In this document: in pieces, positions 1 to 64,000 of the stretch | How positions within the stretch are numbered: position 1 is the stretch's first letter | Layout: every line of letters starts with the position of its first letter | From: a virus | Virus record (IMG/VR): IMGVR_UViG_3300014494_000005 | Coordinates: 186,001 to 250,000 of that record | DNA: 64,000 nucleotides | Reading direction: 5' to 3' (one strand) | Made by a program: the position numbers and the translations under genes | Notes under the pieces: generated by a model | Database searches by the model: none | Seen by the model: only the letters and a program-made list of their open reading frames with translations | Told to the model about the DNA's origin: nothing

Positions 1-27
1 AATGGCTTTTTAATATAAAATTATAAA

Positions 28-2793
28 TTATGCCCCAACATCAGCAAATGATGCACCAGAAGGAGTAATTGTAAATGTAATTCCAATAAATTCAACAGCA
101 CGTGTTGGTTTTAAGAATATTTCACCATACAATTCGTTTCTATCCATTGTTTCTGGAGTATTATTTGAATTATCCATTTTAATTCTAAAGTCATTCAAAC
201 CTCTTTCTCTCTTAATACTGTCAAGAATAGGATTTGCTTTTGCCAAGAATTGGTCAATTGTTGTTTGGTCATTTTGTTCAAATACAAGTCTGATAGCAAT
301 ATTTGCAATAAGAACTTTAATTTGAAGTAATAATCTACGAACATTGATTCTATCAAGTGCACTTTCTTTAACTTGTAAAGTTTTTTGTCCGAAGATTGCT
401 GTACCTGCTTCTGCAAAATCAGCCATTGGGTTAATTCTACCAGCATATAAAATATCACGAGCTTCTTGAGACAATTTGTATCTTGATTTAATTGCATTAG
501 TTACACCACGATTTAAACCAGCAGGTGCAAACCAAGGAAATTTTACATTATCTGTAAATGCCATTGCTCTTACAACTTCGCCAGTAGCTGGAATATAAAC
601 ATTAACATTATTTTGATTATCTCTTATTTGAATCCAAGGGAAATATGTACATGAATAACTACTATCAATATCAACATCATTAAGTAATTCCACAACTTGT
701 TGAGCAGCTTCTACATCATCAGGAACACCAGTATTACCATTATTTGTTATATTTATATCAATATTTGGTGAATCAATTACATATAATGAATCGGTTCTTT
801 GTTGTTCAATCATATCAATTGTATCTTGAACTAAAATACTTTGGTCTGACCAGTTAATACCCGGAGTTGAGAAAAGATTAATTGTAACTTGTTCTGGGTT
901 TGAAAATGTATTTATTGCTGTTTGCCATGCATGAAAATCATTTGTTGGTATTGTTTCTGGATGACCGGGATGACCACTAAATATACCACCCTGTTGATAA
1001 CCATCACCATATGAACGGTCTTCACCATTTATACCTCTATTAACATCCCATCCATCAAAACCACGAGCAGGAACAAAAGTGAATTTTCTTGTTTTAATAC
1101 TATAATATGGATTTAGTGGGTCATTGGTATCAAGATATGTTTGTATTTGTCCCGCACCAACTTCAAATTGACCAATATATATTGTACCATTAGTATATAT
1201 ACCAGTTGCACCAGAATCCATATGGAATCCTTTTGTTTTAACAAAACCGTTTTGACCATTATAATTAAAAAAGTTCTGATTAATACCACTACCAGTTGAA
1301 TTGGTACTATCATAACCATGTTCAGAAATACCTAAAAATACTTTATTTACTTTATCAGTTTCGCTATATTTTGTTTTATAGAAAATTTTTGGTGGGATAC
1401 CATTAGTTGTTGGGTCACTTGTTGCTGACATTGCATAGTCATTAAATTCATAACCTTCAAAACCTGCAGGAAATACATCATTTGGAATATCTGTTGCAAG
1501 TTCAACCATAATATATTTACTTGCAAGATTATAAATACCATCAGTAGTACCAATTTTCTGTGCAATATAACTACTAAGTCCTTCAATCATTGTACATTTT
1601 GAATATGTTTCAAGTACTATTGGACTTGCATCAGTATCGTTAAAATCACGAACAACTACATCAAATTCATAAGTGTCTGGATTAATATTAACAATACTTA
1701 TTTTAATTTCATCATTTGCAGCATCACCATCAGAAATACTAATAAATTTGAATAATCTATTAACATGATTACCCATTAATTGAGATACAACCCAAGGAGT
1801 TTCAGGTGTTTGGAATCCAATTTTATAATTTGTAAAATTATTTGAAGTGGCAGTAATTAATGTTGTATTAATACCATAACCAATACCTTCTGAATCTAAT
1901 TTCTGAATAAGGTCAGGATAAATTGCTTGAACCCAAATTTTTGTTTTTTTGTCTTTTGGTGCTGAACCAATTACATTTGGTAAGAAACTACTTGAGTTTG
2001 GATTTAATGATACTGTATAATATTGTGTACTTCCAGTACTATATGCTCTTAGCATAAATTGACTAAATAAATCACCAACACCAATATTTGTAGTATTACC
2101 ACTTACAGTAAGTATAGTTGTATCAAATGTTGTAAGTTGAGTACTATGTGGTTGAATTATTGAAGTACCTCTGCTTCTAATTACAGCTAACACCATATTT
2201 TCATATTGACTATATGAAGTACCTGTAAATAATGTTACTTTATCTCTAGTTGTACCACTTCCAGTCATACTCAATGTAGTTGCAGTAAATGTGTGTACAT
2301 ATTCAGTAAATGTATTACCAAGATGTTTAGTAAATCCTGAAGAATACGTACCTGTTTGACCCTGATACATCAATGCGACACCCAAATATTGGTTATTTGT
2401 AAATGTATGGGTTGAAACAACAGGAATTCCACTTGATGCAACAGTACTTGGGTCAACACCAGCACTTAATGTTATTGCCCATGCATTTCCAGCATCATAT
2501 CCACTAAGTCCTAATACTCTGGTTACCCAAAGTTGATTAGTTTCACTAAGATATGAGTTGGCAACATATGGTAATTGATATTGGAGATTTCCATTTGAAA
2601 GTTTTTGTGTGCTTTGTCCACCAAATCTGCTTGTGAATTGAGTTGAATCTTGAACGAATACAGGTTCAAAAGCAGGTCCTTTAAGTGTTTCTCCTACAAG
2701 ACCCAAACAGGTAATTCCCACATTACGTACAACATACGTTAAATCACGTTCTTTAAATTTTACACCCGGTGAGGTGAATACAAATTCTGCCAT
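28..2793 (-). CDS. Contractile tail sheath protein (T4 gp18-like)
   Basis: A 921-residue protein that would polymerise around the tail tube and contract at infection. The N-terminus (EFVFTSPGVKFKERDLT) has the usual sheath opening 'sPGVkv.E.d', and the C-terminal 200 residues hold the conserved sheath core, ending in a beta-rich stretch with 'KPTRAVEFIGITFTIT'. It is longer than T4 gp18 (659 aa), with Thr/Ser/Gly-rich insertions in the middle that are probably surface domains. It starts at an ATG preceded by a late-type motif about 70 bases upstream. Assignment to the sheath family is secure from the termini; the role of the insertions is unknown. Confidence 0.9.
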   Translation of the reverse strand: MAEFVFTSPGVKFKERDLTYVVRNVGITCLGLVGETLKGPAFEPVFVQDSTQFTSRFGGQSTQKLSNGNLQYQLPYVANSYLSETNQLWVTRVLGLSGYDAGNAWAITLSAGVDPSTVASSGIPVVSTHTFTNNQYLGVALMYQGQTGTYSSGFTKHLGNTFTEYVHTFTATTLSMTGSGTTRDKVTLFTGTSYSQYENMVLAVIRSRGTSIIQPHSTQLTTFDTTILTVSGNTTNIGVGDLFSQFMLRAYSTGSTQYYTVSLNPNSSSFLPNVIGSAPKDKKTKIWVQAIYPDLIQKLDSEGIGYGINTTLITATSNNFTNYKIGFQTPETPWVVSQLMGNHVNRLFKFISISDGDAANDEIKISIVNINPDTYEFDVVVRDFNDTDASPIVLETYSKCTMIEGLSSYIAQKIGTTDGIYNLASKYIMVELATDIPNDVFPAGFEGYEFNDYAMSATSDPTTNGIPPKIFYKTKYSETDKVNKVFLGISEHGYDSTNSTGSGINQNFFNYNGQNGFVKTKGFHMDSGATGIYTNGTIYIGQFEVGAGQIQTYLDTNDPLNPYYSIKTRKFTFVPARGFDGWDVNRGINGEDRSYGDGYQQGGIFSGHPGHPETIPTNDFHAWQTAINTFSNPEQVTINLFSTPGINWSDQSILVQDTIDMIEQQRTDSLYVIDSPNIDINITNNGNTGVPDDVEAAQQVVELLNDVDIDSSYSCTYFPWIQIRDNQNNVNVYIPATGEVVRAMAFTDNVKFPWFAPAGLNRGVTNAIKSRYKLSQEARDILYAGRINPMADFAEAGTAIFGQKTLQVKESALDRINVRRLLLQIKVLIANIAIRLVFEQNDQTTIDQFLAKANPILDSIKRERGLNDFRIKMDNSNNTPETMDRNELYGEIFLKPTRAVEFIGITFTITPSGASFADVGA

Positions 2794-2836
2794 GTTATTT
2801 AATTATTTTATTTTTCATTATTATTTTTCATTTTAT

Positions 2837-2869
2837 AAACAATGCCTTATTGTTTTTCAAATAAATACT
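2837..2869 (-). promoter_or_regulatory. Late-type motif and leader hairpin of the sheath gene
   Basis: In gene sense, AGTATTTATTTG lies at 2859-2869 and is followed by a hairpin with a 7-bp stem (AAACAAT/ATTGTTT, 2837-2855) in the untranslated leader of the sheath gene. The rest of the interval 2794-3099 is A+T-rich (about 300 bases) and shows no other gene or structure that I can support. Confidence 0.5.
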
Positions 2870-3099
2870 AAAAAATAATTGAAAAGAAGATTTGTCTTAA
2901 TTATTATCATCTTGTTATTTTGTTCATAAATCCAGATTTTATCAAATTTTATTTATTTCGGTTTATATTTTTAAAAATTTCAATTTTTCTATCTTAAATT
3001 CTTTTAAATTCTTCCAATAAAATTTTATATTTATTTTAAAAAAAATTTTATTTTTAAAAAATAAGTATTTATATTTGTAGCACTAAATATTATAAACAT

Positions 3100-4974
3100 A
3101 TGAAAAATATTATAAAAAATATAATTATTGATAATAATACTAATAATATTATATCACGAAGAGCAACAGAATCATTTTTTAAAAAAAATTATAATGAAAT
3201 TTTTAATCAAATAAACAATCAATTCAATTCAACCATATCATTTAATGCAAAATTATATTTATTGTTTTATGATATTCATGAAATACCTTTATGTATTATT
3301 TGTGGAAAACCAGTTAGATTTAAAAAATTTAGTGAAGGATTTTCAAAATATTGTTCAATGCAATGTATTGGAAAAGACAATAATATTAAAATCAAAAGAG
3401 AAAAAACATCAATAAAAAACTTTGGATTTAAATATACATTACTTTCTGAAGAAAAAAAAGAACAAATAAAACAAACCAATTTAGAAAGATATGGTATTGA
3501 ACATCCGCAACAATTAGATAGTGTTAAAGAAAAAACAAAACAAACTAATTTAAAAAAATATGGTGTTGAACATCATCTTAAATTAAAATCTCAACAAGAG
3601 AAACAAAAACAAACCAATTTGAAACGATATAATGTTGAAAATCCAATGCAGAATATTCAAATTAATAATAAATCAAAACAAACAAAAAATAAAAGATATG
3701 GTAATGAATATTATAATAATAAGGAAAAACAAAAACAAACATGTTTAACTAAATATGGTGTTGATTGTACATTAAAAGATAATAATATTAAAGAAAAAAC
3801 CAAACAAACAAATTTAAAAAAATTTGGTGTCAAAATTCCATCACAAAATTCAATAATAAAAAATAAAATTATTCTTAGTGTTAAAAAGACATTACGCATA
3901 AAAAATAAAAAACTATGGGCAAAAAATTTAAACATAAATGAAAATAATGTTGAATATACTATATATGATGAACTTATTATATCTAATTTATGTAAAAAAC
4001 ATAATAATTTTACAATAAATATTTCATTATTAAAAAATCGTTTAAGAGAAAAAATAGAAAATGTCTGTACTGAATGTAACCCAATTTCTGAAAATGTTTC
4101 AATTAAAGAAAACGAAATTAAAGATTTTATTAATAATGAAATAAACATAAAATCAGAAAAAATACGAATTGATAATAAAGAAATTGATATTTATTTACCA
4201 GACAATAAATTAGGTATTGAGTTCAATGGATTATATTGGCATTCAGAATTATATAAAGATAAGAATTATCACCTTAACAAAACTAATTTATGTGAACAAC
4301 AAGGCATACAACTGCTTCACATATTTGAAGATGAGTGGGTTAATAAAAAGGAAATTGTTAAATCAATAATTAAATCTAAGTTAGGTATTATTGAGAATAA
4401 AATATTTGCAAGAAAAACAATACTTAAAGAAATTAATAATATAACATGTAATAACTTCTTAAATAATAATCATATACAAGGTAATATTAATAGTAAAATT
4501 AGAATAGGTTTGTTTTATAATAATGATTTGGTATTGGTTATGACTTTTGGTAAAAAACGTATTGCTATGGGTAATAAAATTAATATTGAAGGAGAGTATG
4601 AGATGCATAGATTTTGCAATAAACTTAATACAAGTGTTATTGGTGGGGCAAGTAAATTGTTTAGCTATTTTACTAAGACATACGCTCCAAAATCAATTTT
4701 AACGTTTGCAGATAGAAGGTATAGTCAAGGTGGTTTATATAAGCAATTGGGATTTACTTTCATTGGCAATACTAAGCCAAATTATTGGTATTATAATAAT
4801 AAAATTAAAGAAATTAAAAGATATTATAGATATTCATTTAGAAAAAATATTCTTATGAAACAAGGTTTTGATAAAAATAAAACAGAATTTGAAATAATGA
4901 ATGATAATGGATATTTAAAAATTTATGATTGTGGTAACATGAAATTTGAAAAAACTTTTGATATTAATATTTAA
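3100..4974 (+). CDS. Homing endonuclease, Vsr-like (EDxHD) type with [10 protein letters not shown] repeats
   Basis: A 624-residue free-standing endonuclease gene. Residues about 70-95 hold a CxxC...C-x3-C zinc motif, and residues about 125-265 are six or more degenerate repeats of the form [13 protein letters not shown], a DNA-binding module common in phage homing endonucleases. A nuclease domain follows at about 355-415, with [16 protein letters not shown] and HIFEDEW resembling the Vsr/EDxHD fold. A long C-terminal part contains MHRFCNK and a GGASKLF motif. Codon use is even more A-rich than its neighbours. It sits between virion genes, as mobile endonucleases do. The catalytic family is inferred from motifs only. 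Confidence 0.8.
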
Positions 4975-4996
4975 TCAAATATTTTTATAAGTATAT

Positions 4997-5437
4997 ATGA
5001 AAATTTATAATTGTTATTTTGATGGTAGTTGTGAACCCAAGAATCCCAACGGAAACATGGGTTGGGGTGTTTATATTACAAGTGAAGACAAAGAATTTAA
5101 AAAATCTAGATTTTATAAAGCAAAAATTGGTAATACTTGTAATATTGCGGAATATCTTGCACTAATAATGATTTTTAAATTAATGAAAAATAAAATAGGT
5201 GTGAGAATTAATATTTACGGTGATAGTAAACTAGTTATTATGCAAACATTGGAATTATGGAAAATAAAGAAAGGATTGTATATTCCATATGCACATCAAG
5301 CAATAGAATTGTACAGAGCATTAAGAAAGAAAAATATTATTACACTTCAATGGATACCTAGAAAAGAAAATAGTATTGCAGATGAATTAAGTAAATCTAA
5401 AAATACAGATACTGGTGTAGTCAATAATAATTATTAA
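4997..5437 (+). CDS. rnhA: Ribonuclease HI
   Basis: A 146-residue RNase H-fold enzyme that would cut the RNA strand of RNA-DNA hybrids, for example Okazaki primers. The four acidic residues are in place: D9 (YFDGSCEPKNP), E52 (CNIAEYLAL), D76 (YGDSKLV) and the last Asp in NSIADELSK near residue 128. The C-terminal His of the bacterial enzyme is not obvious. It follows the endonuclease gene by 22 bases, with a shortened AGTATAT element before the ATG. Length and motif order fit a type 1 RNase H well. Confidence 0.88.
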   Translation: MKIYNCYFDGSCEPKNPNGNMGWGVYITSEDKEFKKSRFYKAKIGNTCNIAEYLALIMIFKLMKNKIGVRINIYGDSKLVIMQTLELWKIKKGLYIPYAHQAIELYRALRKKNIITLQWIPRKENSIADELSKSKNTDTGVVNNNY

Positions 5438-5497
5438 TTAAAATTTATAATTCAAATTCATTAAAATCTAATTTAAAATTTAGAAATGGAATATTAT

Positions 5498-5704
5498 TTA
5501 CATAAATTTATAATAATATTTCATAAAATTATGATATAAATATTTTATTATAAATATTGATATTAACACAATATATTCCAATAATAAGTAAATATAAGTT
5601 AATGGATTATAATAATTTGGTGTTAGGTTATAATAACCATCATAATCCATTCCCTCTGCTTCAAATATTAATAAAGCAACTAACCAAGCATATAAATATT
5701 TCAT
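5498..5704 (-). CDS. Small membrane protein, unknown function
   Basis: A 68-residue Tyr/Leu/Ile-rich product with two hydrophobic stretches (residues 2-16 and about 36-55). The reading frame itself is weak evidence. Its upstream region supports it: the 75 bases before the ATG are nearly identical to those before the lipoprotein gene at 9022-9429, including a TTTGTAACA promoter-like element. That points to a co-regulated small envelope protein. The second half of the frame is low-complexity and could be longer than the functional part. Confidence 0.5.
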   Translation of the reverse strand: MKYLYAWLVALLIFEAEGMDYDGYYNLTPNYYNPLTYIYLLLEYIVLISIFIIKYLYHNFMKYYYKFM

Positions 5705-5741
5705 AACTTTTCGTTTTTAGTTAAACATTTAAATCATTTTT

Positions 5742-5777
5742 CTATTATATACGGATTTCAATTAAAAATGTTACAAA
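5742..5777 (-). promoter_or_regulatory. Promoter, TTTGTAACA-N22-TATA class
   Basis: In gene sense, TTTGTAACATTTTT is followed 22 bases after TTTG by TATATAATAG. The same arrangement and spacing recur at 9476-9511, 44041-44073, 54491-54520 and 61149-61180. Confidence 0.6.
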
Positions 5778-5870
5778 CATATGTAAAATTATTATATTAA
5801 ATTCTATTTTTAAAAATATTTTACATAGGTAAGGATTTCTTGATGTTAGTATTTATAAAAAATAATATTT

Positions 5871-8183
5871 ATGAATAAATCTCAAAGAATTTTTTTAGGC
5901 ACTGGCAATACAAGTACTAAAGGTCAAGATAAATATATAAAAGTAAAACTTGAACAGGATGTTGAAACACTTGAATTTTTAACATTAAATCTTAGTACAG
6001 AAGATGCTTATCAAAATTTTAATGCTGATTATGGTGTATTAGTTGGTAGAGTAACAGCAAATGATGGAGTGGGTGTTCCAAATGCTAAAATAAGTATATT
6101 TATTCCATTAACTGATGCGGATGCAGAAGATAGCAATATATATAGTATCTATCCATATAAAACACCCAGAGATAAAAATAATGATGGAAAAAGATATAAT
6201 TTATTACCTCGTGTTTCGGAACTTAATCAAGAAACAGGTACATTTAAACCTAAACAACCTTTTGGTAGTTTTCCAATAAAACCAGAATTAGTTGTAAATG
6301 AATCATTTTTAAATGTATATAAAAAATATTATAAATATACTGCATTAACAAATAGTTCTGGCGATTATATGATTTTTGGAGTACCAACAGGTACACAAAC
6401 AGTTCATCTTAGTGTTGATATTACAGATATTGGTAAATATAGTATGTCGCCTGCAAGTATGATAAATGCCGGATATTCACCAAATCTTTTTACTAAAAAT
6501 GCCTCTGCAGTAAAACCAGCAATTGATTTAACAGATTTACCAAATATTGAAACACAAGAAATTACTGTTGATATAATTCCTTTCTGGGGAGATACCACAA
6601 ATTTTGAAATAGGAATAACACAATTAAACTTTAGAATAAAAGCGATATTATCTTCATCATTTGTTATATTTGGTACTACAATGACAATGGGATTATATGG
6701 TATTTTTGGTAATCCTGCTGCAAGTCCTGATAATTTAGGTTTTTATAGTTTGGATACTGATGATGGTAATTCTGGTGGTCAAAATAGAAATAATATGGAT
6801 ATAAGAACATATAGAACAGCCAATCCAGTAATTAGAGTATTTACATATACTACTGATGTACCACTTGTTGGTGGAAATATTGATTGGATTCATGCTGATA
6901 CAGAAAAACAAATTAGAGAATTAGATAAATCAGAATATATTGAATATAATACTAATGGTGATTTTTTATTAAGCATTCCATGTAATAGAGTTAAAGTAAT
7001 AACAAGTTCAACTGGTGAAGAAACTGTTGTTAATGATAATTCAACATCAGGTGTTTTTACTAAATTTTTTGGAATGATTTTAATTAAATATCCTGACCTT
7101 ATAGAATTACCAGAAAATTCATATTGGTCTTCATCACATAATTATGCTGGTGACCATCCACAACATAAAGCAAGGGGATGGTTTAAAATACCACAAACAG
7201 TTGCTTTACATTCTAATGAAAGTTTTGTTACGTCCGATATTCGTATTAATCCAGTAGGAGCATTAATGAGTGATAATGATTTTTGGAGAAAAAGTTATTA
7301 TGTTTTTACTGGTGGTGGTGTATATAGTGTCGCTCAATTTTATCCAACAAAATGGTCTCACAGTCCTGCTTTTAATACAGCAAATAATGTAAACACTGAA
7401 AACACATTTACTACTTCTATTGGTCATGCTTCTATTGGTGGTTCTTGGTTTAAAGTTGCCGGAACTGATTGGGTAACACAAAGAGAAACAACTGACCAAC
7501 AAAATTATATTATTACTCCATCAACAGGTATCACAAATCCTACACAACGTCAATATATATATGATTTTGCACCAAATGTAATTACTTTTGATAATTTATC
7601 AAATCCTGATAATAAAGGTAATAGATATTTTGGTGGTCAATGGTTAAATTTTTGTTTGTGTTTTCCTTGTTATGGTTGGGCATTTTCTCCTGACTCACCA
7701 AATAGACTTTACGAGTTTGCAGATGTTTATCATAGTCCTAGTGATATTTCCAACAATTTTTTTATTCAATCAAATAATCAAAAATTATTTGCTGGAATAA
7801 AAGATAGTTCCAATATATTAAGAGGTGATGCATTTCAAACAGCATTTATTAATATTCCAAAAAGTGAATTAACACAATTAAGTAAAATTCCAATAAAAGG
7901 TATTAATATTAGAAAATGGAATAATGCTGACCCCGCATATAATAAATATAATGAATATAATCCACATAAAATACAATTATCTGTTTCAAATCAATATTAT
8001 AAATATCAAAATTCAAAACCAATTGGTTATAATACCAATGGTCAAGAATATTATTTATTTGGTTGGGATGAATACGCTCCAACTACAACAATTCCTGCAG
8101 ATGAATTAAAAACAGCTTATTTATTTAAAGGTATGTATGGTAATGATTGTATACAATTATTGGCTGATTTCAATATTATATAA
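5871..8183 (+). CDS. Large virion structural protein with carboxypeptidase-regulatory-like domain
   Basis: A 770-residue protein. Residues about 57-75 (LVGRVTANDGVGVPNAKISI) and about 160-180 (TNSSGDYMIFGVPTGTQ) form the two halves of a transthyretin-like/carboxypeptidase-regulatory beta domain, interrupted by an insertion. Such domains are used as adhesive modules in Bacteroidetes and their phages. The rest is Thr/Asn-rich without recognised motifs. AGTATTTATA lies 13 bases before the ATG, as for other late genes, and it ends at a strong terminator. A tail or baseplate appendage is likely; the exact position in the particle cannot be told. Confidence 0.65.
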   Translation: MNKSQRIFLGTGNTSTKGQDKYIKVKLEQDVETLEFLTLNLSTEDAYQNFNADYGVLVGRVTANDGVGVPNAKISIFIPLTDADAEDSNIYSIYPYKTPRDKNNDGKRYNLLPRVSELNQETGTFKPKQPFGSFPIKPELVVNESFLNVYKKYYKYTALTNSSGDYMIFGVPTGTQTVHLSVDITDIGKYSMSPASMINAGYSPNLFTKNASAVKPAIDLTDLPNIETQEITVDIIPFWGDTTNFEIGITQLNFRIKAILSSSFVIFGTTMTMGLYGIFGNPAASPDNLGFYSLDTDDGNSGGQNRNNMDIRTYRTANPVIRVFTYTTDVPLVGGNIDWIHADTEKQIRELDKSEYIEYNTNGDFLLSIPCNRVKVITSSTGEETVVNDNSTSGVFTKFFGMILIKYPDLIELPENSYWSSSHNYAGDHPQHKARGWFKIPQTVALHSNESFVTSDIRINPVGALMSDNDFWRKSYYVFTGGGVYSVAQFYPTKWSHSPAFNTANNVNTENTFTTSIGHASIGGSWFKVAGTDWVTQRETTDQQNYIITPSTGITNPTQRQYIYDFAPNVITFDNLSNPDNKGNRYFGGQWLNFCLCFPCYGWAFSPDSPNRLYEFADVYHSPSDISNNFFIQSNNQKLFAGIKDSSNILRGDAFQTAFINIPKSELTQLSKIPIKGINIRKWNNADPAYNKYNEYNPHKIQLSVSNQYYKYQNSKPIGYNTNGQEYYLFGWDEYAPTTTIPADELKTAYLFKGMYGNDCIQLLADFNII

Positions 8184-8187
8184 CAAG

Positions 8188-8222
8188 AAACCCTCTTAAA
8201 ACTTAATTTAAGAAGGTTTTTT
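8188..8222 (+). terminator. Intrinsic terminator after the 770-aa virion gene
   Basis: AACC(C)TCTTAAA pairs with TTTAAGAAGGTT, followed by a T run. It is a near copy of the terminator at 8971-9008. Confidence 0.8.
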
Positions 8223-8348
8223 ATGTTGCTTAATATTTAAATAAAATTGCAAATTCTTTTATTTCTTTCCACCTTAACCATTATAATAATTCCCATTTAA
8301 TACGATTACAATTACAGAATATATTGTCTTATTAAATCTATTATATAG

Positions 8349-8356
8349 TATATTTG
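8349..8356 (+). promoter_or_regulatory. Bacteroidetes-type -7 element
   Basis: TATATTTG matches TAnnTTTG and lies 23 bases before the ATG of the next gene. The -33 element is weak (ATTG at 22-base spacing). Confidence 0.4.
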
Positions 8357-8379
8357 AATTAAACAAATATAAATGAGAT

Positions 8380-8703
8380 ATGGATGATATGATAGATAAA
8401 ATTCTTAATGATATTAGAAAACTTGATGTTATTTTAACTGATGAAGAACAAACCATATTAATTTCTTATTACAAAGAAAAGAAATTTAGTAGTCTAAATG
8501 ATATGATTATTGCTTTTGTTATTAATGAAGGCAAAACTTTTGATAGAACGAATTGGACTGCTTTTTTAACTGATAAAATTAATTATGAGAAAATTAATAC
8601 AACTATAATAATTGATGAAGATATTATAAAATATTGTAAAGGACTTATATTATATTTATTTACTCAGATATTGCCATATAGAACCAATTATGACAATTTT
8701 TGA
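8380..8703 (+). CDS. Hypothetical protein
   Basis: A 107-residue acidic, mostly helical protein with no family that I recognise. It starts at the ATG 23 bases after a TATATTTG element and overlaps the convergent gene 8688-8924 by 16 bases at its 3' end. Confidence 0.6.
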   Translation: MDDMIDKILNDIRKLDVILTDEEQTILISYYKEKKFSSLNDMIIAFVINEGKTFDRTNWTAFLTDKINYEKINTTIIIDEDIIKYCKGLILYLFTQILPYRTNYDNF

Positions 8704-8924
8704 CTATTTCTTTTTTTATCTCGTAAAATACACCACTCTTTTATTTGTTTATCTGTCATTTTTTCGCCTTCTTTTAAACCTAATTTAGATAATATTTCTA
8801 TATCGGGTTTAAATTCATATTTGTTGGAATCTTTGACAACTCTTATTATTTCTTTAAGACGAACATAATCATTATCATCTATTGATGAATAATTTTCCTT
8901 TTCCAAGTTAATAATTCTATTCAT
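8688..8924 (-). CDS. Hypothetical protein
   Basis: A 78-residue charged protein, transcribed leftward and convergent with 8380-8703. No known domain is visible; the C-terminus is Lys/Arg-rich. The same-strand lipoprotein gene downstream is separated by a terminator. Confidence 0.55.
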   Translation of the reverse strand: MNRIINLEKENYSSIDDNDYVRLKEIIRVVKDSNKYEFKPDIEILSKLGLKEGEKMTDKQIKEWCILRDKKRNSQKLS

Positions 8925-8970
8925 TATTTTTTGTTTTCTATAAATAGTATTAAAAAAAATTTATACCATT

Positions 8971-9008
8971 AAAAACCCTCTTAAAACTTAATTTAAGAGG
9001 GTTTTTTT
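8971..9008. terminator. Bidirectional intrinsic terminator
   Basis: AAAAACCCTCTTAAA and TTTAAGAGGGTTTTTT form a near-perfect stem with A and T tails on both sides. It can serve the lipoprotein gene on the minus strand. It is almost identical to the terminator at 8188-8222. Confidence 0.8.
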
Positions 9009-9021
9009 AATGCTTGTATTT

Positions 9022-9429
9022 TTATTGTTTAGATAGATACTCAGTATATCCAAAATCCAATAATACCATTTTATTATTGGTAGGTGCTTTTATAATTGTC
9101 ATGGTATAAGGAGTGTTGTCATCTATAATATTCAAACTTAAAGTAGTTCCAGATATTGTCCAATTATCATAAACACTATGAATTGAAGCAACTTTATCAT
9201 CAGTATTAATACACTTAGTATCTTGAAACTCATAATTATTACCAGTAACAAAGTAATTCAATTTTCCATCAGTATATACTGAATCACAATGCCATTTTCC
9301 CAAATATTCGGGATGAAGCTGACCCGGTGTTTTAGTTACCGGAGTAGGTGTAACATTACCATCGTCTTTTTTACTACAACTTACACTAAGTAAGGTGATT
9401 GCAAGAATAAAATAAATTAAATTTTTCAT
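9022..9429 (-). CDS. Bacteroidetes-type lipoprotein, lipocalin-like
   Basis: A 135-residue protein with a signal peptide ending in a lipobox LSVSC (Cys18). CSKKDD directly after the cleavage site is the acidic signal that sends Bacteroidetes lipoproteins to the cell surface. After a Thr/Pro linker the body (LGKWHCDSV ... ISGTTLSLNI) looks like the small lipocalin-like domains typical of these bacteria. A phage copy could alter the host surface, for example as superinfection exclusion; that role is inference. It shares its 75-base upstream region with the small gene at 5498-5704. Confidence 0.8.
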   Translation of the reverse strand: MKNLIYFILAITLLSVSCSKKDDGNVTPTPVTKTPGQLHPEYLGKWHCDSVYTDGKLNYFVTGNNYEFQDTKCINTDDKVASIHSVYDNWTISGTTLSLNIIDDNTPYTMTIIKAPTNNKMVLLDFGYTEYLSKQ

Positions 9430-9475
9430 TTTTTTGTTTTTAGTTAAACATTTGAATCATAATTTGAATCATTTT

Positions 9476-9511
9476 CTATTATATACGAATTTCAATCAAA
9501 AATGTTACAAA
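9476..9511 (-). promoter_or_regulatory. Promoter, TTTGTAACA-N22-TATA class
   Basis: In gene sense, TTTGTAACATTTTTG lies 22 bases before TATATAATAG. The leader between it and the ATG repeats the leader of 5498-5704 with a short duplicated segment (GATTCAAAT). Confidence 0.6.
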
Positions 9512-9544
9512 AACAAGAAAAAAATTTTAAGGTATTTATATTAT

Positions 9545-10693
9545 ATGGATAAAAAGATTCAAATACTGCTTGGTAGTCAGAAAAACACTAATTCTGTTAA
9601 TGTAGATACATACGATAAAGTTGAATTATTCAACAATACATCTGAACTTATGGAATATGATGTTAATGATGCAGTTAGTGAAACTGAAATTTTTAATATA
9701 GAAAGAGAAGAAAATGCAATTTATAGAATTTATGGAAGAATTGAATATATGTCATTATTAAATGGATTAATAAATAATTATACTGAATTTAAAGATTTTT
9801 TAACTCCAAGATTTAATGGTAATTCTAAAACCATAGAAAATTCATTTGAATTCTATTTGGTTAAACCATCAGCACAACATTCTTCATCTATTTTTGTAAG
9901 ACATTTTGAAGTAATTGCAACCCCAAATGATTTTGAACTATTTCCAGTAGGTTTTTCTAATAATGTATATGGTGAACAAACTTACGCATTTAATTTTAAA
10001 AGAGATTTTGATATTTCAACATATTTTGAATCATTTAATTCTCTTAATACAGAACAAAATTATTTAATACCTATAACTGAACTATTTCTATATGCCAAAT
10101 ATATTCCAAGTGTAACAGAAGTTCTTAAATATACTAATTGGGATACTAGTTTAACACCAATTCAAACATTATTAAATACGACACCATTAGTTATAGGTAG
10201 TACTGTATATGGTGATTTAATTAATTATAATATACCAGAATTTCTTCAAACACCTGTATCAGAACAAACATATTATATTTCAACAACATGTTCAGATGTA
10301 AGTGTACTTCGTTGGAAATACAATCCATTTATTTCATTTAAATTAAGATATTTTTCTAATGAACTTGATAGTGCTAATACTGGTAGTACTTCATATGATA
10401 TTATAACAACAATACCAGAATATGCAATACCAATAGATAATAAAGGAAATCTTGTTTGGCGTGATATTTTACCACAAGGATATGTAGACCCATTAACTGG
10501 AATTGGTGTTGATTATCCTTTTGTAAATAAAAGAAGATATTTATTTTCAAGAATTATTTTATCAATAGTTCCAGATATGACCGAACCACATACAAAAGAA
10601 ATATTTAATAATATATGGTTTAGTAAAAATGCAAGTAGTTTAAACATAACACCAATGACAAATTTAGGTAATATAGGAGCACCATGCCAGTAA
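9545..10693 (+). CDS. Virion protein candidate, unknown family
   Basis: A 382-residue protein. I chose the ATG at 9545 because GTATTTATA at 9532-9540 ends four bases before it; the frame is open further upstream, but that would place the motif inside the gene. The protein is rich in Asn, Thr and aromatic residues, as in beta-structured tail proteins, but shows no motif that I recognise. Its stop overlaps the next gene by 10 bases, so the two are translationally coupled. Confidence 0.65.
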   Translation: MDKKIQILLGSQKNTNSVNVDTYDKVELFNNTSELMEYDVNDAVSETEIFNIEREENAIYRIYGRIEYMSLLNGLINNYTEFKDFLTPRFNGNSKTIENSFEFYLVKPSAQHSSSIFVRHFEVIATPNDFELFPVGFSNNVYGEQTYAFNFKRDFDISTYFESFNSLNTEQNYLIPITELFLYAKYIPSVTEVLKYTNWDTSLTPIQTLLNTTPLVIGSTVYGDLINYNIPEFLQTPVSEQTYYISTTCSDVSVLRWKYNPFISFKLRYFSNELDSANTGSTSYDIITTIPEYAIPIDNKGNLVWRDILPQGYVDPLTGIGVDYPFVNKRRYLFSRIILSIVPDMTEPHTKEIFNNIWFSKNASSLNITPMTNLGNIGAPCQ

Positions 10694-11517
10694 TTAAAGA
10701 AACAATAAAATTTAATAATCTTGATTTGAATTTAAAATTCAGTTTAGGTTCTAGTATAGGTCTTACCGGATATCAACAAGAAATAGATAATTTAACAATT
10801 GATACTGAGGACGAACTTATTAATCCTGTAAATGATACTGAAGTACGTAGATTTAATAGTACCATTCAAAATAATTTATCATTTTATTTTCATTTAGATA
10901 GTGCTATAAATGAAATGGCAAATAATGTTGATTCTATTTCATTTATAAATGCAGGATTTACACAAGATGAAATAGATTTTAATCGTGACACAATACGCAA
11001 TAGTTTTTTTATTTTAGATTTTTATGACACCTATAATCCAAATACTCAAATTAAAATATTTACAACATATTTAACAAAAATTCTTGCAAATAATAATACT
11101 GCAAATTATTTAGTTGGTACAAGTCCTTTAATTAATTTTTTAAAAATAAAAAACCAATTTAATTATTGGTATGTACCACAATCATATATTGATTTATCTA
11201 ATGTATATGCTACTGGATACATTAAATTTAGTTTTTATAATGCAAAATATGGTAAAATTCAATTATTTTATAATAGAGATAATCAAGCACTTAAAACACC
11301 AGAAAAATTATATTTTAAAGCAATTTTGAATTTAACTTCGAGAACATGGAGTTTCTCAACAACATCAAGTCCAAATATCAATGCATATGAATTATATAAT
11401 AGTTCTACATATACAAATAAAATAAATAACACAGTATCTGATTTTAATAATTTGAAACAAAATTATCCAACGGGAAATACATTCAATTCTACAAAAGATA
11501 GTTATACAACAGAATAA
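10684..11517 (+). CDS. Virion protein candidate, unknown family
   Basis: A 277-residue protein overlapping the previous gene by 10 bases. It is Asn/Tyr/Phe-rich with no recognised domain. It is convergent with 11502-12266, overlapping 16 bases. Position and composition suggest a structural protein that works with its upstream neighbour. Confidence 0.6.
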   Translation: MPVIKETIKFNNLDLNLKFSLGSSIGLTGYQQEIDNLTIDTEDELINPVNDTEVRRFNSTIQNNLSFYFHLDSAINEMANNVDSISFINAGFTQDEIDFNRDTIRNSFFILDFYDTYNPNTQIKIFTTYLTKILANNNTANYLVGTSPLINFLKIKNQFNYWYVPQSYIDLSNVYATGYIKFSFYNAKYGKIQLFYNRDNQALKTPEKLYFKAILNLTSRTWSFSTTSSPNINAYELYNSSTYTNKINNTVSDFNNLKQNYPTGNTFNSTKDSYTTE

Positions 11518-12266
11518 CCAATAACTGGTTTTCTAAGAGTTTTAACCATTTGAAATTCTTTTTCATCTTGAATAAAACCTAAGATTTTTAAAGCATATTT
11601 ACTAACAAAAAATCTATCACCATCAATATTTTCAATAGGATTTGATTCAGCAAAACCTTCAAATAATAATGGCATTGGATTTCCATTAATTGTAAGATAT
11701 TCTTGACGTGAAGCAAAGTTTTTTAATACTTGTTCATCATATAAATTAACATCCACACGATATTTAGTAAATAATGCCACTTCATATATCATATCAACAT
11801 TAACTGGTTCTGGCATTTTAAATTGTAAATAAATTACTTCACCTTCATCTAATATAGGAACATTCATATATCTGAATTTACGTGGTTGTGGAATTCTATA
11901 CATTGTTCCAAGTCTTGTACCAGCTTGTTTATCAATACGTCTTACAGTAATATATGGTGTGGGAACATTGTGGTCCCCGTCCATAAATCTCCAAGTTTTG
12001 CTGAATTCACCCCAACGGTCATTGTCAAGATAAAATGTTGGTACTTCTTTATTATCGATAACAGCTTTCATACCATATTGATTAACATAATCAAAAAGTG
12101 CTTGGTCTAAATTTTCAAGCAAAATGGTTCTAGGTAAATATTTGGTATCTAAATTAGTTTCTTTCATTAAGTCAGCAATTCTATCCATACCATATTTAAG
12201 ATATTCAGTACCTATCTTTGGTGGGTTAGTATCAATGGTTAATTTAGCTTTTTTTGGAAGTGACAT
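11502..12266 (-). CDS. Virion-associated protein candidate
   Basis: A 254-residue, well-balanced protein with Pro-rich and aromatic segments (TRLGTMYRIPQPRKFRYMNVP). AGTATTTATC precedes the ATG by 10 bases, so it is expressed with the late genes. I do not recognise the family; a tail-completion or baseplate-wedge role is possible. Confidence 0.6.
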   Translation of the reverse strand: MSLPKKAKLTIDTNPPKIGTEYLKYGMDRIADLMKETNLDTKYLPRTILLENLDQALFDYVNQYGMKAVIDNKEVPTFYLDNDRWGEFSKTWRFMDGDHNVPTPYITVRRIDKQAGTRLGTMYRIPQPRKFRYMNVPILDEGEVIYLQFKMPEPVNVDMIYEVALFTKYRVDVNLYDEQVLKNFASRQEYLTINGNPMPLLFEGFAESNPIENIDGDRFFVSKYALKILGFIQDEKEFQMVKTLRKPVIGYSVV

Positions 12267-12285
12267 AATCTTTTTTAGATAAATA

Positions 12286-12317
12286 CTTGCATTTTAGAGA
12301 TACTTTTAATACATTTG
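12286..12317 (+). promoter_or_regulatory. Bacteroidetes-type promoter of the nucleotide-metabolism operon
   Basis: TACATTTG at 12310-12317 matches TAnnTTTG; CTTG 20 bases upstream is a weak -33 element. No late motif is found before the operon genes that follow, which suggests early or middle expression. Confidence 0.45.
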
Positions 12318-12369
12318 CAAGATAAATTTTTTATATATAAAAACATTTTAAATTAAAAACATAAAAAAC

Positions 12370-12600
12370 ATGAAACTTTATTATTTTAATCCAAATGACT
12401 ATGGCACAGAATATTATGTATTGGCAGAAAATAAAATAAATGCGATTACATATTTATTAAATCATTTTAAACAAACAAAAAATATGGAAAAGTTTAAGAT
12501 GTGGAAAAACACTAATTCCAAAAATCCTCAAACATTTCCTATTAATTATACTTTAGAGGAACATGGAATTGGCGATGTGTTAGTATCATCAATATCATAA
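12370..12600 (+). CDS. Small hypothetical protein
   Basis: A 76-residue protein that opens the rightward operon. It has no recognised domain; a C-terminal EEHGIGDVLVSS segment is the only ordered-looking part. Confidence 0.6.
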   Translation: MKLYYFNPNDYGTEYYVLAENKINAITYLLNHFKQTKNMEKFKMWKNTNSKNPQTFPINYTLEEHGIGDVLVSSIS

Positions 12601-12631
12601 ATAATATTTATATTTACTTAATACATTTTTA

Positions 12632-12982
12632 ATGTTAGTAGAACGAAAAGAATTTCAAGATAAAGATAAAAGTATTGGTTATATTGAAGCAGTTTTTAAT
12701 TCCGATAATATATTAAAAACTACATATTTTCCTAAAACAGAAAGACTTTATATTGCATTTAGTAGAGGACATACATATTCTTATAGTAATGTTAGTTTTG
12801 AAAAATACAATGAATTTGAAAAAGCCGAATCTCAAGGCAAATATTTTCATCAAAAAATAAATAACAACAAAGCACATTCAGTTCGTAAGGAATTTACATT
12901 ATATCCTAATGAAGTTAAAGATTTGAAACAAATTGTTGAAGATAAAATAAATACACAATTAAATGACAAAAATAACGAATAA
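12632..12982 (+). CDS. KTSC-domain protein
   Basis: A 116-residue protein. The segment RLYIAFSRGHTYSYSNVSFE and the following EKAESQGKYFHQKI match the KTSC fold (a Y-x-Y-x-x-V strand, a short helix and G-x-[FY]-[FN]), seen alone or fused to lysyl-tRNA synthetases. Its biochemical role is unknown. Its 3' end overlaps the next start by 20 bases. Confidence 0.65.
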   Translation: MLVERKEFQDKDKSIGYIEAVFNSDNILKTTYFPKTERLYIAFSRGHTYSYSNVSFEKYNEFEKAESQGKYFHQKINNNKAHSVRKEFTLYPNEVKDLKQIVEDKINTQLNDKNNE

Positions 12983-13277
12983 TATATTTCATAATAATGT
13001 CTTTTATGATAAAGATGAATATATTAACGATTTTAATGATTTAATTAAACTATTATCCAATAATTCAATTGAAATTGTTTTTAGAACTAGAATTCCATAT
13101 TTAGATAAAAGTTATGAAGATTATTATGGTGTTGGCAAAGAAATAAGAATTGGTGATAGTTGTATTACTGGATATCATTCAATTAATCAAAACATAATAA
13201 ATAAAATAAAACAATTGATAGTTAAAGATTTGAAACAAATTGTTGAAAACAATAAATTAGAAGAAGATAATGAATAG
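12963..13277 (+). CDS. Hypothetical protein
   Basis: A 104-residue protein within the overlapping operon. The C-terminal segment VKDLKQIVENN repeats the C-terminal segment of the preceding KTSC protein (VKDLKQIVEDK), which suggests a small duplication or a shared interaction tail. Confidence 0.55.
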   Translation: MTKITNNIFHNNVFYDKDEYINDFNDLIKLLSNNSIEIVFRTRIPYLDKSYEDYYGVGKEIRIGDSCITGYHSINQNIINKIKQLIVKDLKQIVENNKLEEDNE

Positions 13278-13584
13278 TACTCAAGATTATGAAAATCTAA
13301 TTGAATTACTTAAAATAACATTGGAATTTTATGCCAATAAAAAAAATTATGAAAAAATAATTTATTCTGAGTTAAGAGGTAATATTTCATCTATTGATTT
13401 GGATGAATATGGTTCTCAAGCACGTTTTGCATTAAATAAAATTAAAGAAATTAGAGAAATTAATGAAAAATTAGTAAAGGATTATAGTGCCGAAATAGAA
13501 GCAGTTCAAAATAAAGGGGAACAAGAAATTATTAATACAATAGGAATACTTAAAAAAATGAGTAATGGTAATAACAACCTTTAA
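13270..13584 (+). CDS. Hypothetical coiled-coil protein
   Basis: A 104-residue, largely helical, Lys/Glu-rich protein overlapping both neighbours (8 bases upstream, 20 bases downstream). No family recognised. Confidence 0.55.
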   Translation: MNSTQDYENLIELLKITLEFYANKKNYEKIIYSELRGNISSIDLDEYGSQARFALNKIKEIREINEKLVKDYSAEIEAVQNKGEQEIINTIGILKKMSNGNNNL

Positions 13585-13942
13585 AGAATATCAAACCGAA
13601 GCAAATTTTCTTAAAATATCATTAGATAAATTCTTAGAAACACATCCTGATACACCAATTGATGTAAAATTATTATTAGCGGTTGCTTATGATGGATTAG
13701 GACTAGGTGAAGCTGGTGAAGTTCAAGGTAAAATAAAGAAAATTATTAGAGATGATGGCGGTCATATTACACAAGAACATGTAATTGAAATAAAAAAAGA
13801 ATTGGGGGACTTGTTATGGTATATTTCATCGATGTGCGATAATCTTGATATTGGATTAGATGATGTAGCAACATCAAATATTGAAAAATTAAAATCTCGT
13901 AGAGATAGAAATACATTACATGGAAGTGGAGATAACAGATAA
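13565..13942 (+). CDS. MazG-like nucleoside triphosphate pyrophosphohydrolase
   Basis: A 125-residue all-alpha NTP-PPase-type protein. E-A-G-E (residues 49-52) and E-L-G-D (79-82) with the downstream LDDVATSNIEKLKSR helix supply the metal-binding acidic residues of the family. Such enzymes remove non-canonical dNTPs or lower alarmone levels during infection. The next genes, dUTPase and thymidylate synthase, share the nucleotide-pool theme. Confidence 0.85.
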   Translation: MVITTFKEYQTEANFLKISLDKFLETHPDTPIDVKLLLAVAYDGLGLGEAGEVQGKIKKIIRDDGGHITQEHVIEIKKELGDLLWYISSMCDNLDIGLDDVATSNIEKLKSRRDRNTLHGSGDNR

Positions 13943-13950
13943 TATAAAAT

Positions 13951-14388
13951 ATGAGAAAAATTAATATAATTAATAAATCAAACAATAGTTTACCTACATA
14001 TGCAACAGAAGGTTCTGCTGGTATGGATTTGCGTGCAAATTTAGATAAAGAAATTGTGATTAAATCATTAGAAAGATGCGTAATTCCAACAGGAATATTT
14101 ATTGAATTACCTATTGGTTATGAAGCACAAATAAGACCACGTTCTGGTTTAGCATTTAATTGTGGTGTTACAATACTTAATACACCCGGAACAATTGATA
14201 GTGATTATCGTGGAGAAATTAAAATAATTTTGATAAATTTAAGTAATCAAGATTTTTTGGTTAAACATGGTGATAGAATTGGTCAAATGATAATTTCAAA
14301 ATATGAAACAATTGAATTAAATTTAATTGATGAATTTGAAGTTAGCACAAAAAGAGGTGTAGGTGGTTTTGGGAGTACAGGTTTTTAA
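13951..14388 (+). CDS. dut: dUTP diphosphatase
   Basis: A 145-residue trimeric dUTPase converting dUTP to dUMP and pyrophosphate. All five motifs are intact: I AGMDLRA, II PRSGLA, III GTIDSDYRGEI with the catalytic Asp, IV GDRIGQM, and V RGVGGFGSTG, which closes over the active site. Its product dUMP is the substrate of the thymidylate synthase two genes on. Confidence 0.96.
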   Translation: MRKINIINKSNNSLPTYATEGSAGMDLRANLDKEIVIKSLERCVIPTGIFIELPIGYEAQIRPRSGLAFNCGVTILNTPGTIDSDYRGEIKIILINLSNQDFLVKHGDRIGQMIISKYETIELNLIDEFEVSTKRGVGGFGSTGF

Positions 14389-14403
14389 ACATCAATAAAA
14401 ATT

Positions 14404-15234
14404 ATGAAAACTGATTATTTTACATTAATTGAAATAATTAATAAGGAACTTGATGAAGTCATGGATTTCACAAATATTGATGGCTTCGATTATCAATATT
14501 TTAATTCAAACGATGAATCAACAATATCATTAATCGGTGAATTTAAATTAGATGATGGTTCGAATGTTCAAGTTCATATTCAAAAAATTAATCCAGAATT
14601 AGTTAAAACCCCACCAGTGCTTGATAAAACAAATGGTGTTTTTAATATAGTATATACTGTTGAAGGAAAAACAACAATAAAAGAATTGATTAAAATTTTA
14701 AAAACAATAACATTGATTGTTAAAATATATATTGATTCGAAGAATAATTCAAATCCAATATATATTTTATATTCAGAACCTAAAGATAATGTTGGCTTAA
14801 CTGATGGTCAAAAAAATGAATTATATAAAGAATTATTAAAAAAACAGTTAACTCCTGAATATAGAATATCATCAACAATATATAATAAATCAAAGGAATT
14901 AATTGCTTTTCAAAAGGATAAAATTTGGACAAAAAGATATAATAATAAAATGAAAATCTACCGTAAATTAATTAAGGATTTAGAAAAAACAATACTAATT
15001 AAAGAATGTAGAAAAGTAATTAATAATGAAATTGCTTTACAATATCGTAAAGAAGCAAGAGAAATAATTGCTTTAACTACAACTAAAATTCGTAAGGAAT
15101 TTATTAAATATCATAATGAAAATAAAGGAAATATTTGTTGTATGGTTCTTGATAAAGCAAAACAACAATTAATTGCTGAAGGAAAAATGAAAATTAATAA
15201 TAATGCATTTGGTAAATTATCGAAAAATAATTAA
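14404..15234 (+). CDS. Hypothetical protein between dut and thyA
   Basis: A 276-residue protein with an acidic beta-rich N-terminal half (to about residue 110) and a basic, helical C-terminal half. The C-terminal KEFIKYHNENKGNICCMVLDKAKQQ is distinctive, but I cannot assign it to a family. It is 15 bases after dut and 3 bases before thyA, so it belongs to the operon. Confidence 0.6.
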   Translation: MKTDYFTLIEIINKELDEVMDFTNIDGFDYQYFNSNDESTISLIGEFKLDDGSNVQVHIQKINPELVKTPPVLDKTNGVFNIVYTVEGKTTIKELIKILKTITLIVKIYIDSKNNSNPIYILYSEPKDNVGLTDGQKNELYKELLKKQLTPEYRISSTIYNKSKELIAFQKDKIWTKRYNNKMKIYRKLIKDLEKTILIKECRKVINNEIALQYRKEAREIIALTTTKIRKEFIKYHNENKGNICCMVLDKAKQQLIAEGKMKINNNAFGKLSKNN

Positions 15235-15237
15235 ATT

Positions 15238-16317
15238 ATGGAAGAATATTTAAATTTACTTGAAGATATTCTCGACAATGGTGTCGAGAAAGAAAGTGGT
15301 AGAGCAAATATGCCAAATACGATTGGTATATCTCATGCTGTAATTAGAATGGATTTACAAGATGGTTTTCCACTGCTTACCACAAAAAAAATGTATTGGA
15401 AGGGCATTGTACACGAGCTTTTATGGTTTTTACATGGAGATACAAACATAAAATATCTTGTCGATAATAATGTAAATATCTGGAATTCTGATGCTTATAG
15501 ATGGTATTTAAAACAAGCTAAAGACAGAGGATTTGAACCAAAATATGATAATATTGATAAATTTATTGAAGCAATAAAAAACAAAAATCTTGATAAATTT
15601 TATGAGGGCGAATGGGATTCTATATATAAATTAGGTGACCTTGGTAAAGTTTATGGTTATCAATGGCGTAATCAAAACGGTGTCGACCAAATAAAAGATG
15701 TATTAGATGGTCTTAAAACAAATCCATACAGTCGTTATCATATTATTAATGGCTGGAATAAGGCTGATTTTAAAGATATGGCACTTCCACCATGTCATTT
15801 ACTTTATCAATTTATTGTAAGACCATTAAGTTTTAAAGAAAGAAGAGATTTAGCATATTATTATGCTGTAAATAATAATAAATTTCCATTACTTATTGAT
15901 GCACATGGTTGGAAAGGAATACCTGAATATATGAACGTAATTGACAATACTGGTTGGAATATTCCTAAATTTTATCTTGATTTAAATATGTACCAACGTT
16001 CATGTGACGTTGGACTTGGCGTGAGTTTTAATTTAGCTTCAATGTCATTATTATTAATGATTTTTGCTAAATCATGTAATATGATTCTCGGAATTGCAAA
16101 TTGGATTGGTGGTGATACTCATATATATGTGAATCATATTGAAGCACTTAAAAAGCAATTGTTAAAAAAACCATATAAACTTCCACAAATGTTAATAAAT
16201 AAAGAATTGAATTCTTTAAATGATATTTTAAATTTAACTATTAATGATTTTGATTTGATTAACTATGAATCACATCCTGCAATAAAAATGGAATTATTTA
16301 CTGGATTAAAAAAATAG
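15238..16317 (+). CDS. thyA: Thymidylate synthase
   Basis: A 359-residue enzyme methylating dUMP to dTMP with methylenetetrahydrofolate. The catalytic Cys is near residue 186 in ALPPCHLLYQF; YQRSCDVGLGVSFN, the dUMP-binding block, and GGDTHIYVNH are intact. Between the active-site strand and the YQRSCD block there is an extra segment of about 50 residues (SFKERRDLAYYYAV ...), which explains the length above the usual 264. Similar insertions are known in some bacterial ThyA proteins. It completes a dUTP to dTMP route with dut. Confidence 0.95.
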   Translation: MEEYLNLLEDILDNGVEKESGRANMPNTIGISHAVIRMDLQDGFPLLTTKKMYWKGIVHELLWFLHGDTNIKYLVDNNVNIWNSDAYRWYLKQAKDRGFEPKYDNIDKFIEAIKNKNLDKFYEGEWDSIYKLGDLGKVYGYQWRNQNGVDQIKDVLDGLKTNPYSRYHIINGWNKADFKDMALPPCHLLYQFIVRPLSFKERRDLAYYYAVNNNKFPLLIDAHGWKGIPEYMNVIDNTGWNIPKFYLDLNMYQRSCDVGLGVSFNLASMSLLLMIFAKSCNMILGIANWIGGDTHIYVNHIEALKKQLLKKPYKLPQMLINKELNSLNDILNLTINDFDLINYESHPAIKMELFTGLKK

Positions 16318-16371
16318 TAGGATTACCATTTATATTTTGATTTTCATAGTATTTATATTAAATAAAATATT

Positions 16372-17106
16372 ATGATTGGAATATATAGAATTAAAAATAT
16401 TATTAATAATAAATGTTATTATGGTTCGGCAAAAAATATTAAAAGAAGATGGGTTTTACATAAATCAGCACTAAAACATAATAGACATGAAAACATATAT
16501 TTACAAAGAGCATGGAATAAATATGGTGAGGAAAAATTTATTTTTGAAATTATTGAAGAATGTGAAATTGATAAATTATTAATTGTTGAACAAAAATATT
16601 TAAATATAAATCCTGAATATAACATTGGTAAACAAGCAAACGGTGGTGATAATTTAACCAATCACCCCAATAAAACGGCAATTATTAATAAAATTAAATT
16701 TAAAATTAATAAAAACATAGAAAATATGTCACCGGAAGAAAGAAAAAGAAAATTCTCAAGACCAATGGAAAAAAATCCGAATTGGAAAGGCGGGTCATCA
16801 ATTAACTATTGTTTATGCGGTAAGCAAATTGCACCAGAAAATAAATATTGTATTAAATGTTTACCAAGAAAAGGTGAAAACAATCCGTTTTATAATAAAA
16901 AACATAGTGAAAATACCAAAAAAATAATGTCCGTACAACGAAAAGGTAAATATAATGGAACACAAAATATAAAATTTAAAATAGATAATATAGAATATTT
17001 TTCACTTGGTGATGCTCACAATAAACTAAGTATACCAATACCAACAATACTTTATCGTTTAAAATCAAATAATCCTAAATTTAATAATTATAATTATATT
17101 GAATGA
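16372..17106 (+). CDS. GIY-YIG homing endonuclease
   Basis: A 244-residue endonuclease. The N-terminal catalytic module has G-I-Y (residues 3-5), Y-Y-G-S, R at K-R-R-W and the metal-binding Glu in VEQKYL. The C-terminal half has a CxC...CxxC zinc finger (CLCGKQIAPENKYCIKC) and NUMOD-type DNA-binding segments (GENNPFYNKKHSENTKKIMS; FSLGDAHNKLSIP). AGTATTTATA lies 15 bases before the ATG. It is inserted behind thyA, a frequent home of such elements in T4-like phages. Confidence 0.9.
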   Translation: MIGIYRIKNIINNKCYYGSAKNIKRRWVLHKSALKHNRHENIYLQRAWNKYGEEKFIFEIIEECEIDKLLIVEQKYLNINPEYNIGKQANGGDNLTNHPNKTAIINKIKFKINKNIENMSPEERKRKFSRPMEKNPNWKGGSSINYCLCGKQIAPENKYCIKCLPRKGENNPFYNKKHSENTKKIMSVQRKGKYNGTQNIKFKIDNIEYFSLGDAHNKLSIPIPTILYRLKSNNPKFNNYNYIE

Positions 17107-17357
17107 CAATATTGTACATATTAATAGGATTCTTAATAGTAATAATTCTATTACTTGCTTTGGCATTATATCAATTTTCAAAAAAGGGAATTTATTTATC
17201 AGATAAAGAAAAAGAATATATATTATTCACATTTTCAATATTTTCAGAATATGGTGATGATTTAGGTATTCAATCAAAAGAACAACATAAAAAACTTTGT
17301 GAAGAACTTGAAAAAATAAAAAATAAACACTTTAAAAAATCAAATAAAGAAGTTTAA
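17103..17357 (+). CDS. Small single-span membrane protein
   Basis: An 84-residue product with one strong N-terminal transmembrane helix (residues 2-26) and a charged C-terminal tail. It overlaps the GIY-YIG stop by four bases (ATGA). It has no identifiable function. Confidence 0.55.
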   Translation: MTILYILIGFLIVIILLLALALYQFSKKGIYLSDKEKEYILFTFSIFSEYGDDLGIQSKEQHKKLCEELEKIKNKHFKKSNKEV

Positions 17358-17376
17358 TTCCCTTATTTATTAATAA

Positions 17377-18102
17377 TTATCTCTTTACGCTTTCAAGTGT
17401 AAATATGCTTTGGTCTTTATTCCAATTATCAAAATTAAATGGGTCAATTCCCAATTTTTGTAAATATTTTGTTGTAACTACTTTAGTAATTTTAGGGTCA
17501 ATTTGCATATCTTTAATATCATCATAAAAATAATGTCTTTTATCTGCTTTAAGTTCTTCTGAATCATAACCATGATAATCCCATCCATTTAAAATTTTAT
17601 TATTTGATTTCAAAACAGCAAAATGTGTATATTTTGGATTAACACCTCGTGCTACTTCATTAATTGGTTTATCTTGTACTTTATCATATAAATTACTCAC
17701 AATTAAGTTAAATTCATCTTTAGCTAATTCCAAATCTTTTTCATTGGTAATCCAGAAATAATCAGTGCCTTCTTCGCTATCATTCTCCATTTGAATACCA
17801 CTACTTCTTAAATCATTAATAATCTGTAATTTTAACTTATCATTAGCACCAACAACAGTTGTACCTTCTCCAGTGAATAAATCATTATACATTGCATCAG
17901 TAATTTGTTTTATTTTTTCACTTTCTTGACTTGAAACAATAATTTTTTGTTCTGGTTTATTATAATATCCACCATCAGATGCTACTGCAAGTTCCTCATT
18001 TACTGATTCACTATTAGATACTGTTAAAAGTTCCTCATTTAATTTAAATTCGGGATTAACTTTATGCATGACTTCAAAAAGTCTTTGTTTATTATTTGCC
18101 AT
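17377..18102 (-). CDS. Putative capsid-targeted internal protein
   Basis: A 241-residue protein. The N-terminus KQRLFEVMHKVNPEFKLNEE closely resembles the N-termini of 48208-48705 and 47628-48182, and it ends in L-N-E, the L-x-E signal cut by T4-type prohead proteases. I infer a removable capsid-targeting peptide. The body has no recognised domain (ARGVNPKYTHFAVLKSNNK is its best-ordered segment). A late motif precedes the ATG. Confidence 0.55.
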   Translation of the reverse strand: MANNKQRLFEVMHKVNPEFKLNEELLTVSNSESVNEELAVASDGGYYNKPEQKIIVSSQESEKIKQITDAMYNDLFTGEGTTVVGANDKLKLQIINDLRSSGIQMENDSEEGTDYFWITNEKDLELAKDEFNLIVSNLYDKVQDKPINEVARGVNPKYTHFAVLKSNNKILNGWDYHGYDSEELKADKRHYFYDDIKDMQIDPKITKVVTTKYLQKLGIDPFNFDNWNKDQSIFTLESVKR

Positions 18103-18154
18103 TATATTAATTTTTATATAAATACGTAATTAATTTCCTTTTGTTTCATTTATC

Positions 18155-18718
18155 TTAAACAATAGAAGTACCTTTTTCACCACCCTCAAAAAATTTGATT
18201 GTATCAGAAATTACCGGAACACCAGTTACTCTTTTCCAATATGGAAAAAATCCTCCAATTGTTTTTTTTGTTTCATCTGTAACATTATTTGCACTTTCAA
18301 CTTCATAATATCTATTCTTTTCACCACTCATATTATATTCAATAATATCACCTCTATTGATTTCTACTTGTTTTTCTTCAAGTTCTTTAAGATATACACC
18401 AAAACTAATATTACCAGTATTATCACGAGCAATACCACTTGGATTATTACCATAATTTTCCTGTTTACCTTCTTCGATAGTAACCATAACTTTTAATCTA
18501 ACTGGTGACATAAACTTTTTATCATTTGCTTTGGTTTGACCATATAAATTATGTGTTTTGGTTTCTATTAAGTTAATTCTATGCAAAATAACTTCTTGCG
18601 CATTATCAGTTTCTAAAAATTGTCTACCATACATAATATCTAAATCAATTGAACTTTGAGTTACAAATAATCCATATCGCTGAGATTCAAGGTCAACTAT
18701 TTGTTTTTTCTTTTTCAT
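18155..18718 (-). CDS. Neck/head-completion protein candidate (gp14-like)
   Basis: A 187-residue protein with a late motif upstream. The order YGRQFLETD, then a region of mixed strands, then INRGDIIEYN...RYYEVESANN resembles the neck proteins of T4-like phages, in which a 'GD-i-y' strand precedes a binding or closing strand. The similarity is judged by eye and is weak. Confidence 0.4.
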   Translation of the reverse strand: MKKKKQIVDLESQRYGLFVTQSSIDLDIMYGRQFLETDNAQEVILHRINLIETKTHNLYGQTKANDKKFMSPVRLKVMVTIEEGKQENYGNNPSGIARDNTGNISFGVYLKELEEKQVEINRGDIIEYNMSGEKNRYYEVESANNVTDETKKTIGGFFPYWKRVTGVPVISDTIKFFEGGEKGTSIV

Positions 18719-18804
18719 TAATAATATTAATTATTTTTATATAAATACTGTTGTTTATTAACTTTAAAGTATTTATATTTGTAATTAATTTAAAATACAA
18801 AGCT

Positions 18805-18957
18805 ATGAGATACGATAAAGATAAAAATGATGTTCTTAATATTAGATTAAGTATTGGTTTAAAAGAACAATATTTAAAATTTGTAAAAGATAATGGATAT
18901 TGTCTATCCAAAAGAATAAGAATTTTGCTTGAAAATGATATGAAAAATGGAAAGTGA
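18805..18957 (+). CDS. Ribbon-helix-helix-like small protein
   Basis: A 50-residue protein. I chose the ATG at 18805, since AGTATTTATATTTG (18768-18781) lies just upstream and would fall inside a longer frame. LNIRLSIGLKEQYLKFVKDN then SKRIRILLEND reads as strand-helix-helix, as in Arc/CopG repressors. Its last codons overlap the start of the endonuclease gene behind it (ATG at 18947), so it may regulate that gene. Confidence 0.5.
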   Translation: MRYDKDKNDVLNIRLSIGLKEQYLKFVKDNGYCLSKRIRILLENDMKNGK

Positions 18958-20095
18958 AGAATTAAAAGTATATTTAGAAACCAATAATAAATCTGGATAT
19001 AAAACAAGAGAAATACACATAAAAAATAATTTTCCTGACCTATACAATAAAATTATTGAATTCTCTAATTCAAATAGTTGGCATGAATTATTATATAATT
19101 ACATTAATAATTTATTTGAAAACCCTAAATGTATATCTTGTAACAAAATATTACATTTAAAAAAATATAATATTGGATATCACAAATATTGTTCAATTAA
19201 TTGTTTAAATAAATCAGAACAACATAAAGATAAAATAAAACAAACTTGTTTAAATACATTTGGTGTAGATAATCCATCAAAATCAAACGAAATTAAGAAA
19301 AAAATAAAAAATAAATTATATAAAAATGGAAAATGGTATAATCAAACGGATGAATGCAAAAATAAAACAAAACAAACTAATTTAAAAAAATATGGTGTTG
19401 ACCATTTTTCAAAAACAAAAGAATTTCATAATAAAAGAATTCAAACTAATATTAGAAGATATGGTATGGATTCATATAATAAAACAGAAAAATCAAAAAA
19501 TGAAACAAAAAAAAGAAATTTGGAAAAGTATAATACTGAATGGTTTTTATCAACAAATGAATTTAAAAAAAAATCAAAAAAAACTTGTTTAATTAAATAT
19601 GGTGTTGACCATCACACAAAAACTGAAGAATATAAAAATAAAATGAAAATTTATTATTTGAAAAAATATGGTGTTGAATATGCTACACAAAATAAAAGGG
19701 TTTCCGAAAAAATTGCAGCAACCATGATTGAGAGATATGGCGAATTATGGTTAAAACATGCCCCAAAATATAATCCTAATTCAATAATATATTTAGATTT
19801 ATTATCAGAAAAATTAGGGATAGAAATTCAACATGCATTAAATGGTGGTGAAAAGAAATTTATAAGATATTGGGTTGATGGTTTTATTGCGAAATATAAT
19901 ATATGTATTGAATGGGATGAAAAACATCATAATGCTAAACGACAAAAAGAACGTGATTTAATTAAAGAAAATTATCTTAAGGAAATGCATAATTGTCATA
20001 TTATAAGAATAAATGAAAAAGAATTTTTAAAAAATATTGAAGAAAATATAAAACTAATCTCTAATCAAATTAATTCTATAATTTCTTCAACATAA
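18947..20095 (+). CDS. Homing endonuclease with [10 protein letters not shown] repeats and PD-(D/E)XK-like C-terminus
   Basis: A 382-residue relative of the gene at 3100-4974. A CISC...C zinc motif near residue 60 is followed by about seven repeats of the [13 protein letters not shown] type (about residues 95-265). The C-terminal nuclease segment differs from that of 3100-4974: YWVDGFIAKYNICIEWDEKHH followed by HIIRINEKEF. The D, E-x-D and HH residues are plausible catalytic ligands. Inserted between neck-protein genes on the opposite strand. Confidence 0.75.
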   Translation: MESEELKVYLETNNKSGYKTREIHIKNNFPDLYNKIIEFSNSNSWHELLYNYINNLFENPKCISCNKILHLKKYNIGYHKYCSINCLNKSEQHKDKIKQTCLNTFGVDNPSKSNEIKKKIKNKLYKNGKWYNQTDECKNKTKQTNLKKYGVDHFSKTKEFHNKRIQTNIRRYGMDSYNKTEKSKNETKKRNLEKYNTEWFLSTNEFKKKSKKTCLIKYGVDHHTKTEEYKNKMKIYYLKKYGVEYATQNKRVSEKIAATMIERYGELWLKHAPKYNPNSIIYLDLLSEKLGIEIQHALNGGEKKFIRYWVDGFIAKYNICIEWDEKHHNAKRQKERDLIKENYLKEMHNCHIIRINEKEFLKNIEENIKLISNQINSIISST

Positions 20096-20100
20096 CTTGT

Positions 20101-21219
20101 TTATATCGAGATAATTGGAAATTTTGGAGGTTGGAATTTCATAGCATTGTTAACATTTTCAGCAATATCTGCACGAATTTTAGTCATATTTTCTTGACTT
20201 AAATATTCTAATTGGTCTAAAATAAGTTTTTCTGTATCTTCTTTTAACTTAATACCTTCATCTAATAAATGACGATAATCCATTGTAAGTTCTTTTTCTG
20301 TAACTCCTATCGAACCCGTATAAAATCCACGAATTCCACCAATAACTATTTTTACTTGAGCTATCAATAAATTTCTTATTTGTTGTTGTGCGATATCATT
20401 CATATTACTCCATTGTAATACTTTTGTTGGTGGGTCTGATGGAAGTTTAATAACATCGTTATTTTCTTCTAAACATTTATCTCTACCTTCTTTATTTGTA
20501 TCATAATACCAATACCAAACCTTTCGACCTGCATAATGTTTTCCCCATACAGAACCAATTTCATAACGACTATCTGGTATTGGATATAAATGTAACATTT
20601 TTTCACCTGTTGCTAAACCAGTAATACGATATGTTAATATTGATTGTAATACTCTTTGTTTCATTCTACGGTCTTGTGCAGATAAAAGTGTTGAAAACGT
20701 AGGTTGAACGTATAATGCAGGTCTACCTAAATACGACATTCCCATCATACCAGCACTCCATGCATTTAATGCAAATGGGTCAACTAAACCGCCATCAATT
20801 TCTGGTGGTGTTTCCCACAATACTTCATTTACTTCACGATTTTTAGGAATAATATAATGTTGTGTATGTCCACTAGTAATAATAAAATCTCTTTTAAGTT
20901 CCCAACCAGTAGCTGCTGGAGCATTAGTTCCTAAACCAACTTGTTTTGAATAAGCATATGTAAAACTTTCCATATAAGTATTTGGTTTAGTAGTAAAAGC
21001 ACTAAGAAAATCACTATTTTCTTTACTAAGACCTTCTAATCCAATCCATTGCTGTTCTATTAACCAAGTATTAACTAATGCAGAATAGTCTTCAACAACC
21101 ATTTCAAGATATGAATCTAGCATTTCATCTTTAATTTCAAATGGTCGTAATGGATACCCTAATGTATGTTTAACTCTAAGATATAATTTATTTTTATCTA
21201 CTGTTGTAATTAATGCCAT
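20101..21219 (-). CDS. Virion protein, likely neck or connector
   Basis: A 372-residue protein with an upstream late motif (AGTATTTATA). It starts LYLRVKHTLGYPLRPFEIKDEMLDSYLEMVVEDY, resembling the head-completion proteins of T4-like phages (gp13 position), and has a membrane-free, Trp/Tyr-rich centre (KVWYWYYDTN). The exact assignment is uncertain, but a structural role is well supported by composition, length and promoter class. Confidence 0.55.
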   Translation of the reverse strand: MALITTVDKNKLYLRVKHTLGYPLRPFEIKDEMLDSYLEMVVEDYSALVNTWLIEQQWIGLEGLSKENSDFLSAFTTKPNTYMESFTYAYSKQVGLGTNAPAATGWELKRDFIITSGHTQHYIIPKNREVNEVLWETPPEIDGGLVDPFALNAWSAGMMGMSYLGRPALYVQPTFSTLLSAQDRRMKQRVLQSILTYRITGLATGEKMLHLYPIPDSRYEIGSVWGKHYAGRKVWYWYYDTNKEGRDKCLEENNDVIKLPSDPPTKVLQWSNMNDIAQQQIRNLLIAQVKIVIGGIRGFYTGSIGVTEKELTMDYRHLLDEGIKLKEDTEKLILDQLEYLSQENMTKIRADIAENVNNAMKFQPPKFPIISI

Positions 21220-21264
21220 AATAGTATTTTGATATAAATACTAAAAACTTTTTTTAAAAAAACA

Positions 21265-21294
21265 TTTTAATCTCAAAAGATTGTTATATATTTG
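21265..21294 (+). promoter_or_regulatory. Bacteroidetes-type promoter
   Basis: TATATTTG at 21287-21294 with TTTT 18 bases upstream. A GTG at 21294 lies inside this element, so the ATG at 21318 is the better start for the next gene. Confidence 0.45.
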
Positions 21295-21317
21295 TGGTAC
21301 TCAAGATTAAAACATAT

Positions 21318-21800
21318 ATGTATAATATTGAATATGAAATCAAATTAAATGAACAGGGGAGACCTTGTATTGATTTATCACAAGATTATGAACATAGACC
21401 TGAAGATAAATTCTTTGCCATCGAATTAGCACGATATATACTTCAAGAGGTATATGGTCGTAGAAGTACAGAATTTGATAAGGAAGCAGCTAAAGTAATT
21501 GAAACAAGCATCAATTTGCTTGGACAAATTGGTGATGAAATAGCTGAGATATTATGGAATAATATGAAAAGTATTGGTGATTTTGATTTAATTTTAAAGA
21601 AAAAATATCATGTAATGGTTGAAACCATTAAATTGAGAGATGAATTAAATGAAAAATATATTCATTATAATGACAAAATTTACACAAGACAAGAAGGATT
21701 AAGAGTTCTTGTGCTTGAAAATAATATAATTTATGAACTACAAGGTGGAATAACAAATGAAAATTGGAAAGAATTAACAAATAATGGAAGCGAGACATAA
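21318..21800 (+). CDS. Hypothetical protein
   Basis: A 160-residue mostly helical protein (RPEDKFFAIELARYILQEVYGRR, then long helices). It is the first gene of a short operon with the helicase. No family is recognised; the centre resembles small phage accessory replication proteins in composition only. Confidence 0.6.
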   Translation: MYNIEYEIKLNEQGRPCIDLSQDYEHRPEDKFFAIELARYILQEVYGRRSTEFDKEAAKVIETSINLLGQIGDEIAEILWNNMKSIGDFDLILKKKYHVMVETIKLRDELNEKYIHYNDKIYTRQEGLRVLVLENNIIYELQGGITNENWKELTNNGSET

Positions 21801-21972
21801 AAAAACTGGAAATAAATATTTAATAATTAATGATAATGTAATTAATGCAACAAATATTAATGACGGTCAATTAATGATATTATATTGTGGTAAAAGAAAA
21901 AATTCTGATTCAATTGAAATTTTTGTAAGGGAAAGATTAGAATTTCTCGAAAAATTTAAAATAATTTCTTAA
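21784..21972 (+). CDS. Small hypothetical protein
   Basis: A 62-residue protein overlapping the previous gene by 17 bases and one base from the helicase. It looks like a compact beta barrel (HKKTGNKYLIINDNVINAT), but cannot be named. Confidence 0.6.
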   Translation: MEARHKKTGNKYLIINDNVINATNINDGQLMILYCGKRKNSDSIEIFVRERLEFLEKFKIIS

Positions 21973-21973
21973 T

Positions 21974-23458
21974 ATGAATCATAAACCAACACCAGAACAA
22001 GAAAGAATTTTTCTTTTTACAAAAAAAAGACCCGAAAATATACTTATTAAAGCCTTCGCAGGATGTGGAAAAACCTCAACTATTGTTGAAGCAGTTAAAT
22101 TACTACCACAAAATAAAAATATTATGTTTTTAGCATTTAATAAACATATTCAAGAAGAATTAAAAACCAAACTACCTGAATATGTTAGATGTTATACTAC
22201 TTATGGTCTTGGTACTTCAGCAATTAAAAGAAAATATGGTGATAAAATTCAATTTGATGAATTTAAAGCAGATAAGATAATATTAAAAAAATCAAAAAGT
22301 TGGGAATTACATGATGAATTTAAAGATGAAGAAGAAATTGGATTTTATTTAAATAACATAAAAAAACTCGCTAATTTATGTAGATTAACACTTACTACAA
22401 AATCAGAATATATTCCATATATTTCCGAAAGATATGATATTCCAATAAATAAACCAAAAGATATTAAAAGAGTATTAAAAGTCTTGGATGAAATGACAAT
22501 AGATAGAAAAACATTTGATTATACAGATATGATATATTTACCTGCTGTTGATAATAGTATTTGGATGTTTCCTCAAGATTATGTTTTTATTGATGAAATA
22601 CAGGATTTAAATAGATGCCAAATTAAAATTGTTGAAAAAATATTAAAAAAAGATAAAACAAATGGAAAAATTATTGGTAGATTAATTAGTGTCGGAGATT
22701 TTTTCCAAGGGGTCTACGGTTTCAACGCAGCAGATGACAAGTCTTTCGAATGGTTTGAAAAATTTCCAAATACAAAAATACTTCCACTTTCAGTATCATT
22801 TAGATGTTCAAAAAATGTGATAAAAAAAGCACAAGAAATTGTTCCTGATATTAAAGCATTAGATAATGCCCCTGATGGTATAGTAAGAGATGGTAATGTA
22901 ATTACTGAAGCGCAAAGTGGTGATTTTGTATTATGTAGAACTACAATGCCATTAGTAAAACTATTTTTTGAATTTCTTACACTACATAGAAAAGCAATTA
23001 TTAAAGGCTCTGATATTGGTGTACATCTTATTGAATTAATTGGTAAAATTAATAATATTGATAAATTAATTAAATTCTGGGAAAAAGAATTAGCAACATT
23101 TAGACGTGATTTAATGTCAGAAGGAATATTAAATCCTAATGAACATAGTGGATATACTGCTCTTGAAGATAAGGTGATGACATTATTATTTTTAGCCAGA
23201 CTTTCTGATAGTATTATTGATTTAAAATATAAAATAAAAACAATATTTACTGATGAAATACAAGGAATTTGTTTAAGTACTGTACATAAAATCAAAGGTT
23301 TAGAAGCTAATAGAGTTTTTATAATCAGACCTGATTTATTACCGTTACAAAATGTTAAATCTTGGCAATATATTCAAGAAAAAAACCTTGAATATGTGGC
23401 TTATACAAGAGCTAAACTTGAACTAATATTTGATAGAAATTGGACAGATGAAAAATAA
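21974..23458 (+). CDS. UvrD/Rep-like SF1 DNA helicase
   Basis: A 494-residue superfamily 1A helicase. Walker A is IKAFAGCGKTST, Walker B is VFIDEIQDLN, motif III is VGDFFQGVYGFNAA, motif IV is VSFRC, motif V is STVHKIKGLEANRVF and motif VI is EYVAYTRAKLEL. It lacks the long insertions of full-size UvrD, as do other phage members such as Dda-type enzymes. It probably acts in replication, recombination or protein displacement from DNA. Confidence 0.92.
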   Translation: MNHKPTPEQERIFLFTKKRPENILIKAFAGCGKTSTIVEAVKLLPQNKNIMFLAFNKHIQEELKTKLPEYVRCYTTYGLGTSAIKRKYGDKIQFDEFKADKIILKKSKSWELHDEFKDEEEIGFYLNNIKKLANLCRLTLTTKSEYIPYISERYDIPINKPKDIKRVLKVLDEMTIDRKTFDYTDMIYLPAVDNSIWMFPQDYVFIDEIQDLNRCQIKIVEKILKKDKTNGKIIGRLISVGDFFQGVYGFNAADDKSFEWFEKFPNTKILPLSVSFRCSKNVIKKAQEIVPDIKALDNAPDGIVRDGNVITEAQSGDFVLCRTTMPLVKLFFEFLTLHRKAIIKGSDIGVHLIELIGKINNIDKLIKFWEKELATFRRDLMSEGILNPNEHSGYTALEDKVMTLLFLARLSDSIIDLKYKIKTIFTDEIQGICLSTVHKIKGLEANRVFIIRPDLLPLQNVKSWQYIQEKNLEYVAYTRAKLELIFDRNWTDEK

Positions 23459-23469
23459 TAAATTATAAT

Positions 23470-23751
23470 ATGGAATGGAAAGTTAAAATCGAAAGAAAAG
23501 AAAATCAAAGGATTGTTGTAAAATTCAATCCAGAAGCAGAACATTTATATTTTTATGGTCAATATAAACCTCATAATCAAGAATGGGTGACATTTAGTGA
23601 AAATAAATGTAAAATATTTGATATTGATGCAAATACAATTCAAGAAACATTATTAAGTACTTATGAAATAATGAAAAAAAGACTTGATAAATATAATGAA
23701 ATTGCAGAAGGATTTACTTTAATTAAAGTAATCGAAATTCAGGAAAAATAA
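23470..23751 (+). CDS. Small hypothetical protein after the helicase
   Basis: A 93-residue protein 11 bases behind the helicase stop. It has an N-terminal beta meander and a C-terminal helix, with no family recognised. It is convergent with 23756-24121. Confidence 0.6.
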   Translation: MEWKVKIERKENQRIVVKFNPEAEHLYFYGQYKPHNQEWVTFSENKCKIFDIDANTIQETLLSTYEIMKKRLDKYNEIAEGFTLIKVIEIQEK

Positions 23752-23755
23752 ATTA

Positions 23756-24121
23756 TTATTTAGTGTTTGCACCCATATTGCTTCCAAGTGAACCGCCAGT
23801 ATTAGCAATAGGTTTTTCGTGATTTTGATTTTCTTTATTCATTGCTTCAATCGTTGCATTTAATGAACCAATCGAAGAATTAATATTACCAAGTTTATCA
23901 TAAAATATTTGATTTTGTGATTTTTGGTCTTCAAACATTTTGCTATAAACCTTTTCAGTATTATCAACTTTTGGTACTATAACAATTTGATAAAACCCAT
24001 AGAAAATTCCTAATATTGTACCTATTGTAGCAAAAAAACTTTTTAAAGTAAACACTATTTGAGTATTTGCATTTATTTGTACTTTAGTATTTATATCTGT
24101 TGTAGTTACTTTCTTTCTCAT
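23756..24121 (-). CDS. Single-span membrane protein
   Basis: A 121-residue protein with one transmembrane helix (FFATIGTILGIFYGFYQIVIV) followed by a Gln/Asn-rich coiled segment and a flexible Gly/Asn tail. I chose the internal ATG at 24121 because it starts seven bases after the upstream gene ends. An earlier in-frame ATG at 24199 would overlap that gene by 71 bases. Function unknown; small membrane proteins next to exported ones could belong to lysis. Confidence 0.55.
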   Translation of the reverse strand: MRKKVTTTDINTKVQINANTQIVFTLKSFFATIGTILGIFYGFYQIVIVPKVDNTEKVYSKMFEDQKSQNQIFYDKLGNINSSIGSLNATIEAMNKENQNHEKPIANTGGSLGSNMGANTK

Positions 24122-24128
24122 TATTTCT

Positions 24129-24611
24129 TTATTTATTTTGAAAATAATTAGAACTTTCCCAAGAAATTTTAATATTAATTGTATCATTGCTTGTTTCATA
24201 CCAGTAAATTATTGTTGGTTTAGTATCAATTATTGCAGTAAATCCATTTGGAAATTGTTCATGTGTAACTTCAATGTCATTAATAAATACTTTTGCATTA
24301 TATATCCATGTCTTTACTAAAATATTATTTCTTTTTGATTCACTAATTAAAACTAATTCATATCTATATTTAGGTAAATTAGCTACTGTTTTTTGTGTAA
24401 TATTATAATTAGCATATGTTAAAACTTTTTGTTTTGTTATATAAGATGAAATAATAATTTTATCTACATATACATTATCTATAGATTTATCCACTGCCAC
24501 ATTACTCCAAGTACCAAGAGTATCATAAACAATTTTTTTATCATAAGATTGTGCTTTTAATGTTAAAATTGGAATAAACATTAAAAATAACAAAAAATAT
24601 AATTTTTTCAT
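24129..24611 (-). CDS. Exported protein with signal peptide
   Basis: A 160-residue protein. The N-terminus is a clear signal peptide (KLYFLLFLMFIPILTLKAQ) with a KAQ|S cleavage site typical of Bacteroidetes. The mature part is a beta-rich domain without recognised family. A late motif lies 22 bases upstream. It is encoded just behind the capsid module and together with a membrane protein gene. Confidence 0.65.
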   Translation of the reverse strand: MKKLYFLLFLMFIPILTLKAQSYDKKIVYDTLGTWSNVAVDKSIDNVYVDKIIISSYITKQKVLTYANYNITQKTVANLPKYRYELVLISESKRNNILVKTWIYNAKVFINDIEVTHEQFPNGFTAIIDTKPTIIYWYETSNDTINIKISWESSNYFQNK

Positions 24612-24650
24612 AGTATTACTATTATTGCTATAAATACTTCAATATAAATA

Positions 24651-24680
24651 AAAAAAGGGATTGAATTCAATCCCTTTTTT
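24651..24680. terminator. Bidirectional intrinsic terminator downstream of the capsid gene
   Basis: A perfect palindrome AAAGGGATTGAATTCAATCC continued by CTTTTTT closes the capsid operon on the minus strand. Confidence 0.85.
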
Positions 24681-24701
24681 CTTTATTTATTACTTAATTG
24701 A

Positions 24702-26387
24702 TTACTGTAAGTCACCAATTCCAAATGTCTGTAAACCATCACAGTAAATTCTACCATAATATCTGTTCAATACCATTTTCTTTGCATAACGAGTCATGAT
24801 ACCACGAATCGGTGTAAAGTCAAATGGATTGTACATTACAGGAGTTAACTGCATTGGTACGTATGGAGCATATATGTAACCTGTTTCCAAGATACTTGTT
24901 CCTTTATGACCAATTAATACTGTATTAGCTGGTGAATAAGGGTCACGATATACTAAATATCTTCCACTAAGAGTACCGATTTTTTCAATACCCATGTTAT
25001 ACTTATCCTGTTCAGGAGCAGCATTACTTACATGGAAATATTCAAGGTCATCGAATACTGCACTTACTTCAGGAGATACAACTACCCATGATGCACCACC
25101 ACGCAATGTCGATTTGTGGATTTGAGCAGAAATTTGGTTAATCTTTGTTACCAAAGTTTGATTCCAGTCTTTCTGTACACCATAGTAAGTGTTAGTTCCT
25201 TTACGAAGTCCGTTATAGTCCCAACGAGCAGTCCAAGCAGCACCTCTACGTAAATCACGAAGAATTTCACGGTCAATTTCAGCAGCCATTTGTTCTGACA
25301 ATAAAGCTGTTAATTCAGCTTCAGCGTCAATGTTATGGAATGCACTAACGTCCTGTGCCAATTCAGGTGTCCACATAGCACGCATTTTACGTGTTTCTAC
25401 AGATACTGTTACTTGGTCAAGTACGAAAGTTACTTCAGCCATTCTTGAATCTTCTTCAAGGTCGCTGTAAGTTCTATAAATTGCTTTAAATGTAGTTGTG
25501 CCAGTTGTGCCAGACAATGGTTGATAACCATTTGCGCCCGGATATTGAAGGTCAACAACAAAAACAATTTGTCCTAATTTATTAACAATACCTTGTCCAT
25601 ATTTCTGAACTTTTACGTTGAAAGGAATAGGATTACCAGCTACAATAGTTTCACTTGCATAAGGAGCAGGTGCGGTTAAAGTCTTATTTGATATGATATG
25701 TAAACCAGCAAGGAAAGATTCAGTATCAATCTGAACACCAGCAGGACCGATTAATTTACCATCATTAGTAGTTGAAAAACCGCTAAGTGTTATTGTTGCA
25801 AATTTGTCAGTACCAAGTGTGAATGCTGCAACTGTAGTTGCACCAGTAGCTACACTCATTGTACCTTTTGAACGGTCAAATAATGAAGTACCTTCATCGT
25901 TATATGAAGTTGCATAGAATGCATCATACAATGAACGTGTTTCAAATTGTGTTAAACTTGTGGTTGGTTTTTCAGCAGCGTTGCCATAAGCACCGTCTGG
26001 TGATGTGTGTAAATTACCCGGAGTGGTTGTTGTAGTAGAGCTATCTACTCTAACACTTGTTTTTGGGTTAATATAGTACAATTTACCAATAGGTAAGTTA
26101 AGTGCTTGTACAGACACGATATCATTTGCTAACAATTTAGCAAATACTCTTCGGATTACAGGGAATGCAACAGTTTCGAACTGACCACTTGAAGAAGAAT
26201 CACTTGATTCATTAATCATATGTGACAATTGATTTTCAAACAATTGTGCGCAGTTTTCTTTTACGTTACCTTCCAAACCTTCTAACAAACCGATTTTTTC
26301 CCATCTGTTAGTAGTTATTTCTCTTTGTTCACGGAGTTGTTTTAATCCAATATTACCAACTTCCGCAGATTCCATTAAAAATCCCAT
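24702..26387 (-). CDS. Major capsid protein (T4 gp23-like)
   Basis: A 561-residue protein forming the shell. It has the gp23 hallmarks: an N-terminal region rich in polar helices (KQLREQREITTNRWEKIGLLEGLEG), the block EDSRMAEVTFVLDQVTVSVETRKMRAMWTPELAQDVSAFHNIDAEAEL, the MAAEIDREILRDLR helix and the C-terminal GYIYAPYVPMQLTPVMYNPFDFTPIRGIMTRYAKK. Gp23-type proteins lose their N-terminus to the prohead protease; the cut site is not obvious. Codon use has more G/C than the neighbours, as expected for the most highly expressed gene. Confidence 0.95.
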   Translation of the reverse strand: MGFLMESAEVGNIGLKQLREQREITTNRWEKIGLLEGLEGNVKENCAQLFENQLSHMINESSDSSSSGQFETVAFPVIRRVFAKLLANDIVSVQALNLPIGKLYYINPKTSVRVDSSTTTTTPGNLHTSPDGAYGNAAEKPTTSLTQFETRSLYDAFYATSYNDEGTSLFDRSKGTMSVATGATTVAAFTLGTDKFATITLSGFSTTNDGKLIGPAGVQIDTESFLAGLHIISNKTLTAPAPYASETIVAGNPIPFNVKVQKYGQGIVNKLGQIVFVVDLQYPGANGYQPLSGTTGTTTFKAIYRTYSDLEEDSRMAEVTFVLDQVTVSVETRKMRAMWTPELAQDVSAFHNIDAEAELTALLSEQMAAEIDREILRDLRRGAAWTARWDYNGLRKGTNTYYGVQKDWNQTLVTKINQISAQIHKSTLRGGASWVVVSPEVSAVFDDLEYFHVSNAAPEQDKYNMGIEKIGTLSGRYLVYRDPYSPANTVLIGHKGTSILETGYIYAPYVPMQLTPVMYNPFDFTPIRGIMTRYAKKMVLNRYYGRIYCDGLQTFGIGDLQ

Positions 26388-26411
26388 TTTATTTATTTAT
26401 TTAATTTTTTT

Positions 26412-28052
26412 TTAATTAATTATTTTTTTGCTTCTTGATTTTTCTACATACTCAATTAAATGTTTCATTCTATTAATGTGTTCATTATTTTCGTATGCCG
26501 TTTTTTCAACTACTTCATCAAGTTTTTGTTTTGAAGACGGTTGTATCGAAGCAGATACTTTGTTTTCAATGTTTTCAGTTAAAGTTTTACGGCTACCTTT
26601 CATTTCAGTAAGGATTGCTTTATACTTTTTCTGTGATTCAGCAATTGTATCAATTTTTTTAAATTCATTGATAATTTTAATTTTATCATCTTGCGTTAAT
26701 GCCAATGTTTCATTTACCAAAAGGTTATTTACATGAGCCAAATTGGTATTGAATGTTGCCATTTCTTTCAATTGATTGCGATATTTTTCCAATGCAGATT
26801 TATATTGTTCCACTAATGTAGTTACTGATTGTTTGTATTTCTTAGTTTCATTTAATTGTTTTGTTAATTTCTTATTTTCATCAATTAAACCACCAAGTTT
26901 TTTATCAGATTCGGTTTGAAGACCACTACGCATTTTGTTTGCTGCAGCAGTATCTCTATATCCTTTACCGGGTATAGTTGCTGTTACTTTTTTCATATTT
27001 GCAAGTGTTTGTGTTTTACTTTCTTCAATTTCACTTTCTGAAACACCACTACCACCTAATACGGCTTCAACGTCTTTGTCAGTAATTGGTTCTTCATCAA
27101 TAAGTTTGTCAGTAGGACCTTGTGCATGCTGTGTATTTATTTGACTGTCCGTGCCATAAGTTTGAGCACCATCAGTTGCACCACCAGCGTGCATTTCTTC
27201 TATGTTTTTTTCGTCAATAAGTTTATCAGTAGGACCTTGTGCGTGTTGTGTATTTATTTGACTGTCAGTGCCATAAGTTTGAGCACCATCAGTTGCACCA
27301 CCAGCATGCATTTCTTCCATATTATTACCCATTGATTTAATCATTTCATCAATTTGACTTCTCATATTAACTAATTGATTAAATGCAATTCCTTTATTGC
27401 CTTTTTCCATATATGAAGGTGATTCTGGTGCGATACCTTTCAGTTCCTCACCAAGTCCTTGCATAGTTGAAATTTCTTGTTCGATTTCATCCATTGTAAT
27501 GACTTCATCTTCATTTCCTGCACCTTCTAAAGCAGAACCTACTCCATCAACATCAAGTTCTGTTATGTTAAATTCTTCAGTTTGAAGTGGTTTTTTTGCT
27601 TTTTCATCGAAAGGTTTGCCGTCACCAGCAGTTTCTTCGACTTTTTGAACACCCTTTGCTTTTTCTTTATAAGGGTCACTTTTGCCTACAGTATCAGTGA
27701 TTTTTACATCTTCTTCAACTTTTGCCACTTTTTTTGCTGGTTCTGTGAATACACCATCTTTTCCAGCAATTTCTTCAACCTTTTTGGTCTCTTTTACTTC
27801 TTTTTTCATATCAGATTCTTTATTTGATTCGGTTTCACCTACAACTATAGGTTCTTTTGTTTCGTCAAGTTTTTTATATGACTCTTTTGTTTTTTTATTT
27901 TTATTTTGTAATTCTTCCTTTAATAAGTTATTAAACTTTTCAGGAAATTCTTCAGCTAATTTTTGTTTAGCATTAGCTTCCGCAGATTCCTTGATTGCAT
28001 TATAATCAGTTAATGCTTCTTTGATTATCGATGATTTCTTATCGTCTTTCAT
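26412..28052 (-). CDS. Prohead core/scaffold protein (T4 gp22-like position)
   Basis: A 546-residue, highly charged, Lys/Glu-rich coiled-coil protein lying between protease and capsid genes, the gene order of T4-like phages (21-22-23). I chose the ATG at 28052 because GTATTTATATA overlaps an upstream in-frame ATG. The N-terminal half has repeated KVEE-type segments. The middle has a tandem duplication of 39 residues. The C-terminal half is a long coiled coil ending in NEHINRMKHLIEYVEKSRSKK, the conserved tail of such scaffolds. Confidence 0.8.
   Translation of the reverse strand: MKDDKKSSIIKEALTDYNAIKESAEANAKQKLAEEFPEKFNNLLKEELQNKNKKTKESYKKLDETKEPIVVGETESNKESDMKKEVKETKKVEEIAGKDGVFTEPAKKVAKVEEDVKITDTVGKSDPYKEKAKGVQKVEETAGDGKPFDEKAKKPLQTEEFNITELDVDGVGSALEGAGNEDEVITMDEIEQEISTMQGLGEELKGIAPESPSYMEKGNKGIAFNQLVNMRSQIDEMIKSMGNNMEEMHAGGATDGAQTYGTDSQINTQHAQGPTDKLIDEKNIEEMHAGGATDGAQTYGTDSQINTQHAQGPTDKLIDEEPITDKDVEAVLGGSGVSESEIEESKTQTLANMKKVTATIPGKGYRDTAAANKMRSGLQTESDKKLGGLIDENKKLTKQLNETKKYKQSVTTLVEQYKSALEKYRNQLKEMATFNTNLAHVNNLLVNETLALTQDDKIKIINEFKKIDTIAESQKKYKAILTEMKGSRKTLTENIENKVSASIQPSSKQKLDEVVEKTAYENNEHINRMKHLIEYVEKSRSKKIIN
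27089..27322 (-). repeat. Two tandem 117-base units inside the scaffold gene
   Basis: Two consecutive copies encode EEMHAGGATDGAQTYGTDS followed by QINTQHAQGPTDKLIDE. They differ at only a few bases, so the duplication is recent or kept similar by recombination. Confidence 0.9.
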
Positions 28053-28151
28053 ATTATTAATGTCGTAACTAATACCATAATTTTTATATAAATACATTCT
28101 CTTTACGAAAAAGTGTAATTACATACTAAAATTCTTATTTGTAAGTCTTTT

Positions 28152-30080
28152 TTATAATAAGAAATTATTAATTGCTTTTATTATTTTACCTTCTTCTTCC
28201 TTAATAAGAATACCATTTTTGTTTATATAATTCTCACCAAAACTTTTATCACCACGTTTTTCTGGAAATAAATATGCACCCGGAGTACTTGGAGTTGAAA
28301 CTAAATCGAAACCAATTAATTCAAAATCTCCTTGAACTAAATTTTCACCATTTATTTCTTTAAGTGTTCCAACACCACGACTTGAAATTCCTAATTTAAT
28401 TTTGTTTTGCAAATACAAAACAATTTTATCACCAATTACAGAAACAACACCATATCTAATATATCCGGGACTAACAATTATTTTTAATTGACCATATAAC
28501 ACATTTTCTTGTTCACCAGTACCCCACCACATTTTAGTAATCATATGAGAAATATTTTGAAGTGATATGATACTGGAATTACCTGTCCAATGTGATTTAC
28601 CATTTACTTTAATTAAAAAATTTCCATTTTTTACTCTTACACAAGCAATATTATCATCGAAATTTATTTCACTTATTTTTATACTTCTTTTATCTAAATA
28701 AATATGTTTTGTTTTTGAAATATTTAAATTATATTGTAAATGACTATTTTCTAATTTAATTAATCTTTTTTTATTTGCGTCTTCAGTAATATACTCAACA
28801 GTACCATCAGAAAGAATCATTTCCCTTTTTAATATTTTATGGTCAATAATTTCTCTATCTTTTGGTTGATAAGTAGTAATATTACCACAGCCACCAATCT
28901 TAATTAAAACTTCATGTAAATCTTCAATTAATTGTTTTGATATCGAAAAAACTGATTCTTTACGTATTTTATTGATAGTTTTATTTTTTATTAATCTTCC
29001 ATCACCTAATTCAAACCATCTAAACAATATTTTCAATAAATCGGAAGATGCTTGTTTTAATTCAATAGGAATATATTTATTAAATGAATCACCTAAAACA
29101 TATAAATAATCATATAATCTAGCATCATTTATGTGATATTGACATTTACCATCATTATGTTCATCCTTCCAATATTTAAAAGGTAATTTTTTTAATAAAT
29201 TTTCGATTATTATTTTCTTTTCAATATTCTTTTGTGTTATAACAACATCGTATCCCTTTAATTTATATTGATTTGATTTAGTTCCACCACAATGACCTTC
29301 AGCTAAATATATTCCTATAAATGCAAACCAATCTTCAGATTTAATATTTATTGATTTTGTGTATTTTTCGATTAAGTCATGTTTATAGTTAAAACTTAAA
29401 GTATTTTTATTTACACCGTTTAAAGTAAAATATTCCAAATATTGACCATTCCATTTAGCAGTTTTTAATATTTTATATTTACCTGACGATAAAATATTAT
29501 TTTTATTATCATAAATATCTTTAGCATAATAATATTCTTGTTTACGTTTAGAATCTTCTAATAAAAATCTATGATTTGCAGTAACCGTTAAATCAATATT
29601 AGTTCCCAAAAATTTATACATTTTGCCTTCATATGGCATATATATTTTTTTATCGATTTTTTGAATCTCAATTTGATTAGTATCTATATTAAGTGTTAAA
29701 ATTTCTTCATTGTCTGAAATATCTTTAAACCATTTCCAACCACTCTTTGTAAGTATTTGAGAATTAGATGCTTGCACACAATCGGGATGGTCTGCTTCTG
29801 ATACTGCACTATTTGTATTAACTAATTCCTGATATATTTTAACTTGTGGTATTAAAACATCTTTGGGATAAATTCGACCATTTTTGTTTTTAACACCCCA
29901 TTTTTGTAATATACAATTAACTAAAACTGGTTCATTAGGTTTAAGTTCAAAATTTTCATTAAGAATATCTTTATTAATTTCAGAACTAATATATCCTGCG
30001 TCATGTTCTATAAGAATCCCAAATCCTGTTTGACCTGCTTGTATTATTTTACTTTCGTTTAAAGGAAATATCATACTCAT
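28152..30080 (-). CDS. Prohead protease (T4 gp21-like) containing an intein
   Basis: A 642-residue precursor. Residues 1-100 and 502-642 form an S78-family prohead protease of 241 residues: the catalytic His is H98 in SEADHPD and the catalytic Ser lies in GISSRGVGT (about residue 566). It would mature the scaffold, the shell and internal proteins by cutting after L/I-x-E. Residues 101-501 are an intein inserted two residues after the catalytic His, so the protease can only be active after splicing. Late motif upstream. Confidence 0.9.
   Translation of the reverse strand: MSMIFPLNESKIIQAGQTGFGILIEHDAGYISSEINKDILNENFELKPNEPVLVNCILQKWGVKNKNGRIYPKDVLIPQVKIYQELVNTNSAVSEADHPDCVQASNSQILTKSGWKWFKDISDNEEILTLNIDTNQIEIQKIDKKIYMPYEGKMYKFLGTNIDLTVTANHRFLLEDSKRKQEYYYAKDIYDNKNNILSSGKYKILKTAKWNGQYLEYFTLNGVNKNTLSFNYKHDLIEKYTKSINIKSEDWFAFIGIYLAEGHCGGTKSNQYKLKGYDVVITQKNIEKKIIIENLLKKLPFKYWKDEHNDGKCQYHINDARLYDYLYVLGDSFNKYIPIELKQASSDLLKILFRWFELGDGRLIKNKTINKIRKESVFSISKQLIEDLHEVLIKIGGCGNITTYQPKDREIIDHKILKREMILSDGTVEYITEDANKKRLIKLENSHLQYNLNISKTKHIYLDKRSIKISEINFDDNIACVRVKNGNFLIKVNGKSHWTGNSSIISLQNISHMITKMWWGTGEQENVLYGQLKIIVSPGYIRYGVVSVIGDKIVLYLQNKIKLGISSRGVGTLKEINGENLVQGDFELIGFDLVSTPSTPGAYLFPEKRGDKSFGENYINKNGILIKEEEGKIIKAINNFLL
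28578..29780 (-). mobile_element. Intein with LAGLIDADG-type endonuclease in the prohead protease
   Basis: A 401-residue intein. It begins with Cys (CVQASNSQILTKSG, block A). It has block B with the Thr and His of DLTVTANHRF, two LAGLIDADG-like helices (WFAFIGIYLAEGH and ILFRWFELGDGR), and ends FLIKVNGKSHWTGN followed by Ser. The penultimate residue is Gly instead of the usual His, a known but uncommon variation; the terminal Asn and the +1 Ser are present. The mature junction would read HPD-SSIIS. Confidence 0.85.
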
Positions 30081-30114
30081 TATTAAATGTCTTTTATATA
30101 AATAGTTTCAAATG

Positions 30115-30270
30115 CTATTTTATTTCAACAGCTATTTTAGGTTTTTCTTCTTTAATTATATTTTCTTTATAATCATTTGTATTTTCAATAAATATCTGAG
30201 TTTCTAATTCTGCTAATATATTATTAAGCAATAAATTAATTTCCTTGAGTTTATCTAATTTTTTTTGCAT
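30115..30270 (-). CDS. Small hypothetical protein
   Basis: A 51-residue Lys/Glu/Ile-rich peptide (start KKLDKLKEINLLLNNILAEL) beginning 12 bases after the stop of the gene 30283-30696 and so probably co-transcribed with it. Mostly helical; function unknown. Confidence 0.5.
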   Translation of the reverse strand: MQKKLDKLKEINLLLNNILAELETQIFIENTNDYKENIIKEEKPKIAVEIK

Positions 30271-30282
30271 AAAACATAAGGA

Positions 30283-30696
30283 TTATTCTGGGATTGTTAT
30301 TTTTCTTACTTGCAATTGAATTTCATCAAGTTTTTTTAAGATTTTTTCAGATTCTACTCTACCAATTTTTTCACTTAAATCTAATAATATTGAAACGCCA
30401 TTTAATACATGTAATGTTTCTTTTTCAGATTCCATCCATTGACGATTTCTTTCTTCTTCACGCTTAAGCATTTCAATTCTAATTTTTTCTAAAGTATCTG
30501 AATGTTCTTTTCTGATAATATCAACCTTTGCAACATGTTGTTGTTGTATTAATTTTATTTCTGCACTTTTTTTCTTTAATGCTCTCATCATAACCAATGT
30601 TATTGGAAAAAATAATATTCCTGAAACAATAAATAAATAAAAAAATATATTTTGCCATATTTGCACTTGTAATAATATTGATTGAAATAACATCAT
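30283..30696 (-). CDS. Membrane-anchored coiled-coil protein
   Basis: A 137-residue protein with an N-terminal transmembrane helix (residues about 14-36, NIFFYLFIVSGILFFPITLV) followed by a long charged coiled coil (KREEERNRQWMESEKETL). It has a late-like TTATTTATA upstream. The topology would fit a lysis accessory or membrane tether, but no family is recognised. Confidence 0.55.
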   Translation of the reverse strand: MMLFQSILLQVQIWQNIFFYLFIVSGILFFPITLVMMRALKKKSAEIKLIQQQHVAKVDIIRKEHSDTLEKIRIEMLKREEERNRQWMESEKETLHVLNGVSILLDLSEKIGRVESEKILKKLDEIQLQVRKITIPE

Positions 30697-30788
30697 TTTC
30701 GTTTTCTAATAAATAGTATAAATAACTCGATTGTCTTTACTAATTTTTATATTTTTTGTTATTCTGTATTTATATAAAAAATTGATAG

Positions 30789-33700
30789 ATGGTAAATGAC
30801 CCTACAATAACAAAAGGTGCACATTCAATTATTAATGGTAATGTAATTCTTGTAGAACCTAATGATATAAATATAAATAATAATTTAATTGATGGTGTTC
30901 CATTCGTTAATGGTATACCACAATATCAAGATATGTTTATTTTTGCAGAATTAACTGCGGTAAGTAAAGGAAGGTCAGTTATTATTAATTCAACAGTAAC
31001 AAGTGATAATGGTAAAAAAATAAATTTAATGGGACCAAATCAAGATAAAACATCTGATAATCCCGATTATTTAAATTTTACCACAAATTATTATGACGGT
31101 AGTATGGGTAATAAAGATGTTCTTGAAAGTTTTGGTATTACCAGTATTAAAATAACAGTTAATTCATCCTATGTCCCACAAGTTACTATTCAATTTGTAG
31201 ATATAAGAGGATTATCATTTTTTAATACTAAAAATTCACCATATAGAGCATTATTTGATTTTCCACCACCAATGTTCATGTTAACAGTTAAAGGATATTA
31301 TGGTAAAGCATTAACATATAAATTACATCTCGTTAAATATACAACAGAATTTCAAGCAGAAAATGGTAATTTTATAATTAATGCTGATTTTGTTGCAATG
31401 ACATTTGCGCCATTAAGCGATATATTATTTAGATATATTGTAAATGTACCATTAATTACGCATAATGAATCAATAAATCCTGAAGCAAAAAATCCACCAA
31501 GAACTACATATGAATTAATAATTAAATTAAGAAATTTATATTCAGATATTGATAAAAAATTTAAGGCACAACCAGTAAGTCATGATTATGATGTAGTACT
31601 TAATAAATTAACCGAAATTAATAATGCAATACTAACAATAAATGAATTTAATAAAAATGATAAATTAATAAGTAAAGGAAAAATACATTTAATAGTACAA
31701 ATGGTACAATCCATAGTACCTAATGCAAAACAAATTCCAACAACGCAACCAAATCAAAATTCTGATTATCAAGAAATTAATAATTTGAATCAATTTGATG
31801 ATATGTTAAAAAAACAATCAACATCTGGAACTGAAATTAATTCAAATATGAGATTATGTATTGGATATGTTGCAGGAACTAATATACCGACACCTGATGC
31901 AAGTACTGGATATACTGCAAATGTAAGTCGTATTAATGGATTAATAAATACTTTAAATGCGTATCGTGATAGTCTTATTAAACCAGTATCAATAACAAAT
32001 AAAAACATTCCAAATGCTGTTTATAAATATGGTAAATATAATATAGAATCAGGAACATATCAATCAACAAGATATGTTATGCTTGATATTACTGATTATT
32101 ATACTGAATTATACAAAACAAATATTAATTTAAATAAACAAAAAAATGACCTTGCATTAGATATAAACAATAAAGTCAATGATATTGTTATCAATGATTT
32201 AGGCATGATACCAACTGTATATAATATATTTAAAATAATTTTAAATGATGTTGATACCTTTTTTGATACGCTCAGAGATACATCAAATTTAGCAGAAAAT
32301 TATCATAATAGAATTCCAGATAAAACAATTATTGGTGGTAATAAATTATATGCGGATAATTTACAACAAATTTATTCGTTTCCATTAGTTATTCGACAAT
32401 CTCAAGTAGCTGGTGGTACAAAAGAAGAAAGAATTGCACCAATTGAATTACAAAAACAAGGTGCTGATTTTCCCGAATTAACACTTGTACAAAATTTTAT
32501 TGATAGTTTCCAAAAACAACACAATATTCAAGCACAACTTGATATGAGAGCCGAACAAAATGATGATGGTAGTTATAAGTGGATACCAGTATCCCCATTT
32601 GACTCAATACTTGGTGGTGCATCTCCAGTAAGTCCATATATTGGAACAATTAATTCTTCTTCCGATAAATTAACACAAATTTATCAAATTTTATTAAGAA
32701 GGTATTACATATTATCTCAAGGTACAATTCCTAATGTATATGTAAATAATAATGATGTAACTAATCAATATATTAATTTATATGCAGCTTCAGAAGCAGC
32801 AAATTTAGCTGCATCACTTGGAACACAATCAAATCCAGATTTTATTGATGCTGTAAAAAGTTCTATAGAAAATTATGCAAAAACTAATGGACTTGTTACA
32901 TTTTATAATGATATGTCAAAAGTTTCTGAAAATGGTATTAATTTATATAATTTAAATAATATTCCTAATGGAGTAAAAGAATTTCCAATAACACCAACAG
33001 ATGATACAAATGGACTTGTATATGTAAATAAAAATAATATTGGTTTTGAAGGAATTAATTTATATCCATCTCCTATTATTATGAGAACTGCAAATGATAC
33101 TCAAAATACAAATAATCCTATTGATAAATTTACTTCTGGTGTAGAAGGTCCTTGGTATAAAACATTATTTGTTGGCAGTCCTCGTGAATTTTGGTATAAC
33201 TTTACTCAAGAAAATGTATTATATATTAAAGATGTTGAAGATAAAGATGGTGATTTTACTAATGACAATACTGTATATAAATCAAGATATTTAGGTGGTT
33301 TAGTTACAGCAGCAATTATAAATAATGGTGATGTAATAACAACATTTAATAATTCATTAGCAAATGGTAACACATTTGGTGATTCTTCACATTTTTATGC
33401 CAGTGGTAATCTTGAAAATGCTACAAGTATTGTTGATGTATGGAGAGATTGTTTATCATTTAGAGTAACAAATATTGAAAAATCTATAGAAAATTCTGTT
33501 GATAAATTAATATATAATAAAATAATTAATATCAATTTATATCCAAATAATGCACGTTTAAGTGCATTATTATTGATATCAAATTTTGGATTTGCATTAG
33601 GACCTTTTAATTTATTTCCTAATGGCTTAAATGAATTAGTATTCACCACACCAGCAGTAATTGAAGTTCCAACATACTTACCATTATATATTGGAGCATT

Positions 33701-35408
33701 AATTGATGCAATCGAAGGTGGTGATACATATGTTCCTTGGATTAATACAATTATAGATTTTTATACAAATGACGTTGGTCAATATTTACCTAATGGTGGT
33801 AATTTTATTGCAGCAGATTTGCATGATGTTAAATTATATTTATCAGTAAAAGATAAAGCAAAATTTAAAGAAGCATTTAATAACTATTATAATGATTCTT
33901 TAGGTTTTCCTGCATTATTAAATAATGTTAATAATCTATATAATGAAGTACATAAGAAAGTAAAAGACTTACCATTACCAATAAATTATGGTAATGATAC
34001 ATATGATAATGCTTTAAATACTTATTATAATGATTTAAATATTGCATATGATATATATTTGAATCCAAAATCTACAAATACTACTACAAGTGCTATTGGA
34101 TATTTTTATCCTGATGTACTTAATTCATTAATTTTTAGAAAAAATATTATTGTTTTTAGTGAACTTACTTTTGAAAAGAAAACAACATATAATGCTGGAT
34201 ATACATCACTTGCAACAAGACAAACAAATAAAATATATCAAAAATTAGATAATAGTTTTTTTAACATTTTTTTTGTAAAATTAAATGAAGAACTTCTTGC
34301 AATGAATAAAAAAACAAAAGAAGAAAAAAATAAAATAGATAAAATAAAGGGTGATGTTGACATTATAACACAAACATATTATTCTTTTAAAAATATAAAT
34401 GATAAATGGTTAACAAGTCCTACAGAAACAATTAAAGGATATCCATATAATGATGCAGGAAAAAACTTAATAGATTCATTTGTATTTGTTGATAGAGCAA
34501 TGAATCCTATTGGTGATACAATAATTAATGCAGAATTACTTCCACAATTGTTTGAAGATACTAATGTTTCTGTTTTTAGTGTATTATCACAATTATTATC
34601 AGCAAATGGTTTCGAATTTTTTCCACTTCAAAATTTTATGTCATTTGATAATCCCGCTAATTGGGAAGATTCATTTAAAATACTTACAGGAGTTCCTGCC
34701 TTAAATCCATCAAGTGCTTTTGTATGTATGTATATAGGTGGTTCATCGAGCTATCCATCAACATCAAGTTCAGAAACCAATGGATTTATAAATGATGGTA
34801 TTATTGATTTAAGTAATCCACAAGTTAAGGATTTCAATACAACTCCAAATGATACCAAACAAGAACAAGAAATAAATTCAAATTTTCAATTTAGACAAGT
34901 ACGTGCATTTAGAGTTAGATTTGGTGAACAAAATCAATCAATGTTTACTAACATAAAAATTGATAGTAAAGAATATACAGATACAAATGAATCAATTAAT
35001 ATACTTGCAAGACTTGCTGGTGATAATAAAATAGATGCACCAACACCAAAAGGTCAAAATCTTTATAATTTATATGAAAATAGGTCATATAAAGCAACAA
35101 TTACTTCTATGGGAAATGCAACAATTCAACCCACACAATATTTTCAAATTGAAAACGTTCCATTATTTAATGGTGCTTATATTATATTAAGTGTTGAACA
35201 TACAATTACTGCAAATAAAATGATGACTGAATTTTCTGGAACTAAAATATTAAAATATCCTGTACCTCGTGTACTAAATCCAGTAGCATTTGTAGGTATT
35301 GATGAAGATATTAGTAATTTATCTGCTGGTCAAATTGTACAAGGAGCACTTTTAACAAATTATCCACAAACGCAATATAATTCAATGTATACATTTAAAC
35401 TAATATAA
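30789..35408 (+). CDS. Very large baseplate hub-type protein
   Basis: A 1539-residue protein, the largest in the window. The N-terminal part (ITSIKITVNSSYVPQVTIQF ... FDFPPPMFMLTVKGYYGKA) and the C-terminal part (GNATIQPTQYFQIENVPLFN, then GAYIILSVEHTITANKMMTEF) look like the two halves of a gp27/gpD-like hub domain, with about 1100 residues of insertions between. It is followed directly by the cell-wall-cutting enzyme, as expected for a hub-lysozyme pair. GTATTTATA lies 15 bases before the ATG. Confidence 0.7.
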   Translation: MVNDPTITKGAHSIINGNVILVEPNDININNNLIDGVPFVNGIPQYQDMFIFAELTAVSKGRSVIINSTVTSDNGKKINLMGPNQDKTSDNPDYLNFTTNYYDGSMGNKDVLESFGITSIKITVNSSYVPQVTIQFVDIRGLSFFNTKNSPYRALFDFPPPMFMLTVKGYYGKALTYKLHLVKYTTEFQAENGNFIINADFVAMTFAPLSDILFRYIVNVPLITHNESINPEAKNPPRTTYELIIKLRNLYSDIDKKFKAQPVSHDYDVVLNKLTEINNAILTINEFNKNDKLISKGKIHLIVQMVQSIVPNAKQIPTTQPNQNSDYQEINNLNQFDDMLKKQSTSGTEINSNMRLCIGYVAGTNIPTPDASTGYTANVSRINGLINTLNAYRDSLIKPVSITNKNIPNAVYKYGKYNIESGTYQSTRYVMLDITDYYTELYKTNINLNKQKNDLALDINNKVNDIVINDLGMIPTVYNIFKIILNDVDTFFDTLRDTSNLAENYHNRIPDKTIIGGNKLYADNLQQIYSFPLVIRQSQVAGGTKEERIAPIELQKQGADFPELTLVQNFIDSFQKQHNIQAQLDMRAEQNDDGSYKWIPVSPFDSILGGASPVSPYIGTINSSSDKLTQIYQILLRRYYILSQGTIPNVYVNNNDVTNQYINLYAASEAANLAASLGTQSNPDFIDAVKSSIENYAKTNGLVTFYNDMSKVSENGINLYNLNNIPNGVKEFPITPTDDTNGLVYVNKNNIGFEGINLYPSPIIMRTANDTQNTNNPIDKFTSGVEGPWYKTLFVGSPREFWYNFTQENVLYIKDVEDKDGDFTNDNTVYKSRYLGGLVTAAIINNGDVITTFNNSLANGNTFGDSSHFYASGNLENATSIVDVWRDCLSFRVTNIEKSIENSVDKLIYNKIININLYPNNARLSALLLISNFGFALGPFNLFPNGLNELVFTTPAVIEVPTYLPLYIGALIDAIEGGDTYVPWINTIIDFYTNDVGQYLPNGGNFIAADLHDVKLYLSVKDKAKFKEAFNNYYNDSLGFPALLNNVNNLYNEVHKKVKDLPLPINYGNDTYDNALNTYYNDLNIAYDIYLNPKSTNTTTSAIGYFYPDVLNSLIFRKNIIVFSELTFEKKTTYNAGYTSLATRQTNKIYQKLDNSFFNIFFVKLNEELLAMNKKTKEEKNKIDKIKGDVDIITQTYYSFKNINDKWLTSPTETIKGYPYNDAGKNLIDSFVFVDRAMNPIGDTIINAELLPQLFEDTNVSVFSVLSQLLSANGFEFFPLQNFMSFDNPANWEDSFKILTGVPALNPSSAFVCMYIGGSSSYPSTSSSETNGFINDGIIDLSNPQVKDFNTTPNDTKQEQEINSNFQFRQVRAFRVRFGEQNQSMFTNIKIDSKEYTDTNESINILARLAGDNKIDAPTPKGQNLYNLYENRSYKATITSMGNATIQPTQYFQIENVPLFNGAYIILSVEHTITANKMMTEFSGTKILKYPVPRVLNPVAFVGIDEDISNLSAGQIVQGALLTNYPQTQYNSMYTFKLI

Positions 35409-35409
35409 T

Positions 35410-36261
35410 ATGGCAATTACATCAATAACAGAACAAGGTAAAGCATTTATTCGCAGTGTATGCGAAGGTATTGGTTCTTCATTATTAAATGGTAAAAATA
35501 ATGAAGGTTCTTTACCTTATTGTTATCCTGAAACATCACCATCAAAAGTCTGGTATTCTCAAGCAAAATATAATGGAACATTAATTAAAACTAATCAAGA
35601 ATTAGGTGAAGCACTTATTGTATGGTTTAATAAATATGGACAACAATATCAAATGGACCCAAATGTAATAGCAGCACAAGCATATGCAGAATCTGGATAT
35701 AAATTATGGAATTATCCTCTAACAAGTACTGCATCAGGAATTAATCAATTTATTGCAACAACAGTATATAGTATGATTATAAATAATAGTAATTTTACAC
35801 AAGCTGAAAAAAATGCACTTACTGTTGGTTGGTCTGGAAATACAATGGATATGGATACATTTCGTGTCGATAAACCATTAGGAAGTAGAAATAGACCATA
35901 TGGACATCAAAATATTTGTAATAATCCTGAAATAATGATTAAAGCACAATTTGTATATCTAAAATATATTTCAGATAAATATACTAAAGGTATTACAAGT
36001 AGTACATTATTTGGTTATAGTAGAGGTGAAGGACTTTGTACCCCCTCATATAGCACATCAATACAAAAAGCAGCAAAATATAAATCTGGTTATGAATTAG
36101 AAGGTGTTAATTATGTATTAAGAATATTTAATCTTCTCGGTAAAAAACCAACACAAAAAGGTGGTAATCCTCATGGATATTTTGGCTATGATGATTTGGG
36201 AATGAATTTACCTTTTGATTCATATAAAGCTGAAGTAGATGAAACAAATCTTAGAACTTAA
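35410..36261 (+). CDS. Baseplate-associated lytic transglycosylase
   Basis: A 283-residue protein with an SLT-type muramidase domain. The catalytic Glu is in IAAQAYAESGYKL, followed by the STASGINQF segment (the usual 'a.GlmQf') and the YLKY...FGYSRGEG region forming the rest of the groove. It would cut peptidoglycan locally when the tail penetrates the wall. One base separates it from the hub gene. Confidence 0.85.
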   Translation: MAITSITEQGKAFIRSVCEGIGSSLLNGKNNEGSLPYCYPETSPSKVWYSQAKYNGTLIKTNQELGEALIVWFNKYGQQYQMDPNVIAAQAYAESGYKLWNYPLTSTASGINQFIATTVYSMIINNSNFTQAEKNALTVGWSGNTMDMDTFRVDKPLGSRNRPYGHQNICNNPEIMIKAQFVYLKYISDKYTKGITSSTLFGYSRGEGLCTPSYSTSIQKAAKYKSGYELEGVNYVLRIFNLLGKKPTQKGGNPHGYFGYDDLGMNLPFDSYKAEVDETNLRT

Positions 36262-37055
36262 AGTAATTCTTTTTTTAGTTCATATAAACTGATAATATTA
36301 TCATCAACATCTTTTTGCTTATAAACCATTTCTTTTATTTTTTGAATAGCTTTTACAACGCTATCTTTAGTATTATCTTTATTTATACTTTCTAAAATTG
36401 TAAGAGTTTCGGTTCTATAAGTTTCAAGAAGTGCTTGTTTTTCACTATCATTTGATTTAATAAGAGTAGTAAGTAAATTTTTATCATCTTCATTTAATGA
36501 TTCATATTTTTCATTAAATTTATTTACTGCAATTTCAATAACATCTTCATTAATAGGTTTCACATCAACATTTTCAATTAATGATTTTCTTGGTGTTTTT
36601 ATATGATTTAAAACTAAAGTAAATGATTCATGTATATTATCAACATTAATATTATCATAATCTTGAAGAGATTCTCTAATTAGATTATCTATTGCTTCAT
36701 ATAATTTAAGTTTATCTTGTTCTATTTGACTATAAAATGCGGGAACTTCTTCATATAATGAAGTTAATTTTTCGTGTTCTTTATCAATTTCTTGAATTGT
36801 ATAAACTTCAAATAATTTTATATTATTATCTATATAACGAGTTGCAGCAATATCACTTTCAATACATTTATTTTCTATATTATTAAACACTTTAAATTCT
36901 AATTCTAAAATTGGAGAACTTTTAATTATATCAAGAAAATCAAAAGCAATTTTCTTAGATTCTTCAATAAATTTATTATTGAAATATGAATCTTTTAATT
37001 TATTTGAAATTATCAAATTAACAATTCCTATATTGGCATTTTTCATATGATACAA
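36258..37055 (-). CDS. Hypothetical helical protein, possible internal head protein
   Basis: A 265-residue acidic, almost all-helical protein encoded next to the portal. A second ATG three codons downstream (37046) is an equally good start. It contains several I/L-x-E sites (for example PINED, SLNED) and may be a core component. Late motif 25 bases upstream. Family not recognised. Confidence 0.55.
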   Translation of the reverse strand: MYHMKNANIGIVNLIISNKLKDSYFNNKFIEESKKIAFDFLDIIKSSPILELEFKVFNNIENKCIESDIAATRYIDNNIKLFEVYTIQEIDKEHEKLTSLYEEVPAFYSQIEQDKLKLYEAIDNLIRESLQDYDNINVDNIHESFTLVLNHIKTPRKSLIENVDVKPINEDVIEIAVNKFNEKYESLNEDDKNLLTTLIKSNDSEKQALLETYRTETLTILESINKDNTKDSVVKAIQKIKEMVYKQKDVDDNIISLYELKKELL

Positions 37056-37127
37056 TTCGATTTATAATAAATACTCTAATTAGTTATAAATGTTATTATC
37101 GTACAATATATAAATAATACATCTAAA

Positions 37128-39137
37128 TTATTCGGGTAAATCAATGTTCTCAATATCCATAATTTCAGTATCTTGTATTTCAATAATTTTTTGTCCAGTG
37201 TTTATACTTTCACGATTTTCCAATAAATTATTTATTTCATTAATCATATCTAATGCTTTGTTATTCAAAGAATCATTAATTTTATTGTTTTCTTGAATAA
37301 TTTGTGTATGTTCTGATTCTTTTTTAATTTCTGTTTCTTTACTACTACCATATACTAATTTTTCAATATGTTTATTATATTCTTCTTCACTTAATTTAGG
37401 TTCTTTATTTTCCATCATTGCTTCAGCACCACCCCCCCCAGCAGGAGCACCACCAATAGGTGGAGCACCAGCACCTGCGCCACCACCAGTAGGTAATGCT
37501 CCACCTGTTGGAGCAGGAGCACCACCAATAGGTGGAGCACCAGCTTCACCACCAGTAGTACCAGACATTGACATTCCTTCTTCTGGTGAACCAAAACGTT
37601 TATCAATATCAGTAAATAAACCAGATTTTTTAATTGTAACTGGAGAATCTTGAAGTTCTTGCATAACAACCTTTTCCATTTTTTGTTGTTTCAAATCTTC
37701 AACAATTTCTCTATCAGTCATATTGAAAAGTACTCGTTTAGCGGTAGTATGTGACATAGCTGCAATACCACCTTCAGCACGAGTTAATTCTGTATATGTT
37801 TGTGCTTTATCACGCATTAATTCAGATTTCAATAATTCTTGTTGAGTACTTGGATTTGTAAGTGTAAGAGTGAAACTACTTAAATCTTCACCAGTATATC
37901 CTAATAAATATAAATGAATCATTGCCATTTTATTCAATTCTTGAATTATGGCTTGTTGAATACGATTTATTTTTTTAGAAAATCTAATATCATATTGTGC
38001 CATATTCTTACCAGCACCAGCAGAATCTTGAAATGATAAAAAGGGTTTTGGAATACCTAAACCTATAAATAAATTATCTCTTAAATATTCTATATCCTGT
38101 ATAGCATCTAAATTACTTGCACCGGGAAGTGTATCAATACCAGTTTCAGTATTTGCATTTCTAACAGGAATAAAATAATCTTCATCATTACCAAGTATAT
38201 TAAAACGATAATCAATTTGACCATCATTCGGATTTACTTGTGCAGTTTTTTTGAATTTAGTTGCAACTTTATAAATATATTCTTCAATATCATCTTCATC
38301 AATATTTCCAACATCTATTTTAAATACCTTCTTTTCACCAGCACGGATAATACGATATGTAAGCATAGCATCTTCAGCCATTACAAGTTGTCTGAACACT
38401 CTACGTATTTTATTTAAAACCGAACTACCATATGGTAAATATTTATCATCACCAAGTAATCTGAAATGAGCTATTTCAAAAACATTAAATTCATCACCAG
38501 TCATTCTTTCTTTAAATTTAACCAGTGGTTTACCATTTTGAATTCTTTCAAACCTTTCAATTTCATAATTTACCAATTGCTTTACATGTGTAATACCTTT
38601 TTTACGTTCGCCATAAAGTAATACAAAATTATCTCCATATTTACATGTATTTCTTACCCAAAAAGGTAAATTAACATTAACATTTACTATATCATAGAAA
38701 AATTCTTCCAACAACATTTTTATTCTTTCTTTGTTAGAATATATATTTAACATTTTACCATTTAAACCAATAGTAGTTGCTTCTTCCATAAATAAATCCA
38801 ATGCACTACTAATAATTGGATAATATTCCATACCCTCATAATCAATATATGCTGGTAGTCTTGCTGCTTCATATTGAAGTGCTTTTTGAAAACCCCTATC
38901 AGTTGTTCTAAAAAATTTATTTTGAAGTTCTCTTTTTTGTTCCAACTCCAAACCCTTTTTTTGAATTTCTTCAGGACTATTACCTTTAATTATTATTTTT
39001 GCTCTTTCAGGTGGTGGTGTAGATGCTTGTAGCATTACACTTGTAGATTGATTATCTTGAAAGCCAAAACCATCAAGATTCATCATTTTATTAAGTTCTT
39101 GATATATTGTTCCTTTATTTTTTGTTGGTTCAGCCAT
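37128..39137 (-). CDS. Portal protein (T4 gp20-like)
   Basis: A 669-residue portal vertex protein through which DNA enters and leaves. Typical T4-type segments are KALQYEAARLPAYIDYEGMEYYPIISSALDLFMEE, the FWVRNTCKYGDNFVLLYG strand, YLPYGSSVLNKIRRVFRQLVMAEDAM and RDNLFIGLGIPKPFLSF. The C-terminal 170 residues add a Gly/Ala/Pro-rich linker (repeats of GGAPAPTGG type) and an acidic tail that T4 lacks. Located beside the terminase as in other T4-like phages. Confidence 0.95.
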   Translation of the reverse strand: MAEPTKNKGTIYQELNKMMNLDGFGFQDNQSTSVMLQASTPPPERAKIIIKGNSPEEIQKKGLELEQKRELQNKFFRTTDRGFQKALQYEAARLPAYIDYEGMEYYPIISSALDLFMEEATTIGLNGKMLNIYSNKERIKMLLEEFFYDIVNVNVNLPFWVRNTCKYGDNFVLLYGERKKGITHVKQLVNYEIERFERIQNGKPLVKFKERMTGDEFNVFEIAHFRLLGDDKYLPYGSSVLNKIRRVFRQLVMAEDAMLTYRIIRAGEKKVFKIDVGNIDEDDIEEYIYKVATKFKKTAQVNPNDGQIDYRFNILGNDEDYFIPVRNANTETGIDTLPGASNLDAIQDIEYLRDNLFIGLGIPKPFLSFQDSAGAGKNMAQYDIRFSKKINRIQQAIIQELNKMAMIHLYLLGYTGEDLSSFTLTLTNPSTQQELLKSELMRDKAQTYTELTRAEGGIAAMSHTTAKRVLFNMTDREIVEDLKQQKMEKVVMQELQDSPVTIKKSGLFTDIDKRFGSPEEGMSMSGTTGGEAGAPPIGGAPAPTGGALPTGGGAGAGAPPIGGAPAGGGGAEAMMENKEPKLSEEEYNKHIEKLVYGSSKETEIKKESEHTQIIQENNKINDSLNNKALDMINEINNLLENRESINTGQKIIEIQDTEIMDIENIDLPE

Positions 39138-39208
39138 TTTTATAATTTTTTATATTTTTTTATAAATACTTCGATTTTTTTAAAAAGTCATTTAAATATA
39201 AATACATA

Positions 39209-40516
39209 CTATATTTTCTTTTTATCTTTAATACCATCAAATAACCATGCATTTGCTCCATATGGATTTAATGGTGATACACTATTAGGTGAAATCATTG
39301 GTCTGTTTTTTATATCAATTTTTCTTCCCATTTCATTTATATCATTATTGGTTATTATGGCATTAAGCATATGTTCAGTTATTCCTTTACTTTGTTTATA
39401 TCTCGCCATATCAAAATTAAGAACATACAAACCAATTGATAATCCCATAATTGAATCATCATGAAATGTACGTTTATGGTCTGCAACCCTATTACCAGCA
39501 ACAGTTACAAATGTTTTTAATTCTTCTAATAATCTAATTGACCTAATAATAACATCTTCTAAATGAATAGCTCTTTGTAATTCCAAAATAACTGATGCAC
39601 GATTATTACCTATAAAAAATCCAGGAATTAAATCAACATTAATTACTGTACCATCTGGCATTATTTTTTGACCTTTTTTTATATATCCTTGTAATCTATC
39701 TCTACTTGGTTTATGTGTTACTTCAGCATAATGAACATGTTCATTACCATAACCAAATTCTAATAATTTTTCAACACTTTGTACACCATAACCACCAGTA
39801 ATATCAACAACACAATATGCATTATTATATTTTCTACCATATTGATATGCTATTTCTGCAAGCATTTGTGGTGTAACTTTACCATAATATTCAGCAACTT
39901 GTTCAACTTTATGCCTTTTTATTTTAATTTTTTTTGTTTTACCACCTTTTTCTATTATTTTTTCTTCAATAGTTTCTATGGTTTTAAGTATATTTATTGT
40001 TGAATTATCTTCTCCATGACCCGGAGAGGCATCTAATGCCATAATATATTCTTCACCTGCTTCAGGGTCTTTCCAAATCCACATATTACCATCAACATAT
40101 TCTTGACGAATTGGAATTAGTTTTTCATTTTCTTCAATTCGTTTTAAATATTCTTTAGCAATAAAATTATCACCAGACCCCAAAAAAGAACAATTATGAT
40201 TTAAGATTCCATTTGCAAAATATTCACACCCTTCGCTATCAACAATATCATAAAATTCACAATCATTTATCGGTTCAACAGATTTAACATAAAAATCTCC
40301 TTCTGTTGTTGTTAAATATGCAACATTTGGTATTAATGATTTGGCATACATATCAACATTATTTGTAATGAATATATGGTCTTCACTAACAATAATTGAC
40401 ATATCATTTTCTAAAGTTATTTTTAATCCATTTTTTTTGTTCGATTTTTCCACTCCCAAAAAATCCACAAAATTTCCTGAATTATTTAATATTTCATATT
40501 CAGTATTAATTAACAT
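39209..40516 (-). CDS. Terminase large subunit, C-terminal half, with C-terminal split intein (IntC)
   Basis: A 435-residue protein. Residues 1-108 are the C-terminal part of a split intein: block B is IIVSEDHIF, and blocks F and G are EFYDIVDSEGCEYFANGILNHN, followed by the +1 Cys (CSFLGSGDN). Residues 109-435 are the TerL nuclease domain (IMALDASPGHGEDNS; VVDITGGYGVQSVEKL; FHDDSIMGLSIGL). Its start overlaps the preceding endonuclease stop by seven bases. Trans-splicing with 41682-42878 would rebuild the complete packaging motor subunit. Confidence 0.92.
   Translation of the reverse strand: MLINTEYEILNNSGNFVDFLGVEKSNKKNGLKITLENDMSIIVSEDHIFITNNVDMYAKSLIPNVAYLTTTEGDFYVKSVEPINDCEFYDIVDSEGCEYFANGILNHNCSFLGSGDNFIAKEYLKRIEENEKLIPIRQEYVDGNMWIWKDPEAGEEYIMALDASPGHGEDNSTINILKTIETIEEKIIEKGGKTKKIKIKRHKVEQVAEYYGKVTPQMLAEIAYQYGRKYNNAYCVVDITGGYGVQSVEKLLEFGYGNEHVHYAEVTHKPSRDRLQGYIKKGQKIMPDGTVINVDLIPGFFIGNNRASVILELQRAIHLEDVIIRSIRLLEELKTFVTVAGNRVADHKRTFHDDSIMGLSIGLYVLNFDMARYKQSKGITEHMLNAIITNNDINEMGRKIDIKNRPMISPNSVSPLNPYGANAWLFDGIKDKKKI
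40193..40516 (-). mobile_element. IntC half of the terminase split intein (108 residues)
   Basis: Starts at the ATG at 40516 and ends with His-Asn before Cys. It is long for a C-terminal intein piece (about 35 is usual), because the break lies early in the intein, right after block A, as in the atypically split AceL-TerL intein. Confidence 0.85.
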
Positions 40517-41670
40517 TGTAAAAATTTAACACATTTATTAATGATTTCATTATTTTTATTATTTCTATTATATTCTTCTGAAGTTACAAACATAATTTCA
40601 AATCCCATATCTTTCAATATGGAATATCTAATATCATCAATATCATTCGAATGCCAATAAGTACCGTTATATTCAATAACTTTATTGTTTTGTTTAAAAT
40701 CTAACATCATTACTGTTTTATCATAATTAAATTTTTCTGGTATTCTTAATACAAATTCTTTATTTAATTCGGTAAAATATATATTATTCTTATTATCTAT
40801 ATTATCATATATATTCCAAAACAATTCTTGAGAAATTTTACTATATCTATTTGCTTTTAATATTGATAATTTATTCATTTTAATATTTACATGTTCCTTA
40901 TATTTTATAATTCCTAATTCAGTACCAAATTTACGTTGAAACCATTCAATACTATTTGTTTTATTTATTTTAACATTTTCTTTTCGTTCATTATAATAAT
41001 AATTCCAATTATCACAATATGTTTTTTTAAACCAATTAATTGATGGATATTTGGGTTCACATTTTCCACAAATAATACTAAATTCACCCTTATTTATTCT
41101 CCAAAATTTTAATACATTATGCTTGTGACAATAAATATCAATATTATTAATTAATATATATAATCTCATTGATAATTTATTTAAATTTTTATTAAGTAAA
41201 TTCAAATGAGATGTATAGTATAATAAACTTAAATATAATTTTTTATCATCTCTTAATAATTTTCTATTTCCAGATTTTCCATAATAAATTTTATATTTAT
41301 TTTTTAATAAATTTATTGTTTCTATTTTAGAATACAATTCAACAATTTTCGATAATTCATCATTACATAAATCCCATTGTTTTTTTGCTGCATTTAAATT
41401 ATATTTCTTAAAATCGCATAATTTTGAGTCATAAATCATTAATTTGTTATCAATCTTAATTTTGTTAATGTCACCATTATATTTTTGTAAAAATAAAATT
41501 TTTGCTGGTAATTTTTTGTTTGACGGATATATTTGAATTTCCTTAGTATATTCGTTAATATATTTTAATAGATTTGGAAACAGCTTATTAAAATGTGCAA
41601 CACCGCCCATAATACTAAAATTTTTTATATTTACATTATTTAAATTTTTAATTAATATTTCTTTTTTCAT
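40510..41670 (-). CDS. Free-standing Vsr-like (EDxHD) homing endonuclease between the terminase halves
   Basis: A 386-residue protein. The C-terminal catalytic part has MLDFKQNNKVIEYNGTYWHS followed by GFEIMFVTSEEYN, similar to the EFNGLYWH nuclease of 3100-4974 and to the Vsr-like endonucleases that lie between halves of 'fractured' phage genes. A CKCEPKYPSINWFKKTY-type zinc element (ICGKCEPK) is near residue 220. Own AGTATTTATA motif upstream. Its insertion between the two intein parts is the likely origin of the split. Confidence 0.8.
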   Translation of the reverse strand: MKKEILIKNLNNVNIKNFSIMGGVAHFNKLFPNLLKYINEYTKEIQIYPSNKKLPAKILFLQKYNGDINKIKIDNKLMIYDSKLCDFKKYNLNAAKKQWDLCNDELSKIVELYSKIETINLLKNKYKIYYGKSGNRKLLRDDKKLYLSLLYYTSHLNLLNKNLNKLSMRLYILINNIDIYCHKHNVLKFWRINKGEFSIICGKCEPKYPSINWFKKTYCDNWNYYYNERKENVKINKTNSIEWFQRKFGTELGIIKYKEHVNIKMNKLSILKANRYSKISQELFWNIYDNIDNKNNIYFTELNKEFVLRIPEKFNYDKTVMMLDFKQNNKVIEYNGTYWHSNDIDDIRYSILKDMGFEIMFVTSEEYNRNNKNNEIINKCVKFLQC

Positions 41671-41681
41671 ATTATATTTTA

Positions 41682-42878
41682 TTATAAATACTCACAAGAA
41701 TTATTTTGTTCATTAAGTTTATCATAAAATTTAAAAATTTCTAATGTTTCAATAATACCAGTTTTTTTATTTTTAATTGTAATTAATGAATCTTTTCCAA
41801 CGCACATAAGTTCCTGCGCTATCTTACGCATATCACCATTGGCATTACGAATTTGTTCTTCAAACCAAGGACTACTTGCTTCCCAGCCATCGTCCATCAT
41901 TTTAATTCTCTGTTCCTTACTCCAATTTGTATCAATTATTTTATTTTCAGTGGTTTTACCTTTATTTTTTAGCCAAACCAATTCTTTATTATAACGAGGG
42001 TCATTATACCACCATAATTCAACCGCTTTAAAATTATTTTTTCCTTTTCTTGCAGTATTAAATGTTTGATAAAAAACAGCATCAAGACCAGAAGGTGTAC
42101 TTACCATAATAGCATTACCACCAGTTTGTAATGTTGGCTGTGCTGAAGTCCAGAATTTATCACCCTTTTCTGCCCATGCTGTTTCATCCCAAAACAATAA
42201 AGTTGGTGTCATACCACGTAATGTTTTAGATGCAAATGCTCCTAATTTTGAATCATTATCATAATATTTCAATTTCTGTGTATCTTTTAAATTTTTTTCT
42301 GTATCTCTACCAGTTTTTGGTCTAAGCCATACAGGACAATTTTCAATAAAATCAACAACATCACTCATTAATTCATCACGTGCGGTTTCAAGTTTATCTG
42401 CAACAATAGCTACTTGTCTATTACGATTAAACATTACATACCAAGCAATATATGCACAAGTTGTTGTTGAAATACCTGCTTGACGATATTTATTAGCAAT
42501 AACAAAACGGTTTTCTAAATATGATTGAATTAATTCTTTTTGAAATTCAAATAATTTGAAAGGAACAATAAGACCAGCCTTACCTTGAGTTTGGTCAAAA
42601 ATTGTCAAATAAGTTTCAATAAAATAAATTGGATTTGAAGCACAACGAATAATTTCATCTTCTTGTTCATGAAGAGTTAATTCACTTGCTTTTTTTATTA
42701 GACCTGATTTTGCAACAATAATGGGTTCAATATTTCCAGATTTTTTTCGAAGTTCTTTTGCTAATTTTCTTTGTTCTTCTTTTTCTATTTCCTTTTGAGC
42801 ATCAAATGGAATGACTGGAATATGGTCAGGAAATTGTTCTTCTTCTTTATCTTTTAATTTGTCAATATCTTCAGACAT
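41682..42878 (-). CDS. Terminase large subunit, N-terminal half, with N-terminal split intein (IntN)
   Basis: A 398-residue protein. Residues 1-358 are the ATPase domain of a gp17-like DNA packaging motor: adenine/Walker A region FVIANKYRQAGISTTT, Walker B PTLLFWDETAW and coupling motif MVSTPSG. Residues 359-398 are a 40-residue intein N-part beginning CVGKDSLITI, after which the frame stops. The nuclease domain is encoded separately at 39209-40516. Late motif upstream of the start. Confidence 0.93.
   Translation of the reverse strand: MSEDIDKLKDKEEEQFPDHIPVIPFDAQKEIEKEEQRKLAKELRKKSGNIEPIIVAKSGLIKKASELTLHEQEDEIIRCASNPIYFIETYLTIFDQTQGKAGLIVPFKLFEFQKELIQSYLENRFVIANKYRQAGISTTTCAYIAWYVMFNRNRQVAIVADKLETARDELMSDVVDFIENCPVWLRPKTGRDTEKNLKDTQKLKYYDNDSKLGAFASKTLRGMTPTLLFWDETAWAEKGDKFWTSAQPTLQTGGNAIMVSTPSGLDAVFYQTFNTARKGKNNFKAVELWWYNDPRYNKELVWLKNKGKTTENKIIDTNWSKEQRIKMMDDGWEASSPWFEEQIRNANGDMRKIAQELMCVGKDSLITIKNKKTGIIETLEIFKFYDKLNEQNNSCEYL
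41685..41804 (-). mobile_element. IntN half of the terminase split intein (40 residues)
   Basis: It contains only block A (Cys1, then GKDSLITIKNK and GIIETLEIFKFYDKL). The first residue, Cys359 of the protein, is the splice nucleophile. Confidence 0.85.
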
Positions 42879-42894
42879 TTATAAATATTTATAA

Positions 42895-43058
42895 TAAATA
42901 CTATCCTTGATTAAAACCGCAAAGCTCGGTACATTCCTAAATGATGTATCGAACTTCGAAATCTTTTCTTCCTAATATGGTAAGATAGACAAAAAAACCA
43001 AAAACGCATAAATACGTTTTCTTAACTGTTTTACCTCATGGGTAATCAGATATTATAA
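42895..43058 (-). other. Non-coding interval with hairpins before the terminase gene
   Basis: No reading frame is convincing here. A 9-bp stem (TCGGTACAT/ATGTATCGA) lies around 42925-42952, a short TTACC-GGGTAA hairpin near 43033-43048, and AAAACG/CGTTTT with a T-rich tail near 43004-43022 could terminate the gene 43062-43550. The interval has more G+C than its surroundings, so a structured leader or small RNA is possible. Confidence 0.35.
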
Positions 43059-43061
43059 ATA

Positions 43062-43550
43062 CTATAATTTAATCGAAGAAGTTTCAACAAATTCATTATT
43101 TTTTAAAATAATTTTTCTGGCATTAAGTAAATCTTTGACTTTACTTAATGTCATACCATAATGAAATACTAATAATGGAAATTCTTCATTATCATCTTTT
43201 TCAAACATTTTTTCATAATCACCAAAATTACCATTTTCATCAGCTTGTTTTTCAATTTCATATGCTAAAGCATGTATTGTATGATAACCATGCATATATT
43301 CTCTATCAACTGCTTCATGTAGGCAAAATAAATCAAATGAACTGGTTTTTAAATTAAAAATTGCATTAATATATTCTTCTGTTGGTGGAGTTGCATTATC
43401 ACAAGCAGGACTTAAATCCCAACACCAACCTTCCATATCAATATTTGTTGGGTCTAATGAAAAGATAAATTCATATAGACCTTCACCCTTTGCATTATAA
43501 CCAATTTTTAAAATAAAAATTAGTTTTAATTTATTATCTTCGTAGTCCAT
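43062..43550 (-). CDS. Hypothetical protein
   Basis: A 162-residue acidic protein with a Trp/Cys-rich segment (GWCWDLSPACDNATPP) and a His-rich helix (EYMHGYHTIHALAYEIE). Possibly metal-binding, but no family is recognised. AGTATTTATA-like element upstream. Confidence 0.6.
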   Translation of the reverse strand: MDYEDNKLKLIFILKIGYNAKGEGLYEFIFSLDPTNIDMEGWCWDLSPACDNATPPTEEYINAIFNLKTSSFDLFCLHEAVDREYMHGYHTIHALAYEIEKQADENGNFGDYEKMFEKDDNEEFPLLVFHYGMTLSKVKDLLNARKIILKNNEFVETSSIKL

Positions 43551-43577
43551 AATGTAATTTTATTATAAATACTTTTA

Positions 43578-43606
43578 ATAAAAAAAGCCACTGGCGTGGC
43601 TTTAAT
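43578..43606. terminator. Intrinsic terminator
   Basis: AAAGCCAC-TGGC-GTGGCTTT with flanking A and T runs, at the 3' end of 43602-44024 and just upstream of 43062-43550. Confidence 0.8.
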
Positions 43607-44024
43607 TTTTATTGAATTCAAAACCTGTTTGTTCCTTTATTTCGCATAATATTATTGTTAGACACATATTATAATCATTTAATCTTTTTCTTATTTTATT
43701 TTTTAAATATAAATATAATATTTGAAATATAATTGATATTAAAAAAATAATTATTGATATTAGTGGACTTTTTGATAATAAAAATATTGGAAGGATGGCA
43801 AATATATAGCTTAAATTTTTTAATAATATTTTCCAACTAAAAATAACGTTAAGTAAATCGTCAAAATATTGAATAAATATTCTCCTATATTCAAACCAAT
43901 CACAATCTGAATTATCTTCTTTACTGCCTTGAACTTTTTTAAATATTTCAAGTTCGTGTTTCTTTGAACCACCACCAATAAATGTTCTAAAAAATTTATA
44001 TTTTAAAAATGTTCTATCTATCAT
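43602..44024 (-). CDS. Two-span membrane protein
   Basis: A 140-residue protein with two adjacent hydrophobic helices (about residues 66-82 and 86-106) and charged ends. It resembles SLATT-type or other small effector membrane proteins in topology, but I cannot assign it. It has its own promoter of the TTTGTAACA class. Confidence 0.55.
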   Translation of the reverse strand: MIDRTFLKYKFFRTFIGGGSKKHELEIFKKVQGSKEDNSDCDWFEYRRIFIQYFDDLLNVIFSWKILLKNLSYIFAILPIFLLSKSPLISIIIFLISIIFQILYLYLKNKIRKRLNDYNMCLTIILCEIKEQTGFEFNKN

Positions 44025-44040
44025 AATAATATAATTTAAT

Positions 44041-44073
44041 TATTATACGATAATGATATAAAAATGTTACAAA
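44041..44073 (-). promoter_or_regulatory. Promoter, TTTGTAACA-N22-TATA class
   Basis: In gene sense, TTTGTAACATTTTTATATC and, 22 bases after TTTG, TATAATA preceded by CG. Confidence 0.6.
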
Positions 44074-44098
44074 AAAACCCGAATAATTTCGGGTTTTT
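44070..44098. terminator. Intrinsic terminator of the long structural gene
   Basis: AAACCCGAA-TAA-TTTCGGGTTTTT, directly after the stop of 44113-46470 on the minus strand. Confidence 0.8.
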
Positions 44099-44112
44099 AA
44101 TTTTATGTGTTT

Positions 44113-46470
44113 TTACACTGTTCCTGCTACACTTCCACCAACAGCAGAATAATCATTTTTTGTTGCAGCATTTTTTATAGATTGTGGCGCATATTTTACG
44201 GTTTTGCTATCAGCAAGTCTTAATGTACCACCATTATTATCAACATATTGTTTTAATATATCATACTTAATATTAATTGGAGTTGTTTTTGATGCTCTAC
44301 CAATTGCACCCATAGTAGGATTAATTAATATGTTTTTAAATACTGAAGTAAATAATGCTTCAACACTCGCTGCATTATTGGGGTCAAGTTTTGCAAATTT
44401 TTCTTTAATACCAAGTCCAAAAATTTCATTTACATTATCTTTTTTTTTTAATACAGCAGATTCATATAATTTGTATTGTTTATCAATTATAGAATCAAGT
44501 TTTTTTAATGCTGGAGATTTTTTACTTTCAGTTAATATTGGTTTTCTTAAACCAGCATGTTCTTCAAGTCTGTTACGAATATATTTTCTAAGTTTTTTTT
44601 CGGATTCATTCATTGAAATGTCAATACTTTTATCAGGTTCTATTCTAATTTCAACGCCAGCACCTTCTGGTTTAATAACACCACCACCTAATGTATCAGC
44701 AGCAGGGGCAATATTTATTTCTGGTTTTTCTTCAGTAGTATCATCTTTAACTTCAGGTTCTTCTTCTTCTTTAATTTGTTTTATTGGTGCAGTTGCACTA
44801 AGTTTTTGACCTGCTTTTGGTTCAGGCACTTTTATTTCTTCAATAGGTTGTGTTTCAATTTTTGCTGGGTCATCAAGACTTTCAGCAACTGGATTTAAAC
44901 CAGCAATTCCAGCACCTTTACCAGTAACTTGTTGTGATATTGCTTTTATTATATTTTTAATATCAATAGGTTGTTGACCTGATTTAGTTAATCTTGTATT
45001 TAATGATTGAACTTGTTTACCTAAATTAGCAGCAATACCTTCAAGTTTTTTTACTTCACCGGGTACTTCACCAGCATGATATGCTTGTTGTACTCCTGTA
45101 GCATATTGACCAACCGCTTGTGCACCCTTTTGAACTGTACTACCAACAGCATTACTAACTGCTTGTGCACCTTTTTTAATATCACCACCAACTTTTTTAA
45201 ATGCACTACCAATACCACCAAAAAGTTCTTCAATTTGTTGTTTTTTAGATGCTTCATCACATTCACCTAATTCATTAGTATAAGGAGTTAATTTTTCACT
45301 GTATTCATCATGACCATAATCAGATTTCAATTTACCAAGAATTTCAGGAGTAATAAACAATGCAACTGCTTTAAAATCACCATCATTTTGTCCATCATTA
45401 TGTGCATTTGCATAACCACTAACTAAGTTAGTCATTTCTTCTTCACCACATTCTTGAATTGATTGTGCATTATATCCTCTTGATTCTGCGAATTTAGCAA
45501 AACTACTACATTCTGCACATTGTCCTTCTTCTACTTCAGCAGGTTCAGTTTTTTCAACATTTTGTCCCAAGTCTTCAATATCTTCATCAGGAACAACTTT
45601 AGTGATTTTTTCTGCCATTGCTTTTCTATCTTCAATTTCAACATCAGGGAATTTATCTTTAAATGCTGCAAGAAATGAATTAACATATGACTTAACTTGA
45701 GAATCTGTCATTTCTGTTTTTCTTATTTTTTCTGTCAATTTACCAAGAGATTTTTCAATTTCTTTTGTAGTAATATTTTTTTGGTCTTCTGGATTACCTT
45801 CTGTATTATCTTCTGGAGCAGGAATTTCTTCACCAGATTTATCATCAGTAGGTACTTCTGCAGGTATTTCACCAGTTTCATCACCAGCAGGTGCTCCATC
45901 AGTTGCAATATCAGTAGGTGGTGTTTGTTCTTCAGCACCTGTATTAGAAATAGGTTCTTCAGTAGGAGCAGGAGTTTCTAAACCACTTTCTGGTTCACCA
46001 CTTAAATCAGGAATAGGTTCTGAAGTAGGAGTTGTATCTTTTGCAGCATCTAATCCAGCAGCCATTTCTTGACTTGCTTTAATTTCTTCACCAGCTTTAT
46101 CTTCATTTAATCTTTTTTTACTACCAGTTTTATTTGATTTTAATGAAACTGCTTCATTAATTGTACGAAACAACATATTTCTTTGTTTTTCAGCTTCTGA
46201 TAATTTTTTATATTGAAATTCGGTAATATTCGCCAATCCACCAATATATGCAAAATCAGCAACATTTGGGTCTTCCTTAAGACCTGCTTTCTTAATGTAA
46301 TAATTATGACTTTCTTTAATAATGCCATAAGCAACGCCATCTGCTGCTCTTTTATAATCAATTAAAGTGCCTAAATTACGATTCTGAGATTCTTTTACAA
46401 TTGTTTTATTAACAACTGCCAAATTTCTCATTCTTTCATAATATGCTTCTTCTGATGTGTGTTTTTTCAT
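44113..46470 (-). CDS. Large internal head protein or core polyprotein (candidate)
   Basis: A 785-residue protein with alternating ordered and Glu/Pro/Thr-rich disordered regions. It has several sites of the prohead-protease type: TINE|A, RLNE|D, PVAE|S, ILTE|S and NVNE|I. Conserved-looking pieces are an N-terminal helical region, a Cys/His segment (GQCAECSSFAKFAESRGYN) and a helical amphipathic part (IGSAFKKVGGDIKKGAQAVS). Late motif upstream. I infer a capsid-core protein cut into several products; there is no named family. Confidence 0.55.
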   Translation of the reverse strand: MKKHTSEEAYYERMRNLAVVNKTIVKESQNRNLGTLIDYKRAADGVAYGIIKESHNYYIKKAGLKEDPNVADFAYIGGLANITEFQYKKLSEAEKQRNMLFRTINEAVSLKSNKTGSKKRLNEDKAGEEIKASQEMAAGLDAAKDTTPTSEPIPDLSGEPESGLETPAPTEEPISNTGAEEQTPPTDIATDGAPAGDETGEIPAEVPTDDKSGEEIPAPEDNTEGNPEDQKNITTKEIEKSLGKLTEKIRKTEMTDSQVKSYVNSFLAAFKDKFPDVEIEDRKAMAEKITKVVPDEDIEDLGQNVEKTEPAEVEEGQCAECSSFAKFAESRGYNAQSIQECGEEEMTNLVSGYANAHNDGQNDGDFKAVALFITPEILGKLKSDYGHDEYSEKLTPYTNELGECDEASKKQQIEELFGGIGSAFKKVGGDIKKGAQAVSNAVGSTVQKGAQAVGQYATGVQQAYHAGEVPGEVKKLEGIAANLGKQVQSLNTRLTKSGQQPIDIKNIIKAISQQVTGKGAGIAGLNPVAESLDDPAKIETQPIEEIKVPEPKAGQKLSATAPIKQIKEEEEPEVKDDTTEEKPEINIAPAADTLGGGVIKPEGAGVEIRIEPDKSIDISMNESEKKLRKYIRNRLEEHAGLRKPILTESKKSPALKKLDSIIDKQYKLYESAVLKKKDNVNEIFGLGIKEKFAKLDPNNAASVEALFTSVFKNILINPTMGAIGRASKTTPINIKYDILKQYVDNNGGTLRLADSKTVKYAPQSIKNAATKNDYSAVGGSVAGTV

Positions 46471-46548
46471 TTGAATATTATTTAATATCTTATTATTTAT
46501 CTTATATTTTTTTATAAATACTTAATTAAGAACAAAAAAATAGGAATC

Positions 46549-46797
46549 TTATATTATTTCATGTTTTTCATCTATTATTTTGTATTTCATCAACATTTCG
46601 TATATACTTGGAGTTATTAAATTTTTTCTTTGAAAATCATCAATAACTGTTTGGTTTGCTTTTTTATGTGAAATACCTTCATTCAAATATTTTGAATTTT
46701 TATGCAAACATTCTAATATGTCATAGAATACTTTTTCAGATTTTTTTCTTTCAATGTATTCTTTTAATTGTTCTTTTGTTATTATAAATCTTTTCAT
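46549..46797 (-). CDS. Small hypothetical protein
   Basis: An 82-residue helical protein (starts KRFIITKEQLKEYIERK; contains YLNE|G, a possible protease site). It is downstream of and three bases from the nucleotidyltransferase-like gene, in one operon. Confidence 0.55.
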   Translation of the reverse strand: MKRFIITKEQLKEYIERKKSEKVFYDILECLHKNSKYLNEGISHKKANQTVIDDFQRKNLITPSIYEMLMKYKIIDEKHEII

Positions 46798-46800
46798 AAC

Positions 46801-47613
46801 TTAATTCATGAATTCATCAAGGCTTAATTCTTGTGTTAAATAATCATTTTTTAATTCAATCATTTTTTCAAGATAACCAGTATTTCTCAGTAATTTAAAT
46901 ACCAGATTTTCAGTTGAATATTCTCCACCAGTATTAAGTCCTGATTGTCTATATTTTTTTATTTTTTCTTTTAATATTTCATGCTTTTTTAAAAAATCTT
47001 TTTGATTTTCATGTGTTTCTAAATCATCAATAGAATTCATAATATCTGCTGCTTTCAATTGTACATCAGCACTATCAATATTTACAATTTTTTTTATTGG
47101 TTTTCTAATCCAATCATTTTTAATAAGTGAATATGTTCCAGAAGAATAATGTGGTTCGGCACTATCTTGGAAATACATTTCAACATCATGTCCTTTTACT
47201 TGAATTGGTAAATTTTCTGCCCATAATTGCTTTTTCATCTTAAAAAAATCACCCACAAATTCTTTATTTTCTGATATTTGACTAAAATCAAGAATAACAT
47301 GAACATCTAAATCAGAATTTTCATTATAATTATAATTTGCAAGACTTCCTGTCAATATAATATCATTAAATTTAAGATTTTCAGCATCACAAAATTCAAT
47401 AAATCTTTTAGCATTCATTAATAAAATTTTTCTAACTTCTGGTTTTATTTTTTCTTCTGAATCCCAAATAAAAGGTGATAATGTATCATGCATTTGAATT
47501 GATGATACATCAATATTATCAGGTTCGACCACTTCTTTTAAAGTATCAGAAATATTATGATTTTTCCAATATCTACCAGACCAAAAACGTGGTGTTTTTT
47601 TTTCTTCAATCAT
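46801..47613 (-). CDS. Nucleotidyltransferase-fold protein
   Basis: A 270-residue protein with the polymerase-beta-type signature GSLANYNYNENSDLDVHVIL (GS-x9-S-D-x-D) and a third acidic residue in HDVEMYF. This fold transfers nucleotides to proteins, RNA or small molecules. The target is unknown; a virion-packaged modifier is possible, because neighbouring genes carry capsid-targeting-like N-termini. The C-terminal 100 residues form a helical accessory domain. Confidence 0.75.
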   Translation of the reverse strand: MIEEKKTPRFWSGRYWKNHNISDTLKEVVEPDNIDVSSIQMHDTLSPFIWDSEEKIKPEVRKILLMNAKRFIEFCDAENLKFNDIILTGSLANYNYNENSDLDVHVILDFSQISENKEFVGDFFKMKKQLWAENLPIQVKGHDVEMYFQDSAEPHYSSGTYSLIKNDWIRKPIKKIVNIDSADVQLKAADIMNSIDDLETHENQKDFLKKHEILKEKIKKYRQSGLNTGGEYSTENLVFKLLRNTGYLEKMIELKNDYLTQELSLDEFMN

Positions 47614-47627
47614 ATTTTATTAATATC

Positions 47628-48182
47628 TTAAGCTAATTCTGCTGCAAGTTCTTCATCACTAATCGGAAATAATTTCGAAATTATATCATCAATTTTATCA
47701 AGAATATCATAATGATTAGTATCAAAAAGATAATCAATTTTACCTTTAAGATGTTCAACTTTTTCCAAATATTCAGATGAATTATCTTCATTAACATTAA
47801 CTGGTACTGAAATATGTTTATTTTTTCTATCAATTAATAATCTATATAAAGTATCAATAACTTCAAGCTCACCCTGATTTAATAATAAATCTATAAATTC
47901 TTTTATTTTTGTAATTCTTGTTTTATATAGATTAATATCAGGAAAATTAATATTTTCTTTAAAAATTATCTTTGATTCTTCAATACCCTTTTTAAAACGT
48001 TTTGCTAATGCTTTACGTCTTGGAGTACATGTAGGTTTTGACATGGGTGTACAATAACCTTTATGTTCTGGATTAACAGCTTTTTGAATCCATTTTTTAT
48101 CGGTTTCAGTTAGTTTAAAATCTGGATTTAATTTTGCCATATTTTCCAAAAGCAATGATTTAGTATCAAATACTTTTTTCAT
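47628..48182 (-). CDS. Capsid-targeted protein with GYCTPMSKPTCTPRRKALAK motif
   Basis: A 184-residue protein. Residues 1-24 resemble the capsid-targeting N-termini (LLENMAKLNPDFKLTE). Next comes the basic Cys-containing block WIQKAVNPEHKGYCTPM then TCTPRRKALAKRFKKG, which I know as a recurrent element of T4-like phage internal proteins and is probably DNA-binding. The rest is helical and acidic. It starts right after 48208-48705 in the same operon. Confidence 0.6.
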   Translation of the reverse strand: MKKVFDTKSLLLENMAKLNPDFKLTETDKKWIQKAVNPEHKGYCTPMSKPTCTPRRKALAKRFKKGIEESKIIFKENINFPDINLYKTRITKIKEFIDLLLNQGELEVIDTLYRLLIDRKNKHISVPVNVNEDNSSEYLEKVEHLKGKIDYLFDTNHYDILDKIDDIISKLFPISDEELAAELA

Positions 48183-48207
48183 TTCAATTGTAATATATCA
48201 AATTTAA

Positions 48208-48705
48208 TTATTTACCAGTTTTTGCTTTATCCCAAGCAGCAACAGGAACTTTTTTTCCGTCATTATCTTCTACTTCTTTTAACTCTTTCTTTTCTTTATG
48301 TTCTTTTTTTTCTTCAGAAGGAATTTCAGATTCTTCATGTTCTTTAGATTCTTTTTCTTCAGCTTTTTCAAATTTCTTTTCTTTAGATTCTTCACCCTTT
48401 TTTTTATCAAAATTCCATTCTTGAAGATTTTCAGGATTTTCTTCACCAGTTTCTTCAGCAGGAACTTCTTCCTCTTCTTCACCATGAAGCATAGCATAAA
48501 GTTCATCAACTTTTGCTGTTAATTCTGCAAGTTTTTCTTCGGGAGTTTTTTCTTCGGAAGTTTCTTCACCTGATGGTAATGCTGCTACGGGTTCTTCTGG
48601 ACTTACTTCAGCACCCATTTCAACATCTTCATTTAATTTTGGCTTGAATGTTTTGTCGAGCCTACTCATGACCTCAAAAAGTCTTTTTTTATCATTTTTT
48701 TTCAT
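48208..48705 (-). CDS. Glu/Lys-rich capsid-targeted internal protein
   Basis: A 165-residue, extremely charged protein with Glu/Lys alternations, probably disordered. N-terminus KKRLFEVMSRLDKTFKPKLNE followed by Asp: a targeting peptide with an L-N-E cut site like that of 17377-18102. Late motif upstream. It would be a small core or internal protein. Confidence 0.6.
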   Translation of the reverse strand: MKKNDKKRLFEVMSRLDKTFKPKLNEDVEMGAEVSPEEPVAALPSGEETSEEKTPEEKLAELTAKVDELYAMLHGEEEEEVPAEETGEENPENLQEWNFDKKKGEESKEKKFEKAEEKESKEHEESEIPSEEKKEHKEKKELKEVEDNDGKKVPVAAWDKAKTGK

Positions 48706-48840
48706 GTTCTTGATTTTTATAATTTATTTTATTTTATATAAATACTTTATATGAAGCAATACGTTTAATTTTATCATTTTTAATAAATACTCAACTATAT
48801 TTAAATGGGTTTAGTATTTATAATTAAATTCTTATACAAA

Positions 48841-50871
48841 ATGAGTTTAGAATGTTTAAATGATATAATTCCCAATAATTTGGCAATACACATTGATTTA
48901 ACTAATATAAAATCATGGAAAAATTGGAATACAGGATTAACTGCTTTCAGTTTAACCAAATGGAATGGTGCTGTTTCTGATAATATTAATTTAATTGATT
49001 TTGGTCTTACTTCTTTTGATAATGGTAGAACTAATATTATGTGGAGTGGAATTACACTTACACCAAAAGATACATTATTTTCTATGTATAGAGTTGGTTA
49101 TAATATAGTTTATAATCCTTTATCAGGAGAAACAAGTGGCGTTATAGCAATAACACAATTTCTTCCAATAACTGGTATTACAAGTGGTATAACAGGTAAT
49201 TATTTCAAACTTAATGGTGGATATTTACAAGGTTTTTTTAAATTAAATGATTATAAATATGAATTATTACCAGCACGATATAATAATGGTATAACTATTG
49301 AAAATTTATTGTATTTGCAACCTGATTCACAAGGTATATTTTATATGATGGGTGCACGTGCAGAAGATAAATATAATCCATATTTTAGTGGTGAAACTAT
49401 AACAGGAAAAACTTCATTTACAGGTGTAACAACAAGTTTTGAAAATTATTTGGATGCAATTATAGAAAAACAAATAATTAAAAAAGGTTTTAAAGTACCA
49501 GAAGATAATAAAGAAAATATATTTAATGAAGCTCCTGAAATTAATAATATTAAAAATAATGTAATTGCATTTGAAATAACACAAGATAAAAGATTAACTT
49601 ATAAATATATTAATACAAATGGTAATATTATTACAAATCAATCTACACAAGTTTTAAGTGGAATTACTGGTTTAACTATAATTACAATTGTATTTACCCC
49701 TAATAATACAATTGATGACCCAGATTTAATTGATTGTACAGAACAAAGATTAGGTAAATTAATTTTTTATGCTAATGGTCGTGCAGTTTGGATACTACAT
49801 GATTTTCCTGAATTTTATTTTAAATCATTTTCTAATGATAAAGAAAAGCAATTAGGTGTACCATATTCTATAAGTTGGGGTGGTGGTAGTTTTGGTTTGA
49901 AACATTCATGGCATTACGATTATCAAACTTATGTGATATATAGTGGTCAAAATACAAATTATATTAATAACAAATTTTTGGTAGAATCCAATCCTATTTC
50001 AACAGATTGTTATACTGCACCAACAGGTGATACATATTTAGCAGGATTATCATTAAGTGCTGATAGTACAACATTTACATATATTGATAAATGTAATCCT
50101 AATGTAAAACATCCATTAACAGTAATGCGCATACAATATACTGGTGGAACTGGAAATACATATTTTATAAAATTCAATCAACCGATTTCAGTATTATCAA
50201 ATAGAGATTATATTACTAATTTATCATTATTTAATAATAGTTTTTTTAGTGGTGGCAGTATTAATAAAATATCAGTAATAATGTATAGTGATAATGTTGA
50301 TATTGATATTATTAATAGTACTGAATATATATATCCATTAACTAATGAATATATATTAAGTCTTCAAAATCTTGGATTACATCCATTTATGGATAGATGT
50401 GAATATGAATATGAATTGGATAAAGTAATGTATTATGGTATAAATGGAATTCCTGTTACTCCAGAAAACGCATTAACTGTCGGATTTGGTAATGAAAATC
50501 CTAATATTATATTAACGGGAGAAAATGGCTGGTTACCAATAAAAACTACATTTAGAACAAAAGATAATTCAGGAAAAAATATTGTATATGTGGGAATATT
50601 AATCGAAACAGATGGATTATTCAATACTGGTGGCACATTATATATTAATAATTTTACATATACTGCTTCAGATATTTTAGTACAAGATGAAAGAAAAAAT
50701 AATTTAACTATAGAACAAAATTTTGATTCTGGATTTATTGGTGGAATTCAAAAACTTAGAATATATGATAAAGCGTTTACTTCACCAGAAGTACTTCATA
50801 ATGCATTAATAGAATCAAAAAAGAATCCAAGTATTGTTGTGAATAAGGGTGGTAGAATTATTTATCGTTAA
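48841..50871 (+). CDS. Virion structural protein, adhesin- or fibre-like
   Basis: A 676-residue protein. I chose the ATG at 48841, since AGTATTTATA (48813-48822) lies inside a longer frame from 48805. Glycine/threonine-rich beta strands, a LamG-like segment (KLIFYANGRAVWILHDFPEFYFK) and the C-terminal FIGGIQKLRIYDKAFTSPEVLHN suggest jelly-roll, carbohydrate-binding domains. Likely a tail appendage; receptor unknown. Confidence 0.65.
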   Translation: MSLECLNDIIPNNLAIHIDLTNIKSWKNWNTGLTAFSLTKWNGAVSDNINLIDFGLTSFDNGRTNIMWSGITLTPKDTLFSMYRVGYNIVYNPLSGETSGVIAITQFLPITGITSGITGNYFKLNGGYLQGFFKLNDYKYELLPARYNNGITIENLLYLQPDSQGIFYMMGARAEDKYNPYFSGETITGKTSFTGVTTSFENYLDAIIEKQIIKKGFKVPEDNKENIFNEAPEINNIKNNVIAFEITQDKRLTYKYINTNGNIITNQSTQVLSGITGLTIITIVFTPNNTIDDPDLIDCTEQRLGKLIFYANGRAVWILHDFPEFYFKSFSNDKEKQLGVPYSISWGGGSFGLKHSWHYDYQTYVIYSGQNTNYINNKFLVESNPISTDCYTAPTGDTYLAGLSLSADSTTFTYIDKCNPNVKHPLTVMRIQYTGGTGNTYFIKFNQPISVLSNRDYITNLSLFNNSFFSGGSINKISVIMYSDNVDIDIINSTEYIYPLTNEYILSLQNLGLHPFMDRCEYEYELDKVMYYGINGIPVTPENALTVGFGNENPNIILTGENGWLPIKTTFRTKDNSGKNIVYVGILIETDGLFNTGGTLYINNFTYTASDILVQDERKNNLTIEQNFDSGFIGGIQKLRIYDKAFTSPEVLHNALIESKKNPSIVVNKGGRIIYR

Positions 50872-50873
50872 AT

Positions 50874-51080
50874 ATGAGTAAATTATCAGAAATTTATACT
50901 GGGTGGAAAAATTTCACTTTTCCAAATCTTAAAACAGAAGAATTAGCAAAAAAAAGAATTGAAATTTGTGTTAACAATTGTGATAAATTAAATAAAAGAA
51001 ATTTCTGTAAACTTTGTGGCTGTTATATGCCCGCAAAAGTAAGAAGTCCTAAATCGCATTGTTTTTTAAAAAAATGGTAA
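50874..51080 (+). CDS. Small zinc-ribbon protein
   Basis: A 68-residue protein with CVNNCDKL...FCKLCGCYMPAKVRSPKSHC, giving a treble-clef-like set of Cys residues. Related small Cys-rich proteins are common next to tail genes in T4-like phages. Follows the fibre-like gene by two bases. Confidence 0.7.
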   Translation: MSKLSEIYTGWKNFTFPNLKTEELAKKRIEICVNNCDKLNKRNFCKLCGCYMPAKVRSPKSHCFLKKW

Positions 51081-51221
51081 TTAAATAGTATTTGTTGTAA
51101 CTACATATGAATCATCTAATTCTAATACATTGTTTTTTGATAATTCATTAAGTAACTCATTTTTTCTTTTATCAATTAATTCATTAACTTTATTTAATAT
51201 TTTTTTTCTCTCATTTGTCAT
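51081..51221 (-). CDS. Small hypothetical protein
   Basis: A 46-residue Lys/Asn/Glu-rich helical peptide (start NERKKILNKVNELIDKRKNE), starting two bases after the stop of 51224-51838 and therefore probably translated with it. Confidence 0.5.
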   Translation of the reverse strand: MTNERKKILNKVNELIDKRKNELLNELSKNNVLELDDSYVVTTNTI

Positions 51222-51223
51222 GA

Positions 51224-51838
51224 TTAGCAATAAGGAATATTTTGAATCTTATCATTCATTTCTCTTGTACGGATATCCAATTTAGTTTCTGTTCCAATAA
51301 AGTCTGCAGTATATTCCCTAATAAATAACATTTGTATTTTTTGTGGTGCTTTTTTGAATGCAATAAATTCTATTTCATCACCGTCTTCAGTAGATAATGT
51401 AACATTTATATCATTCCAATTTAATGAGTTAAACCATGATTCACCATATGGTGCAACATCATTACCACCCTTATCATAAAAACCATCTTTACTAATTGAA
51501 ATATTATCGCTATCGAAATTTAAATAAAATATAATTGGTTTTTTTTGTAGGTCATAAGTATATTGAATTTTCAAGTAATATTCAATTGTAAGTTTATTTG
51601 CATCATCTAAATCCTCGTCCCAATTTCCACCAATACGAGCATCAGCAACTTCTACAATTTTTATTTTATTTTTTTTACTTAAAAGTGAATCACAAATAAA
51701 TTGTTTTTGCATATCTTCATTTTTTAGCAAAGTAATGTCTTCCTGTCCTTTAAGATGTTCATCATTACCTAAAAAATCGAATTCTGTAATTACTTCATTA
51801 ATTATTTTTATGATTTTTTTATTCTTCATCAAAATCAT
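51224..51838 (-). CDS. Hypothetical protein, possibly capsid-targeted
   Basis: A 204-residue protein with an N-terminal amphipathic helix KKIIKIINEVITE ending in I-T-E, a possible prohead-protease site, and a beta-rich body (VEVADARIGGNWDEDLDDAN). ATGs at 51838 and 51829 are both possible. Late motif upstream. Function unknown. Confidence 0.55.
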   Translation of the reverse strand: MILMKNKKIIKIINEVITEFDFLGNDEHLKGQEDITLLKNEDMQKQFICDSLLSKKNKIKIVEVADARIGGNWDEDLDDANKLTIEYYLKIQYTYDLQKKPIIFYLNFDSDNISISKDGFYDKGGNDVAPYGESWFNSLNWNDINVTLSTEDGDEIEFIAFKKAPQKIQMLFIREYTADFIGTETKLDIRTREMNDKIQNIPYC

Positions 51839-51916
51839 TTTTTTATAAATACTAAATATATTATTTAAAAGTTGATGAATATCATCAAAAATATTGAAAT
51901 TATATTTACAATCTAT

Positions 51917-52080
51917 GTATTTATGAACAGAGAATCATTGCTTAATTAGTAATTAAGTTAGCTCTGAGAACAGGAATGATTTTTAAAAATTTATTGCCAG
52001 AAAGTGGTTATGTAAATTTTTAAGACTTGACTAAGAATTTTAAAAGTAATTGCATCACAATAAAAGTGATGCAATTTTTT
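51917..52080 (+). ncRNA. Candidate structured RNA ending in a terminator
   Basis: CAGAG (51928-51932) can pair with CTCTG (51962-51966), around a 7-bp hairpin CTTAATT/AATTAAG (51941-51957). AATCATT (51933-51939) can pair with AATGATT (51975-51981), which crosses the first stem and gives an H-type pseudoknot. A strong terminator closes the interval. There is no credible gene, only an 8-codon frame at 51924. The stems are short, so this remains a candidate. Confidence 0.3.
52049..52080 (+). terminator. Intrinsic terminator upstream of the tRNA leader
   Basis: ATTGCATCAC-AATAAAA-GTGATGCAAT followed by T residues; a perfect 10-bp stem. Confidence 0.85.
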
Positions 52081-52103
52081 ATAAAAATATTTTTCAATTT
52101 TTA

Positions 52104-52134
52104 TTTGTATTTATAATTTTATTGCATATATTTG
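52104..52134 (+). promoter_or_regulatory. Bacteroidetes-type promoter of tRNA leader 1
   Basis: TTTG (52104-52107), exactly 19 bases, TATATTTG (52127-52134): a full match to TTTG-N19-TAnnTTTG. Confidence 0.8.
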
Positions 52135-52171
52135 TAGTCATTTTGTTATTCATATTATGGATTTTTAGATT

Positions 52172-52246
52172 ATGAAAAATTTAATACATATTCAACCCCA
52201 ACCACAGCAACATCCACAGATGTCTGAATGGGGAAATTATGCTTAA
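52172..52246 (+). CDS. Leader peptide 1 (His/Gln/Pro-rich) of the tRNA-Pro-His-Gln attenuator
   Basis: A 24-codon frame with HIQPQPQQHPQ at residues 6-16, that is 2 His, 5 Gln and 3 Pro in 11 codons, then MSEWGNYA and stop. The three genes after the following terminator are tRNA-Pro, tRNA-His and tRNA-Gln. The codons for Glu-Trp-Gly near its end (GAATGGGG, 52226-52233) are complementary to the 5' arm of that terminator. A ribosome slowed on the His/Gln/Pro codons would leave this strand free and prevent termination. The peptide itself probably has no function. Confidence 0.8.
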   Translation: MKNLIHIQPQPQQHPQMSEWGNYA

Positions 52247-52306
52247 ATTTTTCGAAAGAAGTTTTAGGTTAATGTTGACCCCATTCGTAAGAGTGGGGTT
52301 TTTTTA
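52226..52306 (+). promoter_or_regulatory. Attenuator 1: antiterminator/terminator pair before tRNA-Pro
   Basis: Terminator: CCCCATTC (52279-52286), GTAA tetraloop, GAGTGGGG (52291-52298), then eight T. Alternative structure: GAATGGGG (52226-52233) pairs perfectly with CCCCATTC. The two structures exclude each other. tRNA-Pro starts about 10 bases behind the T run, so read-through is needed for the tRNAs to be made from this promoter. Confidence 0.75.
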
Positions 52307-52316
52307 TTATATATAT

Positions 52317-52401
52317 CGGGGTGTAGGTCTGTAGTTGGTAGCAGTCCTGCCTTGGAAGCAGGTGGAGAAATCCCTCGCACGTTCGAACCGTGTCACCCCG
52401 A
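52317..52401 (+). tRNA. tRNA-Pro (anticodon TGG)
   Basis: Acceptor CGGGGTG/CACCCCG, anticodon arm CCTGC-CTTGGAA-GCAGG, T-arm GCACG-TTCGAAC-CGTGT. The variable region is 14 bases with a possible GGA/TCC stem, unusual for tRNA-Pro. No CCA is encoded. It reads CCA and other CCN codons, as used in leader 1. Confidence 0.8.
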
Positions 52402-52511
52402 AGTGATTGATGTTAAATTACTTGCACGTAGTAATCACTGCATAACCAAAAGGTTAACTAAAAATTTAGCAAAGTTCTTTGAAATACCTAATAATAATAT
52501 ATAATTTATAT

Positions 52512-52583
52512 GGGATGATTGGTGTAGCGGTAGCATGCCAGATTGTGGTTCTGTCGGGGAGGTTTCAAATACCTCATCACCCC
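52512..52583 (+). tRNA. tRNA-His (anticodon GTG)
   Basis: Anticodon loop TTGTGGT. The acceptor has eight positions including the extra 5' G opposite C73, the hallmark of tRNA-His, with one A-C mismatch. T-arm GAGGT-TTCAAAT-ACCTC. No encoded CCA. Confidence 0.85.
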
Positions 52584-52642
52584 CAAATTCTCTAGTGATG
52601 TAATTAATATATTGCTGGTTTGAATATATTGAAACAATAAAT

Positions 52643-52729
52643 TGTTCTGTGATGAAATTGGCTAAACATGTCAGACTTTGACTCTGATGCTCTTTAGTGA
52701 GTTTGTAAGTTCGAATCTTACCAGAACAG
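52643..52729 (+). tRNA. tRNA-Gln (anticodon TTG), long variable arm
   Basis: Acceptor TGTTCTG/CAGAACA (7 bp), anticodon arm TCAGA-CTTTGAC-TCTGA, T-arm GTAAG-TTCGAAT-CTTAC. The variable region is about 17 bases with a CTC/GAG stem and the D-arm looks leucine-like, so the body is class II although the anticodon is that of Gln. Leader 1's Gln codons support the Gln reading. Confidence 0.75.
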
Positions 52730-52778
52730 CAATATTAATTTTTTTAATTATCTTTGTTAAAATTTTAAATTAATTATT

Positions 52779-53732
52779 ATGTCATATAATTTATTTCTTG
52801 ATGACTTCCGCAGTCCTATCGATTCTTTTTATTATTTAGGGAATCCAATATATAATATTCTTGATTGGAAAATTGTACGAAATTATGATGAATTTGTGAA
52901 AACGATTCAAGAAAATGGTATTCCAGAAACTATTAGTTTTGACCATGATTTGGAAAATTCTGAAGAGTGGATGGATATTATTGGATATGAAGGAATTTAC
53001 ATGGTTTCAAATTTTGGTCGTATTTTAAGAACAAAAAAATCAAAAGGTACAACAGGTAATAATATTTTAACTCCATTAAAAAACATATCTGGATTATATG
53101 TAACATTATATAATTGCGGTAAAAATATACACAAAAAAATTCATAGATTAGTTTTAGAATCATTTATGGGTATTAATAATGAAAAATCACAAGTTAATCA
53201 TATTGATGGAAATAGATGGAATAATCATATTAATAATTTAGAGTGGTGTACATCATCTGAAAATATATGGCATTCACATAATGTATTATATAGAGATTTT
53301 TCTGCATATGGTGAAAACCATAAAAATAGTATGACAGTATCTCAATATGATATAAATAATAATCTAATTAATATTTATGGTTCAGTTAATGAAGCAGGAA
53401 GGCAATTAAATATTAGTTTTTCGAACATTGCAAAATGTGCTAGAGGTGAAAGAAAAATTGCTGGTGGATTTATTTGGAAATATGAAAATCTCAAAGTAAC
53501 AATAAATACAAAAATTTCACACATTGAATATAAAGATTATGCTAAGAATTTCTTTATACCTAAATATGAAGAAAAAACTGGTTATCATTGTGCTAAATGG
53601 TTAATAGATTATTGCATTGACAATAAATTAGAATTACCAAAAACAATTTTAATACACTCAATGAATCCAGTTGGAAGTCGAAATATTAAATCATTATTTG
53701 ATAGTTATTTCAAATCACTTAATTTATCTTAA
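52779..53732 (+). CDS. Receiver-like (cREC) domain protein interrupted in frame by an HNH endonuclease
   Basis: A 317-residue protein. Residues 1-66 (NLFLDDFRSPID ... RNYDEFVKTI ... ISFDHDLENS) and about 250-317 (EKTGYHCAKWLIDYC ... ILIHSMNPVGSRNI) together make the small receiver-like domain known as cyclic-phosphate processing receiver (cREC). Between them sits a complete homing endonuclease: a NUMOD4 block (EEWMDIIGYEGIYMVSNFGR), an HNH block (QVNHIDGNRWNNHINNLEWC) and a NUMOD1-like helix-turn-helix. No intein splice residues or intron features are visible, so the endonuclease may be tolerated as an inserted domain. Confidence 0.8.
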   Translation: MSYNLFLDDFRSPIDSFYYLGNPIYNILDWKIVRNYDEFVKTIQENGIPETISFDHDLENSEEWMDIIGYEGIYMVSNFGRILRTKKSKGTTGNNILTPLKNISGLYVTLYNCGKNIHKKIHRLVLESFMGINNEKSQVNHIDGNRWNNHINNLEWCTSSENIWHSHNVLYRDFSAYGENHKNSMTVSQYDINNNLINIYGSVNEAGRQLNISFSNIAKCARGERKIAGGFIWKYENLKVTINTKISHIEYKDYAKNFFIPKYEEKTGYHCAKWLIDYCIDNKLELPKTILIHSMNPVGSRNIKSLFDSYFKSLNLS

Positions 53733-53735
53733 TTT

Positions 53736-54152
53736 TTATTTAACCCAAAATTTTCCTAATAATGTAATAATTGTGATTAGTATTGATATTCCCGCAACAA
53801 TGTATGCAATCATAGCATTTCCACCTGCTTTTATATTTTCAGATTTTTCGACTTTAATTGTAAGTGCATCAATTTTATCATTAGCATTTTTTAACAATAC
53901 TTCTGTCTCAATACGTGGCATTAATGTTCTCGACTGGTCACCAAGTTGTGCACGAAATTCATTAACACATTCAAAACGTTTTTCTGTTGCAACCTCTGCC
54001 TTATTAACAGCTAATTCCATTGCTTGATACCTTTGAGTTACACGTTCGTCTCTTTCAGCAAGCAATATTTTATAATGTTCATATTGATTTTTTAATACAA
54101 CATCATAATGCTCTTTAAGAGCTTCAAGCGTCCAAATTGTGTTATTTTCCAT
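53736..54152 (-). CDS. Coiled-coil protein with C-terminal membrane anchor
   Basis: A 138-residue protein: WTLEALKEHYDVVLKN start, long coiled coil (ERDERVTQRYQAMELAVNKA, KRFECVNEFRAQL), and a single C-terminal transmembrane helix (AYIVAGISILITIITLLG). This widespread phage family is often found near lysis genes, but its function is unproven. It is convergent with the cREC gene. Confidence 0.65.
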   Translation of the reverse strand: MENNTIWTLEALKEHYDVVLKNQYEHYKILLAERDERVTQRYQAMELAVNKAEVATEKRFECVNEFRAQLGDQSRTLMPRIETEVLLKNANDKIDALTIKVEKSENIKAGGNAMIAYIVAGISILITIITLLGKFWVK

Positions 54153-54250
54153 TAATTTATTAGTGTTAGATATTTATTAGCCATTTAATGTTAATAAATA
54201 CTTTTTAGAACGTCTAAAAATATTGTATATAAAAAATAATTTAAAAAAAG

Positions 54251-54281
54251 TTTGTATATATTGTAACATTTTATATCTTTG
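54251..54281 (+). promoter_or_regulatory. Bacteroidetes-type promoter of tRNA leader 2
   Basis: TTTG (54251-54254), 19 bases, TATCTTTG (54274-54281): again a full match to TTTG-N19-TAnnTTTG. Confidence 0.8.
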
Positions 54282-54321
54282 CAACGTATTTAGAATAAAA
54301 GAAACTATTTTTAATTTTAAA

Positions 54322-54414
54322 ATGATGAAAAAAGTACTCGACATATTGGTATCAGAGATGGCAGTTGTCCTATTATGGGCAGATGCAGAAGATACATTAT
54401 ATTCAGTCGGGTAA
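54322..54414 (+). CDS. Leader peptide 2 of the large tRNA operon attenuator
   Basis: A 30-codon frame starting ATG-ATG. Residues 12-24 read EMAVVLLWADAED, all amino acids of downstream tRNAs (Glu, Met, Ala, Val, Leu, Trp, Asp). Overall 22 of 30 residues belong to that set. At the codon level it uses GAT/GAC, GAA, GAG, GTA, CTC, CTA, TTA, TTG, TGG and GCA, matching tRNAs with anticodons GTC, TTC, CTC, TAC, AAG, TAG, TAA, CAA, CCA and TGC in the cluster. Its last codons (CAGTCGGG, 54404-54411) pair with the terminator's 5' arm. Confidence 0.8.
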   Translation: MMKKVLDILVSEMAVVLLWADAEDTLYSVG

Positions 54415-54486
54415 TATTTATTACAAATAACACCTCCTTTCTTAAATGAAAAATCCCGACTGCTAAAATGGTCGGGATTTTTTTTT
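54404..54486 (+). promoter_or_regulatory. Attenuator 2: antiterminator/terminator pair before tRNA-Asp
   Basis: Terminator: AAATCCCGAC (54451-54460) and GTCGGGATTT (54471-54480), a perfect 10-bp stem followed by a T run. Alternative: CAGTCGGG (54404-54411) with CCCGACTG (54455-54462), 8 bp. The two cannot coexist. Between them lies CACCTCCTTTCT (54431-54442), identical to the usual 3' tail of 16S rRNA. Confidence 0.75.
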
Positions 54487-54490
54487 AGAA

Positions 54491-54520
54491 TTTGTAACAA
54501 ATAAAATTTTTCTTTGTATA
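54491..54520 (+). promoter_or_regulatory. Promoter, TTTGTAACA-N22-TATA class, before tRNA-Asp
   Basis: TTTGTAACA at 54491-54499 and TATA at 54517-54520, spacing 22. It lies downstream of attenuator 2, so the tRNAs could also be expressed without passing the attenuator. The following TTCTTTGACATGTTGGAA resembles sequences near Bacteroidetes rRNA operons. Confidence 0.5.
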
Positions 54521-54545
54521 CTGTTCTTTGACATGTTGGAAATTC

Positions 54546-54615
54546 GTTCTCGTAGTATAATGGTTAGTATGTATCACTGTCTATGATAAGGAGGGGTTCG
54601 AATCCCACGGGGACG
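54546..54615 (+). tRNA. tRNA-Asp (anticodon GTC)
   Basis: Acceptor GTTCTCG/CGGGGAC with G-T pairs, discriminator G as in tRNA-Asp, D-arm GTATAATGGTTAGTAT, anticodon arm TATCA-CTGTCTA-TGATA. The T-stem is weak (3-4 bp). Confidence 0.85.
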
Positions 54616-54686
54616 GCAATGATTATTAATGTGTTATAATAATTATCTGTTATATTAAATTATATTAAAAATGAAATAATTAATTT

Positions 54687-54770
54687 GCTGCATTATACAA
54701 GTGGTTAAAGTGGCTTGCCCTTCAAGCAAGTGCCGAAAGGCTTCGCAGGATTCGAATTCCTCATGCAGTA
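54687..54770 (+). tRNA. tRNA-Glu (anticodon TTC), class II-like body
   Basis: Acceptor GCTGCAT/ATGCAGT, anticodon arm CTTGC-CCTTCAA-GCAAG (C at position 33), long variable arm with a GCC-GAAA-GGC hairpin, T-arm with TTCGAAT. The body looks serine-like, while the anticodon reads GAA. GAA in leader 2 supports the Glu assignment, but charging cannot be predicted. Confidence 0.65.
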
Positions 54771-54797
54771 CTGAAATATAAATTTAAAATTTAAATT

Positions 54798-55187
54798 ATG
54801 AAAAATTTGTATATTAATGCAACTCACAGTACACCCGCAGTTTTTTTTAATATTAATAAAGGTATTCTTACAATAACAGGAAAATCATTTCCTGAGAATT
54901 CCTCAATGTTTTTTGATGATATTGATAAAGCATTAGATGAATTTATTAAAGAACATTCTAATGTTGATTTAACAATTACTTGTGAATTTGAATATATTAA
55001 TTCATTATCAAATAAAGCAGTTTTTAATATATTAGAAAAAGCAGCAAAATCTCTTAATAATGTTATAGTTGTTTGGAAATATGAAGAAAACGATGAAGAT
55101 ATGAAAGAGCAGGGAGAATTTTTTGAAACATCTTTTAAAACTAAAATTCATTTTCATTATAAACATTTTTTAATACAACCAGAATGA
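54798..55187 (+). CDS. SiaC-like regulatory protein (DUF1987)
   Basis: A 129-residue protein. KNLYINATHSTPAVFFNINK, then GILTITGKSFPENSSMFFDD, match the N-terminal core of the SiaC/DUF1987 family ('TPev.f....g.l.i.GrS.PENs..Fy'). In Pseudomonas, SiaC is a phosphoprotein partner that controls a diguanylate cyclase. It sits between two tRNA-Glu genes, 10 bases before the second. A phage role in host signalling is inference. Confidence 0.75.
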   Translation: MKNLYINATHSTPAVFFNINKGILTITGKSFPENSSMFFDDIDKALDEFIKEHSNVDLTITCEFEYINSLSNKAVFNILEKAAKSLNNVIVVWKYEENDEDMKEQGEFFETSFKTKIHFHYKHFLIQPE

Positions 55188-55192
55188 TAAAT

Positions 55193-55265
55193 GCTCGGTT
55201 CGTCTAATGGTTAGGACAAAAGATTCTCATTCTTTTAAATATGTTTTCGATTAACATACCGAGTA
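55193..55265 (+). tRNA. tRNA-Glu (anticodon CTC)
   Basis: Acceptor GCTCGGT/ACCGAGT, typical Glu D-arm GTCTAATGGTTAGGAC, anticodon arm AAAGA-TTCTCAT-TCTTT, T-arm ATGTT-TTCGATT-AACAT, discriminator A. Reads GAG. Confidence 0.88.
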
Positions 55266-55343
55266 CAGAAATAAATATGATGTTGGAAATACTAACATTA
55301 TCATATAAAATTTGATTTAATGCTGGCTTTTATCAACAAATAT

Positions 55344-55418
55344 ATTCCCTTAACTCAGATGGGTCAGAGTGTTTGCCTTACAAGCAAAATGTCGTAGGTT
55401 CGAAGCCTACAGGGAATA
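55344..55418 (+). tRNA. tRNA-Val (anticodon TAC)
   Basis: Acceptor ATTCCCT/AGGGAAT, D-stem ACTC/GAGT, anticodon arm TTTGC-CTTACAA-GCAAA, T-arm GTAGG-TTCGAAG-CCTAC, discriminator A. Confidence 0.92.
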
Positions 55419-55503
55419 CAAAAGATTGTAGTGCCAAATACAATCATAATATCGCCTTAATTACCGATATTTAATATTTATCGGTTAAAAAGGTGATACC
55501 TTT

Positions 55504-55591
55504 CTCTCAGTGTTGTAACTGGTAGCCAAGCTGGTTTAAGAAACCAGTGCGAAATAATAGTAGCGTGTCGGTTCGAGTCCGACTTGAGAGA
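55504..55591 (+). tRNA. tRNA-Leu (anticodon AAG)
   Basis: Acceptor CTCTCAG/TTGAGAG, anticodon arm CTGGT-TTAAGAA-ACCAG, a 19-base class II variable arm and T-arm GTCGG-TTCGAGT-CCGAC. A34 is rare in bacterial tRNA-Leu; if converted to inosine it would read CTT, CTC and CTA. Confidence 0.82.
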
Positions 55592-55599
55592 CAATAAAC

Positions 55600-55674
55600 G
55601 TGAATGTAGCCAAATGGTTAATAGGCAATCGATTTAGACTCGAAAATTTGCTGGTTCGACTCCAGTCATTCACA
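55600..55674 (+). tRNA. tRNA-Leu (anticodon TAG), short variable loop
   Basis: Acceptor GTGAATG/CATTCAC, D-arm GCC-GGC, anticodon loop TTTAGAC on a TCGA/TCGA stem, T-arm GCTGG-TTCGACT-CCAGT. The anticodon reads CTA (Leu), but the variable loop is short (class I), unlike normal tRNA-Leu. CTA occurs in leader 2. Confidence 0.7.
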
Positions 55675-55740
55675 CAAAGATATTTTTTAAAAAACAATAA
55701 TCTTTCCTAATATTTCATGTATTTATATTAAATATAATAT

Positions 55741-56469
55741 ATGAAATATACAAAAGAATTTTTAGAACCAATTGTTCTTAAAAGCAAAGCAATTAGTGAA
55801 GTATTACGTTATTTAAAATTAAATGCTAATGGTGGTAATCATGCACATATTTCAAAAACCATAAAAAAATATAATATTGATACATCACATTTTCTTGGAC
55901 AAAGTTGGAATAGAGGTAAATCGCCACGAAATAGACATACCATAGAAAGTTTCATTAAACTTGTTTTAAAATTAAATGGTATGGGATGGCAAAGTCATCA
56001 AATAAAATTAAAATTATTTGAATTAAATTTAAAAGAAAGAAAATGTGGAATTTGTGGACAAAATGAAATATGGAATAATAATAAACTTGGTTTAGAGTTA
56101 GACCATATTAATGGAATACACAATGATAATAGATTAGAAAATTTAAGAATTTTATGTCCAAATTGTCATTCACAAATGCCAACACAAGGTGTTAGAAATA
56201 TTCATAATGGAAAAATAATTAACATTAAAGTTCATAAAGAAAAAATAATAAAAAATAAAATAATTAATATTTGTAATTGTGGTAAAAAAATAAAAAATAA
56301 TTCTAAAACATGTGTTAATTGCTATTCATTAAAACAAAGAAAAGTTAATAGACCATCATTTGAAACACTTCAAGAAGAAGTTAAAACATTAGGATATACT
56401 GGAACTGGAAGAAAATATGGTGTGAGTGATAATACGATAAGAAAATGGATTAAATTTTACACGAAATAA
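55741..56469 (+). CDS. HNH homing endonuclease
   Basis: A 242-residue protein. The HNH core is KCGICGQNEIWNN then LELDHINGIHNDNRLENLRI and LCPNCHSQMPT, giving a two-Cys-pair zinc site and the catalytic His of DHINGI. A second zinc-knuckle (CNCGKK...CVNC) and a C-terminal helix-turn-helix (GRKYGVSDNTIRKWIK) should bind the target. It lies between tRNA genes, with GTATTTATA 13 bases before its ATG, so it has its own late-type promoter. Confidence 0.9.
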   Translation: MKYTKEFLEPIVLKSKAISEVLRYLKLNANGGNHAHISKTIKKYNIDTSHFLGQSWNRGKSPRNRHTIESFIKLVLKLNGMGWQSHQIKLKLFELNLKERKCGICGQNEIWNNNKLGLELDHINGIHNDNRLENLRILCPNCHSQMPTQGVRNIHNGKIINIKVHKEKIIKNKIINICNCGKKIKNNSKTCVNCYSLKQRKVNRPSFETLQEEVKTLGYTGTGRKYGVSDNTIRKWIKFYTK

Positions 56470-56472
56470 AAT

Positions 56473-56548
56473 GGGGTATGGGACTGCTAGGGTTGGTCAT
56501 CTCGTCTGCACCGAGAAAATCAGGAGGATTCGAATTCCTCATGCTCCA
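56473..56548 (+). tRNA. tRNA-Ala (anticodon TGC)
   Basis: Acceptor GGGGTAT/ATGCTCC contains a G3-T70 wobble pair, the identity signal of tRNA-Ala. Anticodon arm TCTCG-TCTGCAC-CGAGA (C at position 33), T-arm GAGGA-TTCGAAT-TCCTC. Confidence 0.88.
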
Positions 56549-56587
56549 CATTATCAAATAGTTATATAGATAATCACAATAAAATAT

Positions 56588-56661
56588 GGCACAGTACTCC
56601 AATTGGTAGAGAGAAACGGCTTAAACCCGTTAAAGTGTGAATTCGAATTTCACTTGTGCTA
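56588..56661 (+). tRNA. tRNA with anticodon TAA (Leu), class I body
   Basis: Acceptor GGCACAG/TTGTGCT with terminal wobble pairs, D-stem CTC/GAG, anticodon arm AACGG-CTTAAAC-CCGTT, variable loop of only five bases, T-arm GTGAA-TTCGAAT-TTCAC. The anticodon reads TTA, but the short variable loop is atypical for Leu; a second, canonical tRNA-Leu(TAA) lies at 58962. Confidence 0.7.
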
Positions 56662-56683
56662 CAAAATAAATTAATTATAATAT

Positions 56684-56755
56684 ACGTCTGTCGTCTAATG
56701 GTTAAGATAACGGCTTCCAACCCCGTGGATGAGGTTTCGATTACTTCCAGACGTG
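56684..56755 (+). tRNA. tRNA-Trp (anticodon CCA)
   Basis: Acceptor ACGTCTG/CAGACGT with A1-T72 and discriminator G, as in bacterial tRNA-Trp. Anticodon arm ACGGC-TTCCAAC-CCCGT has a C-C mismatch next to the loop; a shifted fold would give TCC (Gly), but the acceptor identity elements and the Trp codon of leader 2 favour Trp. T-arm GAGGT-TTCGATT-ACTTC. Confidence 0.7.
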
Positions 56756-56782
56756 CTAAAATAAAAAATAAATATTATATTA

Positions 56783-56814
56783 TTTGCATATATTTATATA
56801 ATAAACTAAATTTG
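56783..56814 (+). promoter_or_regulatory. Bacteroidetes-type promoter
   Basis: TTTG (56783-56786), 20 bases, TAAATTTG (56807-56814), eight bases before the ATG of the next gene. Confidence 0.6.
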
Positions 56815-56821
56815 TCAAATT

Positions 56822-57550
56822 ATGTTAATAATAAATTACAATAAAAAAGATTATTACGATGGTGTTGTTGGTACGATGGGTATCGATAAAACACTTGTTT
56901 ATGACCGTAAAATAATTGAGGTTGAAGAAAAAAAAATTCCATCAATATTTCAAAGAAAGGGATTTTCTTGGAAAAAAAGTAAAGATTCACCTTTTTTAAA
57001 TATTGAAAATCATACAATAAAAAATGAACAACATAAAAATTATCAAAATTGTAGTTCTTTTATTATTGGATTTTGTGGAAAACTATATATTGGTTGGAAA
57101 TTATATAGCGAAAACAGAAAAGTTTATCCAGAAAAACTTACAACTACAATTACATATGATTTTGATTTAATAAAAACAATTATTGATAATAAAGGTTGGT
57201 ATGGAAACCTTGAAGAGCAGTATAATTATATTAAAAATTATAATTCACTTCAATTATTTAGAGATTTTAAAGCACCTGTTTTTATTTATGATAGTGATTA
57301 TAATAGAATAAATATTGGTCATTATCATAAACGTAATGAAAAACTTTTTATTAATCCAATTTTAAGCGATTATCATTTTTATAAAATATTTGATAGTTTT
57401 CAAGCATTTCAAGAAATAAGTATGTTTATGGGTGGTGTGCTTGGTAAAGGCGAAAAAGAAATTATTGAAGTGGCTGATAAATATAAAATTACTCAACATG
57501 GTTTTGATTATAAATGGAGTTTTAGAAAAAAATCTGAAAAGAATAAATGA
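56822..57550 (+). CDS. Conserved phage protein of unknown function
   Basis: A 242-residue protein. The start YYDGVVGTMGIDKTLVYDR and the end AFQEISMFMGGVLGKGEKEI ... ITQHGFDYKWSFRK are a pattern that I know from many large phages (hypothetical proteins of this kind), without assigned function. It begins a three-gene overlapping operon leading to the tmRNA. Confidence 0.7.
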   Translation: MLIINYNKKDYYDGVVGTMGIDKTLVYDRKIIEVEEKKIPSIFQRKGFSWKKSKDSPFLNIENHTIKNEQHKNYQNCSSFIIGFCGKLYIGWKLYSENRKVYPEKLTTTITYDFDLIKTIIDNKGWYGNLEEQYNYIKNYNSLQLFRDFKAPVFIYDSDYNRINIGHYHKRNEKLFINPILSDYHFYKIFDSFQAFQEISMFMGGVLGKGEKEIIEVADKYKITQHGFDYKWSFRKKSEKNK

Positions 57551-57813
57551 AACAAGAATTGCATAAAATATTTATAATTCCTGCTCGATTTATTAAACAA
57601 ACTAAAGATAATAAATATGTTATTCGATGTCTAATTGAAAAAAATATTACTGAAGACCGTATATTTGATGATAATTCACTTAAAGGATTAATAAATCCTA
57701 AGTATTTATTAATCGGAATAATGACAGGAGTTGGATATATGCAAATAAATTTTGTTGATGCTAATGATTATGAAAAAATGTTTAATGTAAAATGGAAAAT
57801 TTTAGTAAAATAA
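57547..57813 (+). CDS. Hypothetical protein
   Basis: An 88-residue basic-hydrophobic protein overlapping its neighbours by 4 and 22 bases. No domain recognised. Confidence 0.6.
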   Translation: MKQELHKIFIIPARFIKQTKDNKYVIRCLIEKNITEDRIFDDNSLKGLINPKYLLIGIMTGVGYMQINFVDANDYEKMFNVKWKILVK

Positions 57814-57986
57814 GCGATGAAATAATATCACAACTTAAATCTATATGTTATAGTGGTGATTTATCTGATATTGGTAATGAAATTGGTATTGTAATTGCTA
57901 AATATTTTGATAAAGATAATACTGTTGATGATTTCATTCATGGTTTAAAACATGGAATATCATTAACTGATGGAACACATGGTTAA
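57792..57986 (+). CDS. Small hypothetical protein
   Basis: A 64-residue acidic helical protein (NFSKISDEIISQLKSICYSG ... DDFIHGLKHGISLTDGTHG). Ends 23 bases before the tmRNA. Confidence 0.55.
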   Translation: MENFSKISDEIISQLKSICYSGDLSDIGNEIGIVIAKYFDKDNTVDDFIHGLKHGISLTDGTHG

Positions 57987-58009
57987 TATAATAAGTTCTT
58001 TAAAATAAT

Positions 58010-58372
58010 GGGGATGAATGGATTTGACTGTATGTAGAAAAATGATGTAAGCAAGTAGTAGTTGAATCGGACTACTTTTAAAAAGGTTCAAAACAATAAA
58101 TGCAGAAGACATTATGTCTATTCCTACTTCCTTGACAAAAGGAAATAGCGTATTTGTAAAGAGTGCTGAACTTGCAATTGCGTAATAGGAAAAAAATAAA
58201 CAGCAAAAAACTTCCAAGTCAGAAGGGAAGTAAAAACAATTCTGGACAGTTTTGTAGTTGTTCTGGAAAAATACAATTAACATTTTGCTGATTTAGGAAA
58301 ATCAAATAAACTTGTAGAAAACTTATTAATCACATTGCAACACCGGGGAATCGATGCCCCGCATCTCCACCA
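58010..58372 (+). ncRNA. ssrA: tmRNA (trans-translation RNA), CCA encoded
   Basis: A 363-base transfer-messenger RNA that would rescue stalled ribosomes. The 5' end GGGGATG pairs with CATCTCC near the 3' end, followed by ACCA; the T-arm is CCGGGG-AATCGAT-CCCCG-like. The tag reading frame most likely resumes at 58150 (GTA after AAATAGC) and runs 11 codons, VFVKSAELAIA, to TAA TAG at 58183-58188. The tag ends in LAIA instead of the usual LAA. Confidence 0.88.
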
Positions 58373-58376
58373 AATA

Positions 58377-58425
58377 TTTTTCATCTCCACAGTATTTATA
58401 TTAAAATATTGATGGAGATGAAAAA
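58377..58425. repeat. 13-bp inverted repeat around the start of the endonuclease gene
   Basis: TTTTTCATCTCCA (58377-58389) and TGGAGATGAAAAA (58413-58425) are perfect reverse complements; AGTATTTATA lies between them and the right arm covers the first codons. CATCTCCAC also occurs at the tmRNA 3' end (58362-58370). Confidence 0.8.
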
Positions 58426-58960
58426 TTTAAAAAAAAGAAAAACTAAATTAATTAAATGCGATAATTGTGGAAATGATTTTGAAAAATCGATATCCGAAAT
58501 AAAAAGAAATAAAAATCATTTTTGTTCATTAAGATGTTCAGCAATCCATCGTAATGATATCAATCGAAAAAATTTTGAAGGATATATAGGAAATCCAAAA
58601 TTTTTAATTGCAAATAATCATAAAGATGAATATACAGGTTTTCGTGATTTTATTAGAAGAGCAAAACAAAGAAATAAATTAGGGAATTTAACATTAATTG
58701 ATTTAAAAGAACAATGGCAAAAACAAAATGGAATTTGTCCTTATACTGGAATACAATTAGAATTGCCAAATTATTCTAAAACAAAAAAATTTTCAATACA
58801 AGAAGCAGCATCTTTAGATAGAATAAATTCAAATAAACCATATGAAAAAGATAATATTGTTTTTGTAAGTACACCAATTAATTATATGAAAAATACGATG
58901 ACAGAAGAAGAAACAATTGCATTTTGTAAAAAAATTGCATTATTTTGGAATAATAAATAA
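58412..58960 (+). CDS. HNH-type homing endonuclease
   Basis: A 182-residue endonuclease. N-terminal zinc site CDNCGNDF...CSLRCSAIH, then a helical part (GFRDFIRRAKQRNK) and the nuclease core NGICPYTGI ... ASLDRINSNKPYEKDNIVFVS ... INYMKN, a form seen in free-standing phage HNH proteins. The ATG at 58412 follows AGTATTTATA by 11 bases. It stands directly behind the tmRNA gene. Confidence 0.85.
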   Translation: MEMKNLKKRKTKLIKCDNCGNDFEKSISEIKRNKNHFCSLRCSAIHRNDINRKNFEGYIGNPKFLIANNHKDEYTGFRDFIRRAKQRNKLGNLTLIDLKEQWQKQNGICPYTGIQLELPNYSKTKKFSIQEAASLDRINSNKPYEKDNIVFVSTPINYMKNTMTEEETIAFCKKIALFWNNK

Positions 58961-58961
58961 T

Positions 58962-59048
58962 GGCGAAGTGATGAAATAGGTAGTACATGCAGGTCTTAAA
59001 AACCTGTGAACAGTAATGTTCGTGTGGGTTCGATTCCCATCTTCGCTA
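58962..59048 (+). tRNA. tRNA-Leu (anticodon TAA)
   Basis: Acceptor GGCGAAG/CTTCGCT, leucine-like D-arm ATGAAATAGGTAGTACAT, anticodon arm CAGGT-CTTAAAA-ACCTG, class II variable arm with GAACA/TGTTC, T-arm GTGGG-TTCGATT-CCCAT, discriminator A. Confidence 0.92.
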
Positions 59049-59092
59049 CGAATAAATTAATTAAAGTATTTATATAAAAACTTATAATAACA

Positions 59093-59257
59093 ATGAATAT
59101 ATTAATTATAAATCAATCAACACCAATTAACTATCCAATAATAATTGTACCTGTTGGTTGTCAATTTAATATACCTAATAGAATAATGTGTAGTGGTGGT
59201 TTTCTTGTTTATAATAAACCATCTGAAAAAATATTAATTAATTATGGCAAATATTAG
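59093..59257 (+). CDS. Small hypothetical protein
   Basis: A 54-residue protein with a hydrophobic centre (NYPIIIVPVGCQFNIPN) and a strong late motif (AGTATTTATATA, from 59065) 20 bases before the ATG. Function unknown. Overlaps the next small gene by 14 bases. Confidence 0.55.
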   Translation: MNILIINQSTPINYPIIIVPVGCQFNIPNRIMCSGGFLVYNKPSEKILINYGKY

Positions 59258-59360
59258 AAAACCACATCCAAAAGAAGATGATTGTGGATGTGGAAAATCA
59301 GTTAAAATAACTGAAAGAAAAAAAATTGAATATAGACGAATTATAAAGAAAAGAGGATAA
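59244..59360 (+). CDS. Small basic protein
   Basis: A 38-residue Lys/Arg-rich peptide with CGCG (DDCGCGKS). It ends one base before tRNA-Leu(CAA). Coupled to the previous frame by overlap. Confidence 0.45.
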   Translation: MANIRKPHPKEDDCGCGKSVKITERKKIEYRRIIKKRG

Positions 59361-59443
59361 CTCCTTGTGATGAAATTGGTAGCACGTGCTCGCCTCAAAA
59401 GCGAGTGCCTTCGGGCGTGTCGGTTCGACTCCGACCAAGGAGA
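59361..59443 (+). tRNA. tRNA-Leu (anticodon CAA)
   Basis: Acceptor CTCCTTG/CAAGGAG perfect, D-arm ATGAAATTGGTAGCACGT, anticodon arm CTCGC-CTCAAAA-GCGAG, class II variable arm (GCC-TTCG-GGC), T-arm GTCGG-TTCGACT-CCGAC. Confidence 0.95.
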
Positions 59444-59462
59444 CAAATAGAAGGGAAATTTT

Positions 59463-59957
59463 ATGTATATGGTATTACAGATTCCCATGCGTGAACAGAA
59501 TTATGATTTTGATTGTAGTCTTGCAGTAGCATGGTCGTACTTAAAACATTCTAAAATAAAAGTTGATTATAATACACTTTTAAAAATATCAAAAATTTCA
59601 CCAATTGATGGATTATGTCCAGAAAAATTAGTTATTTTACTAAAAAAATTTGGTTTAGAAACCAATTTAGAAGAACGTAAAAATATTAAATATTTAAAAA
59701 ATCAAATAATTACTAAAAAACCAGTAATTGTTCTTTTACAAGCAAATAAAGAATATAAGAAATCTTGGAAAAATACTTGGACTCACGGACATTATTGCAT
59801 TATATTTGGTTTTGATGACTTTCGGGTATTTATTTATGACCCATATATTGGTGGAATTAAATTATTCGCATATGACCAATTTAATAATCGTTGGCATGAT
59901 GAATGGAATGGTAAAAAATATATTAAGTCAGTAATAATAAAAAATGAAAATTTATGA
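59463..59957 (+). CDS. Papain-like cysteine peptidase, C39 type
   Basis: A 164-residue protein. Cys in QNYDFDCSLAVAWSYLKH corresponds to the DCG.a catalytic segment, and THGHYCIIFGFDDFRVFIYDPYIGG supplies His and Asp in the spacing of C39/papain-fold peptidases. No transporter domains or substrate are encoded nearby. It could process a phage or host peptide; the activity is inferred from the three-residue pattern. Confidence 0.7.
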   Translation: MYMVLQIPMREQNYDFDCSLAVAWSYLKHSKIKVDYNTLLKISKISPIDGLCPEKLVILLKKFGLETNLEERKNIKYLKNQIITKKPVIVLLQANKEYKKSWKNTWTHGHYCIIFGFDDFRVFIYDPYIGGIKLFAYDQFNNRWHDEWNGKKYIKSVIIKNENL

Positions 59958-60118
59958 ATTTTGGATTAAGAAAAAATAGTAAAATAAAATTCAAAGAAAT
60001 ACCTGAAGAAATTGATGAATCTGAAATTGATTTAGATAATCCAGAAGCAATGGAATTAACATGGAAAAGCATTGAATGGTCATTGAAAAAACATAAAGAT
60101 ATAATCTCAAAAATATAA
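59954..60118 (+). CDS. Small hypothetical protein
   Basis: A 54-residue acidic protein (KFKEIPEEIDESEIDLDNPE), starting in a four-base ATGA overlap with the peptidase stop. It could be a partner or inhibitor of the peptidase, by position only. Confidence 0.5.
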   Translation: MNFGLRKNSKIKFKEIPEEIDESEIDLDNPEAMELTWKSIEWSLKKHKDIISKI

Positions 60119-60121
60119 AAT

Positions 60122-60181
60122 ATGAAAAAAATTTTGAATTCTTGTAACGCACTAAAGCGTAACAAGAAAAATGGGAAATAA
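60122..60181 (+). CDS. Very short frame with internal hairpin, possible leader
   Basis: A 19-codon frame overlapping the next start by 11 bases. A stem-loop (TTCTTGTAACGC/GCGTAACAAGAA, 60139-60168, one mismatch) lies within it, ending two bases before the ATG of the next gene. Translation of this frame would unfold the hairpin, so it may govern translation downstream. Confidence 0.35.
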   Translation: MKKILNSCNALKRNKKNGK

Positions 60182-60500
60182 AAATTTAGTAAAAACAACC
60201 ACAAATCGTGGCGAATTCAATCGTGCATATAAATTGCATCTTGAACGAATAGGAAAAATTCATTGTTCATACTGTGGTTTTCATCTTGGTGAAAATAATG
60301 GCAAAAAATGGTATGGTGGAATTATTTACGATGACATGGAAACTTGTCATGGTAAAAGAAAAGGAAATAATACAAGATTTCCAAACTGGAAATTGGTTTC
60401 TAAAAATAGAAAACAATGGATGCGAAAACCAATTAAAATTGTTGAAGAACATAGAATTGGACACAAAAGAACATATGTTGAGATTAAATTCTCAACATAA
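60171..60500 (+). CDS. Conserved hypothetical protein with zinc-type Cys pair
   Basis: A 109-residue basic protein with CSYCGFH and a later CH (ETCHGKRKG), plausibly a small zinc-binding nucleic-acid protein. The N-terminus (RGEFNRAYKLHLERIGKIH) and GKKWYGG look conserved. Ends three bases before tRNA-Met. Confidence 0.6.
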   Translation: MGNKNLVKTTTNRGEFNRAYKLHLERIGKIHCSYCGFHLGENNGKKWYGGIIYDDMETCHGKRKGNNTRFPNWKLVSKNRKQWMRKPIKIVEEHRIGHKRTYVEIKFST

Positions 60501-60503
60501 TTT

Positions 60504-60574
60504 AGCGATGTCATTCAACGGTAGGATATCTCTCTCATAAGGAGCAAATACGAGTCCGATTCTCGTCATCGCTA
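60504..60574 (+). tRNA. tRNA-Met (anticodon CAT)
   Basis: Acceptor AGCGATG/CATCGCT perfect, anticodon loop CTCATAA on a four-pair stem, T-arm ACGAG-TCCGATT-CTCGT with an unusual C in place of the second T. The A1-T72 pair and the absence of three G-C pairs argue against an initiator. A CAT anticodon could also be tRNA-Ile2. Confidence 0.8.
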
Positions 60575-60580
60575 CAAATA

Positions 60581-60604
60581 AAAAAATTCGTCATTTGACG
60601 AATT
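60581..60604. terminator. Terminator between tRNA-Met and the convergent gene
   Basis: AATTCGTCA-TT-TGACGAATT, a perfect 9-bp stem preceded by an A run, so it works best for the minus-strand gene 60626-61072; a T run on the plus side is lacking. Confidence 0.55.
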
Positions 60605-60625
60605 CAGAATTCCAACATGTTTATT

Positions 60626-61072
60626 TTATTGAAAATTTACTTTGCAAGTTTGATTTTTGAAATCAAATTCTAAATCCTTAACATATAATGATTTACCTAA
60701 TATAAGTGAAGTTTTTTCGTTAATAACGAATTTCCATTTAGTTTCTTCGATATTTTTTTGCGATTTTTGTTCTATTTCATCTGAATGAATATTATGCATT
60801 TCCATATTATAAGTTCCTTCAAGTTTTTCTATACTAATAATAAAATTTTCAATACCCATATCATTTAACCAAAATGAAACTTGCCATGTGATTATAATAT
60901 TACTTTCTGTAACATCAGCATCAAATTCTGTTGAAAAACCACTATAATTATAAAAATACACATTTTTTACGAGTTGTTTAAAATTAAAATTATCACCACC
61001 TATAACATATGATTCATTAATTACATTCTTTTCAATTTCTTCATTTACCACTTTTTTTATAGAACTCACCAT
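60626..61072 (-). CDS. Hypothetical protein, possibly capsid-targeted
   Basis: A 148-residue protein. The N-terminal helix KKVVNEEIEKNVINE ends in I-N-E followed by Ser, a possible prohead-protease cut site. The body is a beta sandwich-like sequence without recognised family. Late motif 20 bases upstream. Confidence 0.55.
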   Translation of the reverse strand: MVSSIKKVVNEEIEKNVINESYVIGGDNFNFKQLVKNVYFYNYSGFSTEFDADVTESNIIITWQVSFWLNDMGIENFIISIEKLEGTYNMEMHNIHSDEIEQKSQKNIEETKWKFVINEKTSLILGKSLYVKDLEFDFKNQTCKVNFQ

Positions 61073-61121
61073 AAAAACACAATTTTATATAAATACTCTA
61101 TGTTTTCTTAAATTTCTTTTA

Positions 61122-61180
61122 TACATTTGCACATATTAAAACAAAAGATTTGTAACATTATTACAAAAAATTCGTATAAA
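61122..61180 (+). promoter_or_regulatory. Two overlapping promoter-like elements
   Basis: TACATTTG at 61122-61129 (Bacteroidetes type) and TTTGTAACA at 61149-61157 with TATA at 61175 (22-base spacing). The second lies so close to the ATG at 61186 that its transcript would be almost leaderless. Confidence 0.5.
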
Positions 61181-61185
61181 TTAAA

Positions 61186-62049
61186 ATGGTTTATAATTAT
61201 AATAAACAACATTGTTGGCAATATGATATTAGGTTAAATAATTTAACCAATGATTTAAAACAAGCAAATATAACTCTTGATGAATCGAAAAATTTAAAAG
61301 TATCTGATTTTAAATTTCAATTTGAAGAAAAAGATTTATGTTTTCAAGAAATTAAAAGTTTTATTGAAAAACATGAATGGTTGGGTAGAGTAAGTTTATA
61401 TCCAACACATATTTTTACTGCACGATATAATGGAATTTTAGCAGGTGTAGTAATTATTGATATGCCAAGTGTGTTTTCGAAATTATTGGGAGAAGAAACA
61501 AAAAAGATTGAAAGATTAATAAGCAGAGGTGCTTGTATTAGTTGGTCGCCCAAAAATTTAGGTAGTTCTTTGATTATGTTTGCAATTAATTGGATGGTAA
61601 AAAATACACAATATCGTTTATTTGTTGCTTATTCAGATGTTGAAGCTAAAGAATTAGGCACAATTTATCAAGCATGTAATTTTTATTATTTGGGTAAGAA
61701 ATCTGGTGCAAAAAATCAATATAAAATTGAAACCGGAAGATGGGTATCCGATAGATATTTTAGAGCAAGGTCTGTTTATAAAAGACTTGCAAAAGAAAAT
61801 GAAATTATTTGGCATGATGAATGGCAAAACGGAGATAGTGTAATGTTTGATAAAATGCCGGAAGAAATTGCATTACAAATAAGAAAACTTTCAAAGGACT
61901 ATTTATTGTCCTGTGAAAGTAGAGAAATGAAACCAAAACATAAATATGCATATGTTTTGGGTAAAAATAATACTGAAACAAAAAAATTAAGAAGAATATT
62001 TATAGAAAGAAACAAAATTTATTCATATCCAAAAGAAAGGGGAAATTAA
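61186..62049 (+). CDS. GNAT-fold protein, possibly Mom-like DNA modification enzyme
   Basis: A 287-residue protein. ARYNGILAGVVIIDMPSVFS, then ERLISRGACISWSPKNLGSS and LGTIYQACNFYYLGKKSG follow the GNAT acetyltransferase order. The set 'RGACISWSPKNL.S.LI..' is one that I associate with phage proteins related to Mu Mom (adenine methylcarbamoylation). If so, it protects phage DNA from restriction; it could instead be a plain N-acetyltransferase. One base before the RNA ligase. Confidence 0.55.
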   Translation: MVYNYNKQHCWQYDIRLNNLTNDLKQANITLDESKNLKVSDFKFQFEEKDLCFQEIKSFIEKHEWLGRVSLYPTHIFTARYNGILAGVVIIDMPSVFSKLLGEETKKIERLISRGACISWSPKNLGSSLIMFAINWMVKNTQYRLFVAYSDVEAKELGTIYQACNFYYLGKKSGAKNQYKIETGRWVSDRYFRARSVYKRLAKENEIIWHDEWQNGDSVMFDKMPEEIALQIRKLSKDYLLSCESREMKPKHKYAYVLGKNNTETKKLRRIFIERNKIYSYPKERGN

Positions 62050-62050
62050 A

Positions 62051-63142
62051 GTGAAATTACTTGAAAAAGTTGATTGGAAAATATTAAATAACTATATTGA
62101 TAATAGTCTCATTATAGCAAATAAACACCCAAATTATGAAATTTGGATTTTGAACTATTCAGTAAAAGCTCAATCAAAAAAATTTTGGGACGAATATACT
62201 ATGTCTTGTCGTGGATTGGTTGTTGATGTTGAAGGTAATATTTTAGCACGTCCATTTATGAAATTTAAAAATTATGAAGAATATGATTCTTCTGAAATTG
62301 ATTTATATATGACTCAAGAATTTGAAATATTTGAAAAAGTCGATGGTTCACCTATTATCTTATTTTACTATGCACCACGTATGGAATGGATTGTGGCAAG
62401 TAGAGGTTCATTTATTTCAGAACAATGTATTGAAGCACAAAAAATGATTGATATTAACATATACGATAAATTGAATAAAAATTGTACTTTTTTATTTGAA
62501 GTATTATATCCAGAAAATCGTATTGTTGTTGATTATGGTGATAGAAGAGAACTTGTATTACTTGGAAGAATTGTAACTGAAACCGGAATTGAAGCATATT
62601 ATAATGAATTAGTTGCACAATATTCAAATTATTTTTCAATTGTTAAGAAATATGATATAAATAATATTAAAAATCTTAAAGATTTACAAAAACTTGAAGA
62701 AGAAAATCGTGAAGGATTTGTTGTAAGATTTAAAGATGGTTTTAGAGTTAAAGTTAAGTTTGCAGAATATTGTAGATTACATGTTATTTTAACAAATGTT
62801 TCAAACTTAACAATTTGGGAACATTTAATGAATAATTATGATTTTGATTCATTACTTGACAGAGTTCCAGATGAATTTTATAATTGGTTAAAGAAAACAA
62901 CAAAAATTATACAAACTGATTTTAATGAAATTGAAAGATTGTCATTAAAAGAATTTGTAAGAATTTACCATGTTAATGGAATTACAAATCGTAGAGAATT
63001 TGCTATGGAAGCATTAAAGACAGAATATCGTTCAATATTGTTTAAGTTATATGACAAAAAAAACTACGATGATATTATTTGGAAACAAGTAAGACCCGTT
63101 TACAGCAAACCATTTAAAGATGGTTTTGAATATAGTGTTTAA
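62051..63142 (+). CDS. rnlA: T4 Rnl1-type RNA ligase
   Basis: A 363-residue ATP-dependent RNA ligase. The adenylated Lys is K96 in FEKVDGSP; motif III is TFLFEVLYPENRIV, motif IV REGFVVRF, motif V RVKVKF, followed by the C-terminal helical domain typical of Rnl1, which recognises tRNA. In T4 the enzyme reseals tRNA cut by host anticodon nucleases. A GTG at 62051 is the best start. The neighbouring tRNA array fits a tRNA-repair role. Confidence 0.9.
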   Translation: MKLLEKVDWKILNNYIDNSLIIANKHPNYEIWILNYSVKAQSKKFWDEYTMSCRGLVVDVEGNILARPFMKFKNYEEYDSSEIDLYMTQEFEIFEKVDGSPIILFYYAPRMEWIVASRGSFISEQCIEAQKMIDINIYDKLNKNCTFLFEVLYPENRIVVDYGDRRELVLLGRIVTETGIEAYYNELVAQYSNYFSIVKKYDINNIKNLKDLQKLEEENREGFVVRFKDGFRVKVKFAEYCRLHVILTNVSNLTIWEHLMNNYDFDSLLDRVPDEFYNWLKKTTKIIQTDFNEIERLSLKEFVRIYHVNGITNRREFAMEALKTEYRSILFKLYDKKNYDDIIWKQVRPVYSKPFKDGFEYSV

Positions 63143-63170
63143 AAAGCGAAGAATTTTCTTCGCTTTTTTT
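63141..63170 (+). terminator. Intrinsic terminator after the RNA ligase gene
   Basis: AAAGCGAAGAA-TTT-TCTTCGCTTT followed by a T run. Confidence 0.9.
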
Positions 63171-63222
63171 GTATTTATTTGTATTTATTGTAAATGTTAT
63201 TAAGTGAATTAATCGTATAATC

Positions 63223-64000
63223 ATGAATATCATTCAAATAATTAAAGAAGAAGTTAAAAATTATTTAGCTGAATCTAAACAAACAGAACAACAAGCTATT
63301 GCTATTTTAAAAAAAATGGTATAGATGATAATAATATAAATAATTTAATAAATAAATTTCGAGGTATTGATAAGTCAAAAAATCAAATTCTTATTCCTAT
63401 TATGTCTAAAGCATATCTTGAAGTTGGTGATAGAGGATTAAATGATATATTACGTTTATTTACAACAGTATCTGAATTGCTTAATACAAATAAAATTACT
63501 ACACCACAAATATCCGATGTAGGATATATTATTAATAATAAAACATTTTCTAATTATCTAAAATTTGCTGAATTTATTCATGGATTAGAATCTATGTCTA
63601 AAGGTCTCGAACAATGGAAAGGCAAAATTAATGTAGACACCAACGAATCACCAATTTGGGAAGGTAATAACATTAAAATTTATGATGGTAATGATGTTGG
63701 TAAATGTATTCATTATACTACTGGTGCACTTACTGGACAACATTATGGTTTTTGTATTGGGCAACCAGCAAATACTATGTGGCAAAGTTATCGTGATACT
63801 AAAACAAGTACATTTTATTATGTTATTGATAGTAATCGTGATTTAAGTGACCCATTACATATTGTTGTTGTTGATGCTACTGATAGAGGAATTGAATTAA
63901 CTGATGCAAATAATACTACAGGTAATATTGAAAAATATGGTAATAAGATTCAAAGTTATTTTAAATATTTAAAAAATAAAAAAGTTCCAGTAGAAAAATT
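63223..64000 (+). pseudogene. Gene with an apparent frameshift at an A8 run, continuing past the window
   Basis: The frame from the ATG at 63223 (NIIQIIKEEVKNYLAES..., 33 codons) stops at TAG 63322, just after eight A (63309-63316). In the frame reached by re-reading one A, the sequence stays open to the window edge: NGIDDNNINNLINKF ... IHYTTGALTGQHYGFCIGQP ... TFYYVIDSNRDLSD. The N-terminal helix ends in L-A-E like the capsid-targeting peptides. It may be a broken gene, a sequencing error or a programmed -1 frameshift. Family not recognised. Confidence 0.6.

What the first reader, a model, noticed from the sequence alone, without database searches (positions are those of the whole stretch)
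39209..42878. Fractured terminase gene with an atypically split intein and an endonuclease between the halves
Seen: TerL ATPase half ending in a 40-residue IntN (block A only), an EDxHD/Vsr-like endonuclease gene, then a 108-residue IntC (blocks B, F, G, ending HN|C) fused to the TerL nuclease half. Known: the AceL-TerL split intein from a metagenome has the same early split, and fractured genes with intervening Vsr-like endonucleases were described for other phage proteins. Here the complete arrangement is seen in its genome context, with a late-type promoter motif before the endonuclease and the N-half genes.
Basis: partly seen in the sequence, partly recalled or inferred. Interest (0 to 1): 0.75.

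Follow-up and report, generated by a model that had tools for sequence, protein, structure and literature searches.

The report
Split terminase gene with mobile intein
A large phage has its DNA-packaging motor gene broken in two by a DNA-cutting selfish gene, with each half carrying part of a self-splicing tag that should rejoin the protein; the arrangement is of a known kind, but about a hundred related phages show it being gained, spreading and decaying at one fixed site.

Summary
On the minus strand lie TerL-N + IntN (40 aa), a 386-aa endonuclease, and IntC (108 aa, ending HN|C) + TerL-C. The endonuclease and IntC frames overlap by 7 nt. The same arrangement, identical in sequence, is in contigs from several other samples, so it is not an assembly error. 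It is a fractured gene of the type described by Dassa et al. 2009, with an AceL/GOS-type early-split TerL intein and an EDxHD (I-Bth0305I-like) homing endonuclease. That makes it a new member of a known kind. What adds interest is the allele series at this exact TerL site: empty genes, continuous mini-inteins, split inteins with a separate endonuclease, split inteins with the endonuclease fused to IntN (or to IntC in cultured Vibrio phage Va1), and split inteins whose endonuclease is deleted or absent. Two phages share the whole module with one mismatch while flanking terL differs by about 20%, the footprint of recent homing. In another pair the endonuclease is less diverged than both intein halves, so it may move by itself. 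Splicing and cleavage were not tested. The 'late promoter' is a real gene-upstream motif (GTATTTATA), but not the T4 late consensus.

The parts
41805..42878 (-). TerL N-extein, residues 1-358 (ATPase half, T4 gp17-like)
   Evidence: Pfam Terminase_6N and PHROG terminase large subunit; aligns with unsplit terL of relatives up to residue 358
41682..41804 (-). IntN, 40 residues, Cys1, block A only, plus stop codon
   Evidence: tail NNSCEYL overlaps the motif before the endonuclease gene
41683..41691 (-). GTATTTATA motif ~20 nt upstream of the endonuclease start, inside the IntN 3' end
   Evidence: 23 of 55 ORFs in the window have TATTTATA upstream, expected 1.3; GTATTTAT invariant in all same-clade alleles with an endonuclease, GTTTTTAT in both decayed ones
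42894..42901 (-). GTATTTAT motif upstream of the TerL-N gene
40510..41670 (-). Free-standing EDxHD-family homing endonuclease gene, 386 aa; E305, D324, H340 invariant, D345 nearly so
   Evidence: alignment of 12 homologues; HMM hit to I-Bth0305I 3r3p E 0.006; Foldseek of predicted structure to 3r3p, probability 0.99, E 0.098
40510..40516 (-). ATGTTAA overlap: IntC start codon inside the end of the endonuclease frame (translational coupling inferred)
   Evidence: overlap of 4-10 nt in all same-clade alleles with an endonuclease, kept in the L006 remnant
40193..40516 (-). IntC, 108 residues, blocks B, F, G, ending HN
39209..40192 (-). TerL C-extein (nuclease half), Cys+1 CSFLGSGDNF
   Evidence: unsplit homologues continue into it without a gap

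Best explanation
A mobile fractured gene. The terL gene of this ~349-kb virus record carries, at the junction between the ATPase and nuclease halves, a class-1 mini-intein that is broken after its first strand pair and helix by an inserted EDxHD homing-endonuclease gene with its own promoter-like motif. TerL-N/IntN, the endonuclease and IntC/TerL-C are made as separate proteins, IntC probably by translation coupled to the end of the endonuclease frame. IntN and IntC assemble and trans-splice (Cys1, then Cys+1, then Asn cyclisation), giving intact TerL. The endonuclease would cut terL alleles without the insert in co-infecting relatives, and repair would copy the whole module in. Shown from sequence: anatomy, intact splicing and catalytic residues, purifying selection, empty alleles with the exact junction, and a recent whole-module transfer between phages. 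Inferred: splicing, cleavage, coupling, promoter function.
For: Anatomy and intact motifs. Endonuclease family by HMM and fold. Empty alleles with zero-length junction. Patchy presence: at least 15 changes on a 68-row TerL tree. L021/L027: IntN-endonuclease-IntC (about 1.61 kb) with one mismatch while flanking terL dS is about 1.0-1.2; last upstream mismatch 16 nt before and first downstream mismatch 18 nt after the module. NG86 dN/dS well under 1 for IntN (0.2-0.5), endonuclease (0.1-0.4), IntC (0.04-0.24). Near-identical occupied/empty pair L138/L139 (99.75% upstream) for the AceL-like relative. TerL-C has no start codon of its own at the junction, so an intact TerL needs splicing.
Against: No experiment. 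The only intein model fold, of a continuous relative, had low confidence (mean pLDDT 42), so the fold rests on sequence similarity to gp41-1. Target DNA at the junction is not more conserved than the rest of terL, so the endonuclease's target is not marked out by sequence. Collapsed or chimeric contigs could in principle imitate the L021/L027 pattern, although the two come from different samples.
Confidence: 0.9

Rival explanations
1. The endonuclease is itself the mobile unit, nested in the intein: it can move between already split inteins without the intein halves, and the intein halves are then mostly inherited or transferred separately.
For: L016/L096: endonuclease 91% DNA identity (dS 0.41) but IntN, IntC and TerL 75-80% (dS 0.84-1.97), with the change lying near the ends of the endonuclease gene. 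The motif and spacer belong to the endonuclease side: in distant relatives the motif lies in non-coding DNA after a shorter IntN. Different endonuclease types (EDxHD, GIY-YIG) occupy the same split point.
Against: One clear pair only; L021/L027 shows the whole module moving together. A slower-evolving endonuclease in that lineage or recombination of other origin could mimic it.
Confidence: 0.45
2. The module is a decaying remnant: the endonuclease no longer homes and the split gene merely persists because trans-splicing is now required.
For: Endonuclease-less or remnant split inteins are frequent at this site: L006 (46-aa remnant), L182 (truncated), L136, L224/L232, L226, L266, L289; at least 6 presence/absence changes.
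Against: In the window the endonuclease is full length with all catalytic residues and the motif intact; dN/dS 0.31 against its nearest HEN-tree relative L026.
Confidence: 0.1
3. The two TerL halves work as separate, unspliced subunits (genes in pieces) and the intein pieces are vestigial.
For: A phage ribonucleotide reductase split by a homing endonuclease works as two peptides (case cited in PMC10448857).
Against: Cys1, block B His, HN and Cys+1 are kept in all same-clade alleles; IntC dN/dS 0.04-0.24, also low in endonuclease-less alleles; continuous inteins of the same family occur in intact terL genes.
Confidence: 0.03

Closest known systems
Fractured genes (Dassa et al. 2009, Nucleic Acids Res 37:2560; paper not held, known here from memory and citing papers)
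   Same: Enzyme gene broken by a split intein with a free-standing endonuclease gene, often EDxHD/Vsr-like, between the halves; control elements brought with the endonuclease
   Different: terL as host gene, early split site; alleles here also include endonuclease fused to IntN or IntC, deleted, and unsplit
AceL-TerL and GOS-TerL atypically split inteins (PMC11766414, PMC13014065)
   Same: Same enzyme; early split with short IntN (25 and 37 aa; here 40) and ~104-115 aa IntC; Cys+1; on recalled AceL sequence the same TerL junction; Ser1 variants like GOS also seen (L136, L150)
   Different: Remote in sequence; EDxHD endonuclease in between, while the AceL-like relative L138 has a GIY-YIG one
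AceL NrdHF split intein (PMC7891396)
   Same: Fractured-gene organisation with intervening endonuclease (GIY-YIG)
   Different: Class 3 intein, canonical late split, ribonucleotide reductase
I-Bth0305I (PDB 3r3p)
   Same: EDxHD catalytic domain
   Different: Intron-encoded; the N-terminal ~300 residues here have no recognised relative of known structure

Membership tests
Fractured gene with split intein | Essential enzyme gene broken in two, each half fused to one intein part | tested here: met
Fractured gene with split intein | Free-standing endonuclease gene between the halves | tested here: met
   separate ORF with stop codon between IntN and the endonuclease
Fractured gene with split intein | Trans-splicing restores the protein | not testable with these tools
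   residues intact only
EDxHD (Vsr-like) homing endonucleases | Conserved E, D, xH, D residues and fold of I-Bth0305I | tested here: met
   E305, D324, H340 invariant and D345 nearly so in 12 homologues; HMM E 0.006, Foldseek probability 0.99 but E only 0.098
EDxHD (Vsr-like) homing endonucleases | Cuts intein-less alleles and promotes homing | tested here: inconclusive
   recent module transfer fits homing; cleavage not testable
AceL/GOS-type atypically split TerL inteins | Split after the first helix (S2), short IntN with block A only | tested here: met
   IntN 40 aa ends after the LEIFKFYDKL helix region; IntC holds blocks B, F, G
AceL/GOS-type atypically split TerL inteins | Same insertion site in TerL | tested here: met
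Class 1 intein | Cys1, block B His, terminal His-Asn, Cys+1 | tested here: met
   all present in every same-clade allele aligned
T4-type late promoter | TATAAATA on the coding strand upstream of genes | tested here: not met
   2 of 55 ORFs; the enriched motif is GTATTTATA

The most novel reading that the evidence does not exclude
At one TerL codon junction a two-layer mobile element is caught in all its states. The intein homes into terL, an endonuclease gene independently invades and splits the intein, the split persists after the endonuclease is lost, and the halves can fuse again into a continuous intein, so intein splitting is reversible and driven by endonuclease turnover.
Probability: 0.4. 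Interest if true: 0.7.

Novelty: new member of a known kind. Interest (0 to 1): 0.5.

Why it matters
How split inteins arise has been a long-standing question, with fractured genes proposed as the missing link. This TerL site offers a dense natural series (empty, continuous, split with separate or fused endonuclease, split without endonuclease) in related phages, two of the split cases in cultured Vibrio phages. The order of events, the endonuclease's target and the need for coupling can now be tested. The short IntN fragments are also candidates for protein-labelling tools.

Tried and rejected
Assembly error: rejected, identical arrangement in other samples. Group I intron or other RNA element: no Rfam match in four loci including the module. 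T4 late promoter: rejected. Homing site as an unusually conserved DNA stretch: not supported. Polarity continuous-to-split or split-to-continuous inside the clade: tree places continuous inteins among split ones, but AU tests do not reject the split ones as one clade (p 0.109 and 0.278), so unresolved; across the wider family the continuous ones are not one clade (p 2e-5). Intein fold by AlphaFold2 on a continuous relative: too low confidence to use. Endonuclease in GTDB genomes: none confirmed as relatives. Weak PDB hits of the single endonuclease sequence to unrelated proteins were taken as chance.

Full report
Observation. TerL-N (358 residues, Terminase_6N) runs into a 40-residue IntN beginning at Cys1. 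After its stop codon and 11 nt comes a 386-aa ORF, and its frame overlaps by 7 nt (ATGTTAA) the start of a 435-aa ORF made of a 108-residue IntC ending HN|C and the TerL nuclease half. The portal gene gp20 follows. The window is bases 186001-250000 of a 348,923-base virus record. Identical full copies exist in other samples.

Identity of the parts. IntC resembles the solved gp41-1 phage intein (6qaz, E 7e-7). The endonuclease family (12 rows) keeps E305, D324, H340 and nearly D345. Its profile's best PDB hit is I-Bth0305I, the EDxHD type enzyme (E 0.006), and its predicted structure matches the same entry with probability 0.99 but a modest E-value of 0.098. The N-terminal ~300 residues have no recognised structural relative.

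Alleles at the same site. Mapping TerL-N, IntN, endonuclease, IntC and TerL-C on IMG/VR loci gave insert lengths of 0 (about 45 distinct empty alleles, in frame), 429 or 441 nt (continuous mini-inteins L183, L184/L185, L186-L190, one open frame through terL), 590 nt (L006), 812 nt (L182) and 1606-1629 nt (complete modules). In L006 the endonuclease is reduced to a 46-aa ORF joining what look like its first and last ~23 residues in frame, still overlapping the IntC start. In about ten alleles there is no stop between IntN and the endonuclease, so the two share one frame. In cultured Vibrio phage Va1 the endonuclease is instead fused to IntC, and in Vibrio phage VP-1 the IntN is fused to a GIY-YIG domain. 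A pattern scan for HN|C-x-FLGSG added distant TerL lineages, several with split inteins and no endonuclease found between the halves (L224, L226, L232, L266, L289; also L136) and two continuous ones (L242, L252).

Mobility. On a TerL tree intein presence changes at least 15 times among 68 rows; the window's allele pairs with the empty L003. L021 and L027, from different samples, share the module with one mismatch while terL on either side is about 80% identical with dS near 1; the identical tract ends within 20 nt of the intein on both sides. L138 and L139 are an occupied/empty pair 99.75% identical upstream of the site and 96% downstream, for an AceL-like split intein with a GIY-YIG gene. L016 and L096 share an endonuclease at 91% while the intein halves and terL are at 75-80%, which suggests separate movement of the endonuclease; one pair is not proof.

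Selection. Crude pairwise NG86 ratios are well below 1 for IntN, IntC and endonuclease; IntC stays constrained (0.17-0.24) where the endonuclease has decayed. Several dS values are near saturation, so only the direction is used.

Control motif. TATTTATA precedes 23 of 55 ORFs in the window on the coding strand (1.3 expected; TATAAATA 2 of 55). It precedes TerL-N and the endonuclease but not IntC-TerL-C, so the latter probably depends on upstream transcripts and coupling. In the clade GTATTTAT is invariant where an endonuclease is present and reads GTTTTTAT in both decayed alleles (which may share ancestry); in distant relatives a similar motif lies in non-coding DNA after a shorter IntN. This fits control elements brought by the endonuclease, with the IntN tail having read into them.

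Order of events. Continuous inteins are not one clade in the wider family (AU p 2e-5) and endonuclease presence changes at least 6 times among split forms. Inside the window's clade the continuous forms fall among split ones, but tests do not reject the reverse (p 0.109 and 0.278).

Known work. Fractured genes with EDxHD endonucleases (Dassa 2009, cited in PMC3229294, PMC10448857 and PMC12350094; the paper itself is not held), AceL-TerL and GOS-TerL (PMC11766414, PMC13014065) and AceL NrdHF (PMC7891396) cover the kind. The window locus is a new member. The comparative series may be new, but I could not check subscription literature.

Noticed in passing
window 28152-30080 (-): Prohead protease gene (Peptidase_S77, T4 gp21-like) carries a continuous intein of about 400 residues with a likely endonuclease domain, between HPD|C and GN|S.
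   Followed up: partly
L138:985-5070 (also L137): A terL in three pieces: split intein with EDxHD endonuclease at the Walker A site and a second split intein with GIY-YIG endonuclease at the AceL site; L139 lacks only the second.
   Followed up: partly
L136:3100-3560: Split intein with Ser1 (as in GOS-TerL), IntN and IntC ORFs only a few nt apart and no endonuclease.
   Followed up: partly
L086, L182, L183, L184; L101: A second insertion near TerL residue 260 in several intein-bearing alleles; in L086 and L182 it reads as a continuous intein with a LAGLIDADG-like endonuclease; L101 terL seems to have three further continuous inteins besides the split one.
   Followed up: no
L088:3753-7780: terL split after Walker A (GK|C) with an EDxHD endonuclease, plus a continuous mini-intein near Walker B.
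   Followed up: no
G000:C1:183148-183309 (+), just outside the window: Weak second EDxHD-like match (E 2e-4) in a 573-codon open frame.
   Followed up: no
window, upstream of ORFs on both strands: GTATTTATA motif typically about 20-30 nt before start codons, probably a promoter or processing signal of this phage.
   Followed up: partly
window 52316-59444 (+): Twelve tRNA genes in a cluster.
   Followed up: no

Follow-up and report, generated by a model that had tools for sequence, protein, structure and literature searches.

The window is a stretch of 64,000 nucleotides (positions 186,001 to 250,000) of the phage record IMGVR_UViG_3300014494_000005. The record (G000) contains 348,923 bases and four tRNA operons. 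Operons 1 and 2 lie in the window (Table 1), and operons 3 and 4 lie downstream of it. All four have a promoter, a short ORF, an antiterminator, an intrinsic terminator, and tRNA genes, in that order. The codon sets of leaders 1 to 4 that match the tRNAs behind them are HQP, DEVLAWM, KY, and TCNISFGR, and the four sets combined cover all 20 amino acids. The leader promoters follow the pattern TTG..TAnnTTTG, which we take to be the consensus of the Bacteroidota type. The promoters and the relatives of the phage suggest a Bacteroidota host. No Shine-Dalgarno-like motif was visible by eye in the leaders of this clade.

Table 1. Features of tRNA operons 1 and 2 and of the adjoining RNA ligase gene, in window coordinates
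Feature	Position	Strand	Basis
Promoter of leader 1, presumed Bacteroidota type, TTG ... TATATTTG	52106..52134	+	pattern TTG..TAnnTTTG
Leader ORF 1, MKNLIHIQPQPQQHPQMSEWGNYA, 24 codons; His/Gln/Pro control codons 6-16	52172..52246	+	sequence; binomial test
Region 2 of leader 1, TGAATGGGG, complementary to the 5' arm of terminator 1	52225..52233	+	sequence
Intrinsic terminator 1, comprising arms 3 and 4; U-tract ends near 52307	52278..52299	+	terminator scan
tRNA-Pro(TGG)	52316..52402	+	ARAGORN
tRNA-His(GTG)	52513..52584	+	ARAGORN
tRNA-Gln(TTG)	52643..52730	+	ARAGORN
Promoter of leader 2, TTG ... TATCTTTG	54250..54281	+	pattern TTG..TAnnTTTG
Leader ORF 2, MMKKVLDILVSEMAVVLLWADAEDTLYSVG, 30 codons; Asp/Glu/Val/Leu/Ala/Trp/Met control codons up to codon 24	54322..54414	+	
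Region 2 of leader 2, CAGTCGGG	54404..54411	+	sequence
Intrinsic terminator 2	54451..54480	+	terminator scan
boxA-like TGTTCTTTGACA, between terminator 2 and first tRNA	54522..54533	+	
tRNA-Asp(GTC)	54545..54617	+	ARAGORN
tRNA, anticodon uncertain, TTC by eye	54687..54770	+	Rfam 34.5 bits; no ARAGORN call
tRNA-Glu(CTC)	55193..55266	+	ARAGORN
tRNA-Val(TAC)	55344..55419	+	ARAGORN
tRNA-Leu(AAG)	55504..55592	+	ARAGORN
tRNA-Leu(TAG)	55600..55675	+	ARAGORN
Candidate tRNA-Ala	about 56481-56555		by eye; sole support Ala(TGC) called in relatives' operons
tRNA-Leu(TAA)	56588..56662	+	ARAGORN
tRNA-Trp(CCA)	56684..56756	+	ARAGORN
tmRNA	58010..58372	+	RF00023, 68.6 bits
tRNA-Leu(TAA)	58962..59049	+	ARAGORN
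tRNA-Leu(CAA)	59361..59444	+	ARAGORN
tRNA, CAT anticodon by eye (Met)	60504..60574	+	Rfam 52.9 bits; Met(cat) called in relatives' operon
T4-type RNA ligase 1, downstream of operon 2 (association, outside attenuators)	62051..63142	+	phrog_562, PF09511

Leaders 1 and 2 were found where the original prediction had placed them, and the 5' arm of each terminator is perfectly paired with the end of its ORF. Leader 1 contains His, Gln, and Pro as claimed. It was also said to lack Asp, Val, and Ala; this holds for codons 2 to 16, the part usable by a stalled ribosome, but its last residue is Ala. Leu, Met, Glu, and Trp are also present. Leader 2 indeed contains no His, Gln, or Pro. The tRNAs divide as the leaders do: ARAGORN called Pro, His, and Gln behind leader 1 and Asp, Glu, Val, five Leu, and Trp behind leader 2. 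The candidate tRNA-Ala was called by neither ARAGORN nor Rfam. We presume that the name boxA applies to the TGTTCTTTGACA site.

The match between leader codons and tRNAs has a binomial P of 6e-8 for leader 1. It is 5e-6 for leader 2 when the set counts Ala and Met, and -log10P is 3.1 against the ARAGORN-called tRNAs only. These values agree with the earlier judgment that chance is unlikely. Leaders 3 and 4, found after that prediction, obey the same codon/tRNA rule; they were first spotted by eye and later recovered by script. In a permutation test, the true leader-to-operon assignment ranked best of 24. Some in-set residues are unserved by a tRNA, and some leader residues are out of set (Lys, Thr, and Asn at the start).

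An antiterminator score of at least 21 inside an ORF was found only for the four tRNA leaders among 77 terminators (whole record, both strands). The antiterminator is built from the ORF end and is predicted, from sequence and folds, to be mutually exclusive with the terminator. Leaders 1, 2, and 4 show a clear 1:2 protector hairpin. Leader 3 has a weak one and might therefore allow read-through of an untranslated transcript. We simulated stalls in these four leaders assuming a 15-nt footprint from the A site. Region 2 was wholly or partly free for region 3 with stalls up to codons 16, 24, 17, and 33 of leaders 1 to 4, respectively. These permissive stretches are the ones that hold the control codons. 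A ribosome at the stop codon blocked region 2 in 4/4 leaders. The geometry of all four is consistent with the predicted mechanism, in which a stalled ribosome frees the antiterminator.

Replacements of in-set residues stayed in the set in 88/108 cases for leader 2 and 110/128 for leader 4 (BLOSUM62 expectation, 0.36 to 0.37). Beyond the control part of leader 2, they fell to 8/28. Triple changes preserve both 2:3 and 3:4 pairing, for example GAATGGGG/CCCCATTC versus TGAACGGG/CCCGTTCA, with arm 4 GAACGGGG. Of the 56 rows behind this comparison, one (MQKIHYIQSGNIYYK, listed as type 3) was mistyped and is an overlapping frame of leader 2.

Transcription of the tRNAs solely from promoters downstream of the terminators had been named as an outcome that would refute the original prediction. 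The gap between terminator and first tRNA is 14 to 22 nt in leaders 1, 3, and 4, so a promoter does not fit there; internal promoters further down are possible. A promoter-like site lies inside operon 2 at window position 56807. It could allow leader-independent transcription of the tmRNA and the last tRNAs.

A composition-blind scan was run on 21 phage records that carry tRNA genes; 8 of them gave a total of 16 detections. The rule was an ATG start, an antiterminator score of at least 20, at least 6 codons before the antiterminator, and a tRNA within 900 nt. G000, G015, and G016 were scanned in full, and the other records over their tRNA-bearing stretches only. Agreement with the downstream tRNAs reached P<0.01 for the leader frame in 12/16 detections and for each of the other two frames in 0/16. 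The rule was fixed after the misfits of the looser scans (below) were known, and its 6-codon condition drops the one in CcrColossus. It gave no detection in LR756511, immuto 3-5A, pT24, XacN1, Karimac, Aeromonas 65, RAS14, crAss001, Bacillus G, T5, KVP40, GAP32, and Phosso (13/21), so leader control is not general. Several of these records hold more than 20 tRNAs; Karimac has a ligase, a tmRNA, and 43 tRNAs. Phosso has a candidate only with a GTG start (29/42 in set, P 0.21), which is suggestive at most. In record G013, an ATG start seems to be missing from two leaders.

At least four further lineages have unrelated leaders with different amino-acid groupings. Isolates with leaders include Salicola SCTP-2, Agrobacterium Atu_ph07, and Caulobacter CcrColossus, whose hosts we take to be alpha- and gammaproteobacteria. 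A tblastn search of the isolates with leader 2- and leader 3-like queries gave no match at E values up to 10. The true assignment was best of 24 in G016, SCTP-2, and G018 and best of 6 in G015. Some leaders were not chosen blind. Visual inspection of upstream ORFs yielded the ITQ leader of G016 and the PMF leaders of both G015 and G016. The YL leader of G016 was chosen after its G015 homologue, and the PMF leader of G018 as a predicted homologue. The enrichment in other phages proposed as a check was found. Leader and tRNA content, which were said to evolve together, are associated in this phage as well as in at least four other lineages.

Looser scans (scores from 16 to 18 up, some GTG or TTG starts) also gave misfits. 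These were LVIISHSVSELVVYRLRDKT before Val and VGSFLKKYGL... before Leu in LR756511, LSVKLDCFLSGG... before Val in LR756508, MVFIVHIVN... before Met in L096, and LAEYRSCAILGFG before Pro in G018. In CcrColossus, MRDPRAAFLPIWAPC... before Trp overlaps the terminator of the preceding gene. Leader a of SCTP-2 is Asn-rich, but the tRNA calls behind it include none for Asn. In L048 and L055, stray Leu tRNAs lie in the K/Y operon. Within the CcrColossus group, the operon of Swift, Magneto, and RBC57 has a tRNA-Phe and no Asn, and the leader has QF versus NN in Colossus, as predicted. The Colossus leader has a Phe codon without a tRNA-Phe. Tyr is in every leader of the group, and tRNA-Tyr was found here only in Brevundimonas phages. 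The signs of leader/tRNA co-evolution in this group are mixed.

From these sequence features, all four tRNA operons are very probably under ribosome-mediated transcription attenuation of the trp/his type. Each promoter is followed by a short ORF rich in cognate codons, region 2 at the ORF end, the complementary terminator arm 3, arm 4, and the tRNAs. With an ample supply of the charged tRNAs in the set, the ribosome would reach the stop codon and cover region 2. The 3:4 terminator would then form, and the operon would be off. A shortage of any one member would stall the ribosome upstream, on the corresponding codon. Region 2 would then pair with region 3, and RNA polymerase would continue into the tRNA genes. 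A tRNA cluster is thus probably on when ribosomes are short of exactly its own tRNAs. Multi-amino-acid leaders are best read as OR gates, and one with 2 to 11 amino acids would act in this way for its operon. A literature search of PMC found no description of tRNA-operon attenuators of this kind.

It is exceedingly unlikely that composition-biased short ORFs precede these terminators by chance or hitch-hiking. Sets of 6 to 13 amino acids are easily matched, and the single P values of several leaders are modest (1e-2 to 1e-3). The permutation ranks, the frame control, the genome-wide specificity, the in-set substitutions, and the recurrence in unrelated lineages argue against it. Action of the leader as a peptide, by nascent-chain arrest or as a trans regulator and not by codon-specific stalling, is very improbable. 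Some cores are conserved within a clade (KKSYKK and LLWADAED), but lineages share composition only, and leaders 2 and 4 swap residues freely within the set.

As to what attenuation would sense, we lean slightly towards loss of the tRNAs themselves, caused by anticodon nucleases of the host or by a halt in host tRNA synthesis. This would be the most sensible signal because extra tRNA cannot cure amino-acid starvation. The attenuators might instead sense low charging from such starvation of the host, as a cue for more translation capacity; we consider this unlikely. According to PMC1183508, classical leaders react to charged tRNA irrespective of what lowers it, and the two inputs look identical in sequence. 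However, surplus tRNA is useless without the amino acid, single sets combine amino acids of unrelated biosynthetic families (e.g., Val, Ala, Cys, Asp, Gly, and Glu in G016), and Trp, Cys, and His codons stand next to abundant amino acids. Plain dose control is an alternative that we consider somewhat less likely than not. Each leader would hold its tRNA group at the need of phage translation, such as after host genome degradation, and would have no defence role. Identical anatomy would suffice, and PMC10264068 gives codon compensation as the role of phage tRNAs with the widest acceptance. Nothing decisive stands against dose control; the nearby RNA ligase, tmRNA, and cREC domain lean to a damage response, but Karimac, in which no leader was detected, also has a ligase and a tmRNA.

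The ligase (PF09511) and tmRNA (RF00023) reported for the region are both present, together with a cyclic-phosphate-processing (cREC) domain. The three would fit a translation-defence island, and host anticodon nucleases are a plausible trigger via tRNA loss. A Pnkp-type end-healing kinase domain (PF13671) was not found in the record. The original prediction is supported in part, in its leader/tRNA match and its attenuation geometry; its defence island and nuclease trigger are hypothetical. Whether a tRNA-pool sensor of this type arose several times independently in large phages is, in our view, evenly balanced. In it, a leader set would divide the amino acids among tRNA operons and supply replacement tRNAs upon destruction of any member. 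It would be an inducible counter-defence against tRNA-cleaving immunity made of RNA and the ribosome alone.

The purpose of phage tRNA arrays has been debated for decades. A switch that reads the codons of its own tRNAs would tell when the phage wants them, namely in shortage, and the question becomes a reporter experiment with existing isolates. The leaders suggest that tRNA loss in infection is common enough to have selected sensors several times. The amino acids of a tRNA operon would be predictable from an ORF of 25 to 45 codons, and vice versa. The leader parts may form a natural multi-input sensor of tRNA supply.

Van den Berg 2023 (PMC10264068) and Azam 2024 (PMC11555353) describe phage tRNAs that evade tRNA-targeting defences and replace host-destroyed tRNAs. 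The likeness is tRNA replacement; these accounts appear to concern which tRNAs phages carry, and term searches of both gave no mention of attenuation or leaders. T-box riboswitches also sense tRNA state and control termination, but their RNA binds the tRNA directly. No T-box match was among the Rfam hits of the region. T4 repairs tRNAs with Rnl1 and Pnkp against PrrC. A T4-type RNA ligase adjoins the tRNA operons here as well; T4 uses repair with Pnkp, whereas regulated replacement is proposed for this genome, in which the PF13671 domain was not found. Ribosome-mediated attenuators are known from amino-acid operons (trp, his, and the multivalent ilv leaders) and pheST in enterobacteria. The phage leaders share with them a leader ORF with regulatory codons, the overlap with region 2, the alternative 2:3 and 3:4 hairpins, and a terminator before the first gene. 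They differ in that the first genes behind them are tRNA genes, not genes for amino-acid synthesis enzymes or tRNA synthetases. They also occur in phages, with Bacteroidota (probably, for the window phage) and alpha- and gammaproteobacterial hosts. Each leader has up to 11 amino acids, and several leaders divide the amino acids among them.

The source record of the window (G000) comprises 348,923 bases, of which the window spans 186001-250000. The portal and major capsid proteins of the phage are T4-like. We infer that the host belongs to the Bacteroidota: the promoters have the form TTG...TAnnTTTG, the Bacteroidota consensus, and Flavobacterium phages rank with the top relatives by capsid. 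The tRNAs of the main array are all on the plus strand and form four operons. Upstream of each lie, in order, a promoter, a short ORF (the leader), and a terminator. The four sets jointly cover all 20 amino acids if Ala is counted; the candidate Ala tRNA is tRNA-like, with a TGC anticodon by eye, and was called by neither ARAGORN nor Rfam. A tRNA with a CTA anticodon (ARAGORN label Pyl) ends the array, as it ends operon 4 in records G005, G012, and G014. It is likely an amber suppressor. Protein-coding genes also lie amid the tRNAs of operon 2.

Features of the tRNA array. Coordinates refer to the window unless prefixed G000 (source record). In-set residues are those whose tRNA is in the operon behind the leader, by our count before and after the limit up to which a stalled ribosome leaves the ORF end free.
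Feature	Coordinates	Strand	Content	In-set before limit	In-set after limit
Operon 1	window	+	Pro, His, Gln		
Operon 2	window	+	Asp, Glu, Val, Leu x5, Trp, CAT tRNA, tmRNA (ARAGORN, Rfam)		
Operon 3	beyond window	+	Lys, Tyr, Lys		
Operon 4	beyond window	+	Thr, Thr, Cys, Ile, Ser, Ser, Phe, Gly, Met, Asn, Thr, Arg x3, Gly		
Leader 1	window	+	MKNLIHIQPQPQQHPQMSEWGNYA	10/15	0/8
Leader 2	window	+	MMKKVLDILVSEMAVVLLWADAEDTLYSVG	19/23	2/6
Leader 3	G000:251658-251750	+	MFTFGTYYYGKKSYKKQLMRIGNAVFKIQC	8/16	1/13
Leader 4	G000:258527-258655	+	MMKTLTTNIFSSISTTTSRIGRTIFCSNFIGRNSNVSGILFS	30/32	7/9
cREC-matching ORF	52779-53732		operon 1		
boxA-like site	54522-54533		before tRNA-Asp		
boxA-like site	G000:258889		before tRNA-Cys		
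SiaC family regulatory phosphoprotein gene	54798-55187		amid operon 2 tRNAs		
HNH endonuclease gene	55741-56469		amid operon 2 tRNAs		
Candidate Ala tRNA	56481-56555		TGC anticodon		
Promoter-like site	56807		TTG..TAnnTTTG, between tRNA-Trp and tmRNA		
tmRNA	58010-58372				
CTA-anticodon tRNA	G000:268386		end of array		

The end of the leader ORF (region 2) is complementary to the 5' arm of the terminator over 8 to 9 bp in all four leaders, with one G-U pair in leader 1. We simulated stalling by folding the transcript 3' of the ribosome codon by codon, with an assumed footprint of 15 nt from the A site. Region 2 was fully or partly free with stalls up to codons 16, 24, 17, and 33 (leaders 1 to 4). 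Past these codons, stop codon included, it was blocked. The in-set residues lie mostly ahead of this limit. The original prediction would fail if the tRNAs were transcribed only from promoters 3' of the terminators. The gap from the 3' end of the terminator stem to the first tRNA is 16, 64, 14, and 22 nt (operons 1 to 4), so there is no space for a separate promoter of the first tRNA in operons 1, 3, and 4. Operon 2 has the wider gap, and the promoter-like site before its tmRNA is possibly a leader-independent promoter for the end of that operon. A boxA-like TGTTCTTTGACA / TGTTCTTTGACATGTTGGAA precedes tRNA-Asp and tRNA-Cys. boxA elements have a role in antitermination, and this site may serve antitermination of the untranslated tRNA transcript.

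A terminator search over the whole record predicted 77 terminators (38 and 39 on the two strands). Ten of these come with an ORF whose antiterminator scores at least 18, and scores of at least 21 occurred only at the four tRNA leaders. The RNA folds of window leaders 1 and 2 are far stabler than shuffles (z -3.95 and -4.78). Against the phage's own proteins, the composition of the control part (where a stalled ribosome would free region 2) gave P values of 6e-8, 5e-6, 2e-3, and 4e-9 (leaders 1 to 4). The real pairing of leaders with operons ranks best among 24 permutations. Chance is thus unlikely to lie behind the leader/tRNA division, as originally argued for the two window leaders.

Relatives were gathered from IMG/VR by RNA ligase and leader searches. 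They include near-identical records (L005 to L008) and diverged records with ligase identity of 66 to 75%. They share the leaders and the set division, with tRNAs duplicated and reordered. The leader peptides vary, and their composition is constant. Counted as distinct residue pairs per column, which are not independent events, replacements of in-set residues stayed in the set in 88/108 cases in leader 2 and 110/128 in leader 4, versus a BLOSUM62 expectation of 0.36 to 0.37. Past the control part, 8/28 (leader 2) and 42/70 (leader 4) stayed in the set. Among 55 distinct leader-terminator sequences (one mistyped row removed), the antiterminator pairing survives paired and triple changes. Mean antiterminator scores for own versus swapped arms within a type were 21.6/20.4, 22.9/20.4, 21.6/19.4, and 20.3/16.4 (leaders 1 to 4; the mistyped row is counted in type 3). 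Conservation of most arms accounts for the small difference. In virus record G013, leaders 1 and 2 (L053, start to 2300) apparently begin with ATA, not ATG, and the tRNAs and terminators are retained.

Leaders were also found in independent lineages. As had been proposed for the window, leader and tRNA content agree, in this phage and in at least four further lineages. (i) Records G015, G016, and G018 encode a ligase that shares 34% identity with the window's (two cases compared) and 57 to 72% with that of G016 within the group. Their sets differ from those of the window: Val Ala Cys Asp Gly Glu; Pro Met Phe; Ile Thr Gln; and Tyr Leu. One leader, MKQTQTTRTTTTQRIITGVRVDVSEGWDD, is followed by Ile, Ile, Thr, Thr, Thr, Gln, and Gln tRNAs. 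No Ile/Thr/Gln cluster was called in G015, a fragment. G018, examined afterwards, contains 4/4 sets. (ii) The isolate Salicola phage SCTP-2 contains four leaders (Asp His Met Ile; Lys Phe Trp Val Ser Gly; Ser Glu Thr; Leu Pro Tyr Gln), and their real pairing with the operons is the best of 24. One, MRTNTTVNQYQLQQLPLVLYPYNGGKGC, precedes Leu, Pro, Leu, Tyr, and Gln tRNAs. Leaders a, b, and c coincide by coordinates with hypothetical proteins gp335, gp351, and gp364. (iii) In Agrobacterium phage Atu_ph07, hypothetical protein gp469, MTNPMQPTTEIIAIERNVFVRAEAAMFWYPISGSDSHTGDKR, precedes Ala Arg Phe Pro Ile Tyr Trp Met Glu Val ... tRNAs. (iv) In Caulobacter phage CcrColossus, MMTYRNNVRQIRVRQFNLAGRSHVGDGGSEG precedes Val Ile Ile Val Gln Gln Asn Arg Arg tRNAs. 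GenBank annotates its terminator and gives the leader no gene. Matches to CcrColossus DNA occur in 48 phage records, chiefly from phages of Caulobacter and Brevundimonas; the leader was read in 8 of these, Colossus included. (v) In uncultured phage LR756508, MSRFHTLPLINILNANLALANNNPISLSGSSALDA precedes Leu and Asn tRNAs.

A fixed rule was then applied that did not use ORF composition: an ATG ORF, an antiterminator score of at least 20 at least 6 codons into the ORF, and a tRNA at most 900 nt away. It was chosen after looser scans, which also gave hits that do not fit. It detected 16 leaders in 8 of 21 phage records, a nonrandom sample containing three mutual relatives and isolates picked for many tRNAs or kinship. 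At P<0.01, the ORF frame fitted the tRNA set behind it in 12/16 detections and each of the other two frames in 0/16; the mean -log10P was 3.6 for the ORF frame and 0.4 and 0.3 for the others. Short leader ORFs matched to tRNAs, which the original prediction had sought in other phages, therefore do occur there. The rule gave no detection in 13 of the 21 records, including tRNA-rich XacN1, Karimac, T5, KVP40, GAP32, and Bacillus G, so leader control appears to be one of several ways to run a tRNA array. Karimac, with 43 tRNAs, lacks leaders and yet encodes a tmRNA and a related RNA ligase; ligase and tmRNA are thus independent of leaders.

The region had also been read as a translation-defence island, a reading that its gene content fits in part. 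A T4-type RNA ligase, a tmRNA, and a cREC-matching ORF lie in or near the tRNA operons. They would be apt for repairing cleaved tRNA and rescuing stalled ribosomes. A search of the phage's genome for a Pnkp-type domain found none. Two stretches of the ORF in operon 1 match the cyclic-phosphate processing receiver domain (cREC), and the middle of this ORF contains NUMOD4, HNH_3, NUMOD1, and I-HmuI-like domains. A homing endonuclease seems to be inserted in frame in a possible RNA-repair protein. The tags predicted by ARAGORN for the tmRNAs of relatives L011, L012, L013, and L015 have 26 to 28 residues and an ELAFAA-like end; usual tags are shorter. We infer, as had been proposed, that tRNA cleavage would turn on the leader-controlled operons. 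PMC10264068 and PMC11555353 document that hosts deplete tRNA upon infection, with anticodon nucleases among the means.

No paper describing tRNA genes controlled by a leader peptide, whether of phages or not, was found in the PMC full-text literature (titles and abstract starts; most subscription papers and bioRxiv preprints as such are outside its scope). The term "attenuat" and either "leader" or "leader peptide", depending on the paper, did not occur in the searched text of PMC10264068, PMC13015707, PMC11555353, PMC6102473 (Atu_ph07), and PMC3556154 (phiCbK/CcrColossus). The mechanism itself is of a known kind. As far as could be seen, what is new is tRNA operons as its target, sets of several amino acids, and a genetic code shared out among leaders.

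Follow-up and report, generated by a model that had tools for sequence, protein, structure and literature searches.

The tRNA operons and their leaders

The window, a stretch of 64,000 nt, belongs to a 349 kb phage record, read here for its tRNA regions, in which four tRNA clusters jointly cover all 20 amino acids. Every cluster (4/4) opens with a Bacteroidota-type promoter, a leader of 24-42 codons and a mutually exclusive antiterminator/terminator pair, an anatomy that is read directly from the DNA. Operons 1 and 2 lie in the window (Table 1), and a further two operons with leaders lie just beyond it, at 251.6 kb and 258.5 kb of the genome. Leader 1 (IQPQPQQHPQ) precedes tRNAs for Pro, His and Gln, leader 2 (EMAVVLLWADAED) those for Asp, Glu, Val, Leu, Ala, Trp and Met, and of the other two leaders, YYYGKKSYKK precedes those for Lys and Tyr and TTNIFSSISTTTSRIGRTIFCSNFIGRN those for Thr, Cys, Asn, Ile, Ser, Phe, Gly and Arg.

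Table 1. Features of operons 1 and 2, in positions of the window.
Feature	Position	Strand	Basis
Operon 1 promoter	52104..52134	+	sequence pattern
Leader ORF 1, MKNLIHIQPQPQQHPQMSEWGNYA	52172..52246	+	
Region 2 of leader 1, GAATGGGG, complementary to CCCCATTC of leader 1 terminator	52226..52233	+	
Leader 1 terminator	52277..52300	+	
tRNA-Pro(tgg)	52316..52402	+	ARAGORN
tRNA-His(gtg)	52513..52584	+	ARAGORN
tRNA-Gln(ttg)	52643..52730	+	ARAGORN
Operon 2 promoter, Bacteroidota type, TTTG-N19-TATCTTTG	54251..54281	+	
Leader ORF 2, 30 codons, MMKKVLDILVSEMAVVLLWADAEDTLYSVG	54322..54414	+	
Region 2 (CAGTCGGG), antiterminator 5' arm, final codons of leader 2	54404..54411	+	
Region 3 (CCCGACTG), common to antiterminator and terminator	54455..54462	+	
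Intrinsic terminator (regions 3:4), then T run	54450..54481	+	
tRNA-Asp(gtc)	54545..54617	+	ARAGORN/Rfam
tRNA-Glu(ttc)	54687..54770	+	Rfam only, weak (34.5 bits); anticodon by eye
tRNA-Glu(ctc)	55193..55266	+	ARAGORN
tRNA-Val(tac)	55344..55419	+	ARAGORN
tRNA-Leu(aag)	55504..55592	+	ARAGORN
tRNA-Leu(tag)	55600..55675	+	ARAGORN
tRNA-Ala(tgc)-like, weak	about 56473..56548	+	by eye
tRNA-Leu(taa)	56588..56662	+	ARAGORN
tRNA-Trp(cca)	56684..56756	+	ARAGORN
tmRNA gene, downstream, same direction as operon 2	58010..58372	+	Rfam
tRNA-Leu(taa)	58962..59049	+	ARAGORN
tRNA-Leu(caa)	59361..59444	+	ARAGORN
tRNA-Met(cat)	60504..60574	+	Rfam match; anticodon by eye

The promoter, the 30-codon frame, the terminator and the complementarity between leader end and terminator are all present in operon 2 as described in the initial annotation, and its order of downstream tRNAs agrees with ARAGORN and Rfam, which additionally place a tmRNA gene between Trp and the last Leu genes. 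The Ala gene that it listed is called by neither program, but relatives carry Ala(tgc) genes at the matching position. The tmRNA possibly has its own promoter, at 56783-56814, and thus may lie outside operon 2. Since operon 2 is long and includes protein genes and this possible internal promoter, the final Leu, Leu and Met genes may also escape control by the leader. The same 31 bases as in the operon 2 promoter precede leader 3 (genome 258458).

Leader composition and the tRNA sets

In the four leaders, 77 of 122 residues belong to the tRNA set of their own operon, compared to a mean of 34.2 (sd 7.4) when the amino acids are randomly reassigned to operons; none of 200,000 such permutations equalled the observed match, and the actual pairing of leaders with operons is the best among 24. 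In 47 non-redundant elements, for which structure and position were the sole selection criteria, 471 of the 754 residues of the sensing stretch (62%) are own-set residues and about 38% fall outside, while the other two frames give 0.184 and 0.142. Amino-acid relabelling of these elements never reached the observed match (0/5,000), although such shuffle counts overstate the significance because the relatives are not independent. The leader ORFs are therefore, as required of an attenuator, enriched in codons tied to the product of the operon. In 360 kb, every strict structural match (33/33) is followed by tRNAs at a distance of 1.5 kb or less, a placement shared by only 10.8% of strand positions (window plus L004). 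These results leave a negligible likelihood that the elements are a product of chance, that is, AT-rich short frames and hairpins selected by eye. The first reading was indeed made by eye, and the promoter pattern by itself is no more frequent in the window than by chance, but this explanation is excluded by the permutation, by the relabelling and frame control and by the placement of the structural matches, and the permutation together with independent contigs refutes it.

The leader types are kept in about 40 related contigs. The composition of leader 2 is retained among 22 distinct class-2 leaders, in which the residue order varies and both members lie within the set in 511 of the 604 residue pairs that differ, compared to an expected fraction of 0.405 from single-nucleotide changes; as this variation stays within the set, it argues for composition as the conserved trait, rather than a peptide fold or arrest motif. 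The leaders also show synonymous changes among relatives, and the class-4 sensing stretch changes in length by multiples of three, as in translated frames. A conserved short ORF 5' of a terminator would also suit a nascent-chain arrest leader, and the class-1 and class-4 cores (QPQPQQHPQ and KSYKK) are well conserved, as would be expected of a functional or arresting micropeptide that depends on its sequence and matches the tRNAs incidentally. We consider this most improbable, since classes 2 and 3 retain the set while the order and identity of the residues vary, and since four unrelated peptides here, and six in a distant phage, each fit their own tRNAs.

In that distant 372-kb phage, the tRNAs are partitioned differently and the leaders have changed to match: leaders for Q/F/R/V, N/H/T, K, L/C, D/G/Y/M/P/A and S/R/W each precede matching tRNAs, and none of 200,000 permutations gave a match as high. 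Hence, the claim of the initial annotation that a single leader covers the amino acids of its tRNAs is supported by permutation, frame control and position profile, by conservation in about 40 contigs and by the distant phage, whose leaders follow its partition; an unchanged leader before a different tRNA set was looked for in relatives, and the opposite was found. No comparable leader was seen upstream of the tRNAs of Tenacibaculum phage pT24, which is cultured, distantly related and equipped with a few tRNAs, nor upstream of those of relatives with 34-41% RNA-ligase identity. The matches listed in a nucleotide search against named phages fall on the tmRNA and HNH-gene portions of the query and in no case on the leader, and a protein search with the RNA ligase returned no close named relative. 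Bacterial genome scans gave no credible case for the class-1 pattern, nor for the class-2 pattern, with three isolated matches for the latter (Marivita, a Nitriliruptoraceae MAG and Serinibacter).

The initial annotation had also proposed that leader 2 contains codons for each downstream anticodon. Its Leu codons are CTC, TTG, CTA, TTA and TTA, including the rare CTC and CTA (1.3% and 3.5% of Leu codons phage-wide). Permutation of synonymous codons among leaders gives fewer distinct codons per leader (325.5, sd 5.1, compared to 364 observed) and fewer Watson-Crick codons per leader (147.7, sd 4.2, compared to 166), an excess which is only suggestive because relatedness inflates it. As rare codons are enriched throughout the leaders, also in out-of-set residues and in region 2, the match to individual isoacceptors is likewise suggestive.

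Exclusive pairings and the proposed switch

A scan with a threshold of a 6-nt complement found 7 nt or more of complementarity between regions 2 and 3 in 46 of the 47 elements, compared to about 1.6% of shuffles. The pairs differ between elements yet stay complementary, with little covariation from class 4, where they are nearly invariant. The predicted energies range from -13.6 to -21.5 kcal/mol for the 2:3 pairing and from -12.1 to -16.6 kcal/mol for the 3:4 pairing. Each antiterminator excludes an intrinsic terminator, as in an attenuator, and a 1:2 pairing is seen in operons 2 and 3. When the full-length RNA is folded with the ribosome absent, the terminator is favoured, which implies that antitermination would rely on co-transcriptional folding.

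The own-set fraction lies for the most part between 0.68-0.83 in the stretch 9-29 nt upstream of region 2 and drops to 0.36 at 6-8 nt and 0.17 at 3-5 nt. The match thus stops about 9 nt 5' of the antiterminator, which is consistent with the space needed for a ribosome footprint. In leader 2, the sensing stretch comprises residues 12-24, its last set codon lies 13 nt upstream of region 2, and the stop codon is directly 3' of region 2. The regulatory codons are placed such that region 2 would stay accessible when a ribosome stalls on them and would be covered by a ribosome that finishes the leader. Alternatively, the codon list could set the translation rate with no terminator switch, through translational or polarity effects or with an insulating terminator. 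Antitermination is indeed deduced from sequence, and coupling of transcription and translation is not a given in the host, but we find this alternative very improbable, as the region 2/3 complementarity occurs in 4/4 operons and almost every relative, and as the own-set residues stop exactly at the point where stalling would leave region 2 open.

We therefore consider it very likely that the phage tRNA operons are governed by ribosome-mediated transcription attenuation, in which the leader peptide would test the operon's own tRNAs. RNA polymerase would start at the promoter, with a ribosome translating the leader behind it. When all listed amino acids are available on tRNA, the ribosome would reach the stop codon and cover region 2, leading to the 3:4 pairing, termination and silent tRNA genes. 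When one or more of the listed aminoacyl-tRNAs run short, the ribosome would stall upstream in response to the uncharged tRNA, allowing the 2:3 pairing, and without the terminator the polymerase would read through into the tRNA genes, whose products would replace the missing tRNAs. The trigger could be host tRNA cleavage, depletion or a demand mismatch, and since the output would directly refill the sensed pool, the circuit would be a homeostat. With the 20 amino acids shared out among four leaders, we lean towards the broader view that the virus meters decoding capacity over the entire genetic code, testing every amino acid, partly codon-wise, and switching on only the failing tRNA set, for example under attack by host anticodon nucleases.

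Relation to known systems

Leaders which sense several amino acids of one operon are known, as in E. coli ilvGMEDA (Leu/Val/Ile) and thr (Thr/Ile). The phage leaders resemble these but list up to nine amino acids, linked only by co-transcribed tRNA genes and not by biosynthesis. Hence, the contrast drawn in the initial annotation with single-amino-acid biosynthetic leaders stands in part: the tRNA output and the scale are new, the multi-amino-acid leader is not. The pheST attenuator and the T-box leaders of aminoacyl-tRNA synthetase operons place translation-machinery genes under the control of uncharged tRNA. The phage elements would do likewise, but their output is tRNA genes and their sensor would be the translating ribosome rather than a tRNA-binding RNA. 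The Rfam T-box covariance model gave no match in 51000-64000 of the window, and the Rfam scans list none of the amino-acid leader families (Trp, His, Leu and Thr leaders), so that the likeness to the latter is structural only.

The enterobacterial operons controlled by attenuation include trp, his, leu, thr, ilvGMEDA, ilvBN and pheA (PMC1183508). Like these, the phage elements carry regulatory codons in a leader ORF that has region 2 at its 3' end, allow 2:3 and 3:4 pairings that exclude each other, and have a terminator with a T run and, in operons 2 and 3, a 1:2 pairing. Unlike these, they are viral, yield tRNAs instead of enzymes, list 2 to 9 amino acids per leader and split all 20 among several leaders.

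It has long been asked why phages have tRNAs (PMC10264068), and the literature searched says little on how the expression of phage tRNA arrays is controlled. Attenuation of a phage tRNA operon was not found in this search, outside of which lie subscription journals and most preprints. The phage leaders seem to declare which tRNA pools are expected to run short, a shortage answered by making those tRNAs, and the codon-compensation and defence-evasion ideas thus become directly testable. If true, these would be, within the literature searched, the first attenuators to yield the very tRNA that they sense, and the first attenuator set to partition the whole amino-acid alphabet, and the leaders could serve as reporters for tRNA charging and loss in infection. 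Phage tRNAs counter host tRNA-cleaving defences (PMC10264068, PMC11555353). The operons described here would similarly replace lost host tRNAs by phage ones; unlike those cases, in which rescue needs a strong phage tRNA promoter, here a sensor would switch the tRNAs on upon demand.

Leaders and tRNA operons of the phage

The window covers bases 186001-250000 of a virus record of 348,923 bases. Its source is an uncultured large phage, probably with a Bacteroidota host, since a promoter of Bacteroidota type (TTTG-N19-TATCTTTG) stands ahead of leader 2, the DNA is rich in AT and named phages are distant. No near named phage was found in the annotated phage collection, where the RNA ligase, whose gene lies between the tRNA operons, reaches ~35% identity in its best matches. 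The initial annotation had proposed that leader 2, the short ORF before the Asp/Glu/Val/Leu/Ala/Trp/Met operon, integrates the charging of several amino acids, and inspection of the sequence confirmed all the features of the element that it had named. The tRNA order given for operon 2 was recovered by ARAGORN and Rfam except for the Ala gene, which was seen by eye and by synteny with the Ala(tgc) genes of relatives only.

All four operons carry a promoter, an ORF and an 8-nt region 2 (the antiterminator 5′ arm at the leader end) exactly complementary to the terminator 5′ arm; in operon 4, the complement extends slightly beyond the hairpin stem. Their tRNAs combined serve all 20 amino acids, and the other tRNAs of the record are few and isolated (134 kb, 283 kb). 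The tRNA region also holds a tmRNA gene (58010-58372), kept in relatives (L028, L029, L030, L032). In operon 3, a CAT-anticodon tRNA (L004:10258-10331, just past the window) may be a tRNA-Ile2 for ATA; operon 3 of relatives has Ile(tat), and ATA codons occur several times in leader 3.

Five phages, the cultured Tenacibaculum phage pT24 among them, were found to carry a peptidyl-tRNA hydrolase 2-like gene, and in every copy a TAG falls in frame at one of codons 3 to 5; at least four of the five encode a CTA-anticodon (suppressor) tRNA. This TAG appears to be a conserved readthrough switch or suppressor-tRNA sensor.

Leaders and neighbouring genes of the phage and of other phages (L-numbers denote other sequence stretches)
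Feature	Position	Remarks
Leader 2	54322-54414	
Region 2 of leader 2, CAGTCGGG	54404-54411	within final three codons ahead of stop
Terminator sequence CCCGACTG	54455-54462	complementary to CAGTCGGG
Leader 1, MKNLIHIQPQPQQHPQMSEWGNYA	52172	before Pro, His, Gln cluster; built as leader 2
Leader 4, MFTFGTYYYGKKSYKKQLMRIGNAVFKIQC	genome 251.6 kb, just past window	before Lys, Tyr, Lys
Leader 3, MMKTLTTNIFSSISTTTSRIGRTIFCSNFIGRNSNVSGILFS	genome 258.5 kb, just past window	before Thr, Thr, Cys, Asn, Ile, Ser, Ser, Phe, Gly, Met, Asn, Thr, Arg and others
HNH-type endonuclease gene	52779-53732	among operon tRNA genes; phrog_59 match
HNH-type endonuclease gene	55741-56469	among operon tRNA genes; nucleotide similarity to T4-like HNH genes
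HNH-type endonuclease gene	58409-58960	among operon tRNA genes; by eye
Protein similar to Mom-like DNA modification proteins	61186-62049	adjoins RNA ligase
Peptidyl-tRNA hydrolase 2-like gene with TAG	L004:19420-19752	genome about 269.4 kb
Same	L138:74-385 (minus strand)	
Same	L033:1014-1328 (minus strand)	
Same	L132:7254-7562 (minus strand)	
Same	L141:2384-2683	
372-kb phage leader QSRFQVVFFVQQVQ		before Gln, Phe, Arg, Val, Arg; blind scan
372-kb phage leader NIHINTNTHKHNTT		before Asn, Asn, His, His, Thr, Thr, Thr; blind scan
372-kb phage leader KKSISIKIKK		before four Lys genes; blind scan
372-kb phage leader LSLCLCLLLSNC		before Leu, Cys and four more Leu genes; blind scan
372-kb phage leader PMGGYPCAADADYG, GTG start		before Asp, Gly, Tyr, Tyr, Met, Pro, Ala; read upstream of remaining cluster
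372-kb phage leader NWSSRRRSSSRFTCSW		before Ser, Arg, Trp; read upstream of remaining cluster

Leader composition and tRNA content

We dealt the amino acids randomly to the four operons in 200,000 trials and scored the leader residues belonging to the operon's own set (the amino acids of its tRNAs). The true score was 77 of 122, compared to a random mean of 34.2 (sd 7.4), and no trial was as high (0/200,000); the true leader-operon pairing also outscored all other 23 pairings. A structural scan for terminator, region 2 and ORF, blind to residues and tRNAs, gave 33 matches in 360 kb of the phage and its relatives, and every one (33/33) lies ≤1.5 kb upstream of a tRNA, where only 10.8% of strand positions fall (window plus L004).

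Searches with the RNA ligase and with two patterns of leader architecture added ~40 contigs. In these the four leader types recur, each ahead of its matching tRNAs; their sequences have diverged, whereas their composition has not. In class-2 leaders (for example VVAVDLLWADAEDM, AETLVALLWAVDEDM, MVADLLWLDAEDM and LMLVALLWVDDAEE), the residue order varies while the set is constant, and at differing positions both residues were in the set in 511/604 cases, against a fraction of 0.405 expected from single-base changes. Length changes of the class 4 sensing stretch are multiples of three. Across 47 non-redundant elements, own-set residues make up 471/754 of the sensing stretch, and 138/748 and 106/746 in the other two frames of the same DNA.

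The class-1 pattern also led to a 372-kb phage whose tRNAs are partitioned differently. The initial annotation had named an unchanged leader in front of other tRNAs as evidence against its reading; the reverse was seen, the leaders of this phage differing with the partition. In the permutation test, its true score of 73/170 own-set residues compared with a random average of 29.5 (sd 6.0), and no trial was as high (0/200,000). In its Asn/His/Thr operon, a tRNA was called with anticodon TTA (L130:13635, minus strand), which would read the stop TAA.

The leaders hold many codons that this phage seldom uses (CTC, 1.3% of Leu; ACG, 2.5% of Thr; GAG, 3.2% of Glu). Enrichment in rare codons extends to out-of-set leader residues and to region 2, and is perhaps partly due to the pairing constraint. 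When synonymous codons were permuted among leaders, the real ones exceeded expectation in distinct codons and exact anticodon partners, by figures that sequence relatedness inflates. Judging from codon choice, single-isoacceptor sensing is plausible.

Proposed attenuation and its relation to known systems

When a ribosome stalls, it shields about a dozen bases beyond the codon held in its A site. Set residues make up a fraction of 0.70-0.83 among codons lying 9-20 nt ahead of region 2, dropping to 0.36 at 6-8 nt and to 0.17 at 3-5 nt, and so the amino-acid list stops close to the point at which a stalled ribosome would start covering region 2. The computed energies of the antiterminator (2:3, -13.6 to -21.5 kcal/mol) rival those of the terminator hairpins (3:4, -12.1 to -16.6 kcal/mol), and 2:3 can form ahead of region 4 transcription; in operons 2 and 3, a 1:2 pairing is also available in the free leader.

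We infer translation of the leaders, termination and read-through as in attenuation, and uncharged or missing tRNA as the signal. As the sensed tRNA would also be the product, the loop would feed back negatively on decoding capacity. An attractive candidate trigger is host tRNA cleavage, because phage tRNAs rescue phages from host tRNA-cleaving defences (PMC10264068, PMC11555353).

An Rfam search of the tRNA regions matched no leader family and no T-box family, and the literature searched, which took in few subscription journals, yielded no phage tRNA operon under attenuation. The mechanism is of a known kind, the trp and his attenuators following the same logic as proposed for these phage leaders; what is new, as far as can be told, is that tRNAs are the output, that the leaders are so broad and that they divide the genetic code among them.
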